From Gryganskiella cystojenkinii (Eukaryota; Mortierellomycota; Mortierellomycetes; Mortierellales; Mortierellaceae), in contig JAAAIG010000036.1 in assembly GCA_015852425.1 (NCBI GenBank), positions 1 through 64,000 on the forward strand: a stretch of DNA of 64,000 nucleotides, in the 5' to 3' direction. Under the pieces are notes generated by a model. The model worked only from the letters and a program-made list of their open reading frames with translations. It searched no databases and had not been told where the DNA came from. The translations under genes were made by a program, and so were the position numbers. Shown here in pieces: positions 1-64,000 of this stretch (position 1 is the first letter of the stretch; every line of letters begins with the position of its first letter).

Positions 1-96
1 TTTAATCGACCGAGACCAGACCCTGCCTTCTTCATGCAGGCCATTGGTATCGTCACTCAACTTGCCAAGAACAGGACGCTCGCGATGGTGGACTAG
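1..96 (+). CDS. Possible 3' end of a gene cut by the window edge
   Basis: Frame 1 is open from the first base to a TAG at 94-96 and gives about 31 residues ending in NRTLAMVD. The composition (PDPAFF, GIVTQLAKNRT) looks like ordinary protein, but no family is recognisable from so little sequence. It could be the last exon of a gene starting upstream, or chance. The reading frame that opens just after it (99-563) may belong to the same locus through an intron I cannot place. Confidence 0.25.
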   Translation, partial: FNRPRPDPAFFMQAIGIVTQLAKNRTLAMVD

Positions 97-168
97 GAGT
101 GGCATGGCCGTGTCGGAGCTATCCAAGAAGTCTTGCCATAAAGATCGGAACCCTGGAAGCACTCACAA

Positions 169-563
169 TGAAAAGACCGGACGTAAGGGTTGATCAGGAA
201 CTAATACCAAAACTTTTACGCAGTTATGGCTTGAAATATTTTCCGATCCCGATTACTATCGAAACTCTCCGTCCGAATGATGTCTCCAAGGCTGCGACTC
301 CGAAAAATGTTATGGAGTGGTTTAACAAGGATGACCCAGACGAGGAGCTGCAGCGGATCATCGGCAACACTCATCAGTCCCAAGAACCCCAAAAACAAAA
401 ACAGAAACAAAAACAATGTCTGAAAGAAGGAGCAAACAGAGGTCAGGATAAAGATCAACGACAAGAACAAAATCTGGATCAAAGTCAGCAGCAGCAACCA
501 GGACCAGATCAAGAACAAGAGCATGATCGAGTCCAAGAGCAAGAAGTAGAGTCAGCATTTTAA
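169..563 (+). CDS. Hypothetical protein with Q/K/E-rich tail
   Basis: An open frame runs to a TAA at 561-563. The first ATG in frame is at 169 (MKRPDVRVDQEL) and gives about 131 residues; the frame is open further upstream without an ATG. Residues 1-75 look globular and contain PIPITIETLRPNDVSKAA and a WFNKDDPDEEL segment. The rest is low-complexity Gln/Lys/Glu repeats (QKQKQKQ, QSQQQQPG). No family recognised. It may be the 3' part of a longer spliced gene. The low-complexity tail makes a chance ORF possible. Confidence 0.3.
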
Positions 564-1100
564 AAGTGTCGTGTCCCCGTTTTGGCAATATGTTGGATAC
601 TTTGGTAATCCTAGTTTTCAGAACGGTGACTACCAAGCGCGTATCGTGTACAGGTGGATATAAATAAAGCGAGGATATTTTGCTTCTCTTTGCACAGCCG
701 CGGGAACCATTGACCAACAAGGAACCAAAAAAAAGTAAGTTAAAAAAAAATTGTTACCACAGTTCATACAGCAATATCACAGTGCTAATATGCAAATAAA
801 AATAGACTTTATTTTCTACATATGCAAACACTCTTTGGTCAAGGGAAGAGAGAGGGGAAAAAGGGGGAGGGGCTAAGGGGCTCGCTGTGAATTAGCCTTG
901 CAACCCTCGGGTCTTGAAGCACTCGCAATTGTTTTGATGGTTTCTTTTACTTCGCCGCTGAGTGTGACTGTTTTGCGGACGCATTGTGGGCAATGCCCTT
1001 GCGCCATGGACGTTTGCTTTTTTTCATATAAATGAGCTATTTTCTTCCCAGCTTCTTCCAAACATCGATCACTTCTCTCTCCGTCTCTCCCTCCCTCCCT
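564..1100. other. Intergenic region, promoter of the F-box/zinc gene
   Basis: No gene seen. There is an A-rich run near 727-750, and a TATA-like CATATAAAT at 1025-1033. The stretch 1040-1100 is strongly C/T-rich, the usual leader just before start codons in this genome, which supports translation from 1101 or 1119 and not from the in-frame ATG at 1032 that overlaps the TATA-like element. Confidence 0.5.
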
Positions 1101-2123
1101 ATGACAATCACAAGAATCATGGACAAGGACGAACTTATCCAGGAACTCCTCCAAACCATCAAAGAACTCCGGATCACCAATGCCAATTTACAATCCTCCT
1201 CTTTCACATTATCCCCCACCGCTGTGGTGACCTCATCCTCTCCCTCAAAGAGCAAGGAGCAAGAAACTCAAGGGTTTGCCGAACGTCTCCCTTTTGAGAT
1301 CTGGGAGCACCACATTCTCCCTTACCTCTACCCTTCCCAGATCGCGCGTTTATCCCGCGCCAGTCAAACTTTTTACAACATGATCTCCTCCTCGCGTTGC
1401 TGGTCAAAATTGTTTCGGAAACTCTTTGGGATCTGGACCCTCCTCGACACCTTGCCCGCCATGCCCGAATCCAAGAGTTACATGTTGTATATCTGTGCAA
1501 TCAGTTCTCGGATCTGTGAAAAGTGTCTGACATATGTGACCCCTGCCTCGAGCACAAACCCTCAGGATATGGCTGCGAGACCCTTACCAATTCAGCTCCC
1601 AAACGCGTACCTACGTCGCCGAGGTCGTGATCAGTACCGTCCCAGTAGCAACAACAGCTCCCCCAGAGAGAGCAACAGCCATTCGACTATGGTGCAGCTC
1701 AACAACATCACAGTCCAACTCCCTACCTTCTCTTCCATCTCGTACATTGGTGAACCAATGGAAGGCGGCTGGTCGATCCAGATGTGTCTCAAATGTAGAC
1801 TTCGTCATCTGGCCCAATACCCGGAACCGGACTATGTCGATCCCAGGAACGAGCAATTTGGAACCTATCTGACCGAAGAGGAAACTAAAAGACGGTACAA
1901 CCTCACGGATCTCGAGCTTTCAAATTTGCCGCACAAGTTCGATCACTATGGCGCGACGGATCCCTCCAAGAAAAAGTATTTTGAGGCCGCGGCGATCAGT
2001 GCCTCCCGAAAAAAACAAGGCGGCAGTGTCGGGGTGGCAAAACATAGAGAAATCGCAGAGTTTAGTCAAGATCGACAAGAACAAAAGACCCGAGCTAGGA
2101 TTCTCGCGTACGGAACCAGATGA
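1101..2123 (+). CDS. F-box protein with CxxC zinc-binding pairs
   Basis: Single-exon gene of 340 residues if started at the ATG at 1101; 1119 is an equally good in-frame start. An F-box lies about 70 residues in (LPFEIWEHHILPYLYPSQ followed by RLSRASQTFYNMI), so the protein probably recruits substrates to an SCF (Skp1-Cul1) ubiquitin ligase. Downstream are two cysteine pairs, CEKCL and MCLKC, separated by about 90 residues, which could bind one zinc ion. The order (F-box, ICAIS segment before CEKC, GEPM before CLKC, then a charged helical end) is repeated in the gene at 22733-23674, so the two are paralogues. The C-terminus is basic and helical. The substrate is unknown. Confidence 0.8.
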   Translation: MTITRIMDKDELIQELLQTIKELRITNANLQSSSFTLSPTAVVTSSSPSKSKEQETQGFAERLPFEIWEHHILPYLYPSQIARLSRASQTFYNMISSSRCWSKLFRKLFGIWTLLDTLPAMPESKSYMLYICAISSRICEKCLTYVTPASSTNPQDMAARPLPIQLPNAYLRRRGRDQYRPSSNNSSPRESNSHSTMVQLNNITVQLPTFSSISYIGEPMEGGWSIQMCLKCRLRHLAQYPEPDYVDPRNEQFGTYLTEEETKRRYNLTDLELSNLPHKFDHYGATDPSKKKYFEAAAISASRKKQGGSVGVAKHREIAEFSQDRQEQKTRARILAYGTR

Positions 2124-2332
2124 GAAACGATACTACTCAACATTTCATACATGCTATAGACTTCCCGATGTCAAACGCGCACATAAACATTCTTCGGTTT
2201 TTTTTGAGTTCGTTTATGTTACAAAGACGTAAAGAGGTAGTATACAGGTCGTCTTATGTCAGCGAATCCCCTTTGCTGAAGCGGTAATAGACAACAAACG
2301 AAAAAAAAAAGGTTTTTTTTCTTCTTTTCTGT

Positions 2333-5300
2333 CTAAAGAGCCATAGCTCTGTCGATGTGTTTTTGAACCGACTTGACCTGCCAGTTGGGATCCTGGCTCC
2401 GGATCCGATCCAGGTACCGCAACGCTTCTTGCTTCTGTCCTAGACTTGTCTTGACCGATGCTCGCAAGAGCAACGTTTTGAGGTCCGGCGCAAGCCGCTC
2501 GACCATTACCAGCTGTTTATCCGCGTTCTCATAATCTTCCAACTCACGAAGCATCCGTGCGTGACTGAAACCCGCATGCGTGTTGTTCGCGTCCAGACGC
2601 AGGGCTTCCTCGTAGGCTTTCTTCGCATCGCCGTACAGCTCCAATCGTTCCAGGGTCTTGCCCATGGTCGTCGCCAGCACAGAGCTCTTGGGGTTCAATC
2701 TATACGCTGTTCGGTACTGCACAAGAGCATAGTCCCATTTTTGCAGTCTCTCCTGTACCAAGCCCATCCCGTACCTATTATGCGACAAAAGAGAGAAAAC
2801 AAAAGAGGGAAGTCAGCAAGGTCTTGGTCAATATTAACCAGAATCATAGTACACTAACGACGTCGAGTCTTTACCAAGCCAGATGGTATCGCGGATCATT
2901 TCCGATCGCTCTTTGAAAGTACAGTCCCGCCTCCTCAACTTGACCCAGCTCCAAAAACTCATGGCCCACAAGCGTATAGGCGTATGTGAATCGTCTGTCC
3001 ACAAAGATGGCGCGCTTGAAATACTTGACAGCCAAAAGATGTTCCTTGGCCAGGGAGAACTTGTTTCCAATGACACAACACGTTTCGGGGGACCGAAATT
3101 GTAGATCCTCCGTGTCCATGGACAACTTGCCGAGCTCATAGGGTAGTCTCAGCTGCCACAAACACGTCGAATAAATCGATGCGTCCTCGACACTCCAGCC
3201 CTGACGGAATGCCTTTTCGAAATACTGTACCGCCTATTGGAAAGAAAAGTTCAATTTGATTAGCTTCTCTGCTGGCATCTGTGCATTTTTTTTTAAAAAA
3301 GATGATGGGTACCTGTTTGTGGGAGGACATGCCAAAGTGGCATTTCGCCATCTGTCGAAGGACCCAAGGACTATTTCTGTGCGCCAGAGGCAACTTGTTG
3401 AACAGGTCTTCGGACTCGGAGTATAGACTGTTGCACAAGAGAGCATAGCCACCCGACATGTTCTTGAGCAACTCTGCCAGTTCGCGAATCGCCTCCCGTT
3501 CCTGTACCATGACCTCGTACGTGAGTGGTGACGATGCTGATGCAGGCGATTGTACGAGTGCAGTAACTGTAGATGTAGGCATGGGCTGCTCGTTCTAGAG
3601 AAGGTCTCCAAAAAATTGTAAATGTCTCAGTACCTTGGATGCGGTAATCAGACAAAGGCCAGTAAAGCAAAAAAAAAAAAAAAACCATAAATAAACCGAC
3701 GGCTCACCTCTTGCCTCGATTCAACAATGATAGGCGTAGGGTGTCGAGATTCCGCGCCAGGGTTCGTAAGAGCAAGCCTTTTGCTGAAGTTCAGGGTCGT
3801 AGAACTCCTTTCTAATTTGTTGGGCTGCTTTCCAAGTTTTCCTGTCAATCCCGATAGAGACGACGCGGACTAATTCAGACACAGAGAAAAACGAAAGACG
3901 CGGAGCGATAAATAAATAGTTACGTGTATACCTACTTAGAACACTTATTGAAAAATATAATAGTGGGATACAAGAGAATTCTTGTTACCTGTGCTCGCTC
4001 CAGAGTCTTCCTTGCATTGGCAGTGTTACCTCGCCGGAGGATGGTTTTCCCTGTTGTACCCACACTCGATGCTGCTGATGACGATGATGACGTGGAAGAA
4101 GTAGAAGGTGGTACGATTGGCGATGGTTTGCGTGGCATAGTTTGAAGTGGTAGTGGCGGTGTCGGCACCCTGGGAAGACCACCGGAGCTAATTATGCACA
4201 TAGGAATTGAAAGATTAATATTGAAGGAGCCCACTGTTGTAAGTCTTCAACAAAGGGTCATAAATCTCGGGGAGTGTGGAGGAGGGCTTAGCTTACTCAA
4301 AGAGAGATCTACCGGACTTTGATGAGAGGGAATGCCGTTGGAAGGGATCGTTCGAGGGCAGATATTTGGAAGTAGGCTCGCGCTGTATGACTGTATTCGC
4401 TGCGTCTTCAGATTCCTCTTCTTTGATATGCTCCATCACACCACTGGCAGAGTCCTCCCGTTGTCGTTTCCGTGTCGTCGCTGTCAGAGCGTTTGTGTTG
4501 GTGAGCATCTGTTCATATAAACTCTCGATATCCAGTTTTCCTATTCATCGTAAATAAATATATATACATATGAAAAGTCAGTAAAACGATACTAAGTAGG
4601 ATGTTTTTTGAGCTATATATTGAGTCACATACCAAGTTCGGCGATATCCTTGATAGCGCTCAGGTTGAAAGGGTTGTGCTCCAATGATGTTGTCAAAAAG
4701 TCCGGTGCTTCTTTGCTCCTCCCTTGTGCTCTAGTATTATCGTGATGTCAAAATGATTTTTTTTTAAAAAAAGTCAGTATGAGTGCCCATGTCAATATCT
4801 TTGGTCCAAGCCGAGAACACCTGAGCCAGCCCAAAAGAAAGAAAAAAACACACACCTTGTAATGGATCCTTGCAGGGCCAACACCCGCGAGACATGTGGA
4901 GTCCCTTCTTTTTCATACACGACGTTCCTGTCCCTGATATCTAAAGGGAAGAGTAAAAAGAAAGGAGTATTTAATCAGCTACTGTGGACTGCATGTCAGT
5001 GGACATGCAATTAGGTCGCGTAGAAAAAATATCTCATACTGAGAGGGGGGGCCTGATCCACAGGCAAGAGTTTCAATAGTCCCTCGACAACACTGTTGGC
5101 CTCGACAAAGTACATGAGGTTGTGACATGCCAATGCGAGTTTGAACCGACAGCGAATCGATGACCGCAGCGACTCCTGGTCCTCGTCATTGGAGGTCAAG
5201 AGCTTTCGAACCTCCTGAAACTTGGACTCGCGAAAGAGACATTGGGTTAATCGATAATATCCATGTTCGCGTTGGGCCCAAGAAGGATAGGAACGCGTTG

Positions 5301-5442
5301 TTGTTGGGGTGGTGTCGGAGAGAGAGGCAAAGAGTATCTCGGCATAACGGGTCGCAGTCGGGTAATCATCCTGTTGGTCCGCATGCCAGATCAGGTCCTC
5401 GAGGATCTGTTCGATTGGACTGAGCACCAGTCCCTCCTCCAT
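2333..5442 (-). CDS. cdc27: Anaphase-promoting complex subunit Cdc27/APC3
   Basis: Core TPR subunit of the APC/C ubiquitin ligase, which triggers anaphase and mitotic exit by ubiquitylating cyclin B and securin. Exons in plus coordinates: 2333-2774, 2875-3233, 3313-3594, 3708-3869, 3989-4187, 4297-4540, 4633-4730, 4856-4940, 5040-5442. They sum to 758 codons (757 residues), the usual size. Residues 1-160 match the N-terminal APC3 dimerisation TPRs (LEDLIWHADQQDDY). A disordered linker carries GRSLF, a short motif conserved in Cdc27. About residues 420-750 are TPRs with hallmark segments SPETCCVIGNKFSLAKEH, AYTLVGHEF and AWYGMG. The start at 5442 (MEEGLVLSP) is the only suitable ATG; the frame extends upstream without one. 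The promoter is shared with the divergent gene at 6009 and contains a PACE-like motif at 5549-5557. Confidence 0.92.
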
Positions 5443-6008
5443 GTGTTTTTTAATGTTCAGTGATGTCTTTGCTTGTTGTTTGTTGGCGATGACTGACCGT
5501 TCGAAATGGTCGATGGGGTGGAACAATAGACAAGCGAGTGCAAGCTTTGGTGGCAAACATTCGCCTCTTTTTCAAGGAGAGCGGATAAACACGTGACTAT
5601 TGAACACAGTCACATAGGAAAGAAGAGCGCGGTTTTGCACAGGCCACACTCAACACGACTCCACTCAACAGATCAGAACAGGAGGGAAAGGAGATAAGGC
5701 AAAAGCTCGGATGCAAGAGGTTTGGTCCGCCGTACACACAGGGATCAAGTAGGTGCCGAGTGTTAACTATTATGGTTGCGCTAGTGAAGATTGAGAGAAG
5801 GTCAGTTCTGTACTTACGAACAGCACCGCCACAGTCATTGCACAACGGCTATTGCCTCGCCAACTCCATTGCCCACTCACGTGGCGCGCTCGAACAGTCT
5901 CACTCTCGGCCATCCCTGGCAGTGCCAGGGGGGTGAAAACACTTTACTTTTCGTCTTTCACTTCATTTCTCTTCACATGCTTAAAAAACAATTCCTCTCA
6001 TTCGCAAA
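5443..6008. promoter_or_regulatory. Bidirectional promoter between cdc27 and an F-box gene
   Basis: 566 bp between two divergent start codons. It contains the exact 9-mer GGTGGCAAA at 5549-5557, about 110 bp before the cdc27 start. Towards the plus-strand gene the last 80 bases are C/T-rich (the leader). No other gene seen. Confidence 0.55.
5549..5557 (+). promoter_or_regulatory. PACE-like element GGTGGCAAA
   Basis: Exact match to the proteasome-associated control element bound by Rpn4 in Saccharomyces. It lies 107 bp upstream of the cdc27 start codon. Whether this fungus has an Rpn4-like regulator cannot be told from the window. Confidence 0.4.
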
Positions 6009-9002
6009 ATGGACCTTCCTCCTCCTCCTCCCTCCCCTACATCACTTCACGGCACCAACACCACCAACATCACCACCGCCACCAATGCAGGCGCCATGGC
6101 GTCCAGGGTCCACCCTTTGGCCGCTCTCCGTCGACAACAGAGACAGAGTCAAGACTACAGTCAAGGACAAGATCGCCTCACCGAACCTTCAGGTCCCGCT
6201 CCAGTCTACCAGGCGACTGCCCCAGTCACCACAAGAACACATCAAACCTCTCGAAAATCCATCCCTCGCAATACCACTGTCATGACCACAGCCATCACTA
6301 CTATCATTAAAAACAACGAACTTCCCTCTTATGCACCTCCCGAGTACACCCCTCCAACCACCCGACCGGTCTCACCTCTAGACATTCCCGAGCTGGTAAA
6401 AGTCGTCGGTCAAAGGATTCCGCTATGGATTCCAGACCCTTACCTGGGTGTCCACAAGTTCTTTCCCAAAACCTTGATCCGTTGCTCCTCTGTCTGTAAA
6501 CTCTGGCACGAGGTCATGACGCCGTTGGTCTGGTATTTTTTCGATGACGGTCAGCGATCCATCAACCTGGTCCCCATCGATGTCCTTAGACGAAACGCTC
6601 ATTGGATCCGTGTCCTGGAACGCCACCATAACTTTCGAGCTCTGACATCCATCCTCCTCGATGACGATGAGTACAGTATGCCGTACTCTTCTCTACCAAA
6701 GGAAAGACGACACCAATCTCTGTCTGTATCCAAGGCTGCGACGTCGTCCTGGCGGCAGCTTTCATCATCAGCTGCCCCAACCCCGATCTCGGCTTCGTTT
6801 TTAGCTCAATCACCACCAAAAGAATTCTCCAAATGGCGTCTACCCTGGCGCAGGAGTCATGATGGCGCGCCCTCAAAGACGGCAGTGATCCTTGCGAAGC
6901 AGCAGCAGCAACAACGTCCCACACAGGTGTATCCGGACGAGAAAAAAAATGGTCCGATCAGGACCATCCCAGAGGAAACTGGGATAACACCGGCGCCTAC
7001 CCCGATCGGGATGGTCCTGTTGACTCAATTGGCGGTTTCGGCTTGGGTCCATGGTACGGAAAAGATGATCCGGATGAACCCGAGACTGGAACGGTTGGCC
7101 TGGCATGGCGAGAAAATGCACGAGAATATTCCCCCTGAGATCTGGCACGTTCTTCAAGGAACCAAACCAACAACAAGTTCACCCTCATCCTCTTCATTGA
7201 CTTCTATACCCTCCGCCACGTCCACATCCTCGTCATCGTCAACCTTCTCGTCTTTGTCGTCGCTCTCCAATATCCCGACCACTCTTCCCGCGTCTATATC
7301 GCCTTTCCAAAGACTGCGAGACCTCGAGCTGAAGCGATGCAACTTGGACGCATCGTTATTCTTCCCAGTTTTAGAGAAACTGCCCAGCATGAGGATCATG
7401 AGTTTGATCGACGTTGTTATCCTCAACATCAATTTGGTCCGCCCGCCTTTACCACACTCTTCAAGAACACAACCCACCTCGCAATCCAATGGAAACGGTC
7501 ACAGTCAGTCCAGCTCAATCATGACTATTCAACAACAACAACAACAGAGTGCTAAAACATCGGCAGCATCCTCGGCAATGGGTGTCGTCCCTATGTATCG
7601 ATTCCCTCAGATCCGAGAGATAAGATTCGGTCCTGGTCTTCAAAAAAGTCAGGGTCTTGAGGGCCTGGTCCAGTTTTGCCCTCATCTCATGCGCCTAAGA
7701 CTCGAGAGCGATCACGAAGCCTGGTCCAAAGGTGGCCTGATCTTCAATCCTAGTAATCTCCTGGCCCCGACCAATACCCTTTCCGCACCCGCCTTGGCAG
7801 CCATCCCTCCACAGAAGGACGTTATACTAGCCCTAGTTCAACACCTAAAAGAGTCCTGTCCAAGACTACGAGGGTTCGAGTACATTGCACCCGACACACG
7901 ACCGAATGGCACGTCCTTGTTCTCGGAGGAACAATGCAGTTCTTTTGCTCAATGTCTTGCAATCGGTGCCGCCAAGACCCTTCCAGAGCAATTCACGGTT
8001 CATAGAGGCGGTTCCCAGTTGGATTACGGGAGCAGAATGATGAACCAGCGTCCGATGCAACATATTCATCCACAGAGTGGATCCTACCTCCCACAGGAAA
8101 ACCAACAGAATCATGATCGGGATCAATTTGAAAAGGCACAAGATCGAGAGGCGGACGAGCAGGACAAGAAGGACCTGGCCATCGCGACAGCATGTTCATC
8201 CTCCTCATCCTCTTCCAGTGACAGGGCGGCGGACCACCTCTCCCTTGACGACATGCCTTCTTATCTAAGAGTCGAGTTCAAAGCAGATATGTATCGACTC
8301 GATTTCCCGACTACGAGTGCAATTTGTCAAACTTCGCTGACGCTCCAGTCAATCTCTTTGTTCCTGTACCACGGATCGGTGGATGACAGCAACCCTAGGG
8401 ATGACTCGATTCGCACTGGCTTAAGAAATGTTCTCTTGATCCTCACCACCTGTCAGGCGCTCCGATCTTTCAGACTCGAATACGCCTATGCGAATAATAC
8501 CGGTCAAGCGGTTGCCACAGCTACCTATCACGAAGGCCGATTTAAAAATCAACAACAAACAACCCCCGCGGCCTGGACCCTATTCGATCAATGTTGGAAC
8601 TGTATTGGTCTCGAACGTTTGGTCTTGAGTGGGATAAAACGTGCGATCCATCTGGATCGAGATGGAGTCAATCCCAATGTCCTCTCGCTCGTACAACGTT
8701 CCAGCACTCGGAATGTATACTATGTACCCGTCAAGATGAGGGATCTCCTGACCATCGGTCAGTTGACGGATTGGGAGCTGGGCAACGAGGGAGGTCTTGG
8801 GGTCGTGAACCACTTAGACCATGATGAGGACGGGAATGTAAAGCCATTGCAAGGTGGGCCGACAAGAGGTCTGCGTCAGTTCCAACAAATGATGTTTAGT
8901 CAATTGGCGCGACTCTCGGAACTGAAAGAGCTCACGTTCAATAATTCCAGTTTCCGAGACTTTTCCAAAGTCCAACAAATCGTCCGCAACACGCCGTCGT
9001 AA
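6009..9002 (+). CDS. Large F-box/LRR-like protein
   Basis: Single exon, 997 residues, starting at the ATG directly after a C/T-rich leader. The N-terminus (1-120) is disordered, rich in Pro/Thr/Gln, and carries a PPEY motif (WW-domain type) near residue 110. An F-box-like segment spans about 123-178 (LDIPELVKVVGQRIPLWIP, then IRCSSVCKLWHEVM), with an insertion between its first and second helices. Beyond that, irregular leucine-rich segments (LRDLELKRCNLD, LMRLRLESDHEAW, LRSFRLEYAYANN, LKELTFNNSSFRD) alternate with Ser/Gln-rich loops. The likely role is a substrate adaptor of an SCF ubiquitin ligase. The target is unknown. It is one of seven F-box genes in the window. Confidence 0.75.
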   Translation: MDLPPPPPSPTSLHGTNTTNITTATNAGAMASRVHPLAALRRQQRQSQDYSQGQDRLTEPSGPAPVYQATAPVTTRTHQTSRKSIPRNTTVMTTAITTIIKNNELPSYAPPEYTPPTTRPVSPLDIPELVKVVGQRIPLWIPDPYLGVHKFFPKTLIRCSSVCKLWHEVMTPLVWYFFDDGQRSINLVPIDVLRRNAHWIRVLERHHNFRALTSILLDDDEYSMPYSSLPKERRHQSLSVSKAATSSWRQLSSSAAPTPISASFLAQSPPKEFSKWRLPWRRSHDGAPSKTAVILAKQQQQQRPTQVYPDEKKNGPIRTIPEETGITPAPTPIGMVLLTQLAVSAWVHGTEKMIRMNPRLERLAWHGEKMHENIPPEIWHVLQGTKPTTSSPSSSSLTSIPSATSTSSSSSTFSSLSSLSNIPTTLPASISPFQRLRDLELKRCNLDASLFFPVLEKLPSMRIMSLIDVVILNINLVRPPLPHSSRTQPTSQSNGNGHSQSSSIMTIQQQQQQSAKTSAASSAMGVVPMYRFPQIREIRFGPGLQKSQGLEGLVQFCPHLMRLRLESDHEAWSKGGLIFNPSNLLAPTNTLSAPALAAIPPQKDVILALVQHLKESCPRLRGFEYIAPDTRPNGTSLFSEEQCSSFAQCLAIGAAKTLPEQFTVHRGGSQLDYGSRMMNQRPMQHIHPQSGSYLPQENQQNHDRDQFEKAQDREADEQDKKDLAIATACSSSSSSSSDRAADHLSLDDMPSYLRVEFKADMYRLDFPTTSAICQTSLTLQSISLFLYHGSVDDSNPRDDSIRTGLRNVLLILTTCQALRSFRLEYAYANNTGQAVATATYHEGRFKNQQQTTPAAWTLFDQCWNCIGLERLVLSGIKRAIHLDRDGVNPNVLSLVQRSSTRNVYYVPVKMRDLLTIGQLTDWELGNEGGLGVVNHLDHDEDGNVKPLQGGPTRGLRQFQQMMFSQLARLSELKELTFNNSSFRDFSKVQQIVRNTPS

Positions 9003-9115
9003 TGTTCCTGAAAAAAGGGTGGACGGTCTATATGATCCAACAGCCGAGATAAATACAAATATTCTGTTGAAAATAGACTTGTTTTTTAATGTGGCCAGGT
9101 CTAGATGGGCGACAT

Positions 9116-10618
9116 TTAGCAAACGAGAGGCATATCCTTGGTGTTGCCCTTGGGTCCCTTGCGTGGCCCCAAGTCCAAGTGCAAATTGCGATGGAACAGC
9201 TCCAAAAGCAAGTCGAAGCAAACTTTTGCGATCGCAGCGTCGTATCTAAGCAATGCGGCAGATGGTATAGAGTGACGAGAAAACAAATCAGTTACGGGCG
9301 CCATATTCCATATGAAAAAGATTGGGCATCCCGATGATGCGAGTTTCTAATTACCTTCCCTTGCTCAGCTCATCACGGATGAAGGCATGCTGAGCTTGAA
9401 CCTCAAAGAAGGTGGTCGTCACATCTGCATCCTCCAGAGTTTTCCGGATCAGGTCCCGTCCAGCTCGTGGGACATGGTTATCCTGCTTTCCGAAAATCAT
9501 CACAACCTCGCCCTCAATCTCTGGAACGCGACGCAACGAATCTGATTGCTTGTTCTTTCCCAAAGTTTCCGAATGAATATCTGTGGCGAAATAACAAACA
9601 CTCGCCAGCACTCTGGGGTCAAAGGCAGCCTAAATGTTCGGCCAAAAAAAGTAAGCGTTAAAAAAATCTCCTTCGTAACATTGACAATGGTCCGTAGAAT
9701 CATCGATCGACTCTGCTTACGCGAAAAGCAAGGTGGCCTCCGAGACACATGCCAGTAGCTCCAATCTTGCCGGTGCAGTCAGGTCTGCTCATGAGATGGT
9801 CAATGACCAAAGTGGCATCTTCATCGTAGGCAGCCAACTCCTTCTCGATCTTGTACAGATTTCCCTTGTCTGTAAGAAAATACCAAATTAGAAGACAGAA
9901 GGATGAAAATAGCCATTGAAACAGCAACTTTGAATAACGAGTTATCCATACCAGTACCAGGAACATCATAGGCGAGAGGGGTTCCCAAAGGCTCAAATTC
10001 GTGGAACGACTCATTGCAAGCAACAATATATCCCTGGCTGGCAATTTGTCTAGGACGTAGCAAAAATGGAGAAGTTTTGGTTTTGGTTTTTGAGATAAGA
10101 TAAAATCGCACATTTGTGAGCGTGGGAGCAAAAACGAAAAAAAAAGGACAGGCCGAGCGAGCCAACTACGGGCCGTTTCGTTCATCATCTAGAGCAGATG
10201 GCTATCCTTCCTCGGAGATCTTTTTTGTTCACTCAAGGAACTGCTTCTGCAAGCACACAAAAGCTGCCTGTGGCACATACCTGCAGAACCTGTCCAGAGG
10301 ACCTGTGACTTGGTAAATCTCTACACACATTCAACAAGAACAAGAGCTCAATCAGAATCGTCCTCCATTTGTGTTTCCTTATCCACTAGAGGGGGATGGA
10401 ATCGACCGTGTTTTGCCTCTGGAGATATCTGCATTCTTTTCTTTTTAACAATCTCCAACAAGCGGCTGAACCCATTTCGTAGTCAATTCTTTACCGGTGA
10501 AGACAGCGACTCCTGGGAACTTTGCGTTGGGGTAATCGGGTACGTTGGGCTGGTAGATGTATGTGCGCATGGGACCAGACGAGGTCTGGAGGTCGACAAA
10601 AGATTCCTTGACGAGCAT
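9116..10618 (-). CDS. Dienelactone hydrolase family protein
   Basis: Alpha/beta-hydrolase of the carboxymethylenebutenolidase family, probably cytosolic. Exons in plus coordinates: 9116-9245, 9355-9629, 9721-9869, 9952-10049, 10281-10320, 10495-10618. They sum to 272 codons (271 residues), the normal family length. The catalytic triad is visible: Cys129 in GMCLGG, Asp187 in FGKQDNHVP and His218 in QAQHAF. The conserved strand YIVACNESFHEFEP lies ahead of the nucleophile, where the family has its substrate loop. The 40-bp exon (10281-10320) is required to join VAVFT to EIYQVTGPL in frame. The start ATG at 10618 (MLVKESFVD) gives a complete family N-terminus. Members hydrolyse lactones and dienelactones; the substrate here is unknown. 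Confidence 0.88.
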
Positions 10619-10965
10619 GTTGAAGTATTCTGTCGAGTCGAGTCGAGCTGAGAAAGAGAGAAAGAGAGCGACGCGAACGTACGCGGACTCTTCATCCACG
10701 AAGGCGAAGTTCATGCGATCAAAATTTCTTCCACACCGCACTTGCACATAGTTTGATGGCAAGTTCGTCATCCCTTTGCACTGCGCCCAATAAACAGTTG
10801 CGAGCTCCATCTTGGAACGTTTACTGAATGACCAAGATGTCATGTTTGAAAACAAGAAAAATGATGATATATTTGCAAGATGTGGCACATAGGCTAATAA
10901 ACGACTACATGAAGGGAGGGGTACGAAAAATATGGGACAAGAAAATTATCTACTCTTGTTGCTCC
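10619..10965. other. Intergenic region between two minus-strand genes
   Basis: Promoter of the dienelactone hydrolase gene and 3' flank of the DUF4203 gene. I see no gene. The long plus-strand open frame that starts at 10828 and runs to 11547 is antisense to the DUF4203 exon. Confidence 0.5.
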
Positions 10966-12295
10966 TTAAACGTGTTGGTAGGAGGGCTGCTGTTGTTGGT
11001 GGGGACGATGAGTCTTGGGAACAAACGATCCACGGTGCTTCCAGTATTGGAAACACGCGCCAAAGACCATCATCGCCAACGTACCAGCGAGCATACCGTA
11101 GATCTTGCCTGTAACTTCGTACTCGAACACATCGTGTTTGCCAGACAAAAACGCCGTGAAGGCACCCGAGAATCCAGTCCTGACAAAGTTGTCAAGACCG
11201 ACAAAGAACGATCCCGATCCAACAATGGCGGTACCGAGGATGACGACATGGCGCTCGACAAAGAATGTCAACACAATACCGACGATGACACAGGCAATGA
11301 TGAAGATGGTGCGTCCGGTGCCGTTGGAGATCACACCAGACTTCGCCCAGGAGAGGACAAAGATCGCAAAGTAGAATCCAGCAATGGCACCAATGGCGGC
11401 GAAACCAATCTGCCAGAAACACAAAAACAGACCACCTCCGATGAGACCGGCCACACCAGCGACACCGAGGTAGACCCATTCAGAGTGAGTGCCATATCCG
11501 TTTGCAGGTTGAAAGTTGCGAAGAGCGATCCACGCCAATGTGCCTAAAAAAAGGAGGTTGTGTTCAGGTCAGTCGACAGCCAGAGAAAACATAGGGCCAT
11601 TCCATCGTGTTTCGATCCTTTAGGTCAATTGTTTTGTTGTTGATTTCTGATGTTTTGGTGGTGCGGGCGCACTGCCACATCTTTGAAATGGCACAAAAAC
11701 AACAAAAGAAAAAGCCCCGTCGGACTCAAAAAAAAAAAGACTTACTGAGGGTGTAGAATCCGGCGAGGAAGAGAGTGATCTTGAAGAACTTGTGACCAAA
11801 GAAAGCAAAGAGGAAGCCAGCGACCATCAAGACAATTGCGACAATAGATCCACTGACGGTGATTTGGAGGGTGGCTATTATTTATTCAAGGGGCAAAGTA
11901 AAGTGTCAGCGATCCATTTTCATGGCAAATATGATTGAAGTTTGCAGAGCCATCGGGCAGTAACAATAAACAGTGAAAGAGAGAAAGAGGCTGTTGCATG
12001 CAGTCCCTTTTTTCCTGCGAAAAGACTTGTCGCCAAACAAACCAAAACAAAGAAACCTGGGGCCACAATGTTCCGCGCTCCTTTTTTGTTTTTTCTATTG
12101 ACAATGAACCAAGGCAGATAAAAACACCAAAAATAACAATAATAATAAACACTTACAACCGTTAGGGCCCCCAAAATCAGGGAGAGTGACATTGGCACCA
12201 GGTGCCTGGGCCTGGGCCATGGATGTGAAGAAGCAAAGGAGGAGGACCAAGAAGGCCATGGACCTTGCTTGTAGTGATGATGCCGTTGTTGACAT
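10966..12295 (-). CDS. DUF4203/TM7S3-TM198-like membrane protein
   Basis: Exons in plus coordinates: 10966-11543, 11746-11874, 12157-12295 (282 codons, 281 residues). The start at 12295 is followed by a signal peptide (hydrophobic AFLVLLLCFF, then cleavage-like AQAQA). About seven hydrophobic segments follow, among them SIVAIVLMVAGFLFAFFGH, VYLGVAGVAGLIGGGLF and RTIFIIACVIVGIVLTFF, with Gly-rich packing typical of DUF4203 proteins. The cytosolic tail is His/Gln-rich. The role is unknown; animal TM198 relatives take part in Wnt receptor signalling, which does not carry over to fungi. All splice phases agree, including the GTAAGT donor at the end of exon 1. Confidence 0.82.
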
Positions 12296-13925
12296 TGTGT
12301 GTATTGAGGAATATGTGGCGCGAGTTTAGTTTGACTCTTTTGCGGCAAGAGAAGGAGACAGAGGGAGAGAGGTGGTAAAGAGTAGATTGAAGAGAGAAGA
12401 GTGAATTAATGAAGAAATGCAGGGAATAATGGAACGGGAAGAGGATGGGAAACAAAGAGAAGGGGTGCAGTCTTTGTATTTATATATATCGCCCACCTCT
12501 GGGATTGAAAGTTTCCGCCACAGCCCGCGCACAGAAAACGAGTCTATTTTTGAGCCATCAGCAGCGAGGTCTCAAATCACCCATCCTCTCTGTCATTCTT
12601 CGGTTTCTTGTTCCTTCTCCCCTTCGGTTTGTTTGTTTTCTGTCGATCCTGTTCCTCTTCTCTCCTCGACTTTTTCACTCCTTTCTTTTTGCGCACATAT
12701 TTTCCTCCTCGTCTGCTCCTACCTTTTTACTCAGTATGCTGCTTCAGTGGCACCTGGATTAGGATTGGGTACCTGGAACTGATCAAGTGCAATAATATCG
12801 AAATTCATTAATTTTGTTTTTTGCGCCATCTGTCCAATTGACGCCAACTCTGGACCTCGATTCAATTTTTTGTTCCTTTGTTTGTCCCTGTGGCTGGACT
12901 AGGAGGGACCCGCTAGTTTATTTTTGCTCACACACATACTGTATACCCTTGACATAACACTGCACTACTACAGCCACAACCTTCTTGTCCTTCTGAACTC
13001 CTTCTGCTGGTCTTGGCAAAAATTCAAGTGAAAAAAAAAAATACTAACTGTCAACCACTCACAGCGTCGCTTCTATCGACTGGTCCCAAGACCACGTTGA
13101 CTTCAGCCTCCTCCAAGGACCCTGCCTGGGGATGTGTAGCCTATTCTCGGCACGGTCCTTACCCGCCATTTTTTTTGTTCTTTTTTTCTTTTTTTTAGCC
13201 GCGCTTTTTCTAAAAGACATGCAGCGACATCTTCTCTTCCTCCTCGAGTTCCCGCGATCAATGAATAATATTTTGTTTCAAAAATAAGGCGTAGGGCTCC
13301 TCTTGTACTCTCAAGGCGCGCATTTTTCATATTTGAACCTATTCTCTTCCGTGCTCTTGTGTCACCCTCTGACTGAACCAAAGAGGATCAAGACGAGGAT
13401 TGCCTTGTCCTCCAGGCATATTTTTCACTGTTGATTTTGGAAAATCGCCCTTGGGCTGTGCTGGCATGTCAAGCCTCAAGATAAAACCAGCGTCATACTC
13501 TATTTTTAGACCTTTTTTTATTGCTCTTAGGACAAGTATCAAAACCTTGCAACAGATCCGCAAAAAGTCGCCTCTTGGCAGTTAGACTAATGAAGCGTTG
13601 TAATCCATGTACCGCATTCGCAGACAACCTGCAGCGTGCGCCTATTTTGAAGGCTCAAATGCTCAACTTTGGACTCTTGAGCAATGAGGGATTTGTGCCA
13701 GAGTATTTGGAAGAACGACACACTGATTTTTATTCTTTTCAAATTTGAGGTGCTGCCGTCCACATGGTGCAATATTTCTATTTCGGGGAACATTCATGGA
13801 AGGGCGCCGTATCCAGCAACAACACAAATGTCGGGAGAGCCAGGGGATGAGGAATGAAGGAGTTCAAAACACAATGAAATATTGAGCTCTGCAAAAAGTA
13901 GGGAGAAGACGGGGCTCTTTTGGAG
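12296..13925. other. Intergenic region without a supported gene
   Basis: A long C/T-rich and T-rich tract (12440-12760) lies upstream of the DUF4203 gene on the opposite strand and explains the hydrophobic plus-strand frames there. Short open frames between 13000 and 13800 show no domain, no consistent splice pattern and no clear leader. I see nothing else. Confidence 0.5.
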
Positions 13926-16606
13926 TCAATGGATATTGGCAAAACAAAGCACCCAAGGGTTTGGATACTGTAACGACGAAAAGAAATTCGCAATTGAAGC
14001 GCTCCGTTTCTTCGATCTCGTAATAGGAGCAATGGCGTAAGGTGAGCTCTCATTTCTGCCTTTGATGTCGTTAATACCTTGGCTGCTGTCGCTGCAGCTG
14101 TGACCGATCATGGACACTGACTTGTTAGACTGAAGAGTATTGTTCTTTTGCAGTATCCCTCCACTATCACTCTGGCTCTGAAATCGATACTGTCTCCGCC
14201 TTGCTGTCGACTCGTTTTTTCTCGAACCACTCTCCATTTCTCCAGAGCAACCCGAGCATGTCAATTTAGTGTGAGTGGTGCTGGATTCTCGATTCTTTTC
14301 CAGTAAAAGATCTGGTAGCCGCTAGCCATGAGACGCTCCTGCTCAGTAGTTAATCTCTTGATAGGGTCTGGAGTGTTAGTCTTTATGCTTTGTCCAAAGA
14401 CAAATCAAGTTGTCGTCTGTTGGCTGTAGGTAGTCTGCCCGAGTGAAGTCAACCAGTTGTTGTTGGGAAGCATTCGCGATGTCGCAAGCGCTAATAGTAT
14501 CCTGTTGGACTCGCGAATGGCAATGCGAGCAAGCCAATGCCGAGTCGAGTAACCATCGCCTAACCACACCCCAAACAGGTATGCAACCTCATCATGGCCG
14601 CCGTTTGGTAGTCCAGCCTCTCGACAGTACTCGCGGAAGCGTCTCTTGTCGAGGTTCAAAGGGGCAATGAGCTGAACAGATGCCTCCTAGCAACCGCCTT
14701 GGGATCGTGCATTAGTATCGAATTGGGATGTACCACTCAGAAGAACCACTCTCGCTCAGCTGCTGTCTGTAAGCCTCCGCCAAATGTTGATATGGAACAG
14801 AAATCGGTGACATCCGAATACTTCTTGCTAGTATAAAACTCGTTTATACCGACCACAGGATAACCCAATCGCAACTATACTCATGAATCAAGACCTTGAA
14901 GCAATGGTAGGAGAGGACACATCCATGAAGTGAAGCTCTGCATTCTTCGAGTATATCAAGTGCGCTTACCTAGCGGATCAAATACTGGTAAAAGTAACAT
15001 CCGTGGACTCCTTTCATACAGAGAGCTTTGATTGCAGTTTCTTCATTTCTTTAACGTAGGTTTTCTCGCCCAGCGCATTGCCGACCACGGCATTGACTAA
15101 CAAAAAGGAAAGAGTGAACAATATCTATTACTCTCAAATCCTTCGACAACACAACAAGAAAAGTTCTAATTTGTCGTCGATTAATGACTTACGTCCCTTA
15201 CTTAGATTGAAGCTACTGATGACCGCGTTTACTATTACCGTAAAGAAGGCGATGATAACCTTGTAATAACAGTTACTGTTACCGATTGCAACGAGCACCT
15301 TTTCGTTGTTGTCTCGTTGGCATCCAATGCTTCACCCGAAAGCATGCATCATGCAATGAGTAATTATGTCGAATTCAGCCTCCATGAACCTTTTCGTATC
15401 TCAAAGTCGCTTTGAGTACCTATTGATGCCGTAGAACTTGTCTATATACTTGCTGACCTTGTCCATGGCAAAAGTATTTCGCGAGTGAAGCATTTGGACC
15501 ATGGACAGGAGACAGACGAGAGACAATTTCAACGATGGAGAGACCATCCACAATAAATGGTCCAATTGTTTCCGTTTCAAAAAGTAGGACTCGAATTTGC
15601 CATGCAGTGAAGACAGTCTAGAAGTGGAGCTGAAGCAGCCCATTCCAATTCCAATGATAGCTTTCTGTCCTTCGTTTTTCTTCTCGCCGATGGTGCCGCC
15701 GACTATGCGCAGGAGCGAGTCCACAAGCTGACCGCTCTGGTACATGTCTGTGCTATGGGCGGAGCTTCTGGCGGTAGTGATGCGGTCGCTGTTGAACCGG
15801 ATTGGATTAATGATAATGATGAGGATGCGGATGCTCCCTGACTCCTTACATTTTTGATGTCAGCATCGATTGCTTGTTGCGCTAGCCATCCTGTTGTCGA
15901 GCGTGCCATTGCTCGTGATAAAGGTGGAGGTGGTGGTGGTGGAGAGGTCGACGATTTCCTTGGGATAAATTTTGCCATCTACTTTTCAAGCCATCGTCGA
16001 TGCTTTAAGCCTTGTACGGCCACCGTCATTATTGTATGCGAGGTCGCGTCTTGAGACGCAACTTTTCAAGTCTAATTACAGCTGTTAATCCAGAAAGGGA
16101 ACTTTAAAATCGGTTGGTTCTGTACAAAGGCATGCATACCAGTATCCGAAGTCAAGGCTCTAGTTGAGCTTGTATATGGATGCAATCTCAGGGGTCCGCC
16201 TCGAAACGGCAAGGCTTGGCTCGAAAGCCTCGATCAACAAGATTATTGATACGATCGCTCTTGATCTCGATTGAGGTAAAATACGAGTCTGAGAGCTTGC
16301 TGAATACCTTGCAAGACCTGTTCTTGGAAATACGGCAAAACGCTTCTCAATCTCGGTCACCTGTACATTAGCCTCCATCAACGCTTCCTGCTGATCCCCT
16401 TGTCATCTCTCTGACGTGGCCATCTTTTCTTGGCAGGGATGCCCGTTGAAAACAGAGAATGGTTGCGCTCTTTTGAGGTTGCTGTTGACCAAAGATGCTC
16501 TCAAGAAAGTGACAACATTTGCGTTGACCGATATGTGGGTTTGAAGTCGCCTTGAAGCCGTAGCAAAATCGCAGCAGAGAACATAAGCTCGCCTACATAT
16601 GGACAT
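13926..16606 (-). pseudogene. Decayed TnpB/Fanzor-like transposon protein
   Basis: Protein-like segments follow one another on the minus strand but in changing frames and with stops. From N- to C-terminal: an N-terminal piece (16606-16160); a GIGMGCFSSTSRLSSLH block (about 15660-15610); VVGINEFYTSKK (14865-14821); CSHC followed by QDTISACDIANA (about 14534-14466); ADYLQP (about 14440-14421); and YWKRIENP (about 14300). The order YTSxxC-type motif, CxxC, then RD-x3-A-x-NI-like is that of the RuvC/zinc-ribbon C-terminus of TnpB and Fanzor nucleases. The first CxxC cysteines and the Arg of the RD motif are lost. Roughly 700 bp separate the two RuvC-side blocks, so an insertion is possible. No intact ORF remains. 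Confidence 0.42.
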
Positions 16607-16760
16607 GAAGGGAACCGTTATCTCGTTGGGGTCTGAAATAGATCGGTCATGTTGTCGACCAACTCTGGCTTAAGCCCAGACGCGGTAAGGAAATCAAAAA
16701 CAGCTAGTCATCCCATCTCGAAGGTGTTGCTAAGGATAAAAGGAAGATGTTGAAATGAAG

Positions 16761-16791
<31 letters not shown>

Positions 16792-17026
16792 GTTGCAAAG
16801 GTAATAGGAGGTCAATGTAGGGTTTAGACTCTAAAGGATGTCCTGATCGAGAAAGAGACTGAGTACCGTCAAAGGCGCAAGGGACAAGGCGTTTAGTGGC
16901 GTTACGCAGTCACATCGAACAGGGCTCATTTTGTTTTGTCGTTGCCATTAAAAAAAAAAAAGTCCAAACGAATTACATGTTCTCTGTCGCCCATTCTCTC
17001 CCCCCTACTCCTCGCAAAAGACAATA
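16607..17026. other. Promoter region with poly-A run
   Basis: Holds a homopolymer of more than 20 A (about 16771-16792), another A run near 16951-16962, and a C/T-rich leader (16980-17026) directly before the next start codon. No gene seen. Confidence 0.5.
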
Positions 17027-18631
17027 ATGTCTATCCATCCCTTGACCTACCTCCTTTCCAAACAGCGTTTTGACGAGAAACCGTTTACCCCCAAGGACGA
17101 TGACGAAGAGGTCCTCTCCACGGCTCTGACCGCTTCCTTCGTCTCTAAAAGGTCGACAAGAGCGACGACAAAGACAACAGCTATACCCGATTCAACATTC
17201 TCCTGCTTCTCCTCTTCAACAACAGAACGCGACATGCCAGGACCATTCGAAATCATTGAAATCTTTGAACAAATCATCGACTCCCTCTCCCCCTCTGACC
17301 TGGCTCATTGTGCAGCCGTCTGCAAGTCCTGGTCAGAGCCATGTCTCCAAAGGCTCTGGCAGAGACTCGATCCTGTCCAATTCTCCCATCCAAGTGTCAT
17401 TCGTTCCGGTCACAAATTTGCCCATCTCATTCAACACCTCCATTGCTCCGCCTGTGCTTCTCTCTCCCCCCTCGGAGGCGCCAGAAAAGTCAAGCTCCAT
17501 CTCCGGACCCTTCACCCACCTCACCTCACCCTCGACAACTCGGATCAGATCCTCTCTACTCTGAAACGGATCAAGGATACAGTCCAAGTTCTTTCACTAA
17601 AGTTTGCGCACTCGGGCGATGAAGCCATGAACATCAAGGTTCTCCAGTCGCTTTCACAGTTGAAATCCCTCAAGGAATTGACGCTGAACAATGTCCGGGT
17701 CCCGATTGATTCTTATGAACACTTACTGGAACAAGCGCCTCCTGGATTGGAATCCTTAACCTTGGAACAATGCTGGACCAACTGGACCTTCCAAGCAAAT
17801 GAAGCAACCTTCATCCGTCAAAAACGTAACCGAGCTACTGCAAAAACACCAACCAACAACATAAAACGGTTGCACATTGCTGGCGCTCAGAATAATTTTG
17901 AGACGGTCTTACGAGTCACCCGGTACAGTCCCTTGCTGGAATCCCTGACCTTGTCAGACGAGGAACGACCCTTCTTTGACGTCCGAGGATCGCCCGCTGC
18001 CAGGAACGAAAGTCTCAACGAATTCCGAAAACTTTTGCCCGTCCAATGTCCGCGGCTACGAGAACTGATCATGGTCGGCTTGGCCAGGATCGATGTCGAA
18101 GGTTTCAAGTTGCTTTTAGGAAGTGTCCCTAACATTCGATCTTTTACGACCACCCAAAACGAGAGTCAGACCGACTTTGAAAAGAACCAAAGGTTACAGC
18201 CCTATCAACTTTTTTTATTCGCCAACTTGAGCACGTTGGGACATTTGGTCGGCCCAAAACTCGAGTCGCTGACGGTCGAATCTGCTGGTGTGTTGGCCTT
18301 GATCTCAACAGAAGTCTTGACCATGTTTCCGAATCTGAAGCATTTGAAACTCCGGGAGACCGGCATCCACGTCGATGATTCCACAGCGGTCCGATGGGCT
18401 TGTACGGAATTGGAGACCTTGGAGATGGTCGCCATCGGGCCTAACAACTGGACACCACCAGAATCGGGATCAGATTGGGTCAAGGAGTCCAAGGACAAAC
18501 CCTCGGTCGGGGGTGATTTCGTCCGCCGTCCTGGCGGGAAAGCCTACTCTTTGTACGAAAAGTTTGTCAACAAGGTCAAGAACCTCCCCAAACTGGAGAA
18601 ACATTTTATCGAGTTTTATAGCTTTCAATAA
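17027..18631 (+). CDS. F-box/LRR-like protein
   Basis: Single exon, 534 residues. The F-box is at about residues 75-112 (FEIIEIFEQIIDSLSPSD, then AAVCKSWSEPCLQRLW). A series of leucine-rich strands follows (LKSLKELTLNNVRV, LESLTLEQCW, LESLTLSDEERP, LRELIMVGLARID, LKHLKLRETGI, LETLEMVAIG), typical of LRR-type substrate receptors of SCF ligases. The start at 17027 follows a C/T-rich leader; the ATG at 17234 just before the F-box would give a shorter protein. It ends 111 bp from the convergent gene at 18743. The target is unknown. Confidence 0.78.
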   Translation: MSIHPLTYLLSKQRFDEKPFTPKDDDEEVLSTALTASFVSKRSTRATTKTTAIPDSTFSCFSSSTTERDMPGPFEIIEIFEQIIDSLSPSDLAHCAAVCKSWSEPCLQRLWQRLDPVQFSHPSVIRSGHKFAHLIQHLHCSACASLSPLGGARKVKLHLRTLHPPHLTLDNSDQILSTLKRIKDTVQVLSLKFAHSGDEAMNIKVLQSLSQLKSLKELTLNNVRVPIDSYEHLLEQAPPGLESLTLEQCWTNWTFQANEATFIRQKRNRATAKTPTNNIKRLHIAGAQNNFETVLRVTRYSPLLESLTLSDEERPFFDVRGSPAARNESLNEFRKLLPVQCPRLRELIMVGLARIDVEGFKLLLGSVPNIRSFTTTQNESQTDFEKNQRLQPYQLFLFANLSTLGHLVGPKLESLTVESAGVLALISTEVLTMFPNLKHLKLRETGIHVDDSTAVRWACTELETLEMVAIGPNNWTPPESGSDWVKESKDKPSVGGDFVRRPGGKAYSLYEKFVNKVKNLPKLEKHFIEFYSFQ

Positions 18632-18742
18632 ATGCAGAGAGAGGTTTAGGGAAGTTCGTATAAGTTATAGGTTTCGCCTTTTTATTTTTTTTGGTCGACC
18701 ACAGATGTCTTTATTTAAATAATCTAGTCTTTCATATTACTA

Positions 18743-21700
18743 CTACTCCGCCTCCGGCACACTCAGTCGGAGATGTGGCATCCTCTCGTTCAACGATTTT
18801 AAATGCGGTGCGATCGACCTTGCGTGTGCGTGCCAAGAAGCACTGTCTTGGTCCGAAGACTGGTACCCGGGGGTTCTTACTCTGTGGAAGAAAGCCTGAT
18901 TGAAACCTGGTACTACTGGTCCTGCTCCCGCTGGAAAGGCTGGCCGCCTGAAACGAGGGTGACGTCGGGCACCAGTTCTGGGACCCTCCGAGAGTCGTTC
19001 AAATACCATAGCCGTGGGATCATACTGTACCTCAAGGAGCTGGTTCTCCAACGATCGTGGCAGGATCTCCACCATCTCGAGCTGAGGCCAATGCTTTGAA
19101 ATCCATTCAAATTCGGCTTGGCCCATTCGATCCGCAGGCAAAATTCTATCCTGCCGGAACGATCCGAGGAGCACTCGCAAGTTTACGAGGCCAGACAAGG
19201 CGGAAAGATAGCCTCGATGTTGGGGCTTCGCAGACAAGGCTGCCCTTTGGGAAGATTGGTTTGTACTCTGGGATTCATGAGGCTGCTGTGGTTGTTGCTG
19301 TTGTGGATCAAATGATCGCCTTCGACTCTGATCCAAAAGTGCAAAGGAGCTGGACGATGATTGCTCTGTGGACAACTCTGTTGGATCAAGTTTGAGCAAA
19401 CCAGGAAAACTGAGATCCACATAAGGAACATCGTACCCCATCGTATCACCCTCGAACTGGAATCGTTTGCCTACAACCCGTAAATCCAAGACTTGCAAGG
19501 CAGTCAAGGTCCCAATCTTTCTGTAAAATCGCTCCATTGCAGACGCGGCTGCAGCGCCGGGTCCCAAGTCGTGCTCGTCCGTCAGGGCCATTGTTGCCAT
19601 CGAGAGTGTGGTCCCGCCTTGATCTCCTCCATTCCCAGGCCCGGTGCTGCCTGCCGAGGATGAGGACGAGGATGAGGGAGTGGCTCGAACTACCTGAGGA
19701 TCCACGGCCATTTTCAAGAACTTGATCCCTTTGCAGACCCAACGAATTACCACGGCGTCGCCTAATCCGATCGCGCATCGACTTGGCGAAAGGCCATCCA
19801 CCTCGAAATGCTCTAGACTCGAACAAAGACTCAGGATCGCTTGGATAGTCGCACTCCTGATTCGTGCACTTTTGAGGAGCTGAATCCTGGTCATGAAGGC
19901 CGGTGGCAGCGAAGAGGAGGACGAAGACGGCAATAAGGATGAGAACGGTGTCGATGTAGCAGAGCTAGAAAACAGTCGAGCATGGCGTTCAATCGCCCTC
20001 ATCAATCTGCCATCCTGGTCGTCAAAGTCTCGAAACTGAAGACTTTCGATCGTAAAATCATCAGCCAGTGCTTCCCGTTCCGATCCTTGGCCTTGAGTAA
20101 TGCCCATCCCTGTATGGCGTTGGCGGACCAATTGCTGAGATAAAAGTGCTGCTCGACTCTCAGAGATTTGATCCATGACCGCGACAGCACTCTCCGTTCT
20201 AACGTTTCTGTCGAGATCAAAGATAGTTATGACTTTTAATCGTGGACAATACTCCCGGATCGCCTCGGCCATGAGCTCTTCATCATGCGAACTCGCTACG
20301 CAAGGGGATTCCAACAATTCGAGCGCAGGACAATGTTTGAAAATCGCGTACAAGAGATCGCCGGGGTAGCCGTGTGCCCAGGCTGGAAGCTCCAGGCTCT
20401 TTAGCCGTTGCAACGGTTCCTTGCGAGCACAGATGGGTCGATCCCAGAACGGGTCCAGTTCCCAACACAAATCACCGTATGAACGACTGTCTCGGGTAGC
20501 TCGGCGACTCTGAAACACGAGATTGTCGTGAAACTCGGGCGTAGAAAGACGTCTACTGCGAAATGCAAGACCACGTACACCTTCGGCATCCGTGTCTTGT
20601 ATTCCTTCATGCCTGATATTGCCATCATCAGCATAACAGTACGGTTCATGGAGCGTGTTGTCCTCATCCCTGCCCGTGTACTGTTGGTCGACCGTGAGAT
20701 CCATCAACGGTGCTTCGTGATCAATATGAAACTTCAGCTTTAGGGAAACCAAGGACTTGGACGGGCAGGCGAAAAACAAGACTCTGCAGACTTGAAGCGG
20801 AACCATGCCCTCATAGCGCGAGTTGATATCTAAATGACAAAGACGATCCAGGCGAGGAAGTGTTTGAGCCAGGATTCGAACCACGGATGCGTTTTCCAGA
20901 TCGAGTCCGTACAGGCAAAGATGTGTCAGTAAAGTGGAGGTCGAATGTTCTTCCAAGCGTCTGGATGACGATGACATTGCTGCTGGGATATCGGATGATA
21001 ACATGCACGCCTGCAGGTGACACTGGAGCATCCATAGGACCTTGAGAGAAGGAGCACCGGTCTTGGGCGAGCTGTTTTCGTGTTGAACGGTGCATTCGAA
21101 TCGTTGAAGTCGGGCTAGCGGAGCAAGAGGGAGAACGGTTTCATCTGGGAGAGGCAAAGGCGGTCGTCTGTTCAAAAGCTTCTTGAACGCCCGTCGTGTC
21201 CTCTGATCGTGGGTGGTCATGGTAATGTCGTTGGTGCTCTTGGATTCATATTCTTCAGCGGCAACAAATTGGTTCAAGAAGACTGTAAGACCGTCGAAAT
21301 AAGCGTCCTGAAAAACATGTCGACTCTTGACGGAAAAGACTCGCTCGACGTTCCTGGCAAGGGCTTCCATGGACCAAGGGGATTCAACCAAGAGTCTGTC
21401 TGGGGCCATGAGGCGTTGTTGATGAGGATGGAGTTGGCTGTCGTCGTTAAAGAAATAGTCGTAGTGGTTCTCGAAAAAAAAGTTGCCACCGTGATCCAAG
21501 AGACCATCCTGACCCAAAAGGACACCAAAAGGGATGTTGGGACCGAGGGGAGCTGCTGTCGCCGCTTCTATGTTCTCAAGGGGGTCAGCGAGCGGTATAT
21601 TACCCAGGGTATGGAAGGGGCTCTGTGGGATAGGCAAAAAGTCGAGGCAGAGGGTCCAAAAGTGGGTTTGGACAATGACGTAGAGCTCTCTGTTGACGGC

Positions 21701-21796
21701 CATGAACTGGACAATGTCATGTCTCGAGAGGTAGCTGCAAATGGACTCGATGAGCTCGGGTGTCTTGAAGAAGGTCCTGCATCCGTTGTGCGACAT
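18743..21796 (-). CDS. Large F-box/LRR-like protein
   Basis: Single exon, 1017 residues from the ATG at 21796 (MSHNGCRTFFKTPEL). The frame is open for 348 bp more upstream, but that part is promoter-like and holds the PACE sites. The F-box is at residues 10-50 (IESICSYLSRHDIVQFMAV, then LYVIVQTHFW). Further on are LRR-like strands (LTHLCLYGLDLENASV, LKSLELPAWAHG, LEHFEVDGLS, LQVLDLRVVG, LVNLRVLLGSFR) broken by Ser/Gln-rich disordered inserts. The likely role is substrate recognition in an SCF complex. Three exact GGTGGCAAA sites upstream suggest regulation with ubiquitin-proteasome genes. The long plus-strand frame at 21209-21805 is antisense to it. Confidence 0.78.
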   Translation of the reverse strand: MSHNGCRTFFKTPELIESICSYLSRHDIVQFMAVNRELYVIVQTHFWTLCLDFLPIPQSPFHTLGNIPLADPLENIEAATAAPLGPNIPFGVLLGQDGLLDHGGNFFFENHYDYFFNDDSQLHPHQQRLMAPDRLLVESPWSMEALARNVERVFSVKSRHVFQDAYFDGLTVFLNQFVAAEEYESKSTNDITMTTHDQRTRRAFKKLLNRRPPLPLPDETVLPLAPLARLQRFECTVQHENSSPKTGAPSLKVLWMLQCHLQACMLSSDIPAAMSSSSRRLEEHSTSTLLTHLCLYGLDLENASVVRILAQTLPRLDRLCHLDINSRYEGMVPLQVCRVLFFACPSKSLVSLKLKFHIDHEAPLMDLTVDQQYTGRDEDNTLHEPYCYADDGNIRHEGIQDTDAEGVRGLAFRSRRLSTPEFHDNLVFQSRRATRDSRSYGDLCWELDPFWDRPICARKEPLQRLKSLELPAWAHGYPGDLLYAIFKHCPALELLESPCVASSHDEELMAEAIREYCPRLKVITIFDLDRNVRTESAVAVMDQISESRAALLSQQLVRQRHTGMGITQGQGSEREALADDFTIESLQFRDFDDQDGRLMRAIERHARLFSSSATSTPFSSLLPSSSSSSLPPAFMTRIQLLKSARIRSATIQAILSLCSSLEHFEVDGLSPSRCAIGLGDAVVIRWVCKGIKFLKMAVDPQVVRATPSSSSSSSAGSTGPGNGGDQGGTTLSMATMALTDEHDLGPGAAAASAMERFYRKIGTLTALQVLDLRVVGKRFQFEGDTMGYDVPYVDLSFPGLLKLDPTELSTEQSSSSSFALLDQSRRRSFDPQQQQPQQPHESQSTNQSSQRAALSAKPQHRGYLSALSGLVNLRVLLGSFRQDRILPADRMGQAEFEWISKHWPQLEMVEILPRSLENQLLEVQYDPTAMVFERLSEGPRTGARRHPRFRRPAFPAGAGPVVPGFNQAFFHRVRTPGYQSSDQDSASWHAHARSIAPHLKSLNERMPHLRLSVPEAE

Positions 21797-22732
21797 GATT
21801 ATTGATTCGGAATGAATCCCACCCTCCCTTTCAAGTGCTAGAACAAAGGATGAAGGTGAGGAGATGATGGGAAATTGTGTTTGCGTACGACAAAGAGAAT
21901 GTGAGGGAAGAGAGAACAGGATGGGAAAAACAAAACGTAGGCGTGGTGGCAAAATAATGAAACATGGTGGCAAAGACGCGTAGCAAAGCGTGGTGGCAAA
22001 GAATAACCCGACTGCCCTTCTTTCGACGGGTTTAAAAAGACGCGACTGCTCGCCGCATCTTTGACTGCGCCGCATCACAAGGCGAGTGAGAAACAAGAAG
22101 AGTTCGAGCGATCCACTCAATTGCCGCGATCCCTGAGCGACCAACTCTGCAGATGGCGCGAGAGGCCCATAGAAGTGCCGCAGGCAACTACAAGGGTGAG
22201 TTCACACAGAGAAGATGCGAGGAGTATTCCATGCCTCACTTGGAACTCTCCAAGATCAGGCAGATAAAAATGCCCTGGTGCCGTTACTGTTCGCCGTCTG
22301 CATGTTCGACAGCACTCTCTAGTATTTTTTTGACAAAAGGCTCTGCTAGTTTTGTGGTGAGTTTTTTTTGTCCGATCTGTTTGGTCCGAAGTGTTGCAAC
22401 CGTCCAAAAAAATTGATGGTCTTTTCTTTTTCTTTTTCTGCTTACTATGCCTTCTTTCCTTTCGTTCTTCGTTCCCACTACAAACCCACCAAGCTGTGCT
22501 CGTCATGTCCACCTTCGTTAGGGATTCAAGTAAGGTAAAAAAAAACAAAGGCTTTCTGCCTATGTTTTAGTGACAAAGAAGTAAAAATATAAACCACATT
22601 TCAACGTGAAAAACGGGGTTTTTTCATCCTTTCCTTCGTTATCGCTCTTCCATTACACTCGACAACCGCCGTTCTCGCCTAATCCTCACGCCTCTTCACA
22701 TCCTTGATTAATACCATCATCCAAGTTCACCA
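21797..22732. promoter_or_regulatory. Bidirectional promoter of two F-box genes with PACE-like cluster
   Basis: 936 bp between divergent starts. It contains three copies of GGTGGCAAA at 21945-21953, 21966-21974 and 21992-22000, with an ACGCGT (MCB-type, G1/S) at 21976-21981 between the second and third. On the other side are a TATA-like AAATATAAA near 22585 and a C/T-rich leader before 22733. Confidence 0.55.
21945..22000 (+). promoter_or_regulatory. Three PACE-like GGTGGCAAA elements
   Basis: Three exact copies within 56 bp, 149-204 bp upstream of the start codon of the minus-strand F-box gene. Exact match to the Rpn4-binding proteasome-associated control element of yeast. In random sequence an exact 9-mer on either strand is expected about once per 130 kb. 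Confidence 0.5.
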
Positions 22733-23674
22733 ATGCCCAAGAGCAAGAAAAGTTCTTCAACTGGCTCTCGAAAGCCCACGGACTCGTGTGCCAACAAAAA
22801 ACCCTCGGCTACGAACAAAGTCTCAGTTACGAACAAACCCTTGGCTACGGACAAAGCCCCAGCTACCCATAAAACATCAGGAATTAAAAAGGCATCGAGA
22901 GCCAAGATGGTCCCCGGTACCAACAACATCTCGAGCACTCCCCAAATTTCAGGTCAAAACTCGGAAACTAGAAGCACCGTTGAGCTTCCTGCTGAGGTCT
23001 GGGACTTGATTTGCGATTACCTCTATCCCTCCCAGTTGATCCGTTTGAGCAAGGTCAACTCTGACACCCGCAAGGTTGTGTGCTCCCGCCGTCTCTGGAA
23101 CATACTTTTTCGCCGCTTTTACGGGGACGAAAGTACTGTCGCAGTCTTGCCTGGATTCTCCAAGGCTCACAGCACCATGCTGCTCATCTGTGCAATCAGT
23201 CCAAAGATCTGCGAGCAGTGCCTCAAACACTGTGGAACTGAGCGCGAGAATCTGGCCGAGATGCCCTTACCAGCATTTGCGCCGTCTCAGACCCGCTCGA
23301 CCGAGAAGGCCCGTTGTTTGGGAGAACCAATCGATTTCACCTTCGAGGTGCATCTCTGCCTCGACTGTCGCAAGGCGCTTTTCCAAGCCGTGCCAATGAC
23401 TGTCCCACTCGAGATTCAAAAAAAGGCCATGACGATCGAGCAGGCGAGAAAGATGTACCCCAAGGCTGGGATCCCAGAAAGGCCGACCCCAGACATGAAA
23501 AAGCTAGATGGGCACTTTCGACAGGGCATGTTTTTGAAAATGGCTCGAAAGACTCTTGGAGGTGACGTTGGCGTCAAGGCGGCTCACTTCACGTCTTTGG
23601 AGAATGACGAGTACACGGAAAGCCGATACCGCGAGTACATGGATCTCCACCGTGAGCTTACCAAGACCAAGTAG
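22733..23674 (+). CDS. F-box protein with CxxC zinc-binding pairs (paralogue of 1101-2123)
   Basis: Single exon, 313 residues. Residues 1-75 are a Lys/Thr-rich tail with degenerate tandem units (TNKVSVTNKPLATDKAPATHK). The F-box is at about 83-130 (VELPAEVWDLICDYLYPSQ, then SKVNSDTRKVVCSRRLWNILF). Then come ICAISPKICEQCLKHC and GEPIDFTFEVHLCLDC, the same two cysteine pairs in the same places as in the gene at 1101-2123. It is likely an SCF substrate receptor with a small zinc module. It is divergent from the F-box gene at 18743-21796 and shares a promoter carrying PACE-like sites. The target is unknown. Confidence 0.8.
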   Translation: MPKSKKSSSTGSRKPTDSCANKKPSATNKVSVTNKPLATDKAPATHKTSGIKKASRAKMVPGTNNISSTPQISGQNSETRSTVELPAEVWDLICDYLYPSQLIRLSKVNSDTRKVVCSRRLWNILFRRFYGDESTVAVLPGFSKAHSTMLLICAISPKICEQCLKHCGTERENLAEMPLPAFAPSQTRSTEKARCLGEPIDFTFEVHLCLDCRKALFQAVPMTVPLEIQKKAMTIEQARKMYPKAGIPERPTPDMKKLDGHFRQGMFLKMARKTLGGDVGVKAAHFTSLENDEYTESRYREYMDLHRELTKTK

Positions 23675-24078
23675 ATCAAGCCATTTTCTCTATTATTGAC
23701 TCCATTTCATGCATTCGAGTCCTTGCAATACCTTGTCGACAATAAACGGATTTCGCAGCACTGATATGCTTCAATCCTTCAGTCCACCGACTTCCTCATT
23801 TTTGCCTTTTTTTCTTTCTTTCCTTCTTCTCATTACCCTCGCCCAATAATTTATCAGCCATGACCGAAAAGAAGACCAACGTCTCGACTTCCCACCGTCA
23901 TCAGAGGTAGTGATGTGCTTTTGATCTGAGGATCTGTCTCTAAGCCTTCCATTGACTCAGTTCACAGACTTTCAATACAAAAATCTGATCGTGACACGCT
24001 ACCAGTTCTCCCCTCAGTCTTTCTTCATCGCGCAAAATAAACATTTTTTGAGCTTTATTTGTTTCGGTTCGTTATCGA
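23675..24078. other. Region between convergent genes; possible 24-residue micro-ORF
   Basis: The 3' flank of the F-box gene contains AATAAA near 23740. A C/T-rich leader then precedes an ATG at 23860. Frame 23860-23906, a GTAGTG donor, an acceptor at 23959-23960 and a second piece 23961-23988 would encode 24 residues (MTEKKTNVSTSHRHQ plus nine more). This is only a possibility; nothing else is seen. Confidence 0.2.
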
Positions 24079-26177
24079 TCAATCCTCAAATTGTGCCAGG
24101 GCGACCTCCTCAAAGTACTTGACTCGGCTGCCACTCTTGTCATTTTCCTTGTCTCCCTCAATCGTCGTCGCCGTAGCTTTCCCAAAACAGTCCGCCACAC
24201 AGCTGTAAACCAGGATCGTCCCCCATTCCATCCCAATATCAAAGGCCTGGGCACCCTTTCTCTCCCTACTGGCTTTCTTCTCCTCCTCCGATAGGTACTC
24301 GGGTTTGGTCACGTTCAACAACGACAGCAGATTCGGCATTAATTGGAAATCAAATCCGCGAGGACCCCCACAGGCCTTGCAACGTGGGATCCTATGCGCA
24401 CTTGGTTTCGTATGCTTGGAATGTTGCCTTGTGTTTGGGGGCAAGAGCATCTGGGCTGTCGAATCTGCATACGTAAACAGCATGGGCGTTCCGGGCAAAA
24501 AGTCGTACCGGACACATTGTTCAGGCCAGAGTTGAACGCGTTCCGTAAACTTTTGAAAAGCCTTGTCGACCCCCTTGGGTAATGCTTGTTTCTCATAAGT
24601 CTCGCCACCCCAGGTCGCAGATCCTGCACCTCCTTTACCACCTTTGCTTCCACCTGCCTGAGATTCGTCTTCGACATCGAGACCCTGGTCGTCCGAGTCA
24701 TTTCCTTCGTCCATGGCTAAGAGGTGACCATATTTCCGTTTGATCTCGTCATCCAGTGCATCCTCGAGGACTTCTTCGGCATGGTAGAGGTAGTACGGCG
24801 AAAATCCAGAAATCGTCTCGGGCCAAATTCTTGAATCTGTTAGACACATGGGTACCCATCCAGGAAAGATCATTAGTCGAATGATACGCAAAGCCAATGT
24901 GGAGCAAAGTAATGATTAATTTGATCCGCCCGTTCCTTACCATCGCTTTCATCTTCATCGGTAGCATCTTCGGTCGGCGCTGTTTCTTTTTCAGGGATAT
25001 TTGTGGAAGTGACACTGGCAAAGGAGATCGGTGGTGCTTGAGATGTTGATCCAAATCCAGGCGGTGGCGCAAAGGGGTTAGTAGACCCGACTCCTCCAGG
25101 GGGCTATAGTACAATGAGATAAAGAATAATAATTATAGGCATTAGACCCATCGTGCGATTATATCCATGGCCATCTTGAAAGCGAGTCGTGTTCTTGAAC
25201 GTACTGCAGCAAAAGGGTTGCCGAATCCTGAACTTCCGCCTCCAAAAAGTGCACTACCCATATCAAATGCTCCTGGGGCTCCAAAAGGCTATAGGATAAT
25301 AAAACCAATAAAAAGTGCATTAGTGTTCGGTAATTTCGTACGCAAGAGCTGACATTGTCCGTTCCTTCGGACATTTACTTACATTCGCTGCCAAAGGTGC
25401 TGTTGCCACGGGTGCCGCGGGTTTCGCTTTCTTCTCCAACTTTCTGGCAAACTCCTTGTTCAGTTTGAGAGCGCGAACGACCTTGAAACTATGATTTCGA
25501 GTTGAAGCAAAGGGTGGTCAGATCTGAAGCCAAAGAATACCTGTCCTAAAGTCGAAAGTTGTCTTTCTCGTCCTGGTTCTGCCCGAGTAACCCTACCTTC
25601 CCTTTTTCCGCATGCACAGCCTCTGGTTACACGCCCAGACATAGACGACACGATCATAGGGTGATTTCTCCAAGGGTACATAGGCTTGCAGAAGCAAATA
25701 CATGCTCTGTTTACAACAGTCACATAGCCCGTATCTGGTGGGTGCTGCCAAATCTTGATCAAGCCAAAGCTAAGAGAGTTCAGGGAAAAGACGGCATATT
25801 TGACATGGATTAATTTTCTCCAACTCCAGGTTCCAACAAGGACAAAAAGGTGTCGAGACATCAACGTCAACTATGTCTCTTACAGGAATGCCTCCGATCT
25901 TGGTAACATAGGGATCTGTATCATCTTTCCGTTCCATGGGTGTGTCGGGTAAACCGAGAAGAACAGGAGCCGAAGTTGCCTTTTTGGATCCACCCTTGCT
26001 GCCACCGCTGCTGCTGCTGCTGGTGTTCTTAGTATTGCTGCCCTTGTTGGTTTTTACTCCTCCTGCCTTAGATGAACCAGCATTCAATGACAAGCTGTTG
26101 AATCCGAATGTGGCTGCATCCTGAGCAGCCTTGCCGGCACTTGCATTCTTGTTGGCTGATGATACTTTCTTGTCCAT
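24079..26177 (-). CDS. tsr4: Ribosomal protein chaperone Tsr4 / PDCD2 homologue
   Basis: PDCD2-family proteins bind nascent ribosomal protein uS5 (Rps2) and help 40S assembly. Exons in plus coordinates: 24079-24836, 24941-25103, 25205-25288, 25383-25488, 25597-25769, 25884-26177; the sum is 526 codons (525 residues). The N-terminus is disordered. The family start is VLLGLPDTPMERKDDTDPYV, then KIGGIPLWLD. A zinc-binding CDCC with MYLLLQAYVPLEKSPYDR and WACNQRLC follows. A Pro/Gly-rich spacer (residues about 190-290) leads to the C-terminal PDCD2_C domain: YYLYHAEEV, VRYDFLPGTPM, PRCKACGGPRGFDFQLMP and EWGTILVYSC, ending 15 residues after a KYFEE segment. Length and order fit the fungal family, with a longer spacer. 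Confidence 0.9.
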
Positions 26178-26530
26178 TGTCGGATCGGATTCAATGCGCA
26201 AAGTAATGAAGAAGAGGAGAATGAACAGAAAAGGCACACCGCAGCACCAACGCGAATCGTTTTTTTTTTTTTTTTTTTGCGTGACTGCCTGTTGTTTCGA
26301 GCGCTCTGTGACTGCCACAGTTTGAACATGCAACCATAGTCGGTCGTGTGTCAACAGTTTGCCCCCTAACAATAAAAATTGCGGTAAGTTAAAGAAAAAA
26401 AAAAAAAATGTCAACAGTTTGTAGTTGCAACCCTGATAAAAACAGCGGATGTAGTTCTTGGTGGAAATTTCTATACTGTATGCAAGTAGAGGGTGCTGTC
26501 TATCGACAAATTTATTCTACTTTTCTACTT
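26178..26530. other. Intergenic region with T and A homopolymers
   Basis: Promoter of tsr4 and 3' flank of the minus-strand gene ending at 26531. Contains a run of about 18 T (26260-26278) and an A run (26394-26408). No gene seen. Confidence 0.5.
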
Positions 26531-28561
26531 TCAATGGCGGAACTTTGGTTTGAGCACCAGTACTAACACGACTGCAACCAAAACAGCAGCCACGAGCCAT
26601 TTGAGCCGCGCCCTCCAAGACGCTTTGGTGCCCTTGATTCGCTGCTTCAGAGAGATGGATGAGACCGTACTCCGGACAGAATCATCTGCCAAGACCCCCG
26701 TCTCTCCATTCTCTTCTGGCTGACCCTCCTCACCCTCAGCCACAGCACCATCCAGTTGCGCATCATCATCCGTTGTACCTCCTTGGCGAAGGTTCGACGA
26801 AACAAACGGCCCCTTCTTCTCATCCGGAATCGACAGGAAGAGATCTTCGAGACGGGTACACATCAACATCATGGCAGTCTCGCATCGCTCTCCGACCTCG
26901 GTAAAAATCTCAAGCTTGCGAGACGTGGCAGGTCGATCGCGGGCTCGATTAGCAGGCCGGCCAGGTTTGTATACCGCGACGATCCTCCCTGTGATCCCAC
27001 TGGGACTCTCTTCTCGGCAATGGTAACATCCCAGTTCCTCGTCATCATCGACATCATCGTCTACCGCCGCGACATCAGGAATTCTTCCTTCTTGTGGAGG
27101 AATGGCGGTGGTATCTTGTTCACTGGAGGCTCGCGGCGCGGTGACGACTTGATTCAGTGGGATGTCGCTTGAAGCGCCGTAAGGTAATGTTGAAGATGGT
27201 GACGACGACCTCGAGAAGAACGAGCCAAACCAGTTTCCACCACCTCCACGAACGCCAGCGGTAGTGCCGCCTGGTAACAATTGGCCAGAACCTACTCCAC
27301 GACTCTGGCCAGCTGCCGCTCTATTGGCACGTCGTGCCGCTGCAGCCACCGCAGCCGGGGTCCTCTTCTTGCCCGTCCCTTGCTTCCAACAGTACCTTCG
27401 TTCAGGTGTGACTCGAAAACTACAACCGACCAGACGATGGACAATTGGCCCACCAATCCGGGTCCGACCATGTTTCCATCGCCACTCCATAATGATATTT
27501 TTAAGGTTTCGACCAAACACGACCATCTGCAAGGCTTCAGTGCCCCACCAGATCCATCTTGACGGATAATTGGCGGCGACGAGAGCCAAGGCCGGAATAA
27601 AGTAGGCATTAGTTGCAGAGGCGTTGGTGATTGGAAACGCGGTTCTGTCCGTGTGGACGGGTCGGATGATGCAGTATTTTAGTTCGTTCTGATGTTGCTG
27701 TGGGACAAGACCACGCTCTTGTAATTGCTGTGTAGGAGAATGAGGTCGTGATGGAGAAGGTGCTGAAGAGGTAACTGGCAAGGATGCCATAGATGCTGTA
27801 AGGGAAGCTGTTACAGGTTGAGGGGTAGAATGCGTAGCAGAAACAAGCCAAAAGTCAAAGAGAAACGGGAGCGATGTTGAGTCTTTGATGAGGTATGAGC
27901 GCACAGGGATTGGATCAAGTGAAAAGTAGTGCGGGAGGATGGTGTGTGTGGGCGAGTAGGGTGGGGGTTCATCTGCAGATGAGAGAAAATGACCGTTACT
28001 CTGAGGATGAAAATTGGAGAGGGTGCCAAGAGAAAGTGGTGGGATACGTAGAGGCTGTTGTGCAGGAAGGGTGGGGGCAGGACCAGTTGCCGCTGTTGTC
28101 GTGGTTTCGGGGTTGTCAATGTTGTTGGTCGTGTTGATGTCTATTGTCGTTGAGTCGTGCAAGATGTGGGTCAGAGAGGTCGAAGACCAAAGCTCTGTGG
28201 GGTCCCCAGGAGGCGGACGTGGTTCTTGTGAGTACCGGTGAAAGGATGGTGGTCGAGCGGCAGGTAGTGAGCGAATGTGATTGAAGGGAGCTGTCACGGG
28301 TATCTGGGTATCATCACTGTTGTCTCTAGTAGCTCTTACTGAGGTCGCCCCCGGGGGGATGGGAGAGTCGAGTGGAGAAGTATGAATTGGAGGTGATTGC
28401 TCGGGTGAAACAACATCCGGCGGAGAATGAGGGTCATTGGGATCTGGGGGGTTGTCTTCAGCCATGTCGCGATCCTGGACAGACATTGACGATGGAAGGG
28501 ATGACAAGGACGAAGAATGAATTGGAATTGAGGAAGGAGAAGAAGAGGAATGATTGTCCAT
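26531..28561 (-). CDS. Tail-anchored protein with PPPY motif, unknown function
   Basis: Single exon, 676 residues. Residues 1-180 are a Ser/Pro/Thr-rich disordered tail. A PPPY motif at 199-202 (DEPPPYSPTH) is the ligand type bound by WW domains of Rsp5/Nedd4 ubiquitin ligases. A globular middle follows (about 205-400): HYFSLDPIPVRSYLI, FLFDFWLV, RWIWWGTEALQMVVFGR, NIIMEWRWKHGRTRIGG and FRVTPERRYCWKQG; I do not recognise the fold. Then come an acidic and Ser-rich stretch and a single hydrophobic helix at about 655-670 (LVAAVLVAVVLVLVL) followed by KPKFRH, so the protein is C-terminally anchored with its bulk in the cytosol. An Rsp5 adaptor or substrate at an internal membrane is my inference. 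Confidence 0.65.
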   Translation of the reverse strand: MDNHSSSSPSSIPIHSSSLSSLPSSMSVQDRDMAEDNPPDPNDPHSPPDVVSPEQSPPIHTSPLDSPIPPGATSVRATRDNSDDTQIPVTAPFNHIRSLPAARPPSFHRYSQEPRPPPGDPTELWSSTSLTHILHDSTTIDINTTNNIDNPETTTTAATGPAPTLPAQQPLRIPPLSLGTLSNFHPQSNGHFLSSADEPPPYSPTHTILPHYFSLDPIPVRSYLIKDSTSLPFLFDFWLVSATHSTPQPVTASLTASMASLPVTSSAPSPSRPHSPTQQLQERGLVPQQHQNELKYCIIRPVHTDRTAFPITNASATNAYFIPALALVAANYPSRWIWWGTEALQMVVFGRNLKNIIMEWRWKHGRTRIGGPIVHRLVGCSFRVTPERRYCWKQGTGKKRTPAAVAAAARRANRAAAGQSRGVGSGQLLPGGTTAGVRGGGGNWFGSFFSRSSSPSSTLPYGASSDIPLNQVVTAPRASSEQDTTAIPPQEGRIPDVAAVDDDVDDDEELGCYHCREESPSGITGRIVAVYKPGRPANRARDRPATSRKLEIFTEVGERCETAMMLMCTRLEDLFLSIPDEKKGPFVSSNLRQGGTTDDDAQLDGAVAEGEEGQPEENGETGVLADDSVRSTVSSISLKQRIKGTKASWRARLKWLVAAVLVAVVLVLVLKPKFRH

Positions 28562-28979
28562 TGGGATGGTCCATGGGGCTGGACAAGTACTGAATAAAAG
28601 AGTGTTTTAAATACAAGCACGCCACCGCCTTTCCTTTCGGAGGATAAAGGGTCCGGGGATTGGATGGAGGAGGTGTTCTACCGTTGTTCGTTGTGAAGGG
28701 AAATATGTGAAAACTTGTTTGGACGCAGAAAGATGAAAGATAGTCATGACACGAACAAAGTCGAGTGGTCGCACGCAGTCCTGACCATTGAGGGGCGGTA
28801 GAGAAACAAAATAATGTGGCGACCATTTCGACATCATCAAAGAACGTCTACACAAAAAAAAGTGGATACTTTCATTGATCGTTTTCTCAACTTTGGTGCT
28901 CTCAACCTTCTCTTTCCCACAAGCAGCAGCATGGACCACATGCAAGAGAAAAATGCGGGGTAAAAATTAAATGTTTTGT
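28562..28979. other. Promoter of the tail-anchored PPPY protein gene
   Basis: No gene seen. The stretch just before the start codon is rich in C/T on the coding strand. Confidence 0.45.
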
Positions 28980-29237
28980 TCACAACCATCCCTTGTTGTG
29001 GTCAGCCAGCGCCCTGTCATAAATTTCAATCTCTTTCATCCAATCGTCTTTCGTTTCTCGTGGAGAAAAGCCCAAAAAAGCCCCTAGGCCATAATTTAGA
29101 CATTTCCGTATTTCCCAACACATCGATGTTTGGTTCCAATCCATTTGACACCAGCTTTCCATTTTCGTAATATTCCAATCCTTGATCGAGTTCGTCCGCT
29201 TGGACGTTTTATTGAGAGCGAAAGGGGGATGGGGCAT
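28980..29237 (-). CDS. Possible small protein of 85 residues
   Basis: An intact frame with ATG at 29237 and stop at 28980 lies 15 bp downstream of the THOC7 stop. The last 55 residues look like a real globular or helical protein (CWEIRKCLNYGLGAFLGF, then SPRETKDDWMKEIEIYDRAL). No family recognised. It may be a separate small gene, or a chance frame in the THOC7 3' UTR. Confidence 0.3.
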   Translation of the reverse strand: MPHPPFALNKTSKRTNSIKDWNITKMESWCQMDWNQTSMCWEIRKCLNYGLGAFLGFSPRETKDDWMKEIEIYDRALADHNKGWL

Positions 29238-29252
29238 TTAGGATTTGCAAGA

Positions 29253-30528
29253 TTAGAAGGTACCCGTCGATTGATCGCTCGATTGCGGTGTGCCCGTCTG
29301 AGATCTTGAAGGCGGTGTCGCAGAGTCGGGACGATCCGCACTTGAGAAACCTGATAATTGAATGGGGGGCGTAGACGCTGAATGACTCTGAAGGTCAACA
29401 ACGAAAACACCCGAGGACTCTTCTGCACCAAGCGAAGGTGAATCCTGATCCCTCGGGCTATCGGAACCCCGTCTCGACCGGTCTGAGGATGAATGACGAT
29501 GATGGCCCTCCGACGACAGGACGCGTTCCAACCCATCCGCCATGGGTGGTTCCTCATCCAATCCTTCTTGCTGTTCACCGTCCATCACAGTTGTAACATC
29601 TCCCTCTCCTGCTGCAGTTGCTGTTGGTGATGATGCTGAGGCTCCTTCCACTAATGTTGTCTCTACGATCTTGTTCTCCTCCGGGGTATCTACAAACCCT
29701 TCCTCCTCGTCCTCCTCGTCGTTTTGAGTACCACGCTTGAGGAAGAGACGCTTCACTTCATCCAGTTGTTCTTGTTGAATGGACTCTTGCATAGTTCTCA
29801 GGGATTGGAGAACCGTACCGAATTGTTGCTTGCGCTGGGCCATGGCTTGGATCTGTTGGTTGGCCTCGTATTCCAGTTCTTGGATCTCGACTTTCAAAGC
29901 CGCAATCGATTCCTCACTCGTAGCACGGCTTGGGAATTTGTTGACCTCCATTGCGAGTTCGTTGTACTGGATCTTGTGTGCTCGTTCACGCTTGGCCTCT
30001 TCGAGATCCCTGGCCAGGTCCTCGAGTTCAGCCTGAGAGATTTGAATGTTGTCGAGGATCTGTTGTTGTTCCTCCTCATAGTGGATCCGTTCCCGTTCCG
30101 CCATCTCCTTGACCAGTTTTGATTTCGAGAGACCGAGTTCGAAATGTGAGATTTCCAGTAAGAGAGATTCCAGGCTGGTAGAGCTGTTATTTGTGTTGAC
30201 AAAATAAAATTAAAATAAGAGATTAGAGCTCGAAAAAAAACGAGCCAAGAAACACATTGCCATAAATACGCGGGATCAATAAACAAATGACAAGTTGCAT
30301 CACGTACACATCGACATTGGATCCGTCTGTCAAAGAAGAGATCCATTTCTGATAACGGTTGGTGAGCCTCTTCAAGGGTCTCTCGTTGACGCTGAGGCGT
30401 GTCCTGATGATGGTGTCTAACGGTGACGGGTGATTGATTGTTTGATTAGCTGAACCTCATTTCTGTGTTTGTGTGATAGGCAGTGTCCAAAGACATGACA
30501 GCGTCGGGATCGTACCGTCTTGATCCAT
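29253..30528 (-). CDS. thoc7: THO complex subunit 7 (THOC7/Mft1-like)
   Basis: THO couples transcription elongation to mRNA packaging and export in the nucleus. Exons in plus coordinates: 29253-30183, 30308-30416, 30516-30528; the sum is 351 codons (350 residues). The first coding exon is only 13 bp (MDQD plus one base) but is needed to join MDQDD to TIIRTRLSVNERPLKRLTNR, the family N-terminus. A continuous coiled coil follows (LLLEISHFELGLSKSKLVKE, then QYNELAMEVNKFPSR and ALKVEIQELE), ending near residue 190. The remaining 160 residues are an acidic and Ser-rich disordered tail much longer than in animal THOC7 (about 204 residues in total). Confidence 0.88.
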
Positions 30529-31049
30529 GGTGTGTGCGTTGTGTTAGCGATTGTGAGATTGTCTGCTTTTCCTGACTGAGGTCTTGAGGTCTTGAAAAAA
30601 GAGAGGGAGCGTGTGCGATCAAGGCGAATTGCATTCAGAGTGGACCACTTCTCCACTCTAGAAACAGCAGTCACCGATTCGCCATGTTTTGCCACTTTTT
30701 TTAATGCCCTATGCCGCGGCACCCTTCTTCCCCCTCGACTTGATTTCTTTCTGTCTTCTCTCCCTTCCTTCATACATCTCTACACTTGGTTTGTGCATTG
30801 TTGGCATTTCAGGCCCGCACTATTCACTTCACCAGCATTTGCAGTTTTTTATATTTCCTGCGCAGCCATGATATCAGGCAAGAGAAAATGAGTCCCGTCA
30901 GAGGCAGATGGACGCATCCTTCGGCGAAGGCTGACAACGGCACTTTACGACAGTCGTGAGGCATCGATGACCTTCAGAAAAGACGAATTTAAAGGGGTTT
31001 TTTTAACTTGGTGCAATAACATGATCACCTGCTGTGGCGTTAGAGTCTG
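30529..31049. other. Intergenic region upstream of thoc7
   Basis: Contains the C/T-rich leader of thoc7 on the minus strand and T-rich sequence. No gene seen. Confidence 0.45.
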
Positions 31050-32252
31050 ATGAGAGGCGTACCAATCAATCCATTGACCGTTTGCTACTCTGAGGTGCCC
31101 GAGTCAGTTCTGCAGATACTTTCTGCCTCGCCCGTTGCAAGCCGCATTATGTCGGATAGCCTCGAGGGCCAGATCATGCCTTCTGGTGTTGCCCAGAATC
31201 ATGCTATCCCATTTGAAGGCTTTTCCCTGTCATTCTGCCTTGCTAGCATGGTACGTATAACGTTCGTGGTCGTTCTATATGAAAGCAGCGGTTTTCTCAT
31301 CGAATCCAATAGGCTAACGACATTGCATTGAGCAAACCGGCATGGCTCAGCTATATGGTATACAGTGGCGGGCTTACGTTTTGCGGCGATACTAACCACC
31401 TTCGGATTCCGAATCCCGTTGCTGCCGAGCGCTTCGGAAATGCCATATTGCGCCGTCTGAAATGGCGCCTCGAAGATGTCGATCTCGCATTTCGCGACCT
31501 CGTGCTGAGCGGGAGTATACGCCAGGCACTCGAATTATACAAACGGGCTATGAAGTTCCGCGATGTGGGCGAGAATGACTTCAATAAACAGAGGAGAACC
31601 ACTGGGACTCTTTTCACTGTACACTTCTTTGCAATCCACATCCGTCGTTGCGGAAAATTGGGACGGAGACTCATATTACCAAAGTAACATGAAATTGGCA
31701 TCAAAGGCATGACAAGATCTAGTTGTAATAATCGTCCTTTTGCACTAATACTTTGTAACTACCTCAATTTTCTGCATGGCGACAATAGACGGCGGATCAA
31801 CCTGCTGATTCGGGTCCCGATGAAAAAACGAGTGATACTGTTGGAGTGGAAAGTAATTCAAATCGATTTCTTGGATATTGGCACGTCGCTAGGATACCAG
31901 GGAAAAGCCGAGAGTCTCAGTTGCATGGCCCATGCAGATGAAGTTCTTGATCTCCGGTTTGTCCGCGCGATTCATTGTGACAAGGACAGACCATCCGAAG
32001 TTGGATTTCAGATGACTCTATAAGAGGTGATAATAACAAATCACCACGTCAACAAATCGCAGAGAATGTCGCCAGCTCAGATATCACGAGGTTGAAGGAG
32101 GACAACCATGTTATAGCGTATTCGGTTGTTGTCATTGGATCTCGCCAGGTATTGTTTTGGGAGATGGTCGATGGATGTTTCCGAAAAGATCCACAGTTAG
32201 CCGACTGATTCGCACAAAGTTCAAGACGACGAATTTTCAGTGTAAACACCAT
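31050..32252 (+). pseudogene. Broken AAA-ATPase-like / PD-(D/E)XK nuclease gene
   Basis: Segments match the C-terminal half of the fungal AAA-ATPase-like plus PDDEXK_9 family. 31050-31250 and 31313-31590 join across a clean 62-bp intron and give WLSYMVYSGGLTF, then RIPNPVAAERFGNAIL and KFRDVGENDFNK. The frame then breaks. The nuclease core reappears at 31800-32030 with VILLEWKVIQIDFLDIG; the E-x-K of the active site is at 31844-31852. A last piece at 32040-32180 carries AYSVVVIGSRQVLFWEM. At least two frameshifts and stops separate the pieces, and the N-terminal ATPase part is missing. Related nuclease domains occur in fungal Crinkler-type effectors, so this could be a dead effector or a mobile-element gene. 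Confidence 0.55.
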
Positions 32253-33711
32253 GACTTCTCACAAACATTTGACATGCGGCATTCGATTTTTCGAATACAA
32301 ATGTGCATTCATGGGTACGGTTAATTCGAATAAAAAGGCTACTTTTACTCGATTCACTCTTTATTCAATCCATATTGAGTTGTGTTGAAGACAATGGAAG
32401 AAAGGAGCAGGGGAAAAGAGCGAGAATCCTGGGCGGTGGAAAAGGAGCGAGTTTTTGAGACGGATAGACAGAACACGAAGGCTTGTTTGTTCTGCAAAAA
32501 GTCAAGAACAGAGAATGCCTTGATTCTTCGCTCTTTGGTTCTCAAAAGTGGTCGACAGAGGATCGGCATCGGACCAGCTGTGGCAGTACGAGGTGGTTTG
32601 TCTTGAGTGGCCTTAGGATTGTCCCTATGCTGTCTCATCGGAGGCTGAGTCGTGAATGGCAGCCTCAACGTATGACAACGATAATGGAGGGGACAGATCC
32701 TTGTTGTTTGGTCATAGCACATTACAAACGCGTCGTTTGTCTCCTACGGAAACACACTCTCTAGCACACTCGTGCTTCGAGTCAACTAGGTGTTTTGAAT
32801 TGCTTGGCTCGCACTTATTTGTTGGCTTCTTTCACGTGTCTCCCTAGATGGATCTGCGGCAGACTACTAGCCTTGGCCGACACTTTATTTCAGGTACGCA
32901 CACAAGCACAGGCGGTACTACAGACAGACAAGACTCTTTCCCTTCATGCCTCCTTTAGCCCTCGTTTTTTTTTAATCGCAATCATAATGATGAGGAATGA
33001 GCACAACGAGTTTGACTGCTATTCATGCATCTCCACACTCTGATCGCTTTTCTGAAATGGCGACCTACCATCTACAAATGGACAGTGTGGGATCAAAATT
33101 GGAAGGGTTCAATATTCTATGCCAAGCCCACGCCTCTCTCCACGAGCAAGGTAGGAAGGGTACAAGAAAAGGAAACATGCGAGCGGTGGTAGTAGAATGT
33201 GGGGTCTGGGGAGCATTGATCCTTGGGGTATGATGCTGTGACGCTGTACGATTTTTGACGGGTAACGAAATCTGTTCACTTTATCTTTTTTTTTTTCAAA
33301 CGGCGACCCTTTTTCGCTTAGTTTTCGTCTTGGCGACCAAGGAGATGTGGTTGCCCCACAGGATCATGAGTAGCCCGTTTGAAGCACAGCGAGGGCAGAA
33401 GAGCGCAAGAAATGATGACAAGCATGCGTATGAGCACACCACTCTTTAAGGTCTTATCAGGTGGATGGGATCTTCACTTTGTTTTCTTTTTCTGTTTCTT
33501 CGCACGAGGTGAATAAAAGATAGTGCTCAACAATTTTGTTCGGTTTAACAAGACGACCTTCCCTTCATTTAAAGACGAACCCTCTTTTTTTTTTCTTGCT
33601 GTCTCACTCTTCTTTCTTTACTCTCAACTTTATCTTCACAGTCTCATCTCGCCTTGTTCGCCGCCCCTTCTTTTTTTACCTCCTCACAACACCAGAACTT
33701 CAACCATAATC
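32253..33711. other. Gene-free region upstream of the CRAL-TRIO gene
   Basis: About 1.4 kb with only short frames in all directions and no recognisable protein. The last 200 bases are T/C-rich (33560-33700), the leader of the next gene. Confidence 0.5.
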
Positions 33712-35325
33712 ATGTCTCTCACAGGAAAATCCTCAGACGGTACAGGGCACGCCGGCACCCTCACTGCCAAGCAATCCACCACCCTCAAGGAACTCTGGAA
33801 CGCCATCTACGACATTCAAGAGAAAGGCACCGTCACCATCGTTCCTGAACCCGCCCCTATCCCAGAGACTCCTGCTCCCGCCCCCGTCGCCTCTGGTTGG
33901 GGTGGTGGTTGGTTCGGATCCTCAGCTCCCGCTGCACCTACAGAGCCAGTGATCGAGCCCCCATTGACTCTCACCTTGGAAGAGATTGGCCTGACCGCCG
34001 AGCAATTGAGGACGGCACTCTGGAACAACGTCCTCGGTGACAGCCCAGATTCCTTGGTCTTGCGGTTCCTGAGGGCTCGCAAGTGGCATGTCGGTAATGC
34101 CCTCCAGATGTTACTGAAGGCGTTCAAGTGGCGTCTGGACGAGAACGTAGAGGACGTCAAGGTCCTGGGCGATAACGAACTTGATGAGAAGTACCCCAAG
34201 TTCAAGAGCCAGCTGGAGATGGGTAAATTTTTCGTTCATGGAACCGATAAGCTTGGTCAGCCTGTTGTGTAAGTTCCTTTGCTCCATTTTCATCCTTTTT
34301 TTGTGGATGCGAAAGAGCAAAGAGTTGAAAAGTTGCCGATCCGAGAACAGGATGGAAGATACTGGATATGAGGAGGTTCGAGCAACAGCTACATGTGCTG
34401 TTCGTTCTACAGAGGACACTTGGAACACATCTTTCTACTTTTCAATGTGTCAACAAAAAAAAAAATGAGAGCAATTGGCGTCGTTGTGGGGGGGACAAAA
34501 TCACAGTTTTGTCCATGGCAAGGATTCTCCAACAAAAACTTGACCTCAGTGGCTGTATAAAGAGACTTTTGGTGTCTGGTCGCTTACCCTTTTGCTTCTT
34601 GTTGTTGATCACATAATAGCTACCTGAACGTCCACTTGCACAGACCCGCCGATCAGGATTACAAGACCCTGGAGCGCTTGACGATTTATTTGATGGAGAC
34701 TGGTCGTCTGTTGATCCAACCCCCTGTTGAAACTGTGGCTTTGATATTTGATCTCTCTGGATTCGGACTCGGCAACATGGATTACAACTTGGTCAAGTTC
34801 TTGGTCCAGTGCTTTGAGGCCTACTACCCTGAATCACTTGGAGCCATCATGGTTCACAAGTCTCCCTTGGTATTCTGGGGAGTCTGGAAGATCATTGAGC
34901 CCTGGCTGGACCCCGTTGTTGCCTCCAAGATCCGATTCACGTCTACCGATCAGGAGTTGCTCGAGTTCATCCCTGCTGACCATTTGCCCGCCAGTTTCCA
35001 GGGTGTTGGATTGGACCAGTTCAAGTACGAGTACTTGCCTCCAGTCGAGGGCGAGAACGACAAGATGCAAGACAAGGCCACGTTGGAGACCCTGACCGAG
35101 CAATGGAAGTCATTGACAGCACAATACGATTCGCAGACCAAGATCTGGATTAAGGGTGGTGAGACTGTGGACTCAAAGCGGGAAGAGATCGCCAAGGCCC
35201 TGCACACGCAATACTACAAGTTGCAACCCTACATCCGTGCACGGAATCAGTTCCAGCGCAAGGACGCGACCGGACACTCTATCCTTCAGGCCGATGGTAC
35301 CGCTAAGTGGATCTACAAGAACTAG
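33712..35325 (+). CDS. Sec14-like CRAL-TRIO lipid transfer protein
   Basis: Exons 33712-34268 and 34620-35325, joined in frame across a 351-bp intron, encode 420 residues. A Pro/Ala/Trp-rich N-terminal part (about 45-85) is followed by the CRAL-TRIO N domain (LTAEQLRTALWNNVLG, then LRFLRARKWHVGNALQML). The lipid-binding CRAL-TRIO domain has VYLNVHLHRPADQDY, LIFDLSGFGLGNMDYNLVKF, CFEAYYPESLGAIMVHKSPL and PWLDPVVASKIRF. This resembles fungal Csr1/Sfh-type phosphatidylinositol transfer proteins, which exchange PI and other lipids between membranes and support lipid signalling. The C-terminal 100 residues are charged and helical. The intron is longer than others in the window; I found no element in it. 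Confidence 0.88.
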
Positions 35326-36571
35326 ACGATAGAGACATCGTAGACGACTACTCCATGTATTTTATTCAAAATAATATCTTTTTCAAGTCTGTTGATACCA
35401 TTACCTATCATCGCCCAACGACCTACATCTTAGAGAACTTGGTGTCGAAGTTGTTTCGAGCATCGAAGGTTCTCGGCATTGCTTGCAGTCCTGACGTTTT
35501 CTTTGCGTTGGACCAATAAAGTTGGGTATCCGGATTCCTTGTCCTTTTTTCCCGTGTCCTGATCTTCACGTTTTTTTTCATTAAGAATCAAGGGAGCAGT
35601 CGACAATGGAGAGCGAAGCCACCAGCACCTACTGTCTTCTCCACACCAATGACAAGGGAGGATGACAGGAAAAAGAGTAAACAAAAGACATCCACCTTCG
35701 AACATTACCTGGAATTCGGGCTTGCCTGCCATGAGTAAAGGTGCCTAATGAGGGTCTGCAAAAGAGGAGGACCATCATTCGAACGATCGATCATTATTAA
35801 GAGCACGCCTTTTTATATTTTATTTTTGTTTTTTTTATTTATTTTTGTTTCTTATATTCGTCTAGTCACTGCAAGCTCGAGTAACAGGGCGGGTCTTGCT
35901 TAGGTCCAATACTCCCAAATTTGAACAGCTAGACTATCATTGCAGTGGAACGTTGTCGGTAGTGCTGCTATAGATGTCTTCCTGTTCATTCACGTATCAT
36001 GTTCCCGAGACCCAGGAGACTGTACAAATTATGGTGCGAGGTTGTCTCCGGAAAGAATTCGTTTCTGTTGATCGCAGAAAATGACGAACACGCGTCATTG
36101 GCACTGGGACGAGGGAGGGGAGCAAATCCTGGCGGGTGAGTGCGCAGGTCGATGGGCCGATATTGGAGCTGGTGCTCATAAAAAGGCGATCCAGAATAGC
36201 AGTGCCACTGTGGAGGTATCTGAAGAGACATTATTCGATGCCCTGTAGGCCTATACCTACAGCCATGAGTGGTGGCACGTAGGGAGCTTATCCTTGATAG
36301 AACACCAAGGGGTCTTCGACTTACTATTCAGCGGCGCCGCCCTAGGCACAGCCTCTGGATTATTATTAGTACCCTGACATGTGACCAAGTTATGCGCACC
36401 AGTCCAGAGAGATCCGGTGGTGGTTGGTCATGAGTGGGTGCTATTGGGGTAGAAGGTAAGACAGAGGAGTCACCGGGGCGAGATTGTTAACTCTTGAAGG
36501 CGGATGAGGTGAAGAAGAAGCAGAACGATAATAATAATAATAGTAAGACGACTGAGAAAGTGAAAGCGGCT
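35326..36571. other. 3' flank of CRAL-TRIO gene and gene-free DNA
   Basis: AATAAA at about 35514-35519 may be the poly-A signal of the CRAL-TRIO gene. The rest has no credible ORF. An (AAT)n-like run lies near 36528-36541, just before the first 28S fragment. Confidence 0.45.
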
Positions 36572-36620
36572 GGGATAAATAATAGCTGGCTTGTGGCAGT
36601 CAAGCGTTCAAAGCGATGCT

Positions 36621-36656
<36 letters not shown>

Positions 36657-36701
36657 ACTGTAGTAGAATTCAGCAAGCCTTGGGTTGTTCACCCCTGATT
36701 A

Positions 36702-36739
<38 letters not shown>

Positions 36740-36794
36740 TAATTTTTTGATTTTTATCCTACTGATGAAATGTTGTGTTGTTGCAATAGTAATC
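36572..36794 (+). pseudogene. Fragment of 28S rRNA gene (domain VI region), relic 1
   Basis: From GGGATAA / CTGGCTTGTGGCAGTCAAGC through TTTTTGATCCTTCGATGTCGG, then GGGAACGTGAGCTGGGTTTA, AGACCGTCG and GAGACAGGTTA to CTACTGATGA and TTGCAATAGTAATC, the order and sequence follow the fungal 25S/28S rRNA just upstream of the sarcin-ricin loop. There are scattered substitutions and small insertions, for example 7 bp within GGGATAACTGG and extra T/A near 36745. It is a decayed copy, not a functional rDNA unit; the sarcin-ricin sequence itself is missing. Confidence 0.82.
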
Positions 36795-37514
36795 AAAGTT
36801 GGTGTTTCCGACACATGAAAAGATTGCTTGATGCGGCACGGTGATTAATTAATGAACAAGAGTTCATGGGTGGGACTTGATCCAAGGGTTATTCCGAGGA
36901 GCGCTGAGGTAAATAAAGAGACTGGCGCAAAGAGTACCGAAATAGAATTCGGGGTATTCTTTGAGCCCATTTCTACCTCTTCATTGTCAACACCCTCTCA
37001 TACCATTGACGCGTTCACTTCCAGATATGAGTGAGTTCCTCTGAAATATGTCATGTGCATCACGAAGGGGTACCCTGGACGTGCTAATCATACGCTTGAC
37101 AAGCCTCCTACAGCGTAAATAAGGATAGGCATTATTGAAGGACTCTTCGAGTTCCAGAGTTCATGAGCACGGAACTGTACTGTTAGAGTTCGGCAATTTG
37201 TTTCCTCTTTTCCTTCATGTCATGAGAGCCTATGTGCGTTACACGAGGGCGAGGGAGAGAAATGTGCTACAAAGAATGGGTGGATTTGACCAATGCTGAA
37301 GCATTCTTCCCTTCTTTCGCTGCTTTCCGTTCTTCCCGTTACGACCATCCCTTACCATCACATCGATTCTCACTCTCTTCTGTCTCTTGTAAGTCTGAGC
37401 TTGATCTCTTTAGGTACAGTGCCGTGGCGCCTAGTATAGTTGACAGAACGGTTACTAACATTGCCGCCATCTACTCCATGATTGTCAAGACCAGAAAGAA
37501 TTCAAGGAAGCGAC
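36795..37514. other. Region upstream of the NACHT-WD40 gene
   Basis: No gene seen. Some C/T-rich sequence at 37300-37390 may be the leader or promoter of the NACHT gene. Confidence 0.4.
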
Positions 37515-40500
37515 ATGTTCGGTGGTGCGTTTTCATCCTCGCGAAGGGCGTCCTCGCCACAAAAGGAGCTGGAGCTTGCCAACTTTCATCTTGATAATGC
37601 GCGCAAAACCAAGGATGCCCAGATTGTGTTGATGATATGCGATGACGCCGAAGCCGCATTATCCCGGATGAAAAGAGCTGCGAAAAAGACTCTTACGTGT
37701 CCTCTGTCTGTCGAGGATCAAGCCCTGCGCGATGGATTTGCCGGTGCCTATCTCGAGCATGCTAAATTAATGGAGAGTTTAGGCTATAGTGAGATGGCGC
37801 AGGTGAGCTACAAGAGGGCAGAAAAGTGGGGGTAAGTGACAGGTATCTCCCGTACCTGTTCGCATTAGCTGGCTACTTCGTATGTCGTACCTAACACATC
37901 TCTCGATTTGTTTACTGTCCTCTGCCTTCAATAGCCAAGTGCGTCCTGCAATTTCCTCTGCCACTGACAGCACCGGCCGCAACAATGCGCCAATCCCTGA
38001 GAATATCTTCCCTGATGACACGCGTCTACCCACTGTCAAGTGCACGTTGCCGGACGCAGATGAGCGACTCAGTGACACTTCCCAACTCGCTTACTGCCTT
38101 AGCCTTCTGCAAGTGGTGCCGTCACCCGACGAGGTCTTTGAGCCAGCCGCAGGAAATTGGGTGAAATCCACAGAAAGAATGCGGAGGAGAAGGAAAGACT
38201 CAGGACGCTGGCGACAGATCTGATCAGGGCATTCACTCGCGATGAGCTCAAGGATGCCAAGGCCGTCGTAGAGATCGTGTGCCTGGGCCCGGTTCTCGAG
38301 AAAGATGATTTTCATCATTTGCTCATGCTATTTGTCAATGGCATCGAACAGTACAGCTTGCTAGATATCCATTCTCTCGAGGGGCTGGCGCAACTGATAC
38401 AAGGCGCTCCCCCGAGTTACCTCGACGCTGATGACCTAGTCACGATTTTACGAATCCTCAACACGCGCCTACAAGACACTCACAATCAATCTCCAGCTCA
38501 TATCTACCATCTGACACTCGCAGTGTCTAACGTCCTGGATGCCATGGCTGATATCAAGGTTTCAGGTTTAGAGCGCGTAGAGCTGCATGAGCCGCTCTCT
38601 GCTTATTTGAATGGGCTGAAAGGCAGCAACAGCCCTTACTTGGTGTACCAGGCTGCATATGCCTTCCAAGCGCTGCAGTGCGTCCCAGACAACGAATCAC
38701 CCTGGCAGGCAACGATGCGGCGGACTGGAGTTGTTTTGAAAGGGGTCTCGGGGCTAGTAAGCGCGGTAAAAGGTCTGGACGTCAATGGCTTTATCGCAGG
38801 ACTCGGGCATCTTCAGGAGGGACTGGATGAGGTCATCCAGGTAGCGAAAATCGGTTACGAAGGCGTGAGCGCACTGGTTGAGGGGGGACAAGGGCTGCTA
38901 GAGTCTCTCAAAGTCGGTCTCAGTTTCAACCAGAAACGCGCCTGGTATACAGCACTGCGTGGTGCAGACATACTGCTTCGGGACGGGCAACTCGCCAAGT
39001 TCAAGACCCTGGTCTGCGAAGCGCCTTGCCGGCTCGATGTGGCCTTTCAGCTGGGAGTATGCCAGCGCCTCGGGGACCTTACTGCCGATCCACGGTGGGA
39101 CTCCGAGTCTCGCCAAGGTGCTGCTGCATTTCTATGCGAGATTTACCGGAACGATGCGGTGTGGGGTCAGCAACCCCTCATCAAGCAATGGATCCTGCAC
39201 ATTCTTATGCAGTTGGTTTCCATGTTTGGCCCAGCTTTGCCAGGTACGTGTTATGATGGAAAAGGCGCACAGTACACCAGCTTCTTTTCGTGAAAGATAG
39301 AGCTCACTGACAGCACGCACTAACGGCATTTGCAACACCTTATTGTGACCTATACAATGCATAGGCGTCGAATCTTTACTGCAGGAGCTTGAATCGAATG
39401 GTGATGAGGCGAAAAGGATTCTTTATCGGGATTGCCGAAAGGAGAATCGAAGCTTACGTCCACTACAAGTCCACGTACCAACCATCACGTCTCCATCATT
39501 GCTTGATCTTGTTCAAAACAAGCCCGATGTTGAAGCCGACCTGAGACGACTGAGAAAGCAACGATTGAAGGAACGAAGTGAAGCCGTTTACATCCCTCCT
39601 CAAGCCAAAACTAACCTGCAAGCGTCCGATGACAACCTATTCGACTTGACAAGAGAAGTTGAAGGCTTCCTGAACAGTGACCATGAAGTGATGCTCGTAC
39701 AAGGCGATTCGGGCGGTGGCAAGTCGACCTTTAACCGGCAGCTCGAGTGCAACTTGTGGGATGCCTACAAGAAAAAGGAAGGCCGAATTCCACTCTTTAT
39801 CAGCTTGCCCACAATCGATAAGCCAGAACAGGATCTAATCACCAAGCACCTACGGAAGGCAGAATTTACCGACTCCCAAATCCGAGAGCTGAAAGACTAC
39901 CGCAAATTCATCTTGATTTGTGACGGATATGATGAGAGCCAGCAAACACACAACCTGTACATGAGCAATCGACTGAATCAGCCGGGAGAATGGAGTGCTC
40001 AGATGGTAATTAGCTGCCGCAGCGAATACCTTGGTCTTGATTATCGGGATCGGTTCCAACCAGCAGATCGCAGTCATCAAGCACGGCCAGCCTTGTTTCA
40101 AGAAGCGGTCATTGCGCCATTCTCTAAAGATCAAGTTCAAGAGTACATCCGAAAATATGTGTCTGCGATGGCACCGCTCTGGCAAGTGACGGACTACCGG
40201 CGGGCACTTGATATGATCCCTAACCTGCAAGACCTGGTCAAGAACCCGTTTATGTTAACGCTCTCCCTGGAGGTGTTGCCACGCACGGTGCATCCAGGAC
40301 AAGACCTCTCGTCCATCCGGGTCACTAGAGTCGCATTGTATGACCAGTTCATGGAACAGTGGCTTGAACGCGGCAAGAAGAGGCTTGGGGGGAAAGACTT
40401 GAGTCCTCAAGCGAGGACGGACTTTGAGAGACTGAGCGATGAAGGCTTTACTCAGAACGGCATGGAATTTCTCAAGGATTTGGCTGGTGCAATCTACGAG

Positions 40501-43500
40501 CATCAGGCAGGTAATCCCGTGGTAGCCTATTCGCACAAACGAGACCAAGAGACATGGAAAAAAGCGTTTTTCTCTCGGGAAGACGAGAATCAGCTCCTGC
40601 TGGAAGCGAGTCCTCTGACCCGCAGTGGCAATCAGTACCGGTTTATCCATAAATCATTGCTGGAATACTGCTTGGCACGTGCGGTGTTTGAGCCACGAGA
40701 CGTGGATAGCGCAAGGCGCGCGGCCTTAAATGAAGCCCTGCCGCGTCGAGGGAGCGTCCATTCCGCCATGAGCTTTGAAAACCAGGCTTTTGTAGAGGAA
40801 TCCGTGACAGTCATTGAAAAGTCCCTGCTCGACTCGCCCTTGGCACGCGAAAGCTTTGTGGGCCAGCCGTCGATTCTACAATTTTTAGCAGAGCGTGTAC
40901 AACAGGAACCTCTCTTCAATCAGCAACTGCTCGCAATGATCGAATTATCCAAAGTCGACAAACAGGCACACAAGGCGGCGGCTAATGCGATCACGATATT
41001 AGTCAGAGCCGGGGAACGGTTCAATGGTGCGGACCTAACAGGCGTCAGGATTCCAGGGGCTGATCTGACTGGTGGAGAATTCGATTCTGCGCAGTTACAA
41101 GGCGCGGATTTGAGGAAGGTCAATCTTCGCAATGTTTGGTTGCGTCAAGCCGATTTGAGTGGAGCACGGATGACAGGCGTACAGTTTGGCGAATGGCCAT
41201 ATCTCACAGAAGACAGCGCGGTGCTTTCTATCGCGTATTCGCCCGATGGGAAGACCTGTGCAGTGGGCACTGACGCCGGAACGATCAGCGTGTACGACAC
41301 CGCGACTTGGGCAAAAAACCACACTTTACACGGCCATAGCGGACGTGTTACGAGCGTGGTATACTCGCCAAGTGGCCAGCAGATAGCCTCGGGAAGTCAT
41401 GACACGACGGTGCGCCTGTGGGACGCACAAACTGGCGAACCCGGTCCCATCTTAAGCGGCCATACCAAGAACGTTAGAAGCGTGCTGTATTCACCCAGCG
41501 GCCAGCAGATCGCCTCGAGCAGTGAGGGCTACACTGTGCGGCTGTGGGAGGCACAAACCGGTGCACCTGGACCCACCTTAAGCTGTAGTGACAGCTCCGC
41601 AAGAAGCGTTGTATATTCACCAAGCGGCCAGCAGATCGCCTTGGGAGATGGTCACATGGTGCGGCTGTGGGATGCACAAACTGGCACGCCTGGTCCCATC
41701 TTAAGCGGTGGTGAAACCTATGTGACAAGCATTGTGTATTCGCCAAGTGGCCAGCAGATCGCCTCCGGGGGAAGTTCTGACAATACGGTGCGGCTGTGGG
41801 ACGCGCAAACCGGTGCACCCGGTACCATCTTACGTGGTCACACCCACAGAGTTAACAGTGTGGTGTACTCGCCAAGCGGCAAGCAGATCGCGTCAGGAAG
41901 TATGGACAGTACGGTCCGGTTATGGGACGCACATACCGGTGCACCCGGTGCCATCTTAAGCGGTCATTCCAAGAATATTGTTAGCCTGGTTTATTCGCCT
42001 AGTGGCCAGCAGATCGCCTCCGGCAGTAATGATATGACAGTGCGGCTGTGGGACGTGCAAACTGGTGCACCTGGACCCATCTTAAGTGGTCATACCAGTT
42101 GGATCACGAGCGTGGAGTATTCGCCCAGCGGCCAGCAGATAGCCTCGGGCAGTTACGACTACACGGTTCGGCTGTGGGACACACAAACCATTGCATCTAG
42201 TCTCAAACTAAGCGGCCATACCGAGGGAGTTAACAGCGTGGAATATTCGCCGAGCGGCCAGCAGATCGCCTCGGGCAGTTATGACAATACGGTTCGGTTG
42301 TGGGACGCGCAAACCGGAGCACCCGGTCCCACCTTAAGCGACCTGGCCGAGGGGGTTAACAGCAGTTACGACTTAAGCGACTATATCGACGGGGTTAACA
42401 GAGTGGTGTATTCGCCAAGCGGACAGCAGATCGCCTCTGGAAGTCGGAACTCTACTATTCGGCTGTGGGACGCGCAAACCTGTGCACTCGGTCCTATCTT
42501 AATTGGCCATGACTACGATGTTAGAAGCGTAGTATATTCACCAAGTGGCCAACAGATCGCTTCGGGAAGTGATGACAATACAGTGCGGGTGTGGGACGCA
42601 GAAACTGGTGCACCTGGACCCATTTTAAGTGGTCATACCGGATATATCACGAGCGTGGTGTATTCGCCCAATGGCCAGCAGATCGCCTCGGGCAGTTACG
42701 ACAACACGGTTCGGTTGTGGGACGCACAAACCAATTCACCCGGTCTCATACTAAGCGGCCATACCGAGGGTGTTAACTGTGTGGTGTATTCGCCAAGTGG
42801 CCAGCAGATCGCCTCGGGAAGTGAGGATGAGACGGTTCGGCTGTGGGACGCACAAACTGGTGAACCCGGTCCCATCTTAAGCGGTCATACCGAGAAGGTT
42901 AGAATCGTGGTGTATTCATCCAGCGGCCAGCAGATCGCCTCGGGCAGTTACGATAAGACAGTGCGGCTGTGGGACGCGCAAACCGGTTCACCTGGCCCCA
43001 TCTTAAGCGGCCATACCTGGGGAGTTAACAGCGTGGTGTATTCGCCCAGCGGCAAGAAGATTGCTTCGGGCAGTTCCGACAGTACAGTGCGGCTGTGGGA
43101 TGTGAAGTCCAGTCATTGTTTGGCAGTCGTTGAAGATTTTCATGGACCCATCGCAAGCATTGCCTGGAACGTAACTCACAACGGCGAGTTTTTCGCAACC
43201 GGCTGCTACGATAAGACTGTTCGCTTGTGGCAGGTCATAGAAGAGGGCGATTGCTATAAGGTGCGCCTGCAATGGAGTTCTATGCATGATAGACTTACTG
43301 TATCTGGCACCACTATCCAAAGCGTGCAAGGCCTAAGCAGGATTAATATGCATTTGTTAAAGCAGCGCGGCGCTGTGGGCAAGCCAGTTCCCCCTACGGG
43401 CCTCCGTGAGGCTAGTGCGAAGCTAATCAGCATGGCATCGATGGTATCTCATTTCATGTTGCCGTCAAATCACAGCAGCTCGAATGCTTCCCCTGAGACC

Positions 43501-44037
43501 ATTCTTCTCAGTGAACAGTCAGCAAAGCCGGTTGAACCGTCGAACGTCTCTCAGCTTTCCCGAGCATCTCGCAATTGGTTCCCAAAGGGTGCTTCAATAC
43601 TACAGCAAGTTGACTCAGCTTCTGATGTAGGTAGTGGTCGAGATTCTCCCAAAACACATAGTACAACTTCAAATTGCACAGTTGCAGCGCTGGAGGAACT
43701 GGTGGAGAAGAGGCTACAAGAGCACAAACAATCGCTACGCGGACGACAAGATCAGAGTGAGGTGCAAACGCAGAGCCTCCAGGAACTGCAGGATGTCTGG
43801 AAGGAGCAGATTATGATACATGAGCAGCTGAAGCAGGGCCTCCAGGGACTCATGCGTGAACAGCTGAGAGAGCAAGAGCAGGCCCTGCAGGAACTCATGC
43901 GTGAGCAGCTGAGAGAGCAAGAGCAGGCCCTGCAGGAACTCATGCGTGAGCAGTTGAAGGAGCAAAAGCAGTCGTATGAAATGCAGATCAGGGAGCTAAA
44001 GGAGTTTTTGTCAACGATTTTGAAGGCAAGGTCATAG
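37515..44037 (+). CDS. NLR-like NACHT - pentapeptide repeat - WD40 STAND protein (frame break near 38157)
   Basis: Exons 37515-37831, 37935-about 38157, about 38157-39243 and 39365-44037 give roughly 2,100 residues. The N-terminal 600 residues are helical and unrecognised. The NACHT NTPase has Walker A GDSGGGKST (39703-39729) and Walker B FILICDGYDES (39907-39939). Pentapeptide repeats follow (FNGADLTGVRIPGADLTGG type, about 41023-41193). Then come 16 WD40 repeats of about 42 residues (41215 to about 43240); 14 are almost identical (VYSPSGQQIASGS, TVRLWDAQTG). The end is a coiled coil with three 45-bp tandem repeats (43846-43980). This is the architecture of fungal STAND proteins in self/non-self recognition (HET-E/HET-D type), with the effector domain unknown. 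The change from frame 1 to frame 3 at 38150-38175 has no plausible intron, so it is a one-base deletion, an assembly error or a tiny intron. Confidence 0.8.
41215..43240 (+). repeat. 16 tandem WD40 repeats with high internal identity
   Basis: 126-bp period at DNA level. Most units share long identical runs such as GGCCAGCAGATCGCCTCGGG and CGGCTGTGGGACGCACAAAC. Variation is concentrated in the few codons before TVRLWD and between SGHT and the next SVVYS, the usual ligand-facing positions. The first (41215-41340) and last two units are diverged. Unit 9 carries a 12-residue insertion (SSYDLSDYIDGV). Confidence 0.85.
43846..43980 (+). repeat. Three 45-bp tandem repeats encoding a coiled coil
   Basis: Units 43846-43890, 43891-43935 and 43936-43980 encode ELMREQLREQEQALQ with few changes. 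Units 1 and 2 are nearly identical in DNA; unit 3 is diverged at its end. They extend the C-terminal coiled coil of the NACHT-WD40 protein. Confidence 0.8.
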
Positions 44038-44413
44038 ATGTGATCAGGATTGAGAAGGACACGTCGCAGTATGTTTTCAAATACTTTCATAAAAAGCATT
44101 TTATTAGAGCTCCAATAATACAGACAGTGGGAAGTATGAATGCTGGACTAACATCAGCTTAGTCACACCCACGTTGGCTGTATTCTTATGGACTCGCGGT
44201 CTCGCAGTGGACGAACATGTCACACAAAAACCAACAATTCAAATGCGCGATCCATTTCCCCTGCGTGAAACTCGCTTATAGTTGCACTATACGTACTTCC
44301 GTGGAGCAGAAGGTACCCCTTGTCACCATATGCACAGCTTTCGGTATATTGCGCATAACGTAGCATTCAATTAATCATGGCCTAGAGATATACTACTATA
44401 AAACAAACGTATA
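44038..44413. other. 3' flank of the NACHT-WD40 gene
   Basis: No ORF of note and no repeat structure recognised. Confidence 0.4.
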
Positions 44414-44815
44414 GGTAGCTGGATTGTGGCAGCCAAGCGTTCATAGTGACGTCGCTTTTTGATCCTTCGGTGTCGGCTCTCGAGGGGAACACTTTATTCA
44501 GATAGTTGGTTTTTAGGCCTGCCTGAGCAGGCTATGACCCGAGGCTATCCTCCGTTGGATTATGGCTGAACGCCTTTAAGTCGGAATCCGTGCTAGAACG
44601 CGACGATTACCGCCTTTTCCAAAAAAATTTAAATACGATAGGACTTGAGTCCCTGAATCATATTGCGTGCGGAATGTGGTCTTGCACGGCGGAAACTGCC
44701 TTGGGCGACGAGTTTGGACTATAACCCTAGAGTCTGCTATACGCCAACTCCGTAGGATACTTTCATTTAGTATGCGTAAAATTGGAGAGTATCTGGCTGT
44801 TCTCTGTTAGGAGTA
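44414..44815 (+). pseudogene. Fragment of 28S rRNA gene (3' end) with internal deletion, relic 2
   Basis: Begins at the same 28S position as relic 1 (CTGGATTGTGGCAGCCAAGC, then TTTTTGATCCTTCGGTGTCGG). It jumps after GGCTCT to CGAGGGGAACACTTTATTCAG, corresponding to the GTACGAGAGGAAC region, so about 150 bp are deleted. It then runs through GGATTATGGCTGAACGCC, AAGTCGGAATCCGTGCTAGA and the Mortierella-like 28S 3' end (CCTGAATCATATTGC, then TTTAGTATGCGTAAAATTGG and GAGTATCTGGCTGTTCTCTG). A diverged, non-functional copy. Confidence 0.8.
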
Positions 44816-45203
44816 ATTCCAGTAGAAGGACCGATACATTTTATCTTGGCGGTCGTGTTCAAGCTCACGTATTAAGGCCAAGATTGGCATTAAGAACGGC
44901 AGGTCCTGAAGGATTTAGCCAACGCTTCTCCATGGTCGTTTCAGGAAGAACCTGAACTGAAGCAGCAGAAGCAGCAATTGCGGCACGAGCAATAGCAGCG
45001 ACGATGTTAAATACTTCGTCCTGGTGATTGGATCGGATTGTTTTCTTAGGAATTGTTGGCGGCTTGAGAATGATATTCATCCCACGGAAGTGCACATCTT
45101 TTATATTGCCCTAGGCGGAAGCTGAGGTTGAACATGTGGCCCAAACAGGCTCAGTTTGTGGCTATCGGATTTTGCCTATCGGATTGTGCCTATCGAATAA
45201 TAT
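44816..45203. other. Spacer between rDNA relics 2 and 3
   Basis: A 76-residue minus-strand frame (44865-45095) contains IVAAIARAAIAASAASVQ but resembles no family I know. I cannot exclude a degraded retroelement ORF. Confidence 0.3.
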
Positions 45204-45262
45204 GCTTGTGGCAACCAAGCGTTCATAGCGACGTTGTTTTTCGATCCTTCGATGTTGGCTCC
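45204..45262 (+). pseudogene. Fragment of 28S rRNA gene, relic 3
   Basis: GCTTGTGGCAACCAAGCGTT, then CATAGCGACGTTG and TTCGATCCTTCGATGTTGGC: the same 28S segment with the same left boundary as relics 1 and 2, but only about 59 bp long. It ends 95 bp before the start of the RNase H ORF. Confidence 0.75.
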
Positions 45263-45356
45263 TTTATTAGAGCTCTCAAGGACATACAGTATTGTTGTTT
45301 ACAGCTCTTTGCTCGTTACTCCTTTCTCATTCTATCTAAATCACTCTCTCAACATC

Positions 45357-45953
45357 ATGCTGGCTAGTACTCACTTCCCGCACGAAAGCGCGATCAACAC
45401 AATCAACTTTCCAAGTGTCATCTTCGACGATGAAACTGCAGAGAAAATCTTAAACACTAGAATTTCTTTGGAAAGTCAGCTCGGTATACACCATCTCTAC
45501 TGCGACGGATCTTTTCACAACCTTGACGTCGACAACACTCGCATGAGCTTTGCAGTAGTTTATAAAAGCGCGCACAAAACGCTCAATCTTGCGATTTCAG
45601 GCACTATACAAGGGACCTCATCCTCAACAAGAGCCGAGATTGCTGGCATATTGGCGGCCATTCTTTGCTGCCCCCGCGACCATCCCGCAACAATATATTG
45701 CGACGACCTTACGACTGTTCATCAGTTTTCCTCCTTGATTCAGTTTCCTACCAGCACACAGCAACATCTGCACTCACCTAATGCCGATTGGTGGGGAGCA
45801 GTAAAACACGCTTACAGCCAACAAGGTGGACAGATCACGGTCCAGTGGGTGCGTGGGCACAGCGGAGTGCTTGGAAATGAGGCTGCTGATGCAATGGCGG
45901 ATAAAGCACACACAGATGATTTTTTTGCACCTTGGGAGGTAAATACACTCTGA
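45357..45953 (+). CDS. RNase H domain ORF of retrotransposon type
   Basis: 198 residues from the ATG at 45357; the frame is open back to 45234 but without a better start. The RNase HI catalytic set is complete: Asp50 in YCDGS, Glu94 in TRAEIAG, Asp116 in IYCDD and Asp178 in GNEAADAMAD, with His168 in VRGHSG. This C-terminal domain type accompanies reverse transcriptases of LINE-like elements, where it removes RNA from the RNA:DNA hybrid. No reverse transcriptase is found in the window, so this is either the 3' remnant of a 5'-truncated non-LTR element or a stand-alone copy. The frame is intact, so recent insertion or retained function is possible. Confidence 0.75.
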   Translation: MLASTHFPHESAINTINFPSVIFDDETAEKILNTRISLESQLGIHHLYCDGSFHNLDVDNTRMSFAVVYKSAHKTLNLAISGTIQGTSSSTRAEIAGILAAILCCPRDHPATIYCDDLTTVHQFSSLIQFPTSTQQHLHSPNADWWGAVKHAYSQQGGQITVQWVRGHSGVLGNEAADAMADKAHTDDFFAPWEVNTL

Positions 45954-46055
45954 TCATTATCGACGTATCGACTCCGGAAGCGAATCAATCATTCCATTCA
46001 GATAACTTGAAATAGCACATGATCGAAGATTACAATAAAAACGTATGACGAGTTT

Positions 46056-47092
46056 TCACCCTTTGGGTGCACGTCTTCTAACTTTGAGCTTTGGTCTGTC
46101 ACCGTTCATGCAAGTGGACCGTGCTTTGCCATACAAGATGGAAGAATTAATTGGTCGACGCTCGGTCATCAAACCAACCAAGTGTAGGATGACAAACAAA
46201 ACTAAGCGACCTGTGGACAGGAGTTCGACATCTGTTTTATCGAAGACAAGGCTATCGACTGCCTCATCGTTCCCCAAGACCGCAGCAACGACAGATCGGA
46301 CCATAGGATCGTAACAGATCGTGTATTTGTCAAAAGACACCTCGGAGGTGAAGTGAGGGATCTCCTGTAGCCACCACCAGTAATAATTTATTGATGAAGG
46401 CGCAAGGGCTGAAATCAACGACATTGAGGTCATTGCGGTCTCCTCGGAAAGTTTCCCAGGAGCGACGTTCAGCGTTGCCGCCCGAGTTGGTTTCGTTTCG
46501 GATGATGGCGCTCTTCCTGTCGCGGTCATAGTTACATCTTGCTCATATTTTCTATTCCTGTGAAGGACGAGATGCGAGACCACATTGGACTAGAAGACTC
46601 GTCCATCAAGTCATGAGTCGAGGTGCCAACTTCAAAGGGGAAAAAAAAAGAGATAAGTAAGCCAATTATTTTAACATGAAGAATGTTTGGACTTCCCGCC
46701 TATTTTTTGTCACATGTGAGAATGTAAGTAGAGTGCTTCGCCAGAGTTGTTCTCTACCATGACTTGAAGGCTCGCTCGTGTTTCCAAGCTTCGGTTGACC
46801 AATTAGTCACTATGACCAATTGATGTTTTTGGGTGCTTGACATACCAAAGGCGACCATAGACATGGTTCGATATTGACTATAGGAAGAGGAGGTGTGGTA
46901 CCGAAGCAAAACCTGGCTTGACCTGGGGTTTGTCGATGAGCTTTTCCCTGTCGTAGCAATCGAAGTGGGCGGTGTCGGCGTCGGCGATGTCAATGTCGAC
47001 TCAGGAGCAGTTTGGAGAGCGGGCGAGGCAAGACTGGCAGCATAAGTACGGATTCTGTGGTACGCAGCTCTCGGTTCAGCATGCATGCTCAC
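46056..47092 (-). CDS. Unrecognised protein, probably two or more exons
   Basis: The exon 46846-47092 starts with ATG at 47092 after a strongly C/T-rich leader on the minus strand (47150-47240) and ends at a strong donor (G|GTATGTC). It encodes a Ser/Thr/Pro-rich stretch with Arg/Tyr that could be a mitochondrial or disordered N-terminus. Downstream, the frame ending at 46056 (open from about 46583) holds SINYYWWWLQEIPHF, YTICYDPMVRSVVAAVL and a hydrophobic LVLFVILHLVGLM, and probably forms the last exon. I could not fix the acceptor between 46583 and 46840. No domain recognised. Confidence 0.4.
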
Positions 47093-47588
47093 AGGTCGAG
47101 AGCTGAGAGTTGATCTTCCGTTGGTGGTAGATCTGGTGGTGGTGGAGGTGGTGATGATCGGGTATGTTAAAATCTAGGAAGATGAAGAGAACAAGAAGAC
47201 GAAGGTAAACGATCAAGAAAGCAAGAAAACGAAGAAACGGATAAACGTATATGGGATCAAGGCAGAGGAGCGGTAGTTTTTCAAATATCGGGAACGTGAC
47301 AATAGTCATGCTTAGACTTCAATTGCAAATCGTCCGTCAATTACGGAGGGTTGAGTGGCAACAGTCACGGTGTCATTGCCGCCTCAAGGCACTGCCACGA
47401 CTCAGTTTTTGTGGCGAATGCATTCATGCATTTTGTTCCTTTTACTCACATTCATTTCTCTTGGCACAGGTACAAAAGGACACGACAAACCAAGAAACAT
47501 CTCACTCTATAACAACCATTCCATCTTTTACGACTTCGTCCGTTTCTCAAACTTCATTAAACTCGAATCATTTCAAGGAACCAACACG
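47093..47588. promoter_or_regulatory. Bidirectional promoter region
   Basis: Lies between the minus gene starting at 47092 and the SNAP-family gene at 47589. Purine-rich on the plus strand at 47150-47250, C/T- and A-rich at 47420-47585. No other gene seen. Confidence 0.4.
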
Positions 47589-49157
47589 ATGCTCGGCTTT
47601 GTCTTCCTATTACTAAGTTGTTTTGTCGCGGTCCAGACGAAGCCCAAGGAGGACACATTTGTACCCTATCTGACAACACAACGGAAAACTAGAGTCGGAT
47701 TCTCCTCCACTCCAGGGAGCGCAACAGCTTCAACATCAGCATCCTCGCCGTCGTCTTCCTCGGGAGCAGGCGTATCGCGTTGGTTCACGAAAAACATTCT
47801 CGAACCCCTCACCGGCCCTCAGATCCCAGACCACACGATCAAGGACTATTATTTTTTCCTCATTGCCACGCTCAACGATGGATCGGGGCAGTACCTTGGC
47901 ATGTTTCAGCAATGGTGGCCCATCTCAGAATTACAAGAACTTGCTTCCCAGGCCGCAGGAGGAGTAGGAAGCGGCGGATCCAGAGCAGTTGCAGGAGGAG
48001 GGAACGCTTATGAAAGTCAAGCTGAAGCAAAGAAGCAAGAGGCTGTAACAGCCAAGGTCAAGAAGGATTGTAAGTATATTTTTTTTATCAGGGTCATACT
48101 CCTTGATTTGACCCGCATTACTGAAAGAGACAGATGTTAACAAGCCGCCTTTTCATTTCTTTCTTAGATGCTGGAGCTGCGAGGGCATACGTCGAGACCG
48201 CCAAGTTGTTTGAAAAGAGTGGCTCCCAATTCAACATGATGGAGGCTGCCAGTGCATACGAGGATGCCTTCAAAGCTTACAACATGACTTCACAAACAGG
48301 TATTCATCGCTTGGATTAAGATGTTGCCTGTGATTGTTATCTTTCGAGTAGCGTATAATCGTCTGAAGAAATGAAGGGCTAATGGAACGTATGCTCTTTG
48401 CTCATTCGCATCTTAATAGCACCCGGTATTCAATGTCTTGAAAACGCTGCTCGTCTGTTCAGGTCCAACGATCGTGGAGGATCCCGTGCTGCCAAGATTT
48501 ACAGTCAACTCGGCGATCTGTTGAAGAGTCAGGACCCAAAGCGGGCCGTGGAAATGCACCGTGAGGCAGCTGAACTGTACAAGAGTGAAAGTGACGGGTG
48601 AGTTTTGTAAACGAAAAGAAGTCTAGTCTGAGATTCCAGGGTTTTATTGCTATGCTTGCAGAGGATGGAGGAATATGTAACTGACCTTGTTGCGATCTCT
48701 CTCACACTCTTTCTCACCTCATTCCGATAGCCGCGCATTGTACGCTACGGTCAAGGAAGCCGAGCTCCTTTGTACCTTGAACGGATTCTCTCGGGCTTTC
48801 AAACTGTACGATGAGACCATTATTCCCGAGACTCAGAAAGTGGATATCTTGAAGTACACGACCCGCGACCATATCCTGAACGCGATGTTGGCTCACCTAG
48901 GCGAGACCTCTGGGGACTGGGTTGTCTTTGAGAAGGATTTGGGACGATATGAGGATCTCTGCCCGGATTTCCGTTCAGGTGCACGAGGTCACGATTTGTT
49001 GCAAGCGTTGGCGAGAGCAGAACGGCAGCATGATGCGATTGCGTTTCAGGGCGCGTGTCAAGAGTTTGATCGGTTACAGAGCGGAGGTATGCCAGACTGG
49101 CAAGTAGGTCTGTTGTTAAAAGAGAAGAAGAAGCTCGAGGATGGTGCTTTGCTGTAG
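47589..49157 (+). CDS. SNAP-family (Sec17/alpha-SNAP-like) protein with N-terminal hydrophobic extension
   Basis: Exons 47589-48069, 48168-48299, 48420-48597 and 48731-49157; 406 codons, 405 residues. From about residue 145 on it is a TPR-like SNAP superhelix: YAGAARAYVETAKLFEKS, IQCLENAARLFRSNDRGGSR, KIYSQLGDLL, KRAVEMHREAAELY, then DWVVFEKDLGRYEDLCPDF and a short LLLKEKKKLEDGALL end. SNAPs recruit NSF to disassemble SNARE complexes in membrane fusion. Unusual: the first 130 residues are not SNAP. They start with a hydrophobic MLGFVFLLLSCFVAV (signal anchor) followed by a Ser-rich linker and DYYFFLIATLNDGSGQYLGM. The splice phase at 48069/48168 keeps one frame across the two parts. Confidence 0.75.
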
Positions 49158-49264
49158 ATGGTGGTGGAGAATAAATCGCTTCCGGCAACGCATTGTGACT
49201 GCATCAAACTGTTTTAAAGTTATTGTCGGACCCTATTTATTATTATTTTGTTTTGTTATTAATA

Positions 49265-49464
49265 GCCGCCGTCCTTTCTTGTTTGTGACCGATTCTTGAC
49301 CGATTCTTGCTTCGATTTTTGACCCTGATTCTTGGCCTGTAAACAAAAATCACAGCCAAAATCGTCAAATTTTTTTGAGAACGCAAAAAAAGTGCGTTCT
49401 CAAGTTAAGAATCGGTCAAGAATCGTGACACAAGAATCGGTCACAAACAAGAAAGGACGGCGGC
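49265..49464. mobile_element. 200-bp MITE with perfect 34-bp terminal inverted repeats
   Basis: Left TIR 49265-49298 (starts GCCGCCGTCCTTTC, ends ACCGATTCTTG) is an exact inverse of 49431-49464. The element is flanked by a 5-bp direct repeat TAATA at 49260-49264 and 49465-49469, read as target-site duplication. Inside are repeats of ACCGATTCTTG next to both TIRs and a 9-bp hairpin with a 7-nt loop (GAGAACGCA at 49377-49385, TGCGTTCTC at 49393-49401). It has no coding capacity, so movement would need a transposase in trans. Confidence 0.85.
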
Positions 49465-49664
49465 TAATAATTGTCGCGTCAAATGCAAAGTTGGCGTCAG
49501 TCGTCAACAAACACTGACGCTCTCCTATTCAAGTTCCTTCTTCGTCTTTCTTTCTTTGGTTTCCTTCACCCTCTCTTCATCCCCACCCTTCTGTTACAGC
49601 CAATTCTCCATTCATTCATCCATTCATTCTTTTAAACACGAAACGAGGGAGCACGCATTCGACA

Positions 49665-51395
49665 ATGATCAAACGACGGTTCCCGGACAACATCCCAGAG
49701 GAGCTGCTTCTCATCGTTGCTGACTTTCTCACGCCAAAAAACATCGCGTCCTGTCTTCGGGTCTCGAAGCATTGGAACAAGGTCTTCCACCCTCTCTTCT
49801 GGAGAAACATCTCGGTCACCTCCCCAACCGCAAACCGCTACTTCTCCAACGCGCCCGACAACAAGCTGATCCAAACCAATGCCCCTCTCGTCCGGTCCCT
49901 CAAATGTCATTTCTTCACCGCACTCCATCCTTTCTGTCAGTCCAAAAAGATGACCAATCTCCAACGACTCGATCTCTGGGGTCTCGTCCTCCCCAACAAT
50001 AACAAGGCCATCCTCTGGGTCCCGCTCTTGAAACTCATTGCCAGAAACCCAGGTTTAAAATACCTGACCATCTACAACCTCTGTGGCACCGTCGATAACC
50101 TCGCTGCAAAGACCTTTCCTTTCTTGCCGAATCTGACGGCGATGAAGCTTCATGCCGGTCGATCCGTCTCTACAAAGTCACTGGAGGCCTTTCTGGAACT
50201 CTTGCCCCCAAGTATCCGCTACCTCAAGTTGCACCTGAGCGTCAGTGGCGAAAAAAAATACCTTGCACAACCTGGTAGCGCCTACCCTGTGTTGAACCTC
50301 AGGCACCTGGTCTGTGCTGGATTCATGTCTGATTGTGAGATCGTGATGAAGAACTTGATCAAGCGATGCCCCGATCTCGAGACCCTGACCTGTGAGTCGT
50401 CATTATCCAAACTCACTCTCGACGCGCCTTGTCCAAAACTTCGAAACCTAATCTTTGATGACGACTTTATCGGCTTTATGAGCGACGAACAACGTGGGGC
50501 GCTCCTGACTCGGTGGATCTCACCCCTGGGCTTGCGTTCCGTCGATATGGTGGCCGACAAGAAACCCGTCGGACCTCTGACCATCGTAGCCATGCACAAA
50601 CACGACTCGACCTTGCAAGAGATCAAGACCTCCAAGCTCGAGGGAGCGGATCTGATCACGTTCCTGTACTCTTGTTCTCAATTGAGGGTCCTTCAATCGG
50701 GATCCAAGTCTGCCGAGGATCCGTCCAAGGTTGATTCCTTTAGCTCTTATTTGGAGGAGATGAGAATCGAACGAGGTCAACCACAAGTTGTTTATGATTT
50801 CACCGTAAACGCCCCGGTCTTGGTCGCGTCCACGCCCGAAGTTTGGCTCTCTGCTGGAACACTGACCACTCTGGAGATGCTCCTCTCCAACATTCCTCGA
50901 CCGGATCTTCAGGGTGTTGTGATCCGGGACAAGATGCTGGGGCCTTACCCGGATTCGCTCTGGCAAGAGAGTCGGACGTTGCAGAAACAGGTGTACACTC
51001 GACTGGGTCATTGCAAACGCCTCCGCAAGCTGATTCTCGGAGTCTCTGTCGTCCGCGCATTGGATGTGAGAGCCGCCAACAATTGTATCTATGAGGGACT
51101 CGAGTTCTCGTTGGACAGTGGATTAGGTCTCTTGGCCGGGTTGGAGGACCTGAGAGTGTTGGATGTCCAGATGCTGGAGCACAAGATTGGGATCCCTGAG
51201 CTGGAGTGGATGAAGCTCCACTGGAAAAAGTTGGAGCGGATTATTGGATTGGAACCAGACGAGACGAGTCTGAAGTGGATCAAGAAACACAAGCCAGCGT
51301 GGATTCGACCACTACCGCCGAAGATTGAAGACCCAGATTATGTTGCACCTCAAAAGACGAGTCCGTTCAGAACTTGGACCTACGTAGGTCATTAA
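49665..51395 (+). CDS. F-box/LRR-like protein
   Basis: Single exon, 576 residues, starting right after the leader. The F-box is at residues 8-48 (IPEELLLIVADFLTPKN, then LRVSKHWNKVFHPLFW). LRR-like strands follow (LQRLDLWGLVLPNNNK, LKYLTIYNLCGTVDN, LTAMKLHAGRSV, LETLTCESSLSKL, LRNLIFDDDF, LEDLRVLDVQML). Probable SCF substrate receptor. Its promoter contains the MITE 200 bp upstream of the start, which could affect its expression (inference). Confidence 0.78.
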   Translation: MIKRRFPDNIPEELLLIVADFLTPKNIASCLRVSKHWNKVFHPLFWRNISVTSPTANRYFSNAPDNKLIQTNAPLVRSLKCHFFTALHPFCQSKKMTNLQRLDLWGLVLPNNNKAILWVPLLKLIARNPGLKYLTIYNLCGTVDNLAAKTFPFLPNLTAMKLHAGRSVSTKSLEAFLELLPPSIRYLKLHLSVSGEKKYLAQPGSAYPVLNLRHLVCAGFMSDCEIVMKNLIKRCPDLETLTCESSLSKLTLDAPCPKLRNLIFDDDFIGFMSDEQRGALLTRWISPLGLRSVDMVADKKPVGPLTIVAMHKHDSTLQEIKTSKLEGADLITFLYSCSQLRVLQSGSKSAEDPSKVDSFSSYLEEMRIERGQPQVVYDFTVNAPVLVASTPEVWLSAGTLTTLEMLLSNIPRPDLQGVVIRDKMLGPYPDSLWQESRTLQKQVYTRLGHCKRLRKLILGVSVVRALDVRAANNCIYEGLEFSLDSGLGLLAGLEDLRVLDVQMLEHKIGIPELEWMKLHWKKLERIIGLEPDETSLKWIKKHKPAWIRPLPPKIEDPDYVAPQKTSPFRTWTYVGH

Positions 51396-51777
51396 AACAC
51401 AAACACAAACAGCGCACACCTACTTCCGTATACATATCCCTTCCCTCTCCATATCTATACTTTCTTAGTCAATAGCTCTCGTCACAAGTTACAAAGCAAA
51501 TTGTTCATGGCATAATATTTTCATGCCTAAAAAAAACGTGTTGTGACTGCTTTCTGTTGCGAAATGATTTTCGGTGCGAGATTTTTTATGTGGGTGGTCT
51601 CACACTTGAAATACAATCCTGCGCGATCGCGCGCGAACTTTCTCTTCTCCTCACTTCGCTTATTCTTTCTTTGTTTGCACCCACCAAAACCCTCTCTCTT
51701 TTAATTTCCTCATCACGTCTTTTCCATTTTTTCACTCAAAAGCTCTCCAATATCTAAACAACCACAAAAACTCAACC
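51396..51777. other. Intergenic region, promoter of the senescence-domain gene
   Basis: 3' flank of the F-box gene, then T/C-rich leader with CTTTCTCTTCTCCTCACTTC-type sequence. An alternating CGCGATCGCGCGCG stretch lies at about 51623-51636. No gene seen. Confidence 0.45.
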
Positions 51778-53637
51778 ATGGCTACCACCCCTCCTCCCTC
51801 AAACGGGTCGACCGTTGTCGACCCTCCAGATCAGACTGCGGCCTTGATCCAGATCGTGCTTGCGATCCCCAAGGCGACCATCTACCAACGGACTAGTAAA
51901 ACCTCGGAGAAGAAACTCATCGGCACAGGCGAACTCCGGGTGTACTCGACCGCACCTCCTGGGGCATCAAACCTCCATCAAACCCTTCAGCAAACCACGT
52001 TCATGACCCTTGAAACGAACGATACGCCGACAAAGTCCTACAAGTCCCTGATCACTCATCCACTCATGCCCCGATCGACTGCTCAAAAGACCCATGACCG
52101 CACCTGGCAGTTCTCTGTCCCAGGAAACGGATTCCTAGAGCTTGTCTTGCCGGAGTAAGGACTGAGTTCTTTGGTTTTGCAAAAACAACGATTACTGAGT
52201 GAAAAACGGGTGTCATTATGAAATTTAAGAGAAGGGTTTTCTCATAGTGATGTCATCAGTTGTTAATCATTTTTACCACGTTTTCTTTTCATCATCCTGA
52301 TGATCACTTTTGTAATAGGGCCTCCGACTCGGATATCGCCGCTCTCGAAAACTTGTTGGCGGACAGGATCGTGTACACAAATCAGTATCAGCTTCGAAAC
52401 CAACTCGCACTGGTGGATGATGTCGGTCAAGTCGTTGGTGTCTTGGGCAAGGACGAGGCCGAGTTGGAGGATGACGATAATGTCTCGTTGCATGAGAACC
52501 AAAAGTCACCTGTTGTTGTAGAGGCTATCGAACCCAAGGATGAGAATGTAAGTCATGGCATTGGTTTTCTCCACAATTTTTTTTTTATATAATTATGTTG
52601 ACAATGGATCAAAACAGAATTTAACAGGGAGGTGGCCATCGCTTTCTGGGGAAACACAAACTAGGATGGAAAGCCTTTGAGGCTCAAGATCTCTGTTCCA
52701 ACTGCAGATGACATGGCGGATTATCTTACTAGTGCTTCGCAGTACTTTGGAGAGAGTATGGTCAAGGGAGCCACAGTGGTCGCTGGAGGCATTACTTCGT
52801 AAGGAACCATACTCTTCATACTCTTAGTTTGAATGAGTCCACTTAATTCGGGTGAAATCGCTGAATACCAAGACTCTTCTTTGATATTTTTTTCTCTTCG
52901 ACTCTTGAATTAGATCGAGCACATACCTGAACAAAAAGATCCCAGAAACCCAAAAACCTTTAAAAATCTCGCCCTTTATCAAGAACCGTGTCCGGAACCT
53001 GACCCAGGTCTCCCGAGCGACATTCTCGGTCACGAACCGACTCAAGTCCGCGCTGGTCTCGAAGGCTCTTAGCTCCGGCTACAAAGCTATCAAATACTGG
53101 TCTGCAAAGGATGATCCCGAATCCTATTCTACCATGCAAAATATCGCTTATTCGCTCCTCAACTCGGCCGGCGTGCTCATCCAAGCCGCTGAAGAATCGA
53201 TCGGGATCGTGACCGGACCGGCCATTTCGGCGACTCAGGATCTCGCCGGTCGCGCTTTGGGACCCGATGCCAGGGAACTTGTCACAAACGCGTTGGAGGG
53301 CTTGAAGAACTTTACGCTGGTTTATTTCGATAATGCCGGTATCTCGAGAAGGGCGTTCTTGCAGACCTCGAGAATGGCGGCTTTGCAAACGGCCCAAGAG
53401 GTCCGAGATGGTAAGATCAAGATGAAGCAACGGACCAAGAAGCCTTCGGATCATGTCCAAGGGATCACTCTGCCTTCTGTCCCACTTGCATCCACGGCCA
53501 GCGCTAAGGCCAATCAAGTAAAGGAGTTGATCTTTAGTTACTTTGGCAAGGATGATGGACAAGATGGAGCTGCTGCTGTCGCCGCGGGATCCTCATCGAA
53601 TGAAGGATCCCCGTCCAAAAAGAAAAAAACAGAGTAG
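51778..53637 (+). CDS. Senescence/spartin-domain protein (ERD7-like)
   Basis: Exons 51778-52154, 52319-52547, 52665-52798 and 52914-53637; 488 codons, 487 residues. The N-terminal half is a beta-rich domain that reads lipid or membrane signals in this family (ALIQIVLAIPKATIYQ, then NGFLELVLPE). The C-terminal senescence domain has TADDMADYLTSASQYFGESM, VKGATVVAGGITSSSTYLNK, NTAF-like segments and RNLTQVSRATFSVTNRLKSA, with a Gly/Ala-rich helical core (LLNSAGVLIQAAEESIG). Relatives (spartin in animals, ERD7 in plants) bind lipid droplets and membranes and move lipids. The end is a basic KKKKTE tail. The gene ends 33 bp before the stop of the convergent F-box gene. Confidence 0.82.
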
Positions 53638-53670
53638 ACTTAAGAGGCTTATATTATTTGTGTTTATTCA

Positions 53671-55464
53671 CTATGAAGAATAAAAAGGATCAAAGACTTT
53701 AACGCCATGACCGTTGAGACATCGCTTCAGCTGGTAGTACTCAATTGGTGTATGGCATAGCGCGCCCTGGACTCGACTCAGACCGGACCAAGACTGAACC
53801 ATCCACTCGATATCCGGGAGAGTCATTCTCTGATGAGTATTCTCAAACACGAGCTCAGAGAGATTTGTCAGCGTCACCAGTGCATCGAGACCCGCAGCGA
53901 GGCGGAGATCCAGGTTTCTTGAGAACTGGGACGAGTGTTTGTGGAGTACCTGGTCGTTGGGAACCTGATGTAAAAAGAGTTTCTCCAGTTTGTTCAAGGC
54001 CGAGAGTCGCTTAAAGATCAATCTTTGGTTTGCGTAAAAGATGTCCGGGTTCTGGAGTTGACTACGATATTGGGGGAGGATCGTCATGTCGATATCGACA
54101 TGAAGCTCCCTTAGATTCTTGCATACCCATTCGTCTCCCTCGATGATGTCCATGTACTCGATCCGATGGACGTGCAAGTATTCCAGAGCAGGCAAGGTGG
54201 ACAGCATGGACTGAATCACAGAACTGGAGAGTTCTGTGCAGGGCTTTAGGTCAACTGAAGTCAAGTTCCAGTTCATGGATAGATACGTCTTTGACTCGGG
54301 GATGGTTATGGGCAAGCCTGGTCTCGACTCTCCTGGTGTTGCCTCAGTCTCAAAGATGAGTTGGATAGCCATGCGCTCGATCTGATACTCCTCGACTGTA
54401 AAGTTTACAAGCCGCCGTCCCATCGAACTCGATATCATCTGGGTCCATTCTGCATCCGTCAAGGAGCTACAGTTCATTCGAATATCCACTTGCTCCAATT
54501 GAGGCCACAGTTCGTCCCCAAAGAACATCATGGGGAACGCATTCTGTACATAACTCGATGACCAACGGATTTGACGGAGATCCTTGCAGTGCTGAAACAT
54601 GGCGATATCGGTCGTTTCCTGGTGACCATCTCGGATAACGAGAGTCCGAAGTTTCCAGTCTGGAGGAGTGACAGTCGTGGTAGCAATATCTTTGAGTGAT
54701 GACAAAGTTGAAGATAACATGGCCGAGGAATATGATGGATTATCGCCAGAAGATGGACTCGGTTGGTTCCAGTGAGGTACAGTACCTTCTCCACCTTGCC
54801 ACTCCAGTTTCTTGACATGAGCACATGCTTTCCAGAACAGAGCTGCATTTTTTGGGAGAATCTTGCAATATTCGAGCTTGAGGCTCTGAAGTTTACCACA
54901 GCCCTGAATCGCTTCCAGGAACTGGACTGTCATTGAGGCATCAAATGAAGGTGCGACCGACAAGGATCGAAGAACAGACTGGTGATGTTGAAGAAACGAC
55001 CGCCAATAGTACCAGGGACTGTGTCGATCCGGCTCCTCTTCTTTGCCGGGCCAGGGTACGAGGACTCGTCCCTTTCCATAGACTTGTTTTTGTTGTTGGC
55101 ATTGTTCTTGTTCTTGCGCGTTGAACTTGACCGAAGGGACGTCTCCGATGAGGCTCAGGAATGTGAGTTGATGGAACCCCCGGAGAGTGAGGAACGGGAT
55201 CAGGAGAAAATTCTTAAAAATGAGAGACTGGACCCAATGCTGGTTCTCTTCCAGGGACTGTAAGGAAGGCAAATTTGGGTTTAGACCGTAACCCCAATGG
55301 GTTTTACGGATTGAAAGGTCCACTATTTGCCAGATAAATGGGAAAAAAGACGTGTGCCAGTCTCGGTTCACATAGGTACAGGTCAAAATGTCCTTGAGGC
55401 GGAGATACTCTGCGATGCTCCTTCGAATCTCTTCAATCTCAAGGGCGCGGTGAGGTTTGGTCAT
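53671..55464 (-). CDS. F-box/LRR-like protein
   Basis: Single exon, 597 residues, ATG at 55464. The F-box is at residues 8-45 (LEIEEIRRSIAEYLRLKD, then TYVNRDWHTSFFPFIW). Leucine-rich strands follow (LQSLKLEYCKILPKN, VKKLEWQGGEGT, LRTLVIRDGHQE, LEQVDIRMNCSS, LTSVDLKPCTEL, LEYLHVHRIEYMD, LRELHVDIDMT, LSELVFENTHQRM). Likely SCF substrate receptor; target unknown. Convergent with the senescence-domain gene; the two stop codons are 33 bp apart, so the mRNAs must overlap. Confidence 0.78.
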   Translation of the reverse strand: MTKPHRALEIEEIRRSIAEYLRLKDILTCTYVNRDWHTSFFPFIWQIVDLSIRKTHWGYGLNPNLPSLQSLEENQHWVQSLIFKNFLLIPFLTLRGFHQLTFLSLIGDVPSVKFNAQEQEQCQQQKQVYGKGRVLVPWPGKEEEPDRHSPWYYWRSFLQHHQSVLRSLSVAPSFDASMTVQFLEAIQGCGKLQSLKLEYCKILPKNAALFWKACAHVKKLEWQGGEGTVPHWNQPSPSSGDNPSYSSAMLSSTLSSLKDIATTTVTPPDWKLRTLVIRDGHQETTDIAMFQHCKDLRQIRWSSSYVQNAFPMMFFGDELWPQLEQVDIRMNCSSLTDAEWTQMISSSMGRRLVNFTVEEYQIERMAIQLIFETEATPGESRPGLPITIPESKTYLSMNWNLTSVDLKPCTELSSSVIQSMLSTLPALEYLHVHRIEYMDIIEGDEWVCKNLRELHVDIDMTILPQYRSQLQNPDIFYANQRLIFKRLSALNKLEKLFLHQVPNDQVLHKHSSQFSRNLDLRLAAGLDALVTLTNLSELVFENTHQRMTLPDIEWMVQSWSGLSRVQGALCHTPIEYYQLKRCLNGHGVKVFDPFYSS

Positions 55465-56008
55465 GGTCTGGAGGTGAGGAGGAGGAGAAATGAAGAAGAG
55501 GTGGAAAGAGGATTACAAAAAAAATGCAGTTATATCCTTACTCGTACTGCGGCAGTATGCGTCGGACATGGGCGCGAAGGGACGCAGGCACGCGAAAGTG
55601 CTCATTGGCGCGCACGGTGCCTTTGTAGTCAACTAGTCAACAAAGAAGAGAATGTGGATCAGATCACAGCAATGGGCACGGAAAAAGTCGCTGTCATGTT
55701 CATCGTCTTTGTTCGTTTGAATCCTAGAAAGCATGTCAGTTCGCTTTGAGAAATGAAGGCAAGGGAATGGCAAAGCGTCGAGATCCCATTATCCCATTAA
55801 GATCCCTTTCCCCATTCAATTGCGGACTGCTTTGACTCCGCCTTTTTTTTTGTTCGTTTTTGTCTCTTTCCTTGTCCTTCCCAGCCCTCCCCTCCTTGCT
55901 CCTTCTGCTCTCTTTCTTTCCCTGTTTGTGCTTTGCCTTTTTTCCACCCTCTGTTTCCCAATTTCATTCAATCCTTTACCTCCATTCAAATCATCTCGTT
56001 CTTAAAAC
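55465..56008. promoter_or_regulatory. Bidirectional promoter of F-box and calcineurin genes
   Basis: 544 bp between divergent starts. Strongly C/T-rich at 55840-56000 before calcineurin. No further gene seen. Confidence 0.45.
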
Positions 56009-58684
<2,676 letters not shown>

Positions 58685-58829
58685 TTATTCTTGTTGGGAA
58701 AAACAAGAGAAAAGGAAAACTCTAATCCATAGCTTAACAAAACATTTGGCTTAGGCAGTAAAAAACGACGGTGTAGTGTCTATTTTCTATCTCTCTACAT
58801 CTAAGATTTCTACAATAGCCTTTATGTTT

Positions 58830-61800
58830 CTATCCAAGATCACATTGGAACCACTCGCCTGTTCCCTCAGCGGCCCGAGTTCGAACACGATGATCAAGGT
58901 GGTGTTGTCGGATCTGATTCAGCGCCATCTCTTCGATCTGAATCTGATGCAAACTCTTCTTTTGGTGACGTGCCTTCAACAGCATATTCCTGTCCCTTAG
59001 TTGTTGGTTCTGAATGATGGCAAATGACGAAAGACTTGACGGGGACGCAGAAGAATTTGGACCGATGAGTGCAGACATCCCTGACGCCGAGAGTGCCGTT
59101 GCCGTTGCAGCTGAGGTTGTGGTAGAAATCGGTCCTGTGGTGGGAGAAGACGAGAAGGAACCGCGACGACGGCCTAGATCATCGACATGATCAATTGCTG
59201 GGAAATCTGGATTATATCCTGGCCCAGAGGTTAATCCGGAACCACCGCTACTTTCAAGCTTTGGATACATTTGAGTCTGATGGCGAGTGACGGCTCGAAG
59301 GGGCTCGGGAATCGCGTCCAGTCTCCAAGGTGCCTCCGAAAACCCGCGCTCGACTCCACTGGGACGACTACGTGGTAAATAAGGGATAACCTTGATGTTA
59401 ATCAGAAATAACAGACTATAAGATCCAGAAGTACGTAAATGCATCGTAAACATAACATATCATCAGGATTACTTACAGTGTTTCCTTCACAGGCTTTGAA
59501 GTCGCCATCGCGACTCTGGGAACATCTTTGGTCTGGTTACGGAACAAGGCGAGCTCACTCTGCTGAATATCCAACAGTAAGGAAGTCCCGACAGGGCTGC
59601 CATTAATAACCTCCGCTTGAGTATAACCACCGCCACTACTGCTTCCCCGCAAGAAACTTGCGGGTGAGTCTGACCCAGGGAGGCTCGTGGACCCAGCCGC
59701 AGGAACTTTACCCCAGACAGTCGGTGAAGGCGACGATGACCCCGCCGCAGCCGCCGCCGATAGCTCTGAAGTCGCATCCTGATGCTGTTGCTGCAAAAGC
59801 CGTCGACGCTCCTTCTGTGACATCTTGGGGGCCTTTGCACCAATGACCGGTGATGACCCTGCTGTTGTTGAGCTGACTGCAAGGCCATGTCGCTGTTCTT
59901 GCTGCAAAATTTCCCGCAGTGAAGGTCTGGATGCTGATGAGAAGGATGGCTGGGCTGCAGAAGCAGGGGCAATTGTAGCTATTGGATTATTCGGACGGCC
60001 ATCTGATACATCATCACTCGAGTCACCCATGTCCATGGATGAGTGGTGCCCAGTCAAGGTCGGAATCGGAACCCAGCTTGTTTTCCGAGTCGATGATTGT
60101 ACCGGTGGTGAGGGGATTTCAGCCGAATGCAATGCAGCGGTCGAAAGAGTTGGCCAGTCAGGCAATGGGCCTTCCACTGCAACACTTGGATTGCTCTGCT
60201 CCAATCTACCGGGTCCAGATGACAGCGTACGATTGATCACAGGTGAGTGCGAGATCGGAATCACTGTGGTTGGCGAGGAGGCGCCTGGTTGCGGTGGTGG
60301 AGGAGCTTGAGTCGTGCTATGTGCTCGCGATTGGAGACCTGGTGAAGGCAACGATCCCGAGTCCGTCCTGAAAAGAGGTGTTAACGGTTTATAAAACTCT
60401 CTTCCATCCAGAGCGATTTTCGTCCGCATGTCTCGAACCGCTGCCTCATCAGGAAGATGCAGACCAGACCGTACAAAAGGCATAAAGACATCTTGTTTTT
60501 GGTTCAGAGCATCTTCCAATAGTAATAGAATTTCGTCCTCGACACCGTCAAGCCATCTAACATGTACACAAATGGAAGAAAAAAGGGTCAAAAAACTTGA
60601 AGACAATAGAGCCTCCATTTCGTTCTCGAAATAAGACACTGTAAACCAACAATGTACCTCTGATCGAGCACCATTTCGATATTGTGGCAGATATAGTCCA
60701 CGCATGTCGACTTGAGAGCATCCGCAGCATACATGAGTGCTATTTCCAAGAAACTGACAACAGTCTTTGGTCGAACTGGAAAACAACAATTGAAAAAGAG
60801 GTTAGCACCAGAATCACATTACCTAAGCATAAGGAAAGGTTGCAAAGTCGTCCTGAGTTATACCTTGCTCTCCAAGAACTTGCTCGCAAATTTCCTTCAG
60901 TCGATCCATCAGCAGCTCATCGGCAATCTTCAGTACGTTTATCACTAGCTGCAACAGGTCGTCCATCTCTTCTTTTTCTATAAGAGAATAAAAAAAAGAT
61001 AGGATAACATGAGAATTATAAGCTGCCATCTTGCAGAGTTGATCTTTTTTAACAAAATCAAGTGTCCTCACCAGCATCATTGAACATTTCTGGCCCACAG
61101 TCTGTGTATATGTAGCGCATCACTAACGTCATTGATTCTAGGTCCATGTGATTCATATTGACTTCCAGGATCCTGCTCATATCATCTACGAGCCCAGAGG
61201 GTTTGGCAGGTATCCGCCGTGTATCTTGTCGATCCCGAGTCCATTCGCCTGTTCTCACCAGCATAGCGTTGAAGAAAGGTGAACGATGACCAATCACCAT
61301 CTGATGAGCCAGCATGTGCTTGCCATCCTTCAAAAGTAGCTTGATATCGAGCAATCCTGCAAACAGTGATGGAAACTCGATCACCTGCTTCAGGTTGTTC
61401 GACAGGCTGGCGCTACACACATGAGTGAATGAATACTGAAGAGCTGCCTGGAGCGTGGGCAAGGACAATTCGAGAGCCAGATGGTAGAGTTGTTGTCGAA
61501 CTCTGATACTGTGTTGCTTACGATTTTTTGGCAAGTCCAGGGCGTCCCAAAAGGGGTCAAATCGATCGCTGTACAAGAACTGAAGGAGTAAGACGGCGGT
61601 CGCAAACTCGACATCGAGAGCTACAGTGTAAAGTGGACGTCCAGTCCCATCGTTTTCCGGTATAGGTGCGACAGTGACCAGCGAGCCCACTTTGACTGTC
61701 TGACGCGGCGTCTCGACAAAACACCGCTGAAGAACTGGACTGCGTGCTGCGAGAATGATCCGATGAGCCCCCAGAGTTCGCTTTCCGGCCTGCAACTCGA

Positions 61801-64000
61801 TATCAAACAGGTGGCTTCCAGAGACCGAGTTGTCAAAGCTGCCCGTTTTTGATGAGGAATCTAACAACGGAACCAAATCATGGTCCCAGCTTAGCTCAAT
61901 ATCCTGCCAGCCGCGAGTATTGATTTTCCATGGGTCCGGCACGACTTCGTCGTCGTCATCATCGTCGTTGTCGACATCAACATCGACTTCGGTACTCTCG
62001 CCATTGTTCTTTTCGTTGTCTTGATAAATATGAAACTGTGATAGCGACTGTTCCAGATCTCCGCCCAAGGATCCTGGTCGGACTTGTACTGGAGTCAATG
62101 TCGAGTCTGATCGGATAGCAGCCCAGGATCCGCTTGGATTGGCAAAGACCTGTACAATTCGATCGAGATGATGCACCCTATATGATACAACAAAAAGGTG
62201 TTAAATTTAAAGTCGACAACGTGCACCATATCAACAATAATACGTGTAGTGATTTTACCTTTGCCACTTGACATTACGTCCCACTGCGGCACTCTTGTTG
62301 GTTCCAATATAAACATGCCCTCCCTTTGTCAAAAGGACGACTGATCCGTTCTGACCAAGCGCGAAATCAATTGCATGCGTCCGATCACCGCCATATGTCC
62401 ACACTCGTCTTGGCCGATCCGGTAAAACGATGGATGAAAAGGGTATCGCATGACTCGGTGGTAAAGATCCAAGAGTGATGCCAGCATCTACCTCCGGATA
62501 ACTCCAGACATGAATATCGCCCCATCCCGTCATCATCCCAAACTTGTTCTCGGAACATGCAATCCTGCGCGGCCGGTTCTCGTTCACAACGCGAGGATAG
62601 TTCAGTTCTGAGAACCCGTCGGGATAAGGAAAGAGCGAAAACGAGACCTTGTGGTAGGCATACTTGTAAAAAACGATGACATCGTTGGAGGACATCAAAC
62701 AGGCGGTCGCTGCATCTGAGGCCGCCACTTGCATGATCAATCCTGGAGGGATGGTAGCGACCTTACGGGGTCCGAGTTGAATGTCACCCTTGCGTTCATA
62801 GCCGAGTTGTCCATAGTTGAATCCAAAAGTGTAGAGCTCTGTCTCGGTATGGATGACGGTGTGCCACTTGGAGGCGGCGGCGCCCTTGACAACAAGCTTT
62901 GAAATGTTGGCGATGACACGCTTTGGCGAGTACTGAATCGGATCCTGGCCGCTCGGAGGTGACTCCATTGGGTAACCCAGCTGTCCAAACTTATTGTTTC
63001 CTAGCGTGTAAACCTCTCCTCTGCTCGTCACCAGAACGGTATGGTCTCTTCCGAGGGCTGTAGTCACGACAATCCCAGAGACACCTATAACTGGAGCCGG
63101 ACTCGCCTGCATTTTACGATCCAACCCTAATCGACCGCTTGTTCCAAACCCCCAGACCTTGGCACTCTGACCGGCTTCCGAAGTTGCCACAACCGTATGA
63201 TACTTTCCCATAGAGAGCTGATAAAGTGCAGCTTTTGCGGCCTTGACTCTTGGAAAAGTGATGACGCTGCTCTGATAGGGAAACTTGACGAGCTCCGGTA
63301 ATTTCCTGTCGTCTCCGTCGTTATGTCCGAGTGTAAAGTTGGAATTGGAGCCCCAGGTGTAGAGGGCATCACCTGGACAGGGTCCAGGTTTGAGAGAAAC
63401 AGGTAAAGTGGCATGACAGACATCAAGAGCTGTGTTCCTGTCCTTGTCCTAAGTACAATTAGAATTTTAAAAAAAAGGTGGAGACACGTTTGTGAGCCAA
63501 GGAATCTGACATGGTCTTCCTATGCCCTTGAAGCGCCTTTGAAATGAAAATTGTCGTTATCTCCAAAATGCTGTACCTCCAGAGACATGTTGATGTCCTT
63601 GTGCTTCAACAATTCGAGTGCAATGCGGAGATGTCCCAGATATAGCGCCCTATTTGTGAATAGGAGATAACACTTGTTCGTTTACATTTTTCTTTGTTCA
63701 GTTTCGCATTCTCCACTTCGTCCAGGAAGGAAAGAATGCAATCAAGGCAGAGTCATTTACCGATGAAGTGCAGTCCAGCCCGACTCTGTATCCTTCTCGT
63801 TGATATTGAGCCGAGGGTGTTCCAGTAACCGCTTGACCAAAACAAGGTCGTTCGATGCGACTGCGCGGTGGAGAGGTGTTGTGCCCTCGTCATCCTTGCG
63901 ATTGATGTCCATAAGAAGGGGGTCGATTTGACCTCTTTGAAAGGAACGCCAGGAAGGGTGGGGGCTGTTGTTAATGTTGTTCAGGTGTGCATGTCCAGGG
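58830..64000 (-). CDS. IBtk-like ankyrin - RCC1 - BTB - BTB protein, 5' end outside the window
   Basis: Exons in plus coordinates: 58830-59367, 59477-60556, 60658-60775, 60864-60977, 61072-62177, 62259-63448, 63577-63649, 63761 to beyond 64000. All phases agree; about 1,486 residues are visible and the N-terminus is missing. Order: ankyrin repeats (DDEGTTPLHRAVASNDL, then SGWTALHRALYLGHLRIALE); RCC1 repeats (LYTWGSNSNFTLGH, VWGFGTSGRLG, VYTLGNNKFGQLGYP, LYTFGFNYGQLGYE); BTB 1 (LFDIELQAGKRTLGAHRIIL); BTB 2 (DGKHMLAHQMVIGHRSPFF); BACK-like helices; a long Ser/Pro-rich region; and the C-terminal helix SLHQIQIEEMALNQI of the IBtk family. Animal IBtk is a substrate adaptor for CUL3 ligases; the same role here is inferred. 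Confidence 0.87.

What the first reader, a model, noticed from the sequence alone, without database searches (positions are those of the whole stretch)
41215..43240. WD40 array with near-identical repeats in a NACHT protein (HET-E/D style)
Fourteen of 16 repeats are almost identical in DNA, while a few codons per unit vary. This is the signature of fast-evolving, recombining recognition arrays in fungal STAND proteins that control incompatibility or defence. Combination with pentapeptide repeats between NACHT and WD40, an unrecognised 600-residue helical N-terminus and a coiled-coil C-terminus makes the effector mode unclear and possibly new.
Basis: partly seen in the sequence, partly recalled or inferred. 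Interest (0 to 1): 0.75.

Follow-up and report, generated by a model that had tools for sequence, protein, structure and literature searches.

The report
Fungal NACHT-WD40 receptor with variable array
A soil fungus carries a large immune-type receptor gene whose repeated sensor domain varies at a few surface positions; it is one copy of an already known, very large gene family that is shared with bacteria living inside related fungi.

Summary
The array is real: 16 WD40 units at 41206-43233 in a 1512-aa frame. It is not near-identical. Among the 14 central units DNA identity averages 76%, peaks at 89%, and 0 of 91 pairs reach 90%, below the published definition of high internal conservation. 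Variation is focused on unit positions 15, 16, 18, 34 and 36; four of these have the spacing of the positively selected codons of HET-D/E. The 'unrecognised' N-terminus is Pfam ARM_5, in print as NLR_Helical. The organism is most likely Gryganskiella cystojenkinii (Mortierellaceae), with 60 NACHT matches in its genome. The same architecture, and its presence in the endosymbiont Mycoavidus, are published. Added here: related arrays mostly keep unit order and number, while whole sensor halves seem to be exchanged: the window gene is about 94% identical to paralog C107 from exon 1 into NACHT, but 74% in the array. Trees favour bacteria-to-fungus transfer, with moderate and model-dependent support. 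The window copy has one frame break in exon 2. Best reading: an NLR-type receptor, a new member of a known kind; ligand and output unknown.

The parts
37515..37831 (+). Exon 1, helical N-terminal region (TPR-like by eye, no Pfam family)
   Evidence: Homologous start in P0006/P0017; GT splice site; no Pfam match over cut-off
37935..39241 (+). Exon 2, ARM_5 (PF23948) helical solenoid; ARM_5 match 38175-39209; one frame break at about 38140-38190
   Evidence: frame break; AlphaFold2 model
39365..44037 (+).
39688..40167 (+). NACHT NTPase domain
   Evidence: PF05729 E 4.6e-10, 43.9 bits
41008..41193 (+). Short pentapeptide-repeat stretch
   Evidence: Sequence matches to solved pentapeptide proteins at ORF residues about 504-565
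41206..43233 (+). WD40 array, 16 units, sensor; 14 central units 41299-43101
   Evidence: AlphaFold2 model
42307..42471 (+). Tenth unit, 55 aa with an insertion; low-confidence break between 9 units before it and 7 units from it on
43534..44034 (+). C-terminal tail with coiled-coil-like end; 45-nt tandem repeat at 43832-43971

Best explanation
The gene is one copy of the large ARM_5-NACHT-pentapeptide-WD40 NLR family of Mortierellaceae. Shown: the domains, the family, and the focused variation. Inferred: the WD40 array folds into two beta-propellers whose variable loop residues bind a non-self or modified-self ligand; binding lets the NACHT NTPase exchange nucleotide and oligomerise; this clusters the helical N-terminus (exon 1 plus ARM_5), which acts as or recruits the output, probably cell death or a defence response. 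Specificity appears to change mainly by substitutions at unit positions 15, 16, 18, 34 and 36 in an array that keeps its order, and by exchange of the pentapeptide-WD40 half between paralogs, rather than by free shuffling of near-identical repeats. The family was probably acquired from endofungal Burkholderiaceae related to Mycoavidus.
For: Domains. 60 NACHT and 77 ARM_5 stretches in the genome; 2239 related proteins, 120 listed. Five most variable positions over 94 units of 8 own-genome arrays: 16, 34, 15, 18, 36; pN/pS 0.93 there against 0.31 in the other 37 positions; 93 of 94 units distinct at 16/18/34/36. Unit number quartiles 11, 12, 12. Variable residues in register in several groups, at background in the M. 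alpina P0029/P0030 against P0038/P0045 comparison although NACHT is 91-93% identical. Window against C107: 93.9% over 3341 bp of exons 1-3, pentapeptide region 77%, array 74%; dN/dS 0.16-0.21 outside the sensor half. Rooted tree with named fungi as one clade inside paraphyletic endobacteria, AU p 0.016 against endobacteria as one clade.
Against: Positive selection is not shown: the counting ratios are near 1 and site 36 is not above 1. In the 7-protein in-register group the in-order partner is the best-matching unit for only 3 of 11 to 10 of 11 units per pair, and one pair agrees at just 44%. Identity between the window and C107 falls gradually before 40700 rather than at a sharp breakpoint. 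The NACHT-only tree does not make fungi one clade and gives AU p 0.07; FastTree nested a Mycoavidus clade among fungi. The window copy has a broken frame. No function was measured; the ARM_5 model has no PDB match at E<=0.001.
Confidence: 0.65

Rival explanations
1. HET-E/D-style array: highly similar repeats that shuffle and homogenise by unequal crossing-over within and between loci and control vegetative incompatibility.
For: NACHT plus C-terminal WD40; variable positions with the HET-D/E codon spacing; within-genome diversity of units.
Against: 0 of 91 unit pairs at 90% DNA identity and no amino-acid pair at 85%; units are not more alike within the window array (0.74) than to array L039 (0.74); relatives keep unit number and register; N-terminus is ARM_5, not HET.
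Confidence: 0.1
2. The array and pentapeptide region simply diverged fast after the C107 duplication; no sensor half was exchanged.
For: Identity falls gradually before 40700; variable positions evolve fast.
Against: 74% in the array is no more than the usual identity between units of the window and of other arrays (0.59-0.74), while dS elsewhere is 0.10-0.24. The window's pentapeptide region matches C359 (80%) better than C107 (77%).
Confidence: 0.25
3. This copy is a pseudogene, so its array is a relic and not an active sensor.
For: ARM_5 of the window gene reads in two overlapping frames, whereas 29 of 29 other loci in L009-L038 read in one.
Against: dN/dS to C107 is 0.16-0.21 in the three exons and the 1512-aa last exon has no stop, so loss would be recent; a sequencing or assembly error is possible.
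Confidence: 0.3
4. The array is an assembly collapse or expansion.
For: Short-read assemblies of highly similar WD40 arrays are unreliable (PMC12222747 passages); the sequencing technology of this genome is not known to me.
Against: The longest exact repeat in the array is 32 nt, and 16 units also fit the pattern in P0011 and P0014 (14 units found by the profile in each, as in the window).
Confidence: 0.05

Closest known systems
Mortierellomycete NACHT-PPR-WD40 NOD-like receptors with NLR_Helical / ARM_5 N-terminus (PMC9815663 and PMC11291939, passages seen)
   Same: Same domains in the same order, same host group, homologs in Mycoavidus
   Different: The window copy has a coiled-coil tail not seen in 49 database proteins and a broken frame in exon 2
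NLRs of the endosymbiont Mycoavidus (P0014, P0017)
   Same: Whole architecture including ARM_5; 69% and 67% identity to the window over ORF residues 1-600; the same positions vary in the P0014 array
   Different: Bacterial, in one uninterrupted frame
Podospora HET-E / HET-D / HNWD family (PMC1805685, PMC2873952, PMC4986451, PMC12222747; passages, and section 9 of the first)
   Same: NACHT plus WD40 sensor; variable positions with equal spacing
   Different: HET N-terminus there; units up to 100% identical and shuffling there, 69% mean amino-acid identity here
Apaf-1 (PDB 3sfz)
   Same: Foldseek match of the array model to full-length murine Apaf-1; a STAND NTPase with two WD40 propellers (recalled)
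   Different: 22% identity in that match; CARD N-terminus (recalled)

Membership tests
Mortierellomycete ARM_5-NACHT-pentapeptide-WD40 NLR | ARM_5 / NLR_Helical N-terminal region | tested here: met
   PF23948 E 3.5e-74 on exon 2
Mortierellomycete ARM_5-NACHT-pentapeptide-WD40 NLR | NACHT, pentapeptide stretch and WD40 array in this order | tested here: met
Mortierellomycete ARM_5-NACHT-pentapeptide-WD40 NLR | Groups with Mortierellaceae proteins in a tree | tested here: met
   Window with L009, then P0005 and P0004
HNWD / HET-E, HET-D | High internal conservation of WD40 units (85% or more over 100 aa) | tested here: not met
   Maximum pair identity 83.3%, mean 68.9%; T-reks itself was not run
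HNWD / HET-E, HET-D | N-terminal HET domain | tested here: not met
   Pfam at E<=10 gives ARM_5 on exon 2 and only a sub-threshold WWE_1 match on exon 1
HNWD / HET-E, HET-D | Variable codons in two pairs with spacing +2, +16, +2 | tested here: met
   Positions 16, 18, 34, 36 against codons 7, 9, 25, 27
HNWD / HET-E, HET-D | Positive diversifying selection at those codons | tested here: inconclusive
   Counting only: pN/pS 0.93 at five positions against 0.31
HNWD / HET-E, HET-D | Concerted evolution of units within and between loci | tested here: inconclusive
   Within-array identity 0.68-0.79, between arrays 0.57-0.74, window equal to its nearest array; register kept in relatives
HNWD / HET-E, HET-D | Repeat-number polymorphism between strains and incompatibility function | not testable with these tools
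   No strains or phenotypes available

The most novel reading that the evidence does not exclude
Mortierellaceae NLR immunity descends from the receptor set of their own endosymbionts, and both partners still run the same toolkit. The M. cysteinexigens chromosome (G047, 2.8 Mb) has 89 NACHT matches, 85 over the curated cut-off by my count of the table, and the P0014 array varies at the same positions. Repertoires would diversify by putting different whole sensor halves on conserved ARM_5-NACHT chassis, and would serve against common enemies or in the dialogue between fungus and bacterium.
Probability: 0.3. Interest if true: 0.7.

Novelty: new member of a known kind. Interest (0 to 1): 0.38.

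Why it matters
The gene itself is an ordinary member of a known family. The family is a good test bed: many paralogs, focused variable residues, arrays that can be compared position by position across genera, and close homologs in the endosymbiont. It lets one ask how an NLR repertoire that was probably acquired from bacteria diversifies, and whether exchange of sensor halves rather than shuffling of repeats makes new specificities.

Tried and rejected
Rejected: near-identical repeats; assembly collapse as a likely cause; a new N-terminal domain. A fungus-to-Mycoavidus back-transfer, suggested by the FastTree tree, was dropped because with a site-heterogeneous model the named fungi form one clade; the NACHT-only tree does not settle it. 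An ortholog of the window array was sought with the array as query (7989 of 7991 scored candidates at E<=0.001, 120 listed): the best identity listed is 70% (P0122, 99% of the query), so none was found in that list. The ARM_5 model had 0 PDB matches at E<=0.001 and only weak armadillo/HEAT matches. The NACHT region gave no PDB sequence match besides pentapeptide proteins (20 sequences).

Choices that shape the counts: the database proteins are the 120 listed of 2239 hits, those most like the window. The 73 rows are a hand-picked part of the 127 rows; L073, L079, P0069 and L008 were dropped as long rows. The protein sets were picked by me after seeing the 45 pairs printed. Unit statistics use only gap-free 42-aa units.

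Full report
Observation. The reading frame 39499-44037 encodes NACHT, a short pentapeptide stretch and 16 WD40 units at 41206-43233. The 14 central units are related but not near-identical: mean DNA identity 75.6%, maximum 88.9%, 0 of 91 pairs at 90% or more; mean amino-acid identity 68.9%, maximum 83.3%. High internal conservation is defined in print as 85% identity over at least 100 aa (PMC4986451, passages), so the array does not meet it. It is still far more self-similar than ordinary WD40 proteins, for which PMC1805685 (passages) gives rarely more than 10-20%. The longest exact repeat is 32 nt, so collapse in assembly is unlikely.

Gene anatomy. The frame is the last exon of a longer gene. 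Exon 1 (37515-37831) and exon 2 (37935-39241) are supported by homologs and GT/AG sites. Exon 2 is Pfam ARM_5 (E 3.5e-74), so the N-terminus is not unrecognised. ARM_5 of the window gene reads in two overlapping frames, while 29 of 29 other loci of L009-L038 read in one; the break lies at about 38140-38190 and the closest paralog is intact there. dN/dS against that paralog is 0.16, 0.21 and 0.17 in exons 3 (to 40598), 2 and 1, so any loss of function is recent, or the break is a sequence error. AlphaFold2 gives an all-helical ARM_5 (pLDDT 75.6, pTM 0.77) with only weak armadillo/HEAT matches in the PDB, none at E<=0.001. The array is modelled as propeller strands in two parts, 35 strands before and 28 after a low-confidence break in the insertion of the tenth unit, so 9 and 7 units (pLDDT 81.5, pTM 0.51). 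How the first part closes is not resolved. The best PDB matches include 2ymu and Apaf-1.

Organism and family. Locus L010 (contig C136, 61,699 bases) and P0011, a Gryganskiella cystojenkinii protein whose contig is 61,699 bases, sit together at zero branch length, so the window is most likely from that species (Mortierellaceae). The genome has 60 NACHT matches and 77 ARM_5 stretches. A search with ORF residues 1-600 gave 2239 proteins at E<=0.001, 120 listed; those listed with an organism name are of Mortierellaceae genera (family recalled) except two of Mycoavidus (P0014 69%, P0017 67%). That the helical N-terminus is shared with Mycoavidus, and that NACHT-PPR-WD40 receptors moved between Mycoavidus and Mortierellomycota, are in print (PMC9815663 and PMC11291939, passages).

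Variation in the array. In 8 own-genome arrays (94 gap-free units) the five most variable positions are 16, 34, 15, 18 and 36. pN/pS is 0.93 there against 0.31 in the other 37 positions (window alone: 0.81 and 0.26). Site pN over the overall pS exceeds 1 with its bootstrap interval at 15, 16, 18 and 34, not at 36. 93 of 94 units have a distinct residue set at 16/18/34/36. The spacing of 16, 18, 34 and 36 equals that of HET-D/E codons 7, 9, 25 and 27 (PMC1805685 section 9). This fits a ligand-binding face. Positive selection is not proved, since at the variable sites themselves pN/pS is close to 1.

How arrays change. Of 121 proteins (120 database, plus the window) 116 have units, with quartiles 11, 12, 12 and range 1-21. 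In a group of seven (Entomortierella, Mortierella hygrophila, Dissophora, M. alpina, Haplosporangium, Linnemannia zychae and one unnamed; names) variable residues agree at 44-88% between in-order units against 22-29% for other units, though the in-order partner is the single best match for only 3 of 11 to 10 of 11 units per pair. Mycoavidus P0014 and three unnamed relatives agree at 87-91% against 10-11%. Three Benniella proteins agree at 42-48% at variable positions and 79-83% elsewhere, with every in-order partner the best match. By contrast M. alpina P0029/P0030 against P0038/P0045 have NACHT 91-93% identical but variable residues at background, 10-13%. The window gene and C107 show the same contrast: 93.9% identity over 3341 bp, blocks of 150 bases at 89-98% from 37450 to 40600 and 76% in the next, then 77% in the pentapeptide region and 74% over the 693 bases of array that C107 still holds. 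I read this as exchange of the sensor half; fast divergence is the rival, because the drop is not sharp. No listed protein keeps the window's own array (best 70%).

Origin. A scan of bacterial genome contigs gave 10 loci with relatives of the NACHT-pentapeptide region, the closest in Candidatus Glomeribacter gigasporarum (49%). ARM_5 was found in 3 of 9 genomes of those loci, in 4 of 398 genomes sampled from the Glomeribacter family and in 9 of 232 of the Chlamydiae MAG's phylum, 7 over cut-off. G047 and G062 encode P0014 and P0017 at 100%, hence are M. cysteinexigens and Mycoavidus sp. HKI; G027 is placed with them from sampling and genome size only. In an ARM_5+NACHT tree rooted on Chlamydiae and Myxococcales MAG proteins, 40 fungal rows form one clade (SH-aLRT 99, starred) and endobacteria are paraphyletic; holding the endobacteria and four unnamed rows together is rejected at AU p 0.016, for a group chosen after a tree was seen. 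Long outgroup branches are a caution that the tool itself prints. A NACHT-only tree with Legionellales/Gammaproteobacteria outgroups is weaker: fungi are not one clade, AU p 0.07. The FastTree tree nested one Mycoavidus clade among fungi. Bacteria-to-fungus transfer, as PMC11291939 proposed, is thus favoured but not settled.

Endosymbiont repertoire. M. cysteinexigens (G047) has 89 NACHT matches on one 2.8-Mb contig (150 of 164 candidates scored), against 22 in G062, 11 in G027 and 3 in Glomeribacter, and 60 in the 35-Mb fungal genome. I did not see such a count in the passages I read. The searches were Mycoavidus with WD40, with horizontal gene transfer and Mortierella, with NACHT, and Mortierell- with NOD-like receptor, endosymbiont and WD40. 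Most of the papers listed were not opened, and supplements were not searched.

Literature seen. Passages only: PMC9815663, PMC11291939, PMC5658179 (hits in the reference list only), PMC4986451, PMC12222747, PMC2873952. PMC1805685: passages and section 9. All others: search listings. Remarks marked recalled rest on memory.

Verdict. A real, ordinary member of a large known NLR family, with HET-E/D-like focused variation but without near-identical repeats. The useful additions are arrays that keep their register, the apparent exchange of sensor halves, the frame break in this copy, and the size of the receptor set in the endosymbiont.

Noticed in passing
G047:C1 (Mycoavidus cysteinexigens, 2.8 Mb): 89 NACHT matches on one bacterial endosymbiont chromosome, most in open frames of over 1000 aa; G062 has 22, G027 11, Glomeribacter 3. 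P0005 as query gave 157 matches in G047.
   Followed up: partly
G008 (Chlamydiae bacterium OFTM140), L058-L067: A Chlamydiae MAG has 11 ARM_5 stretches in long open frames, so the domain also occurs, expanded, outside fungi and Burkholderiaceae; 9 of 232 genomes of that phylum have a match.
   Followed up: partly
window 43534-44034: The C-terminal tail is unusual in the family: 0 of 49 database proteins with the closing motif have a similar coiled-coil-like end, and in the genome only C136 matches its first 94 residues at 58%. Repetitive queries may be under-reported.
   Followed up: partly
G000:C177, C745, C431, C323, C508, C531 and others: A second group of paralogs has ARM_5 and NACHT in one uninterrupted frame of about 1300-2300 aa, unlike the window gene with its introns.
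   Followed up: no
window 1032-2123, 6009-9002, 17027-18631, 22733-23674, 49665-51395: 5 of 10 other large ORFs scanned have F-box-like matches (2 of them over the Pfam cut-off), and 61058-62176 has a BTB domain.
   Followed up: no
window 45234-45953: An RNase H ORF (PF00075, E 6e-13) about 1.2 kb downstream of the receptor gene; possibly a retroelement remnant.
   Followed up: no
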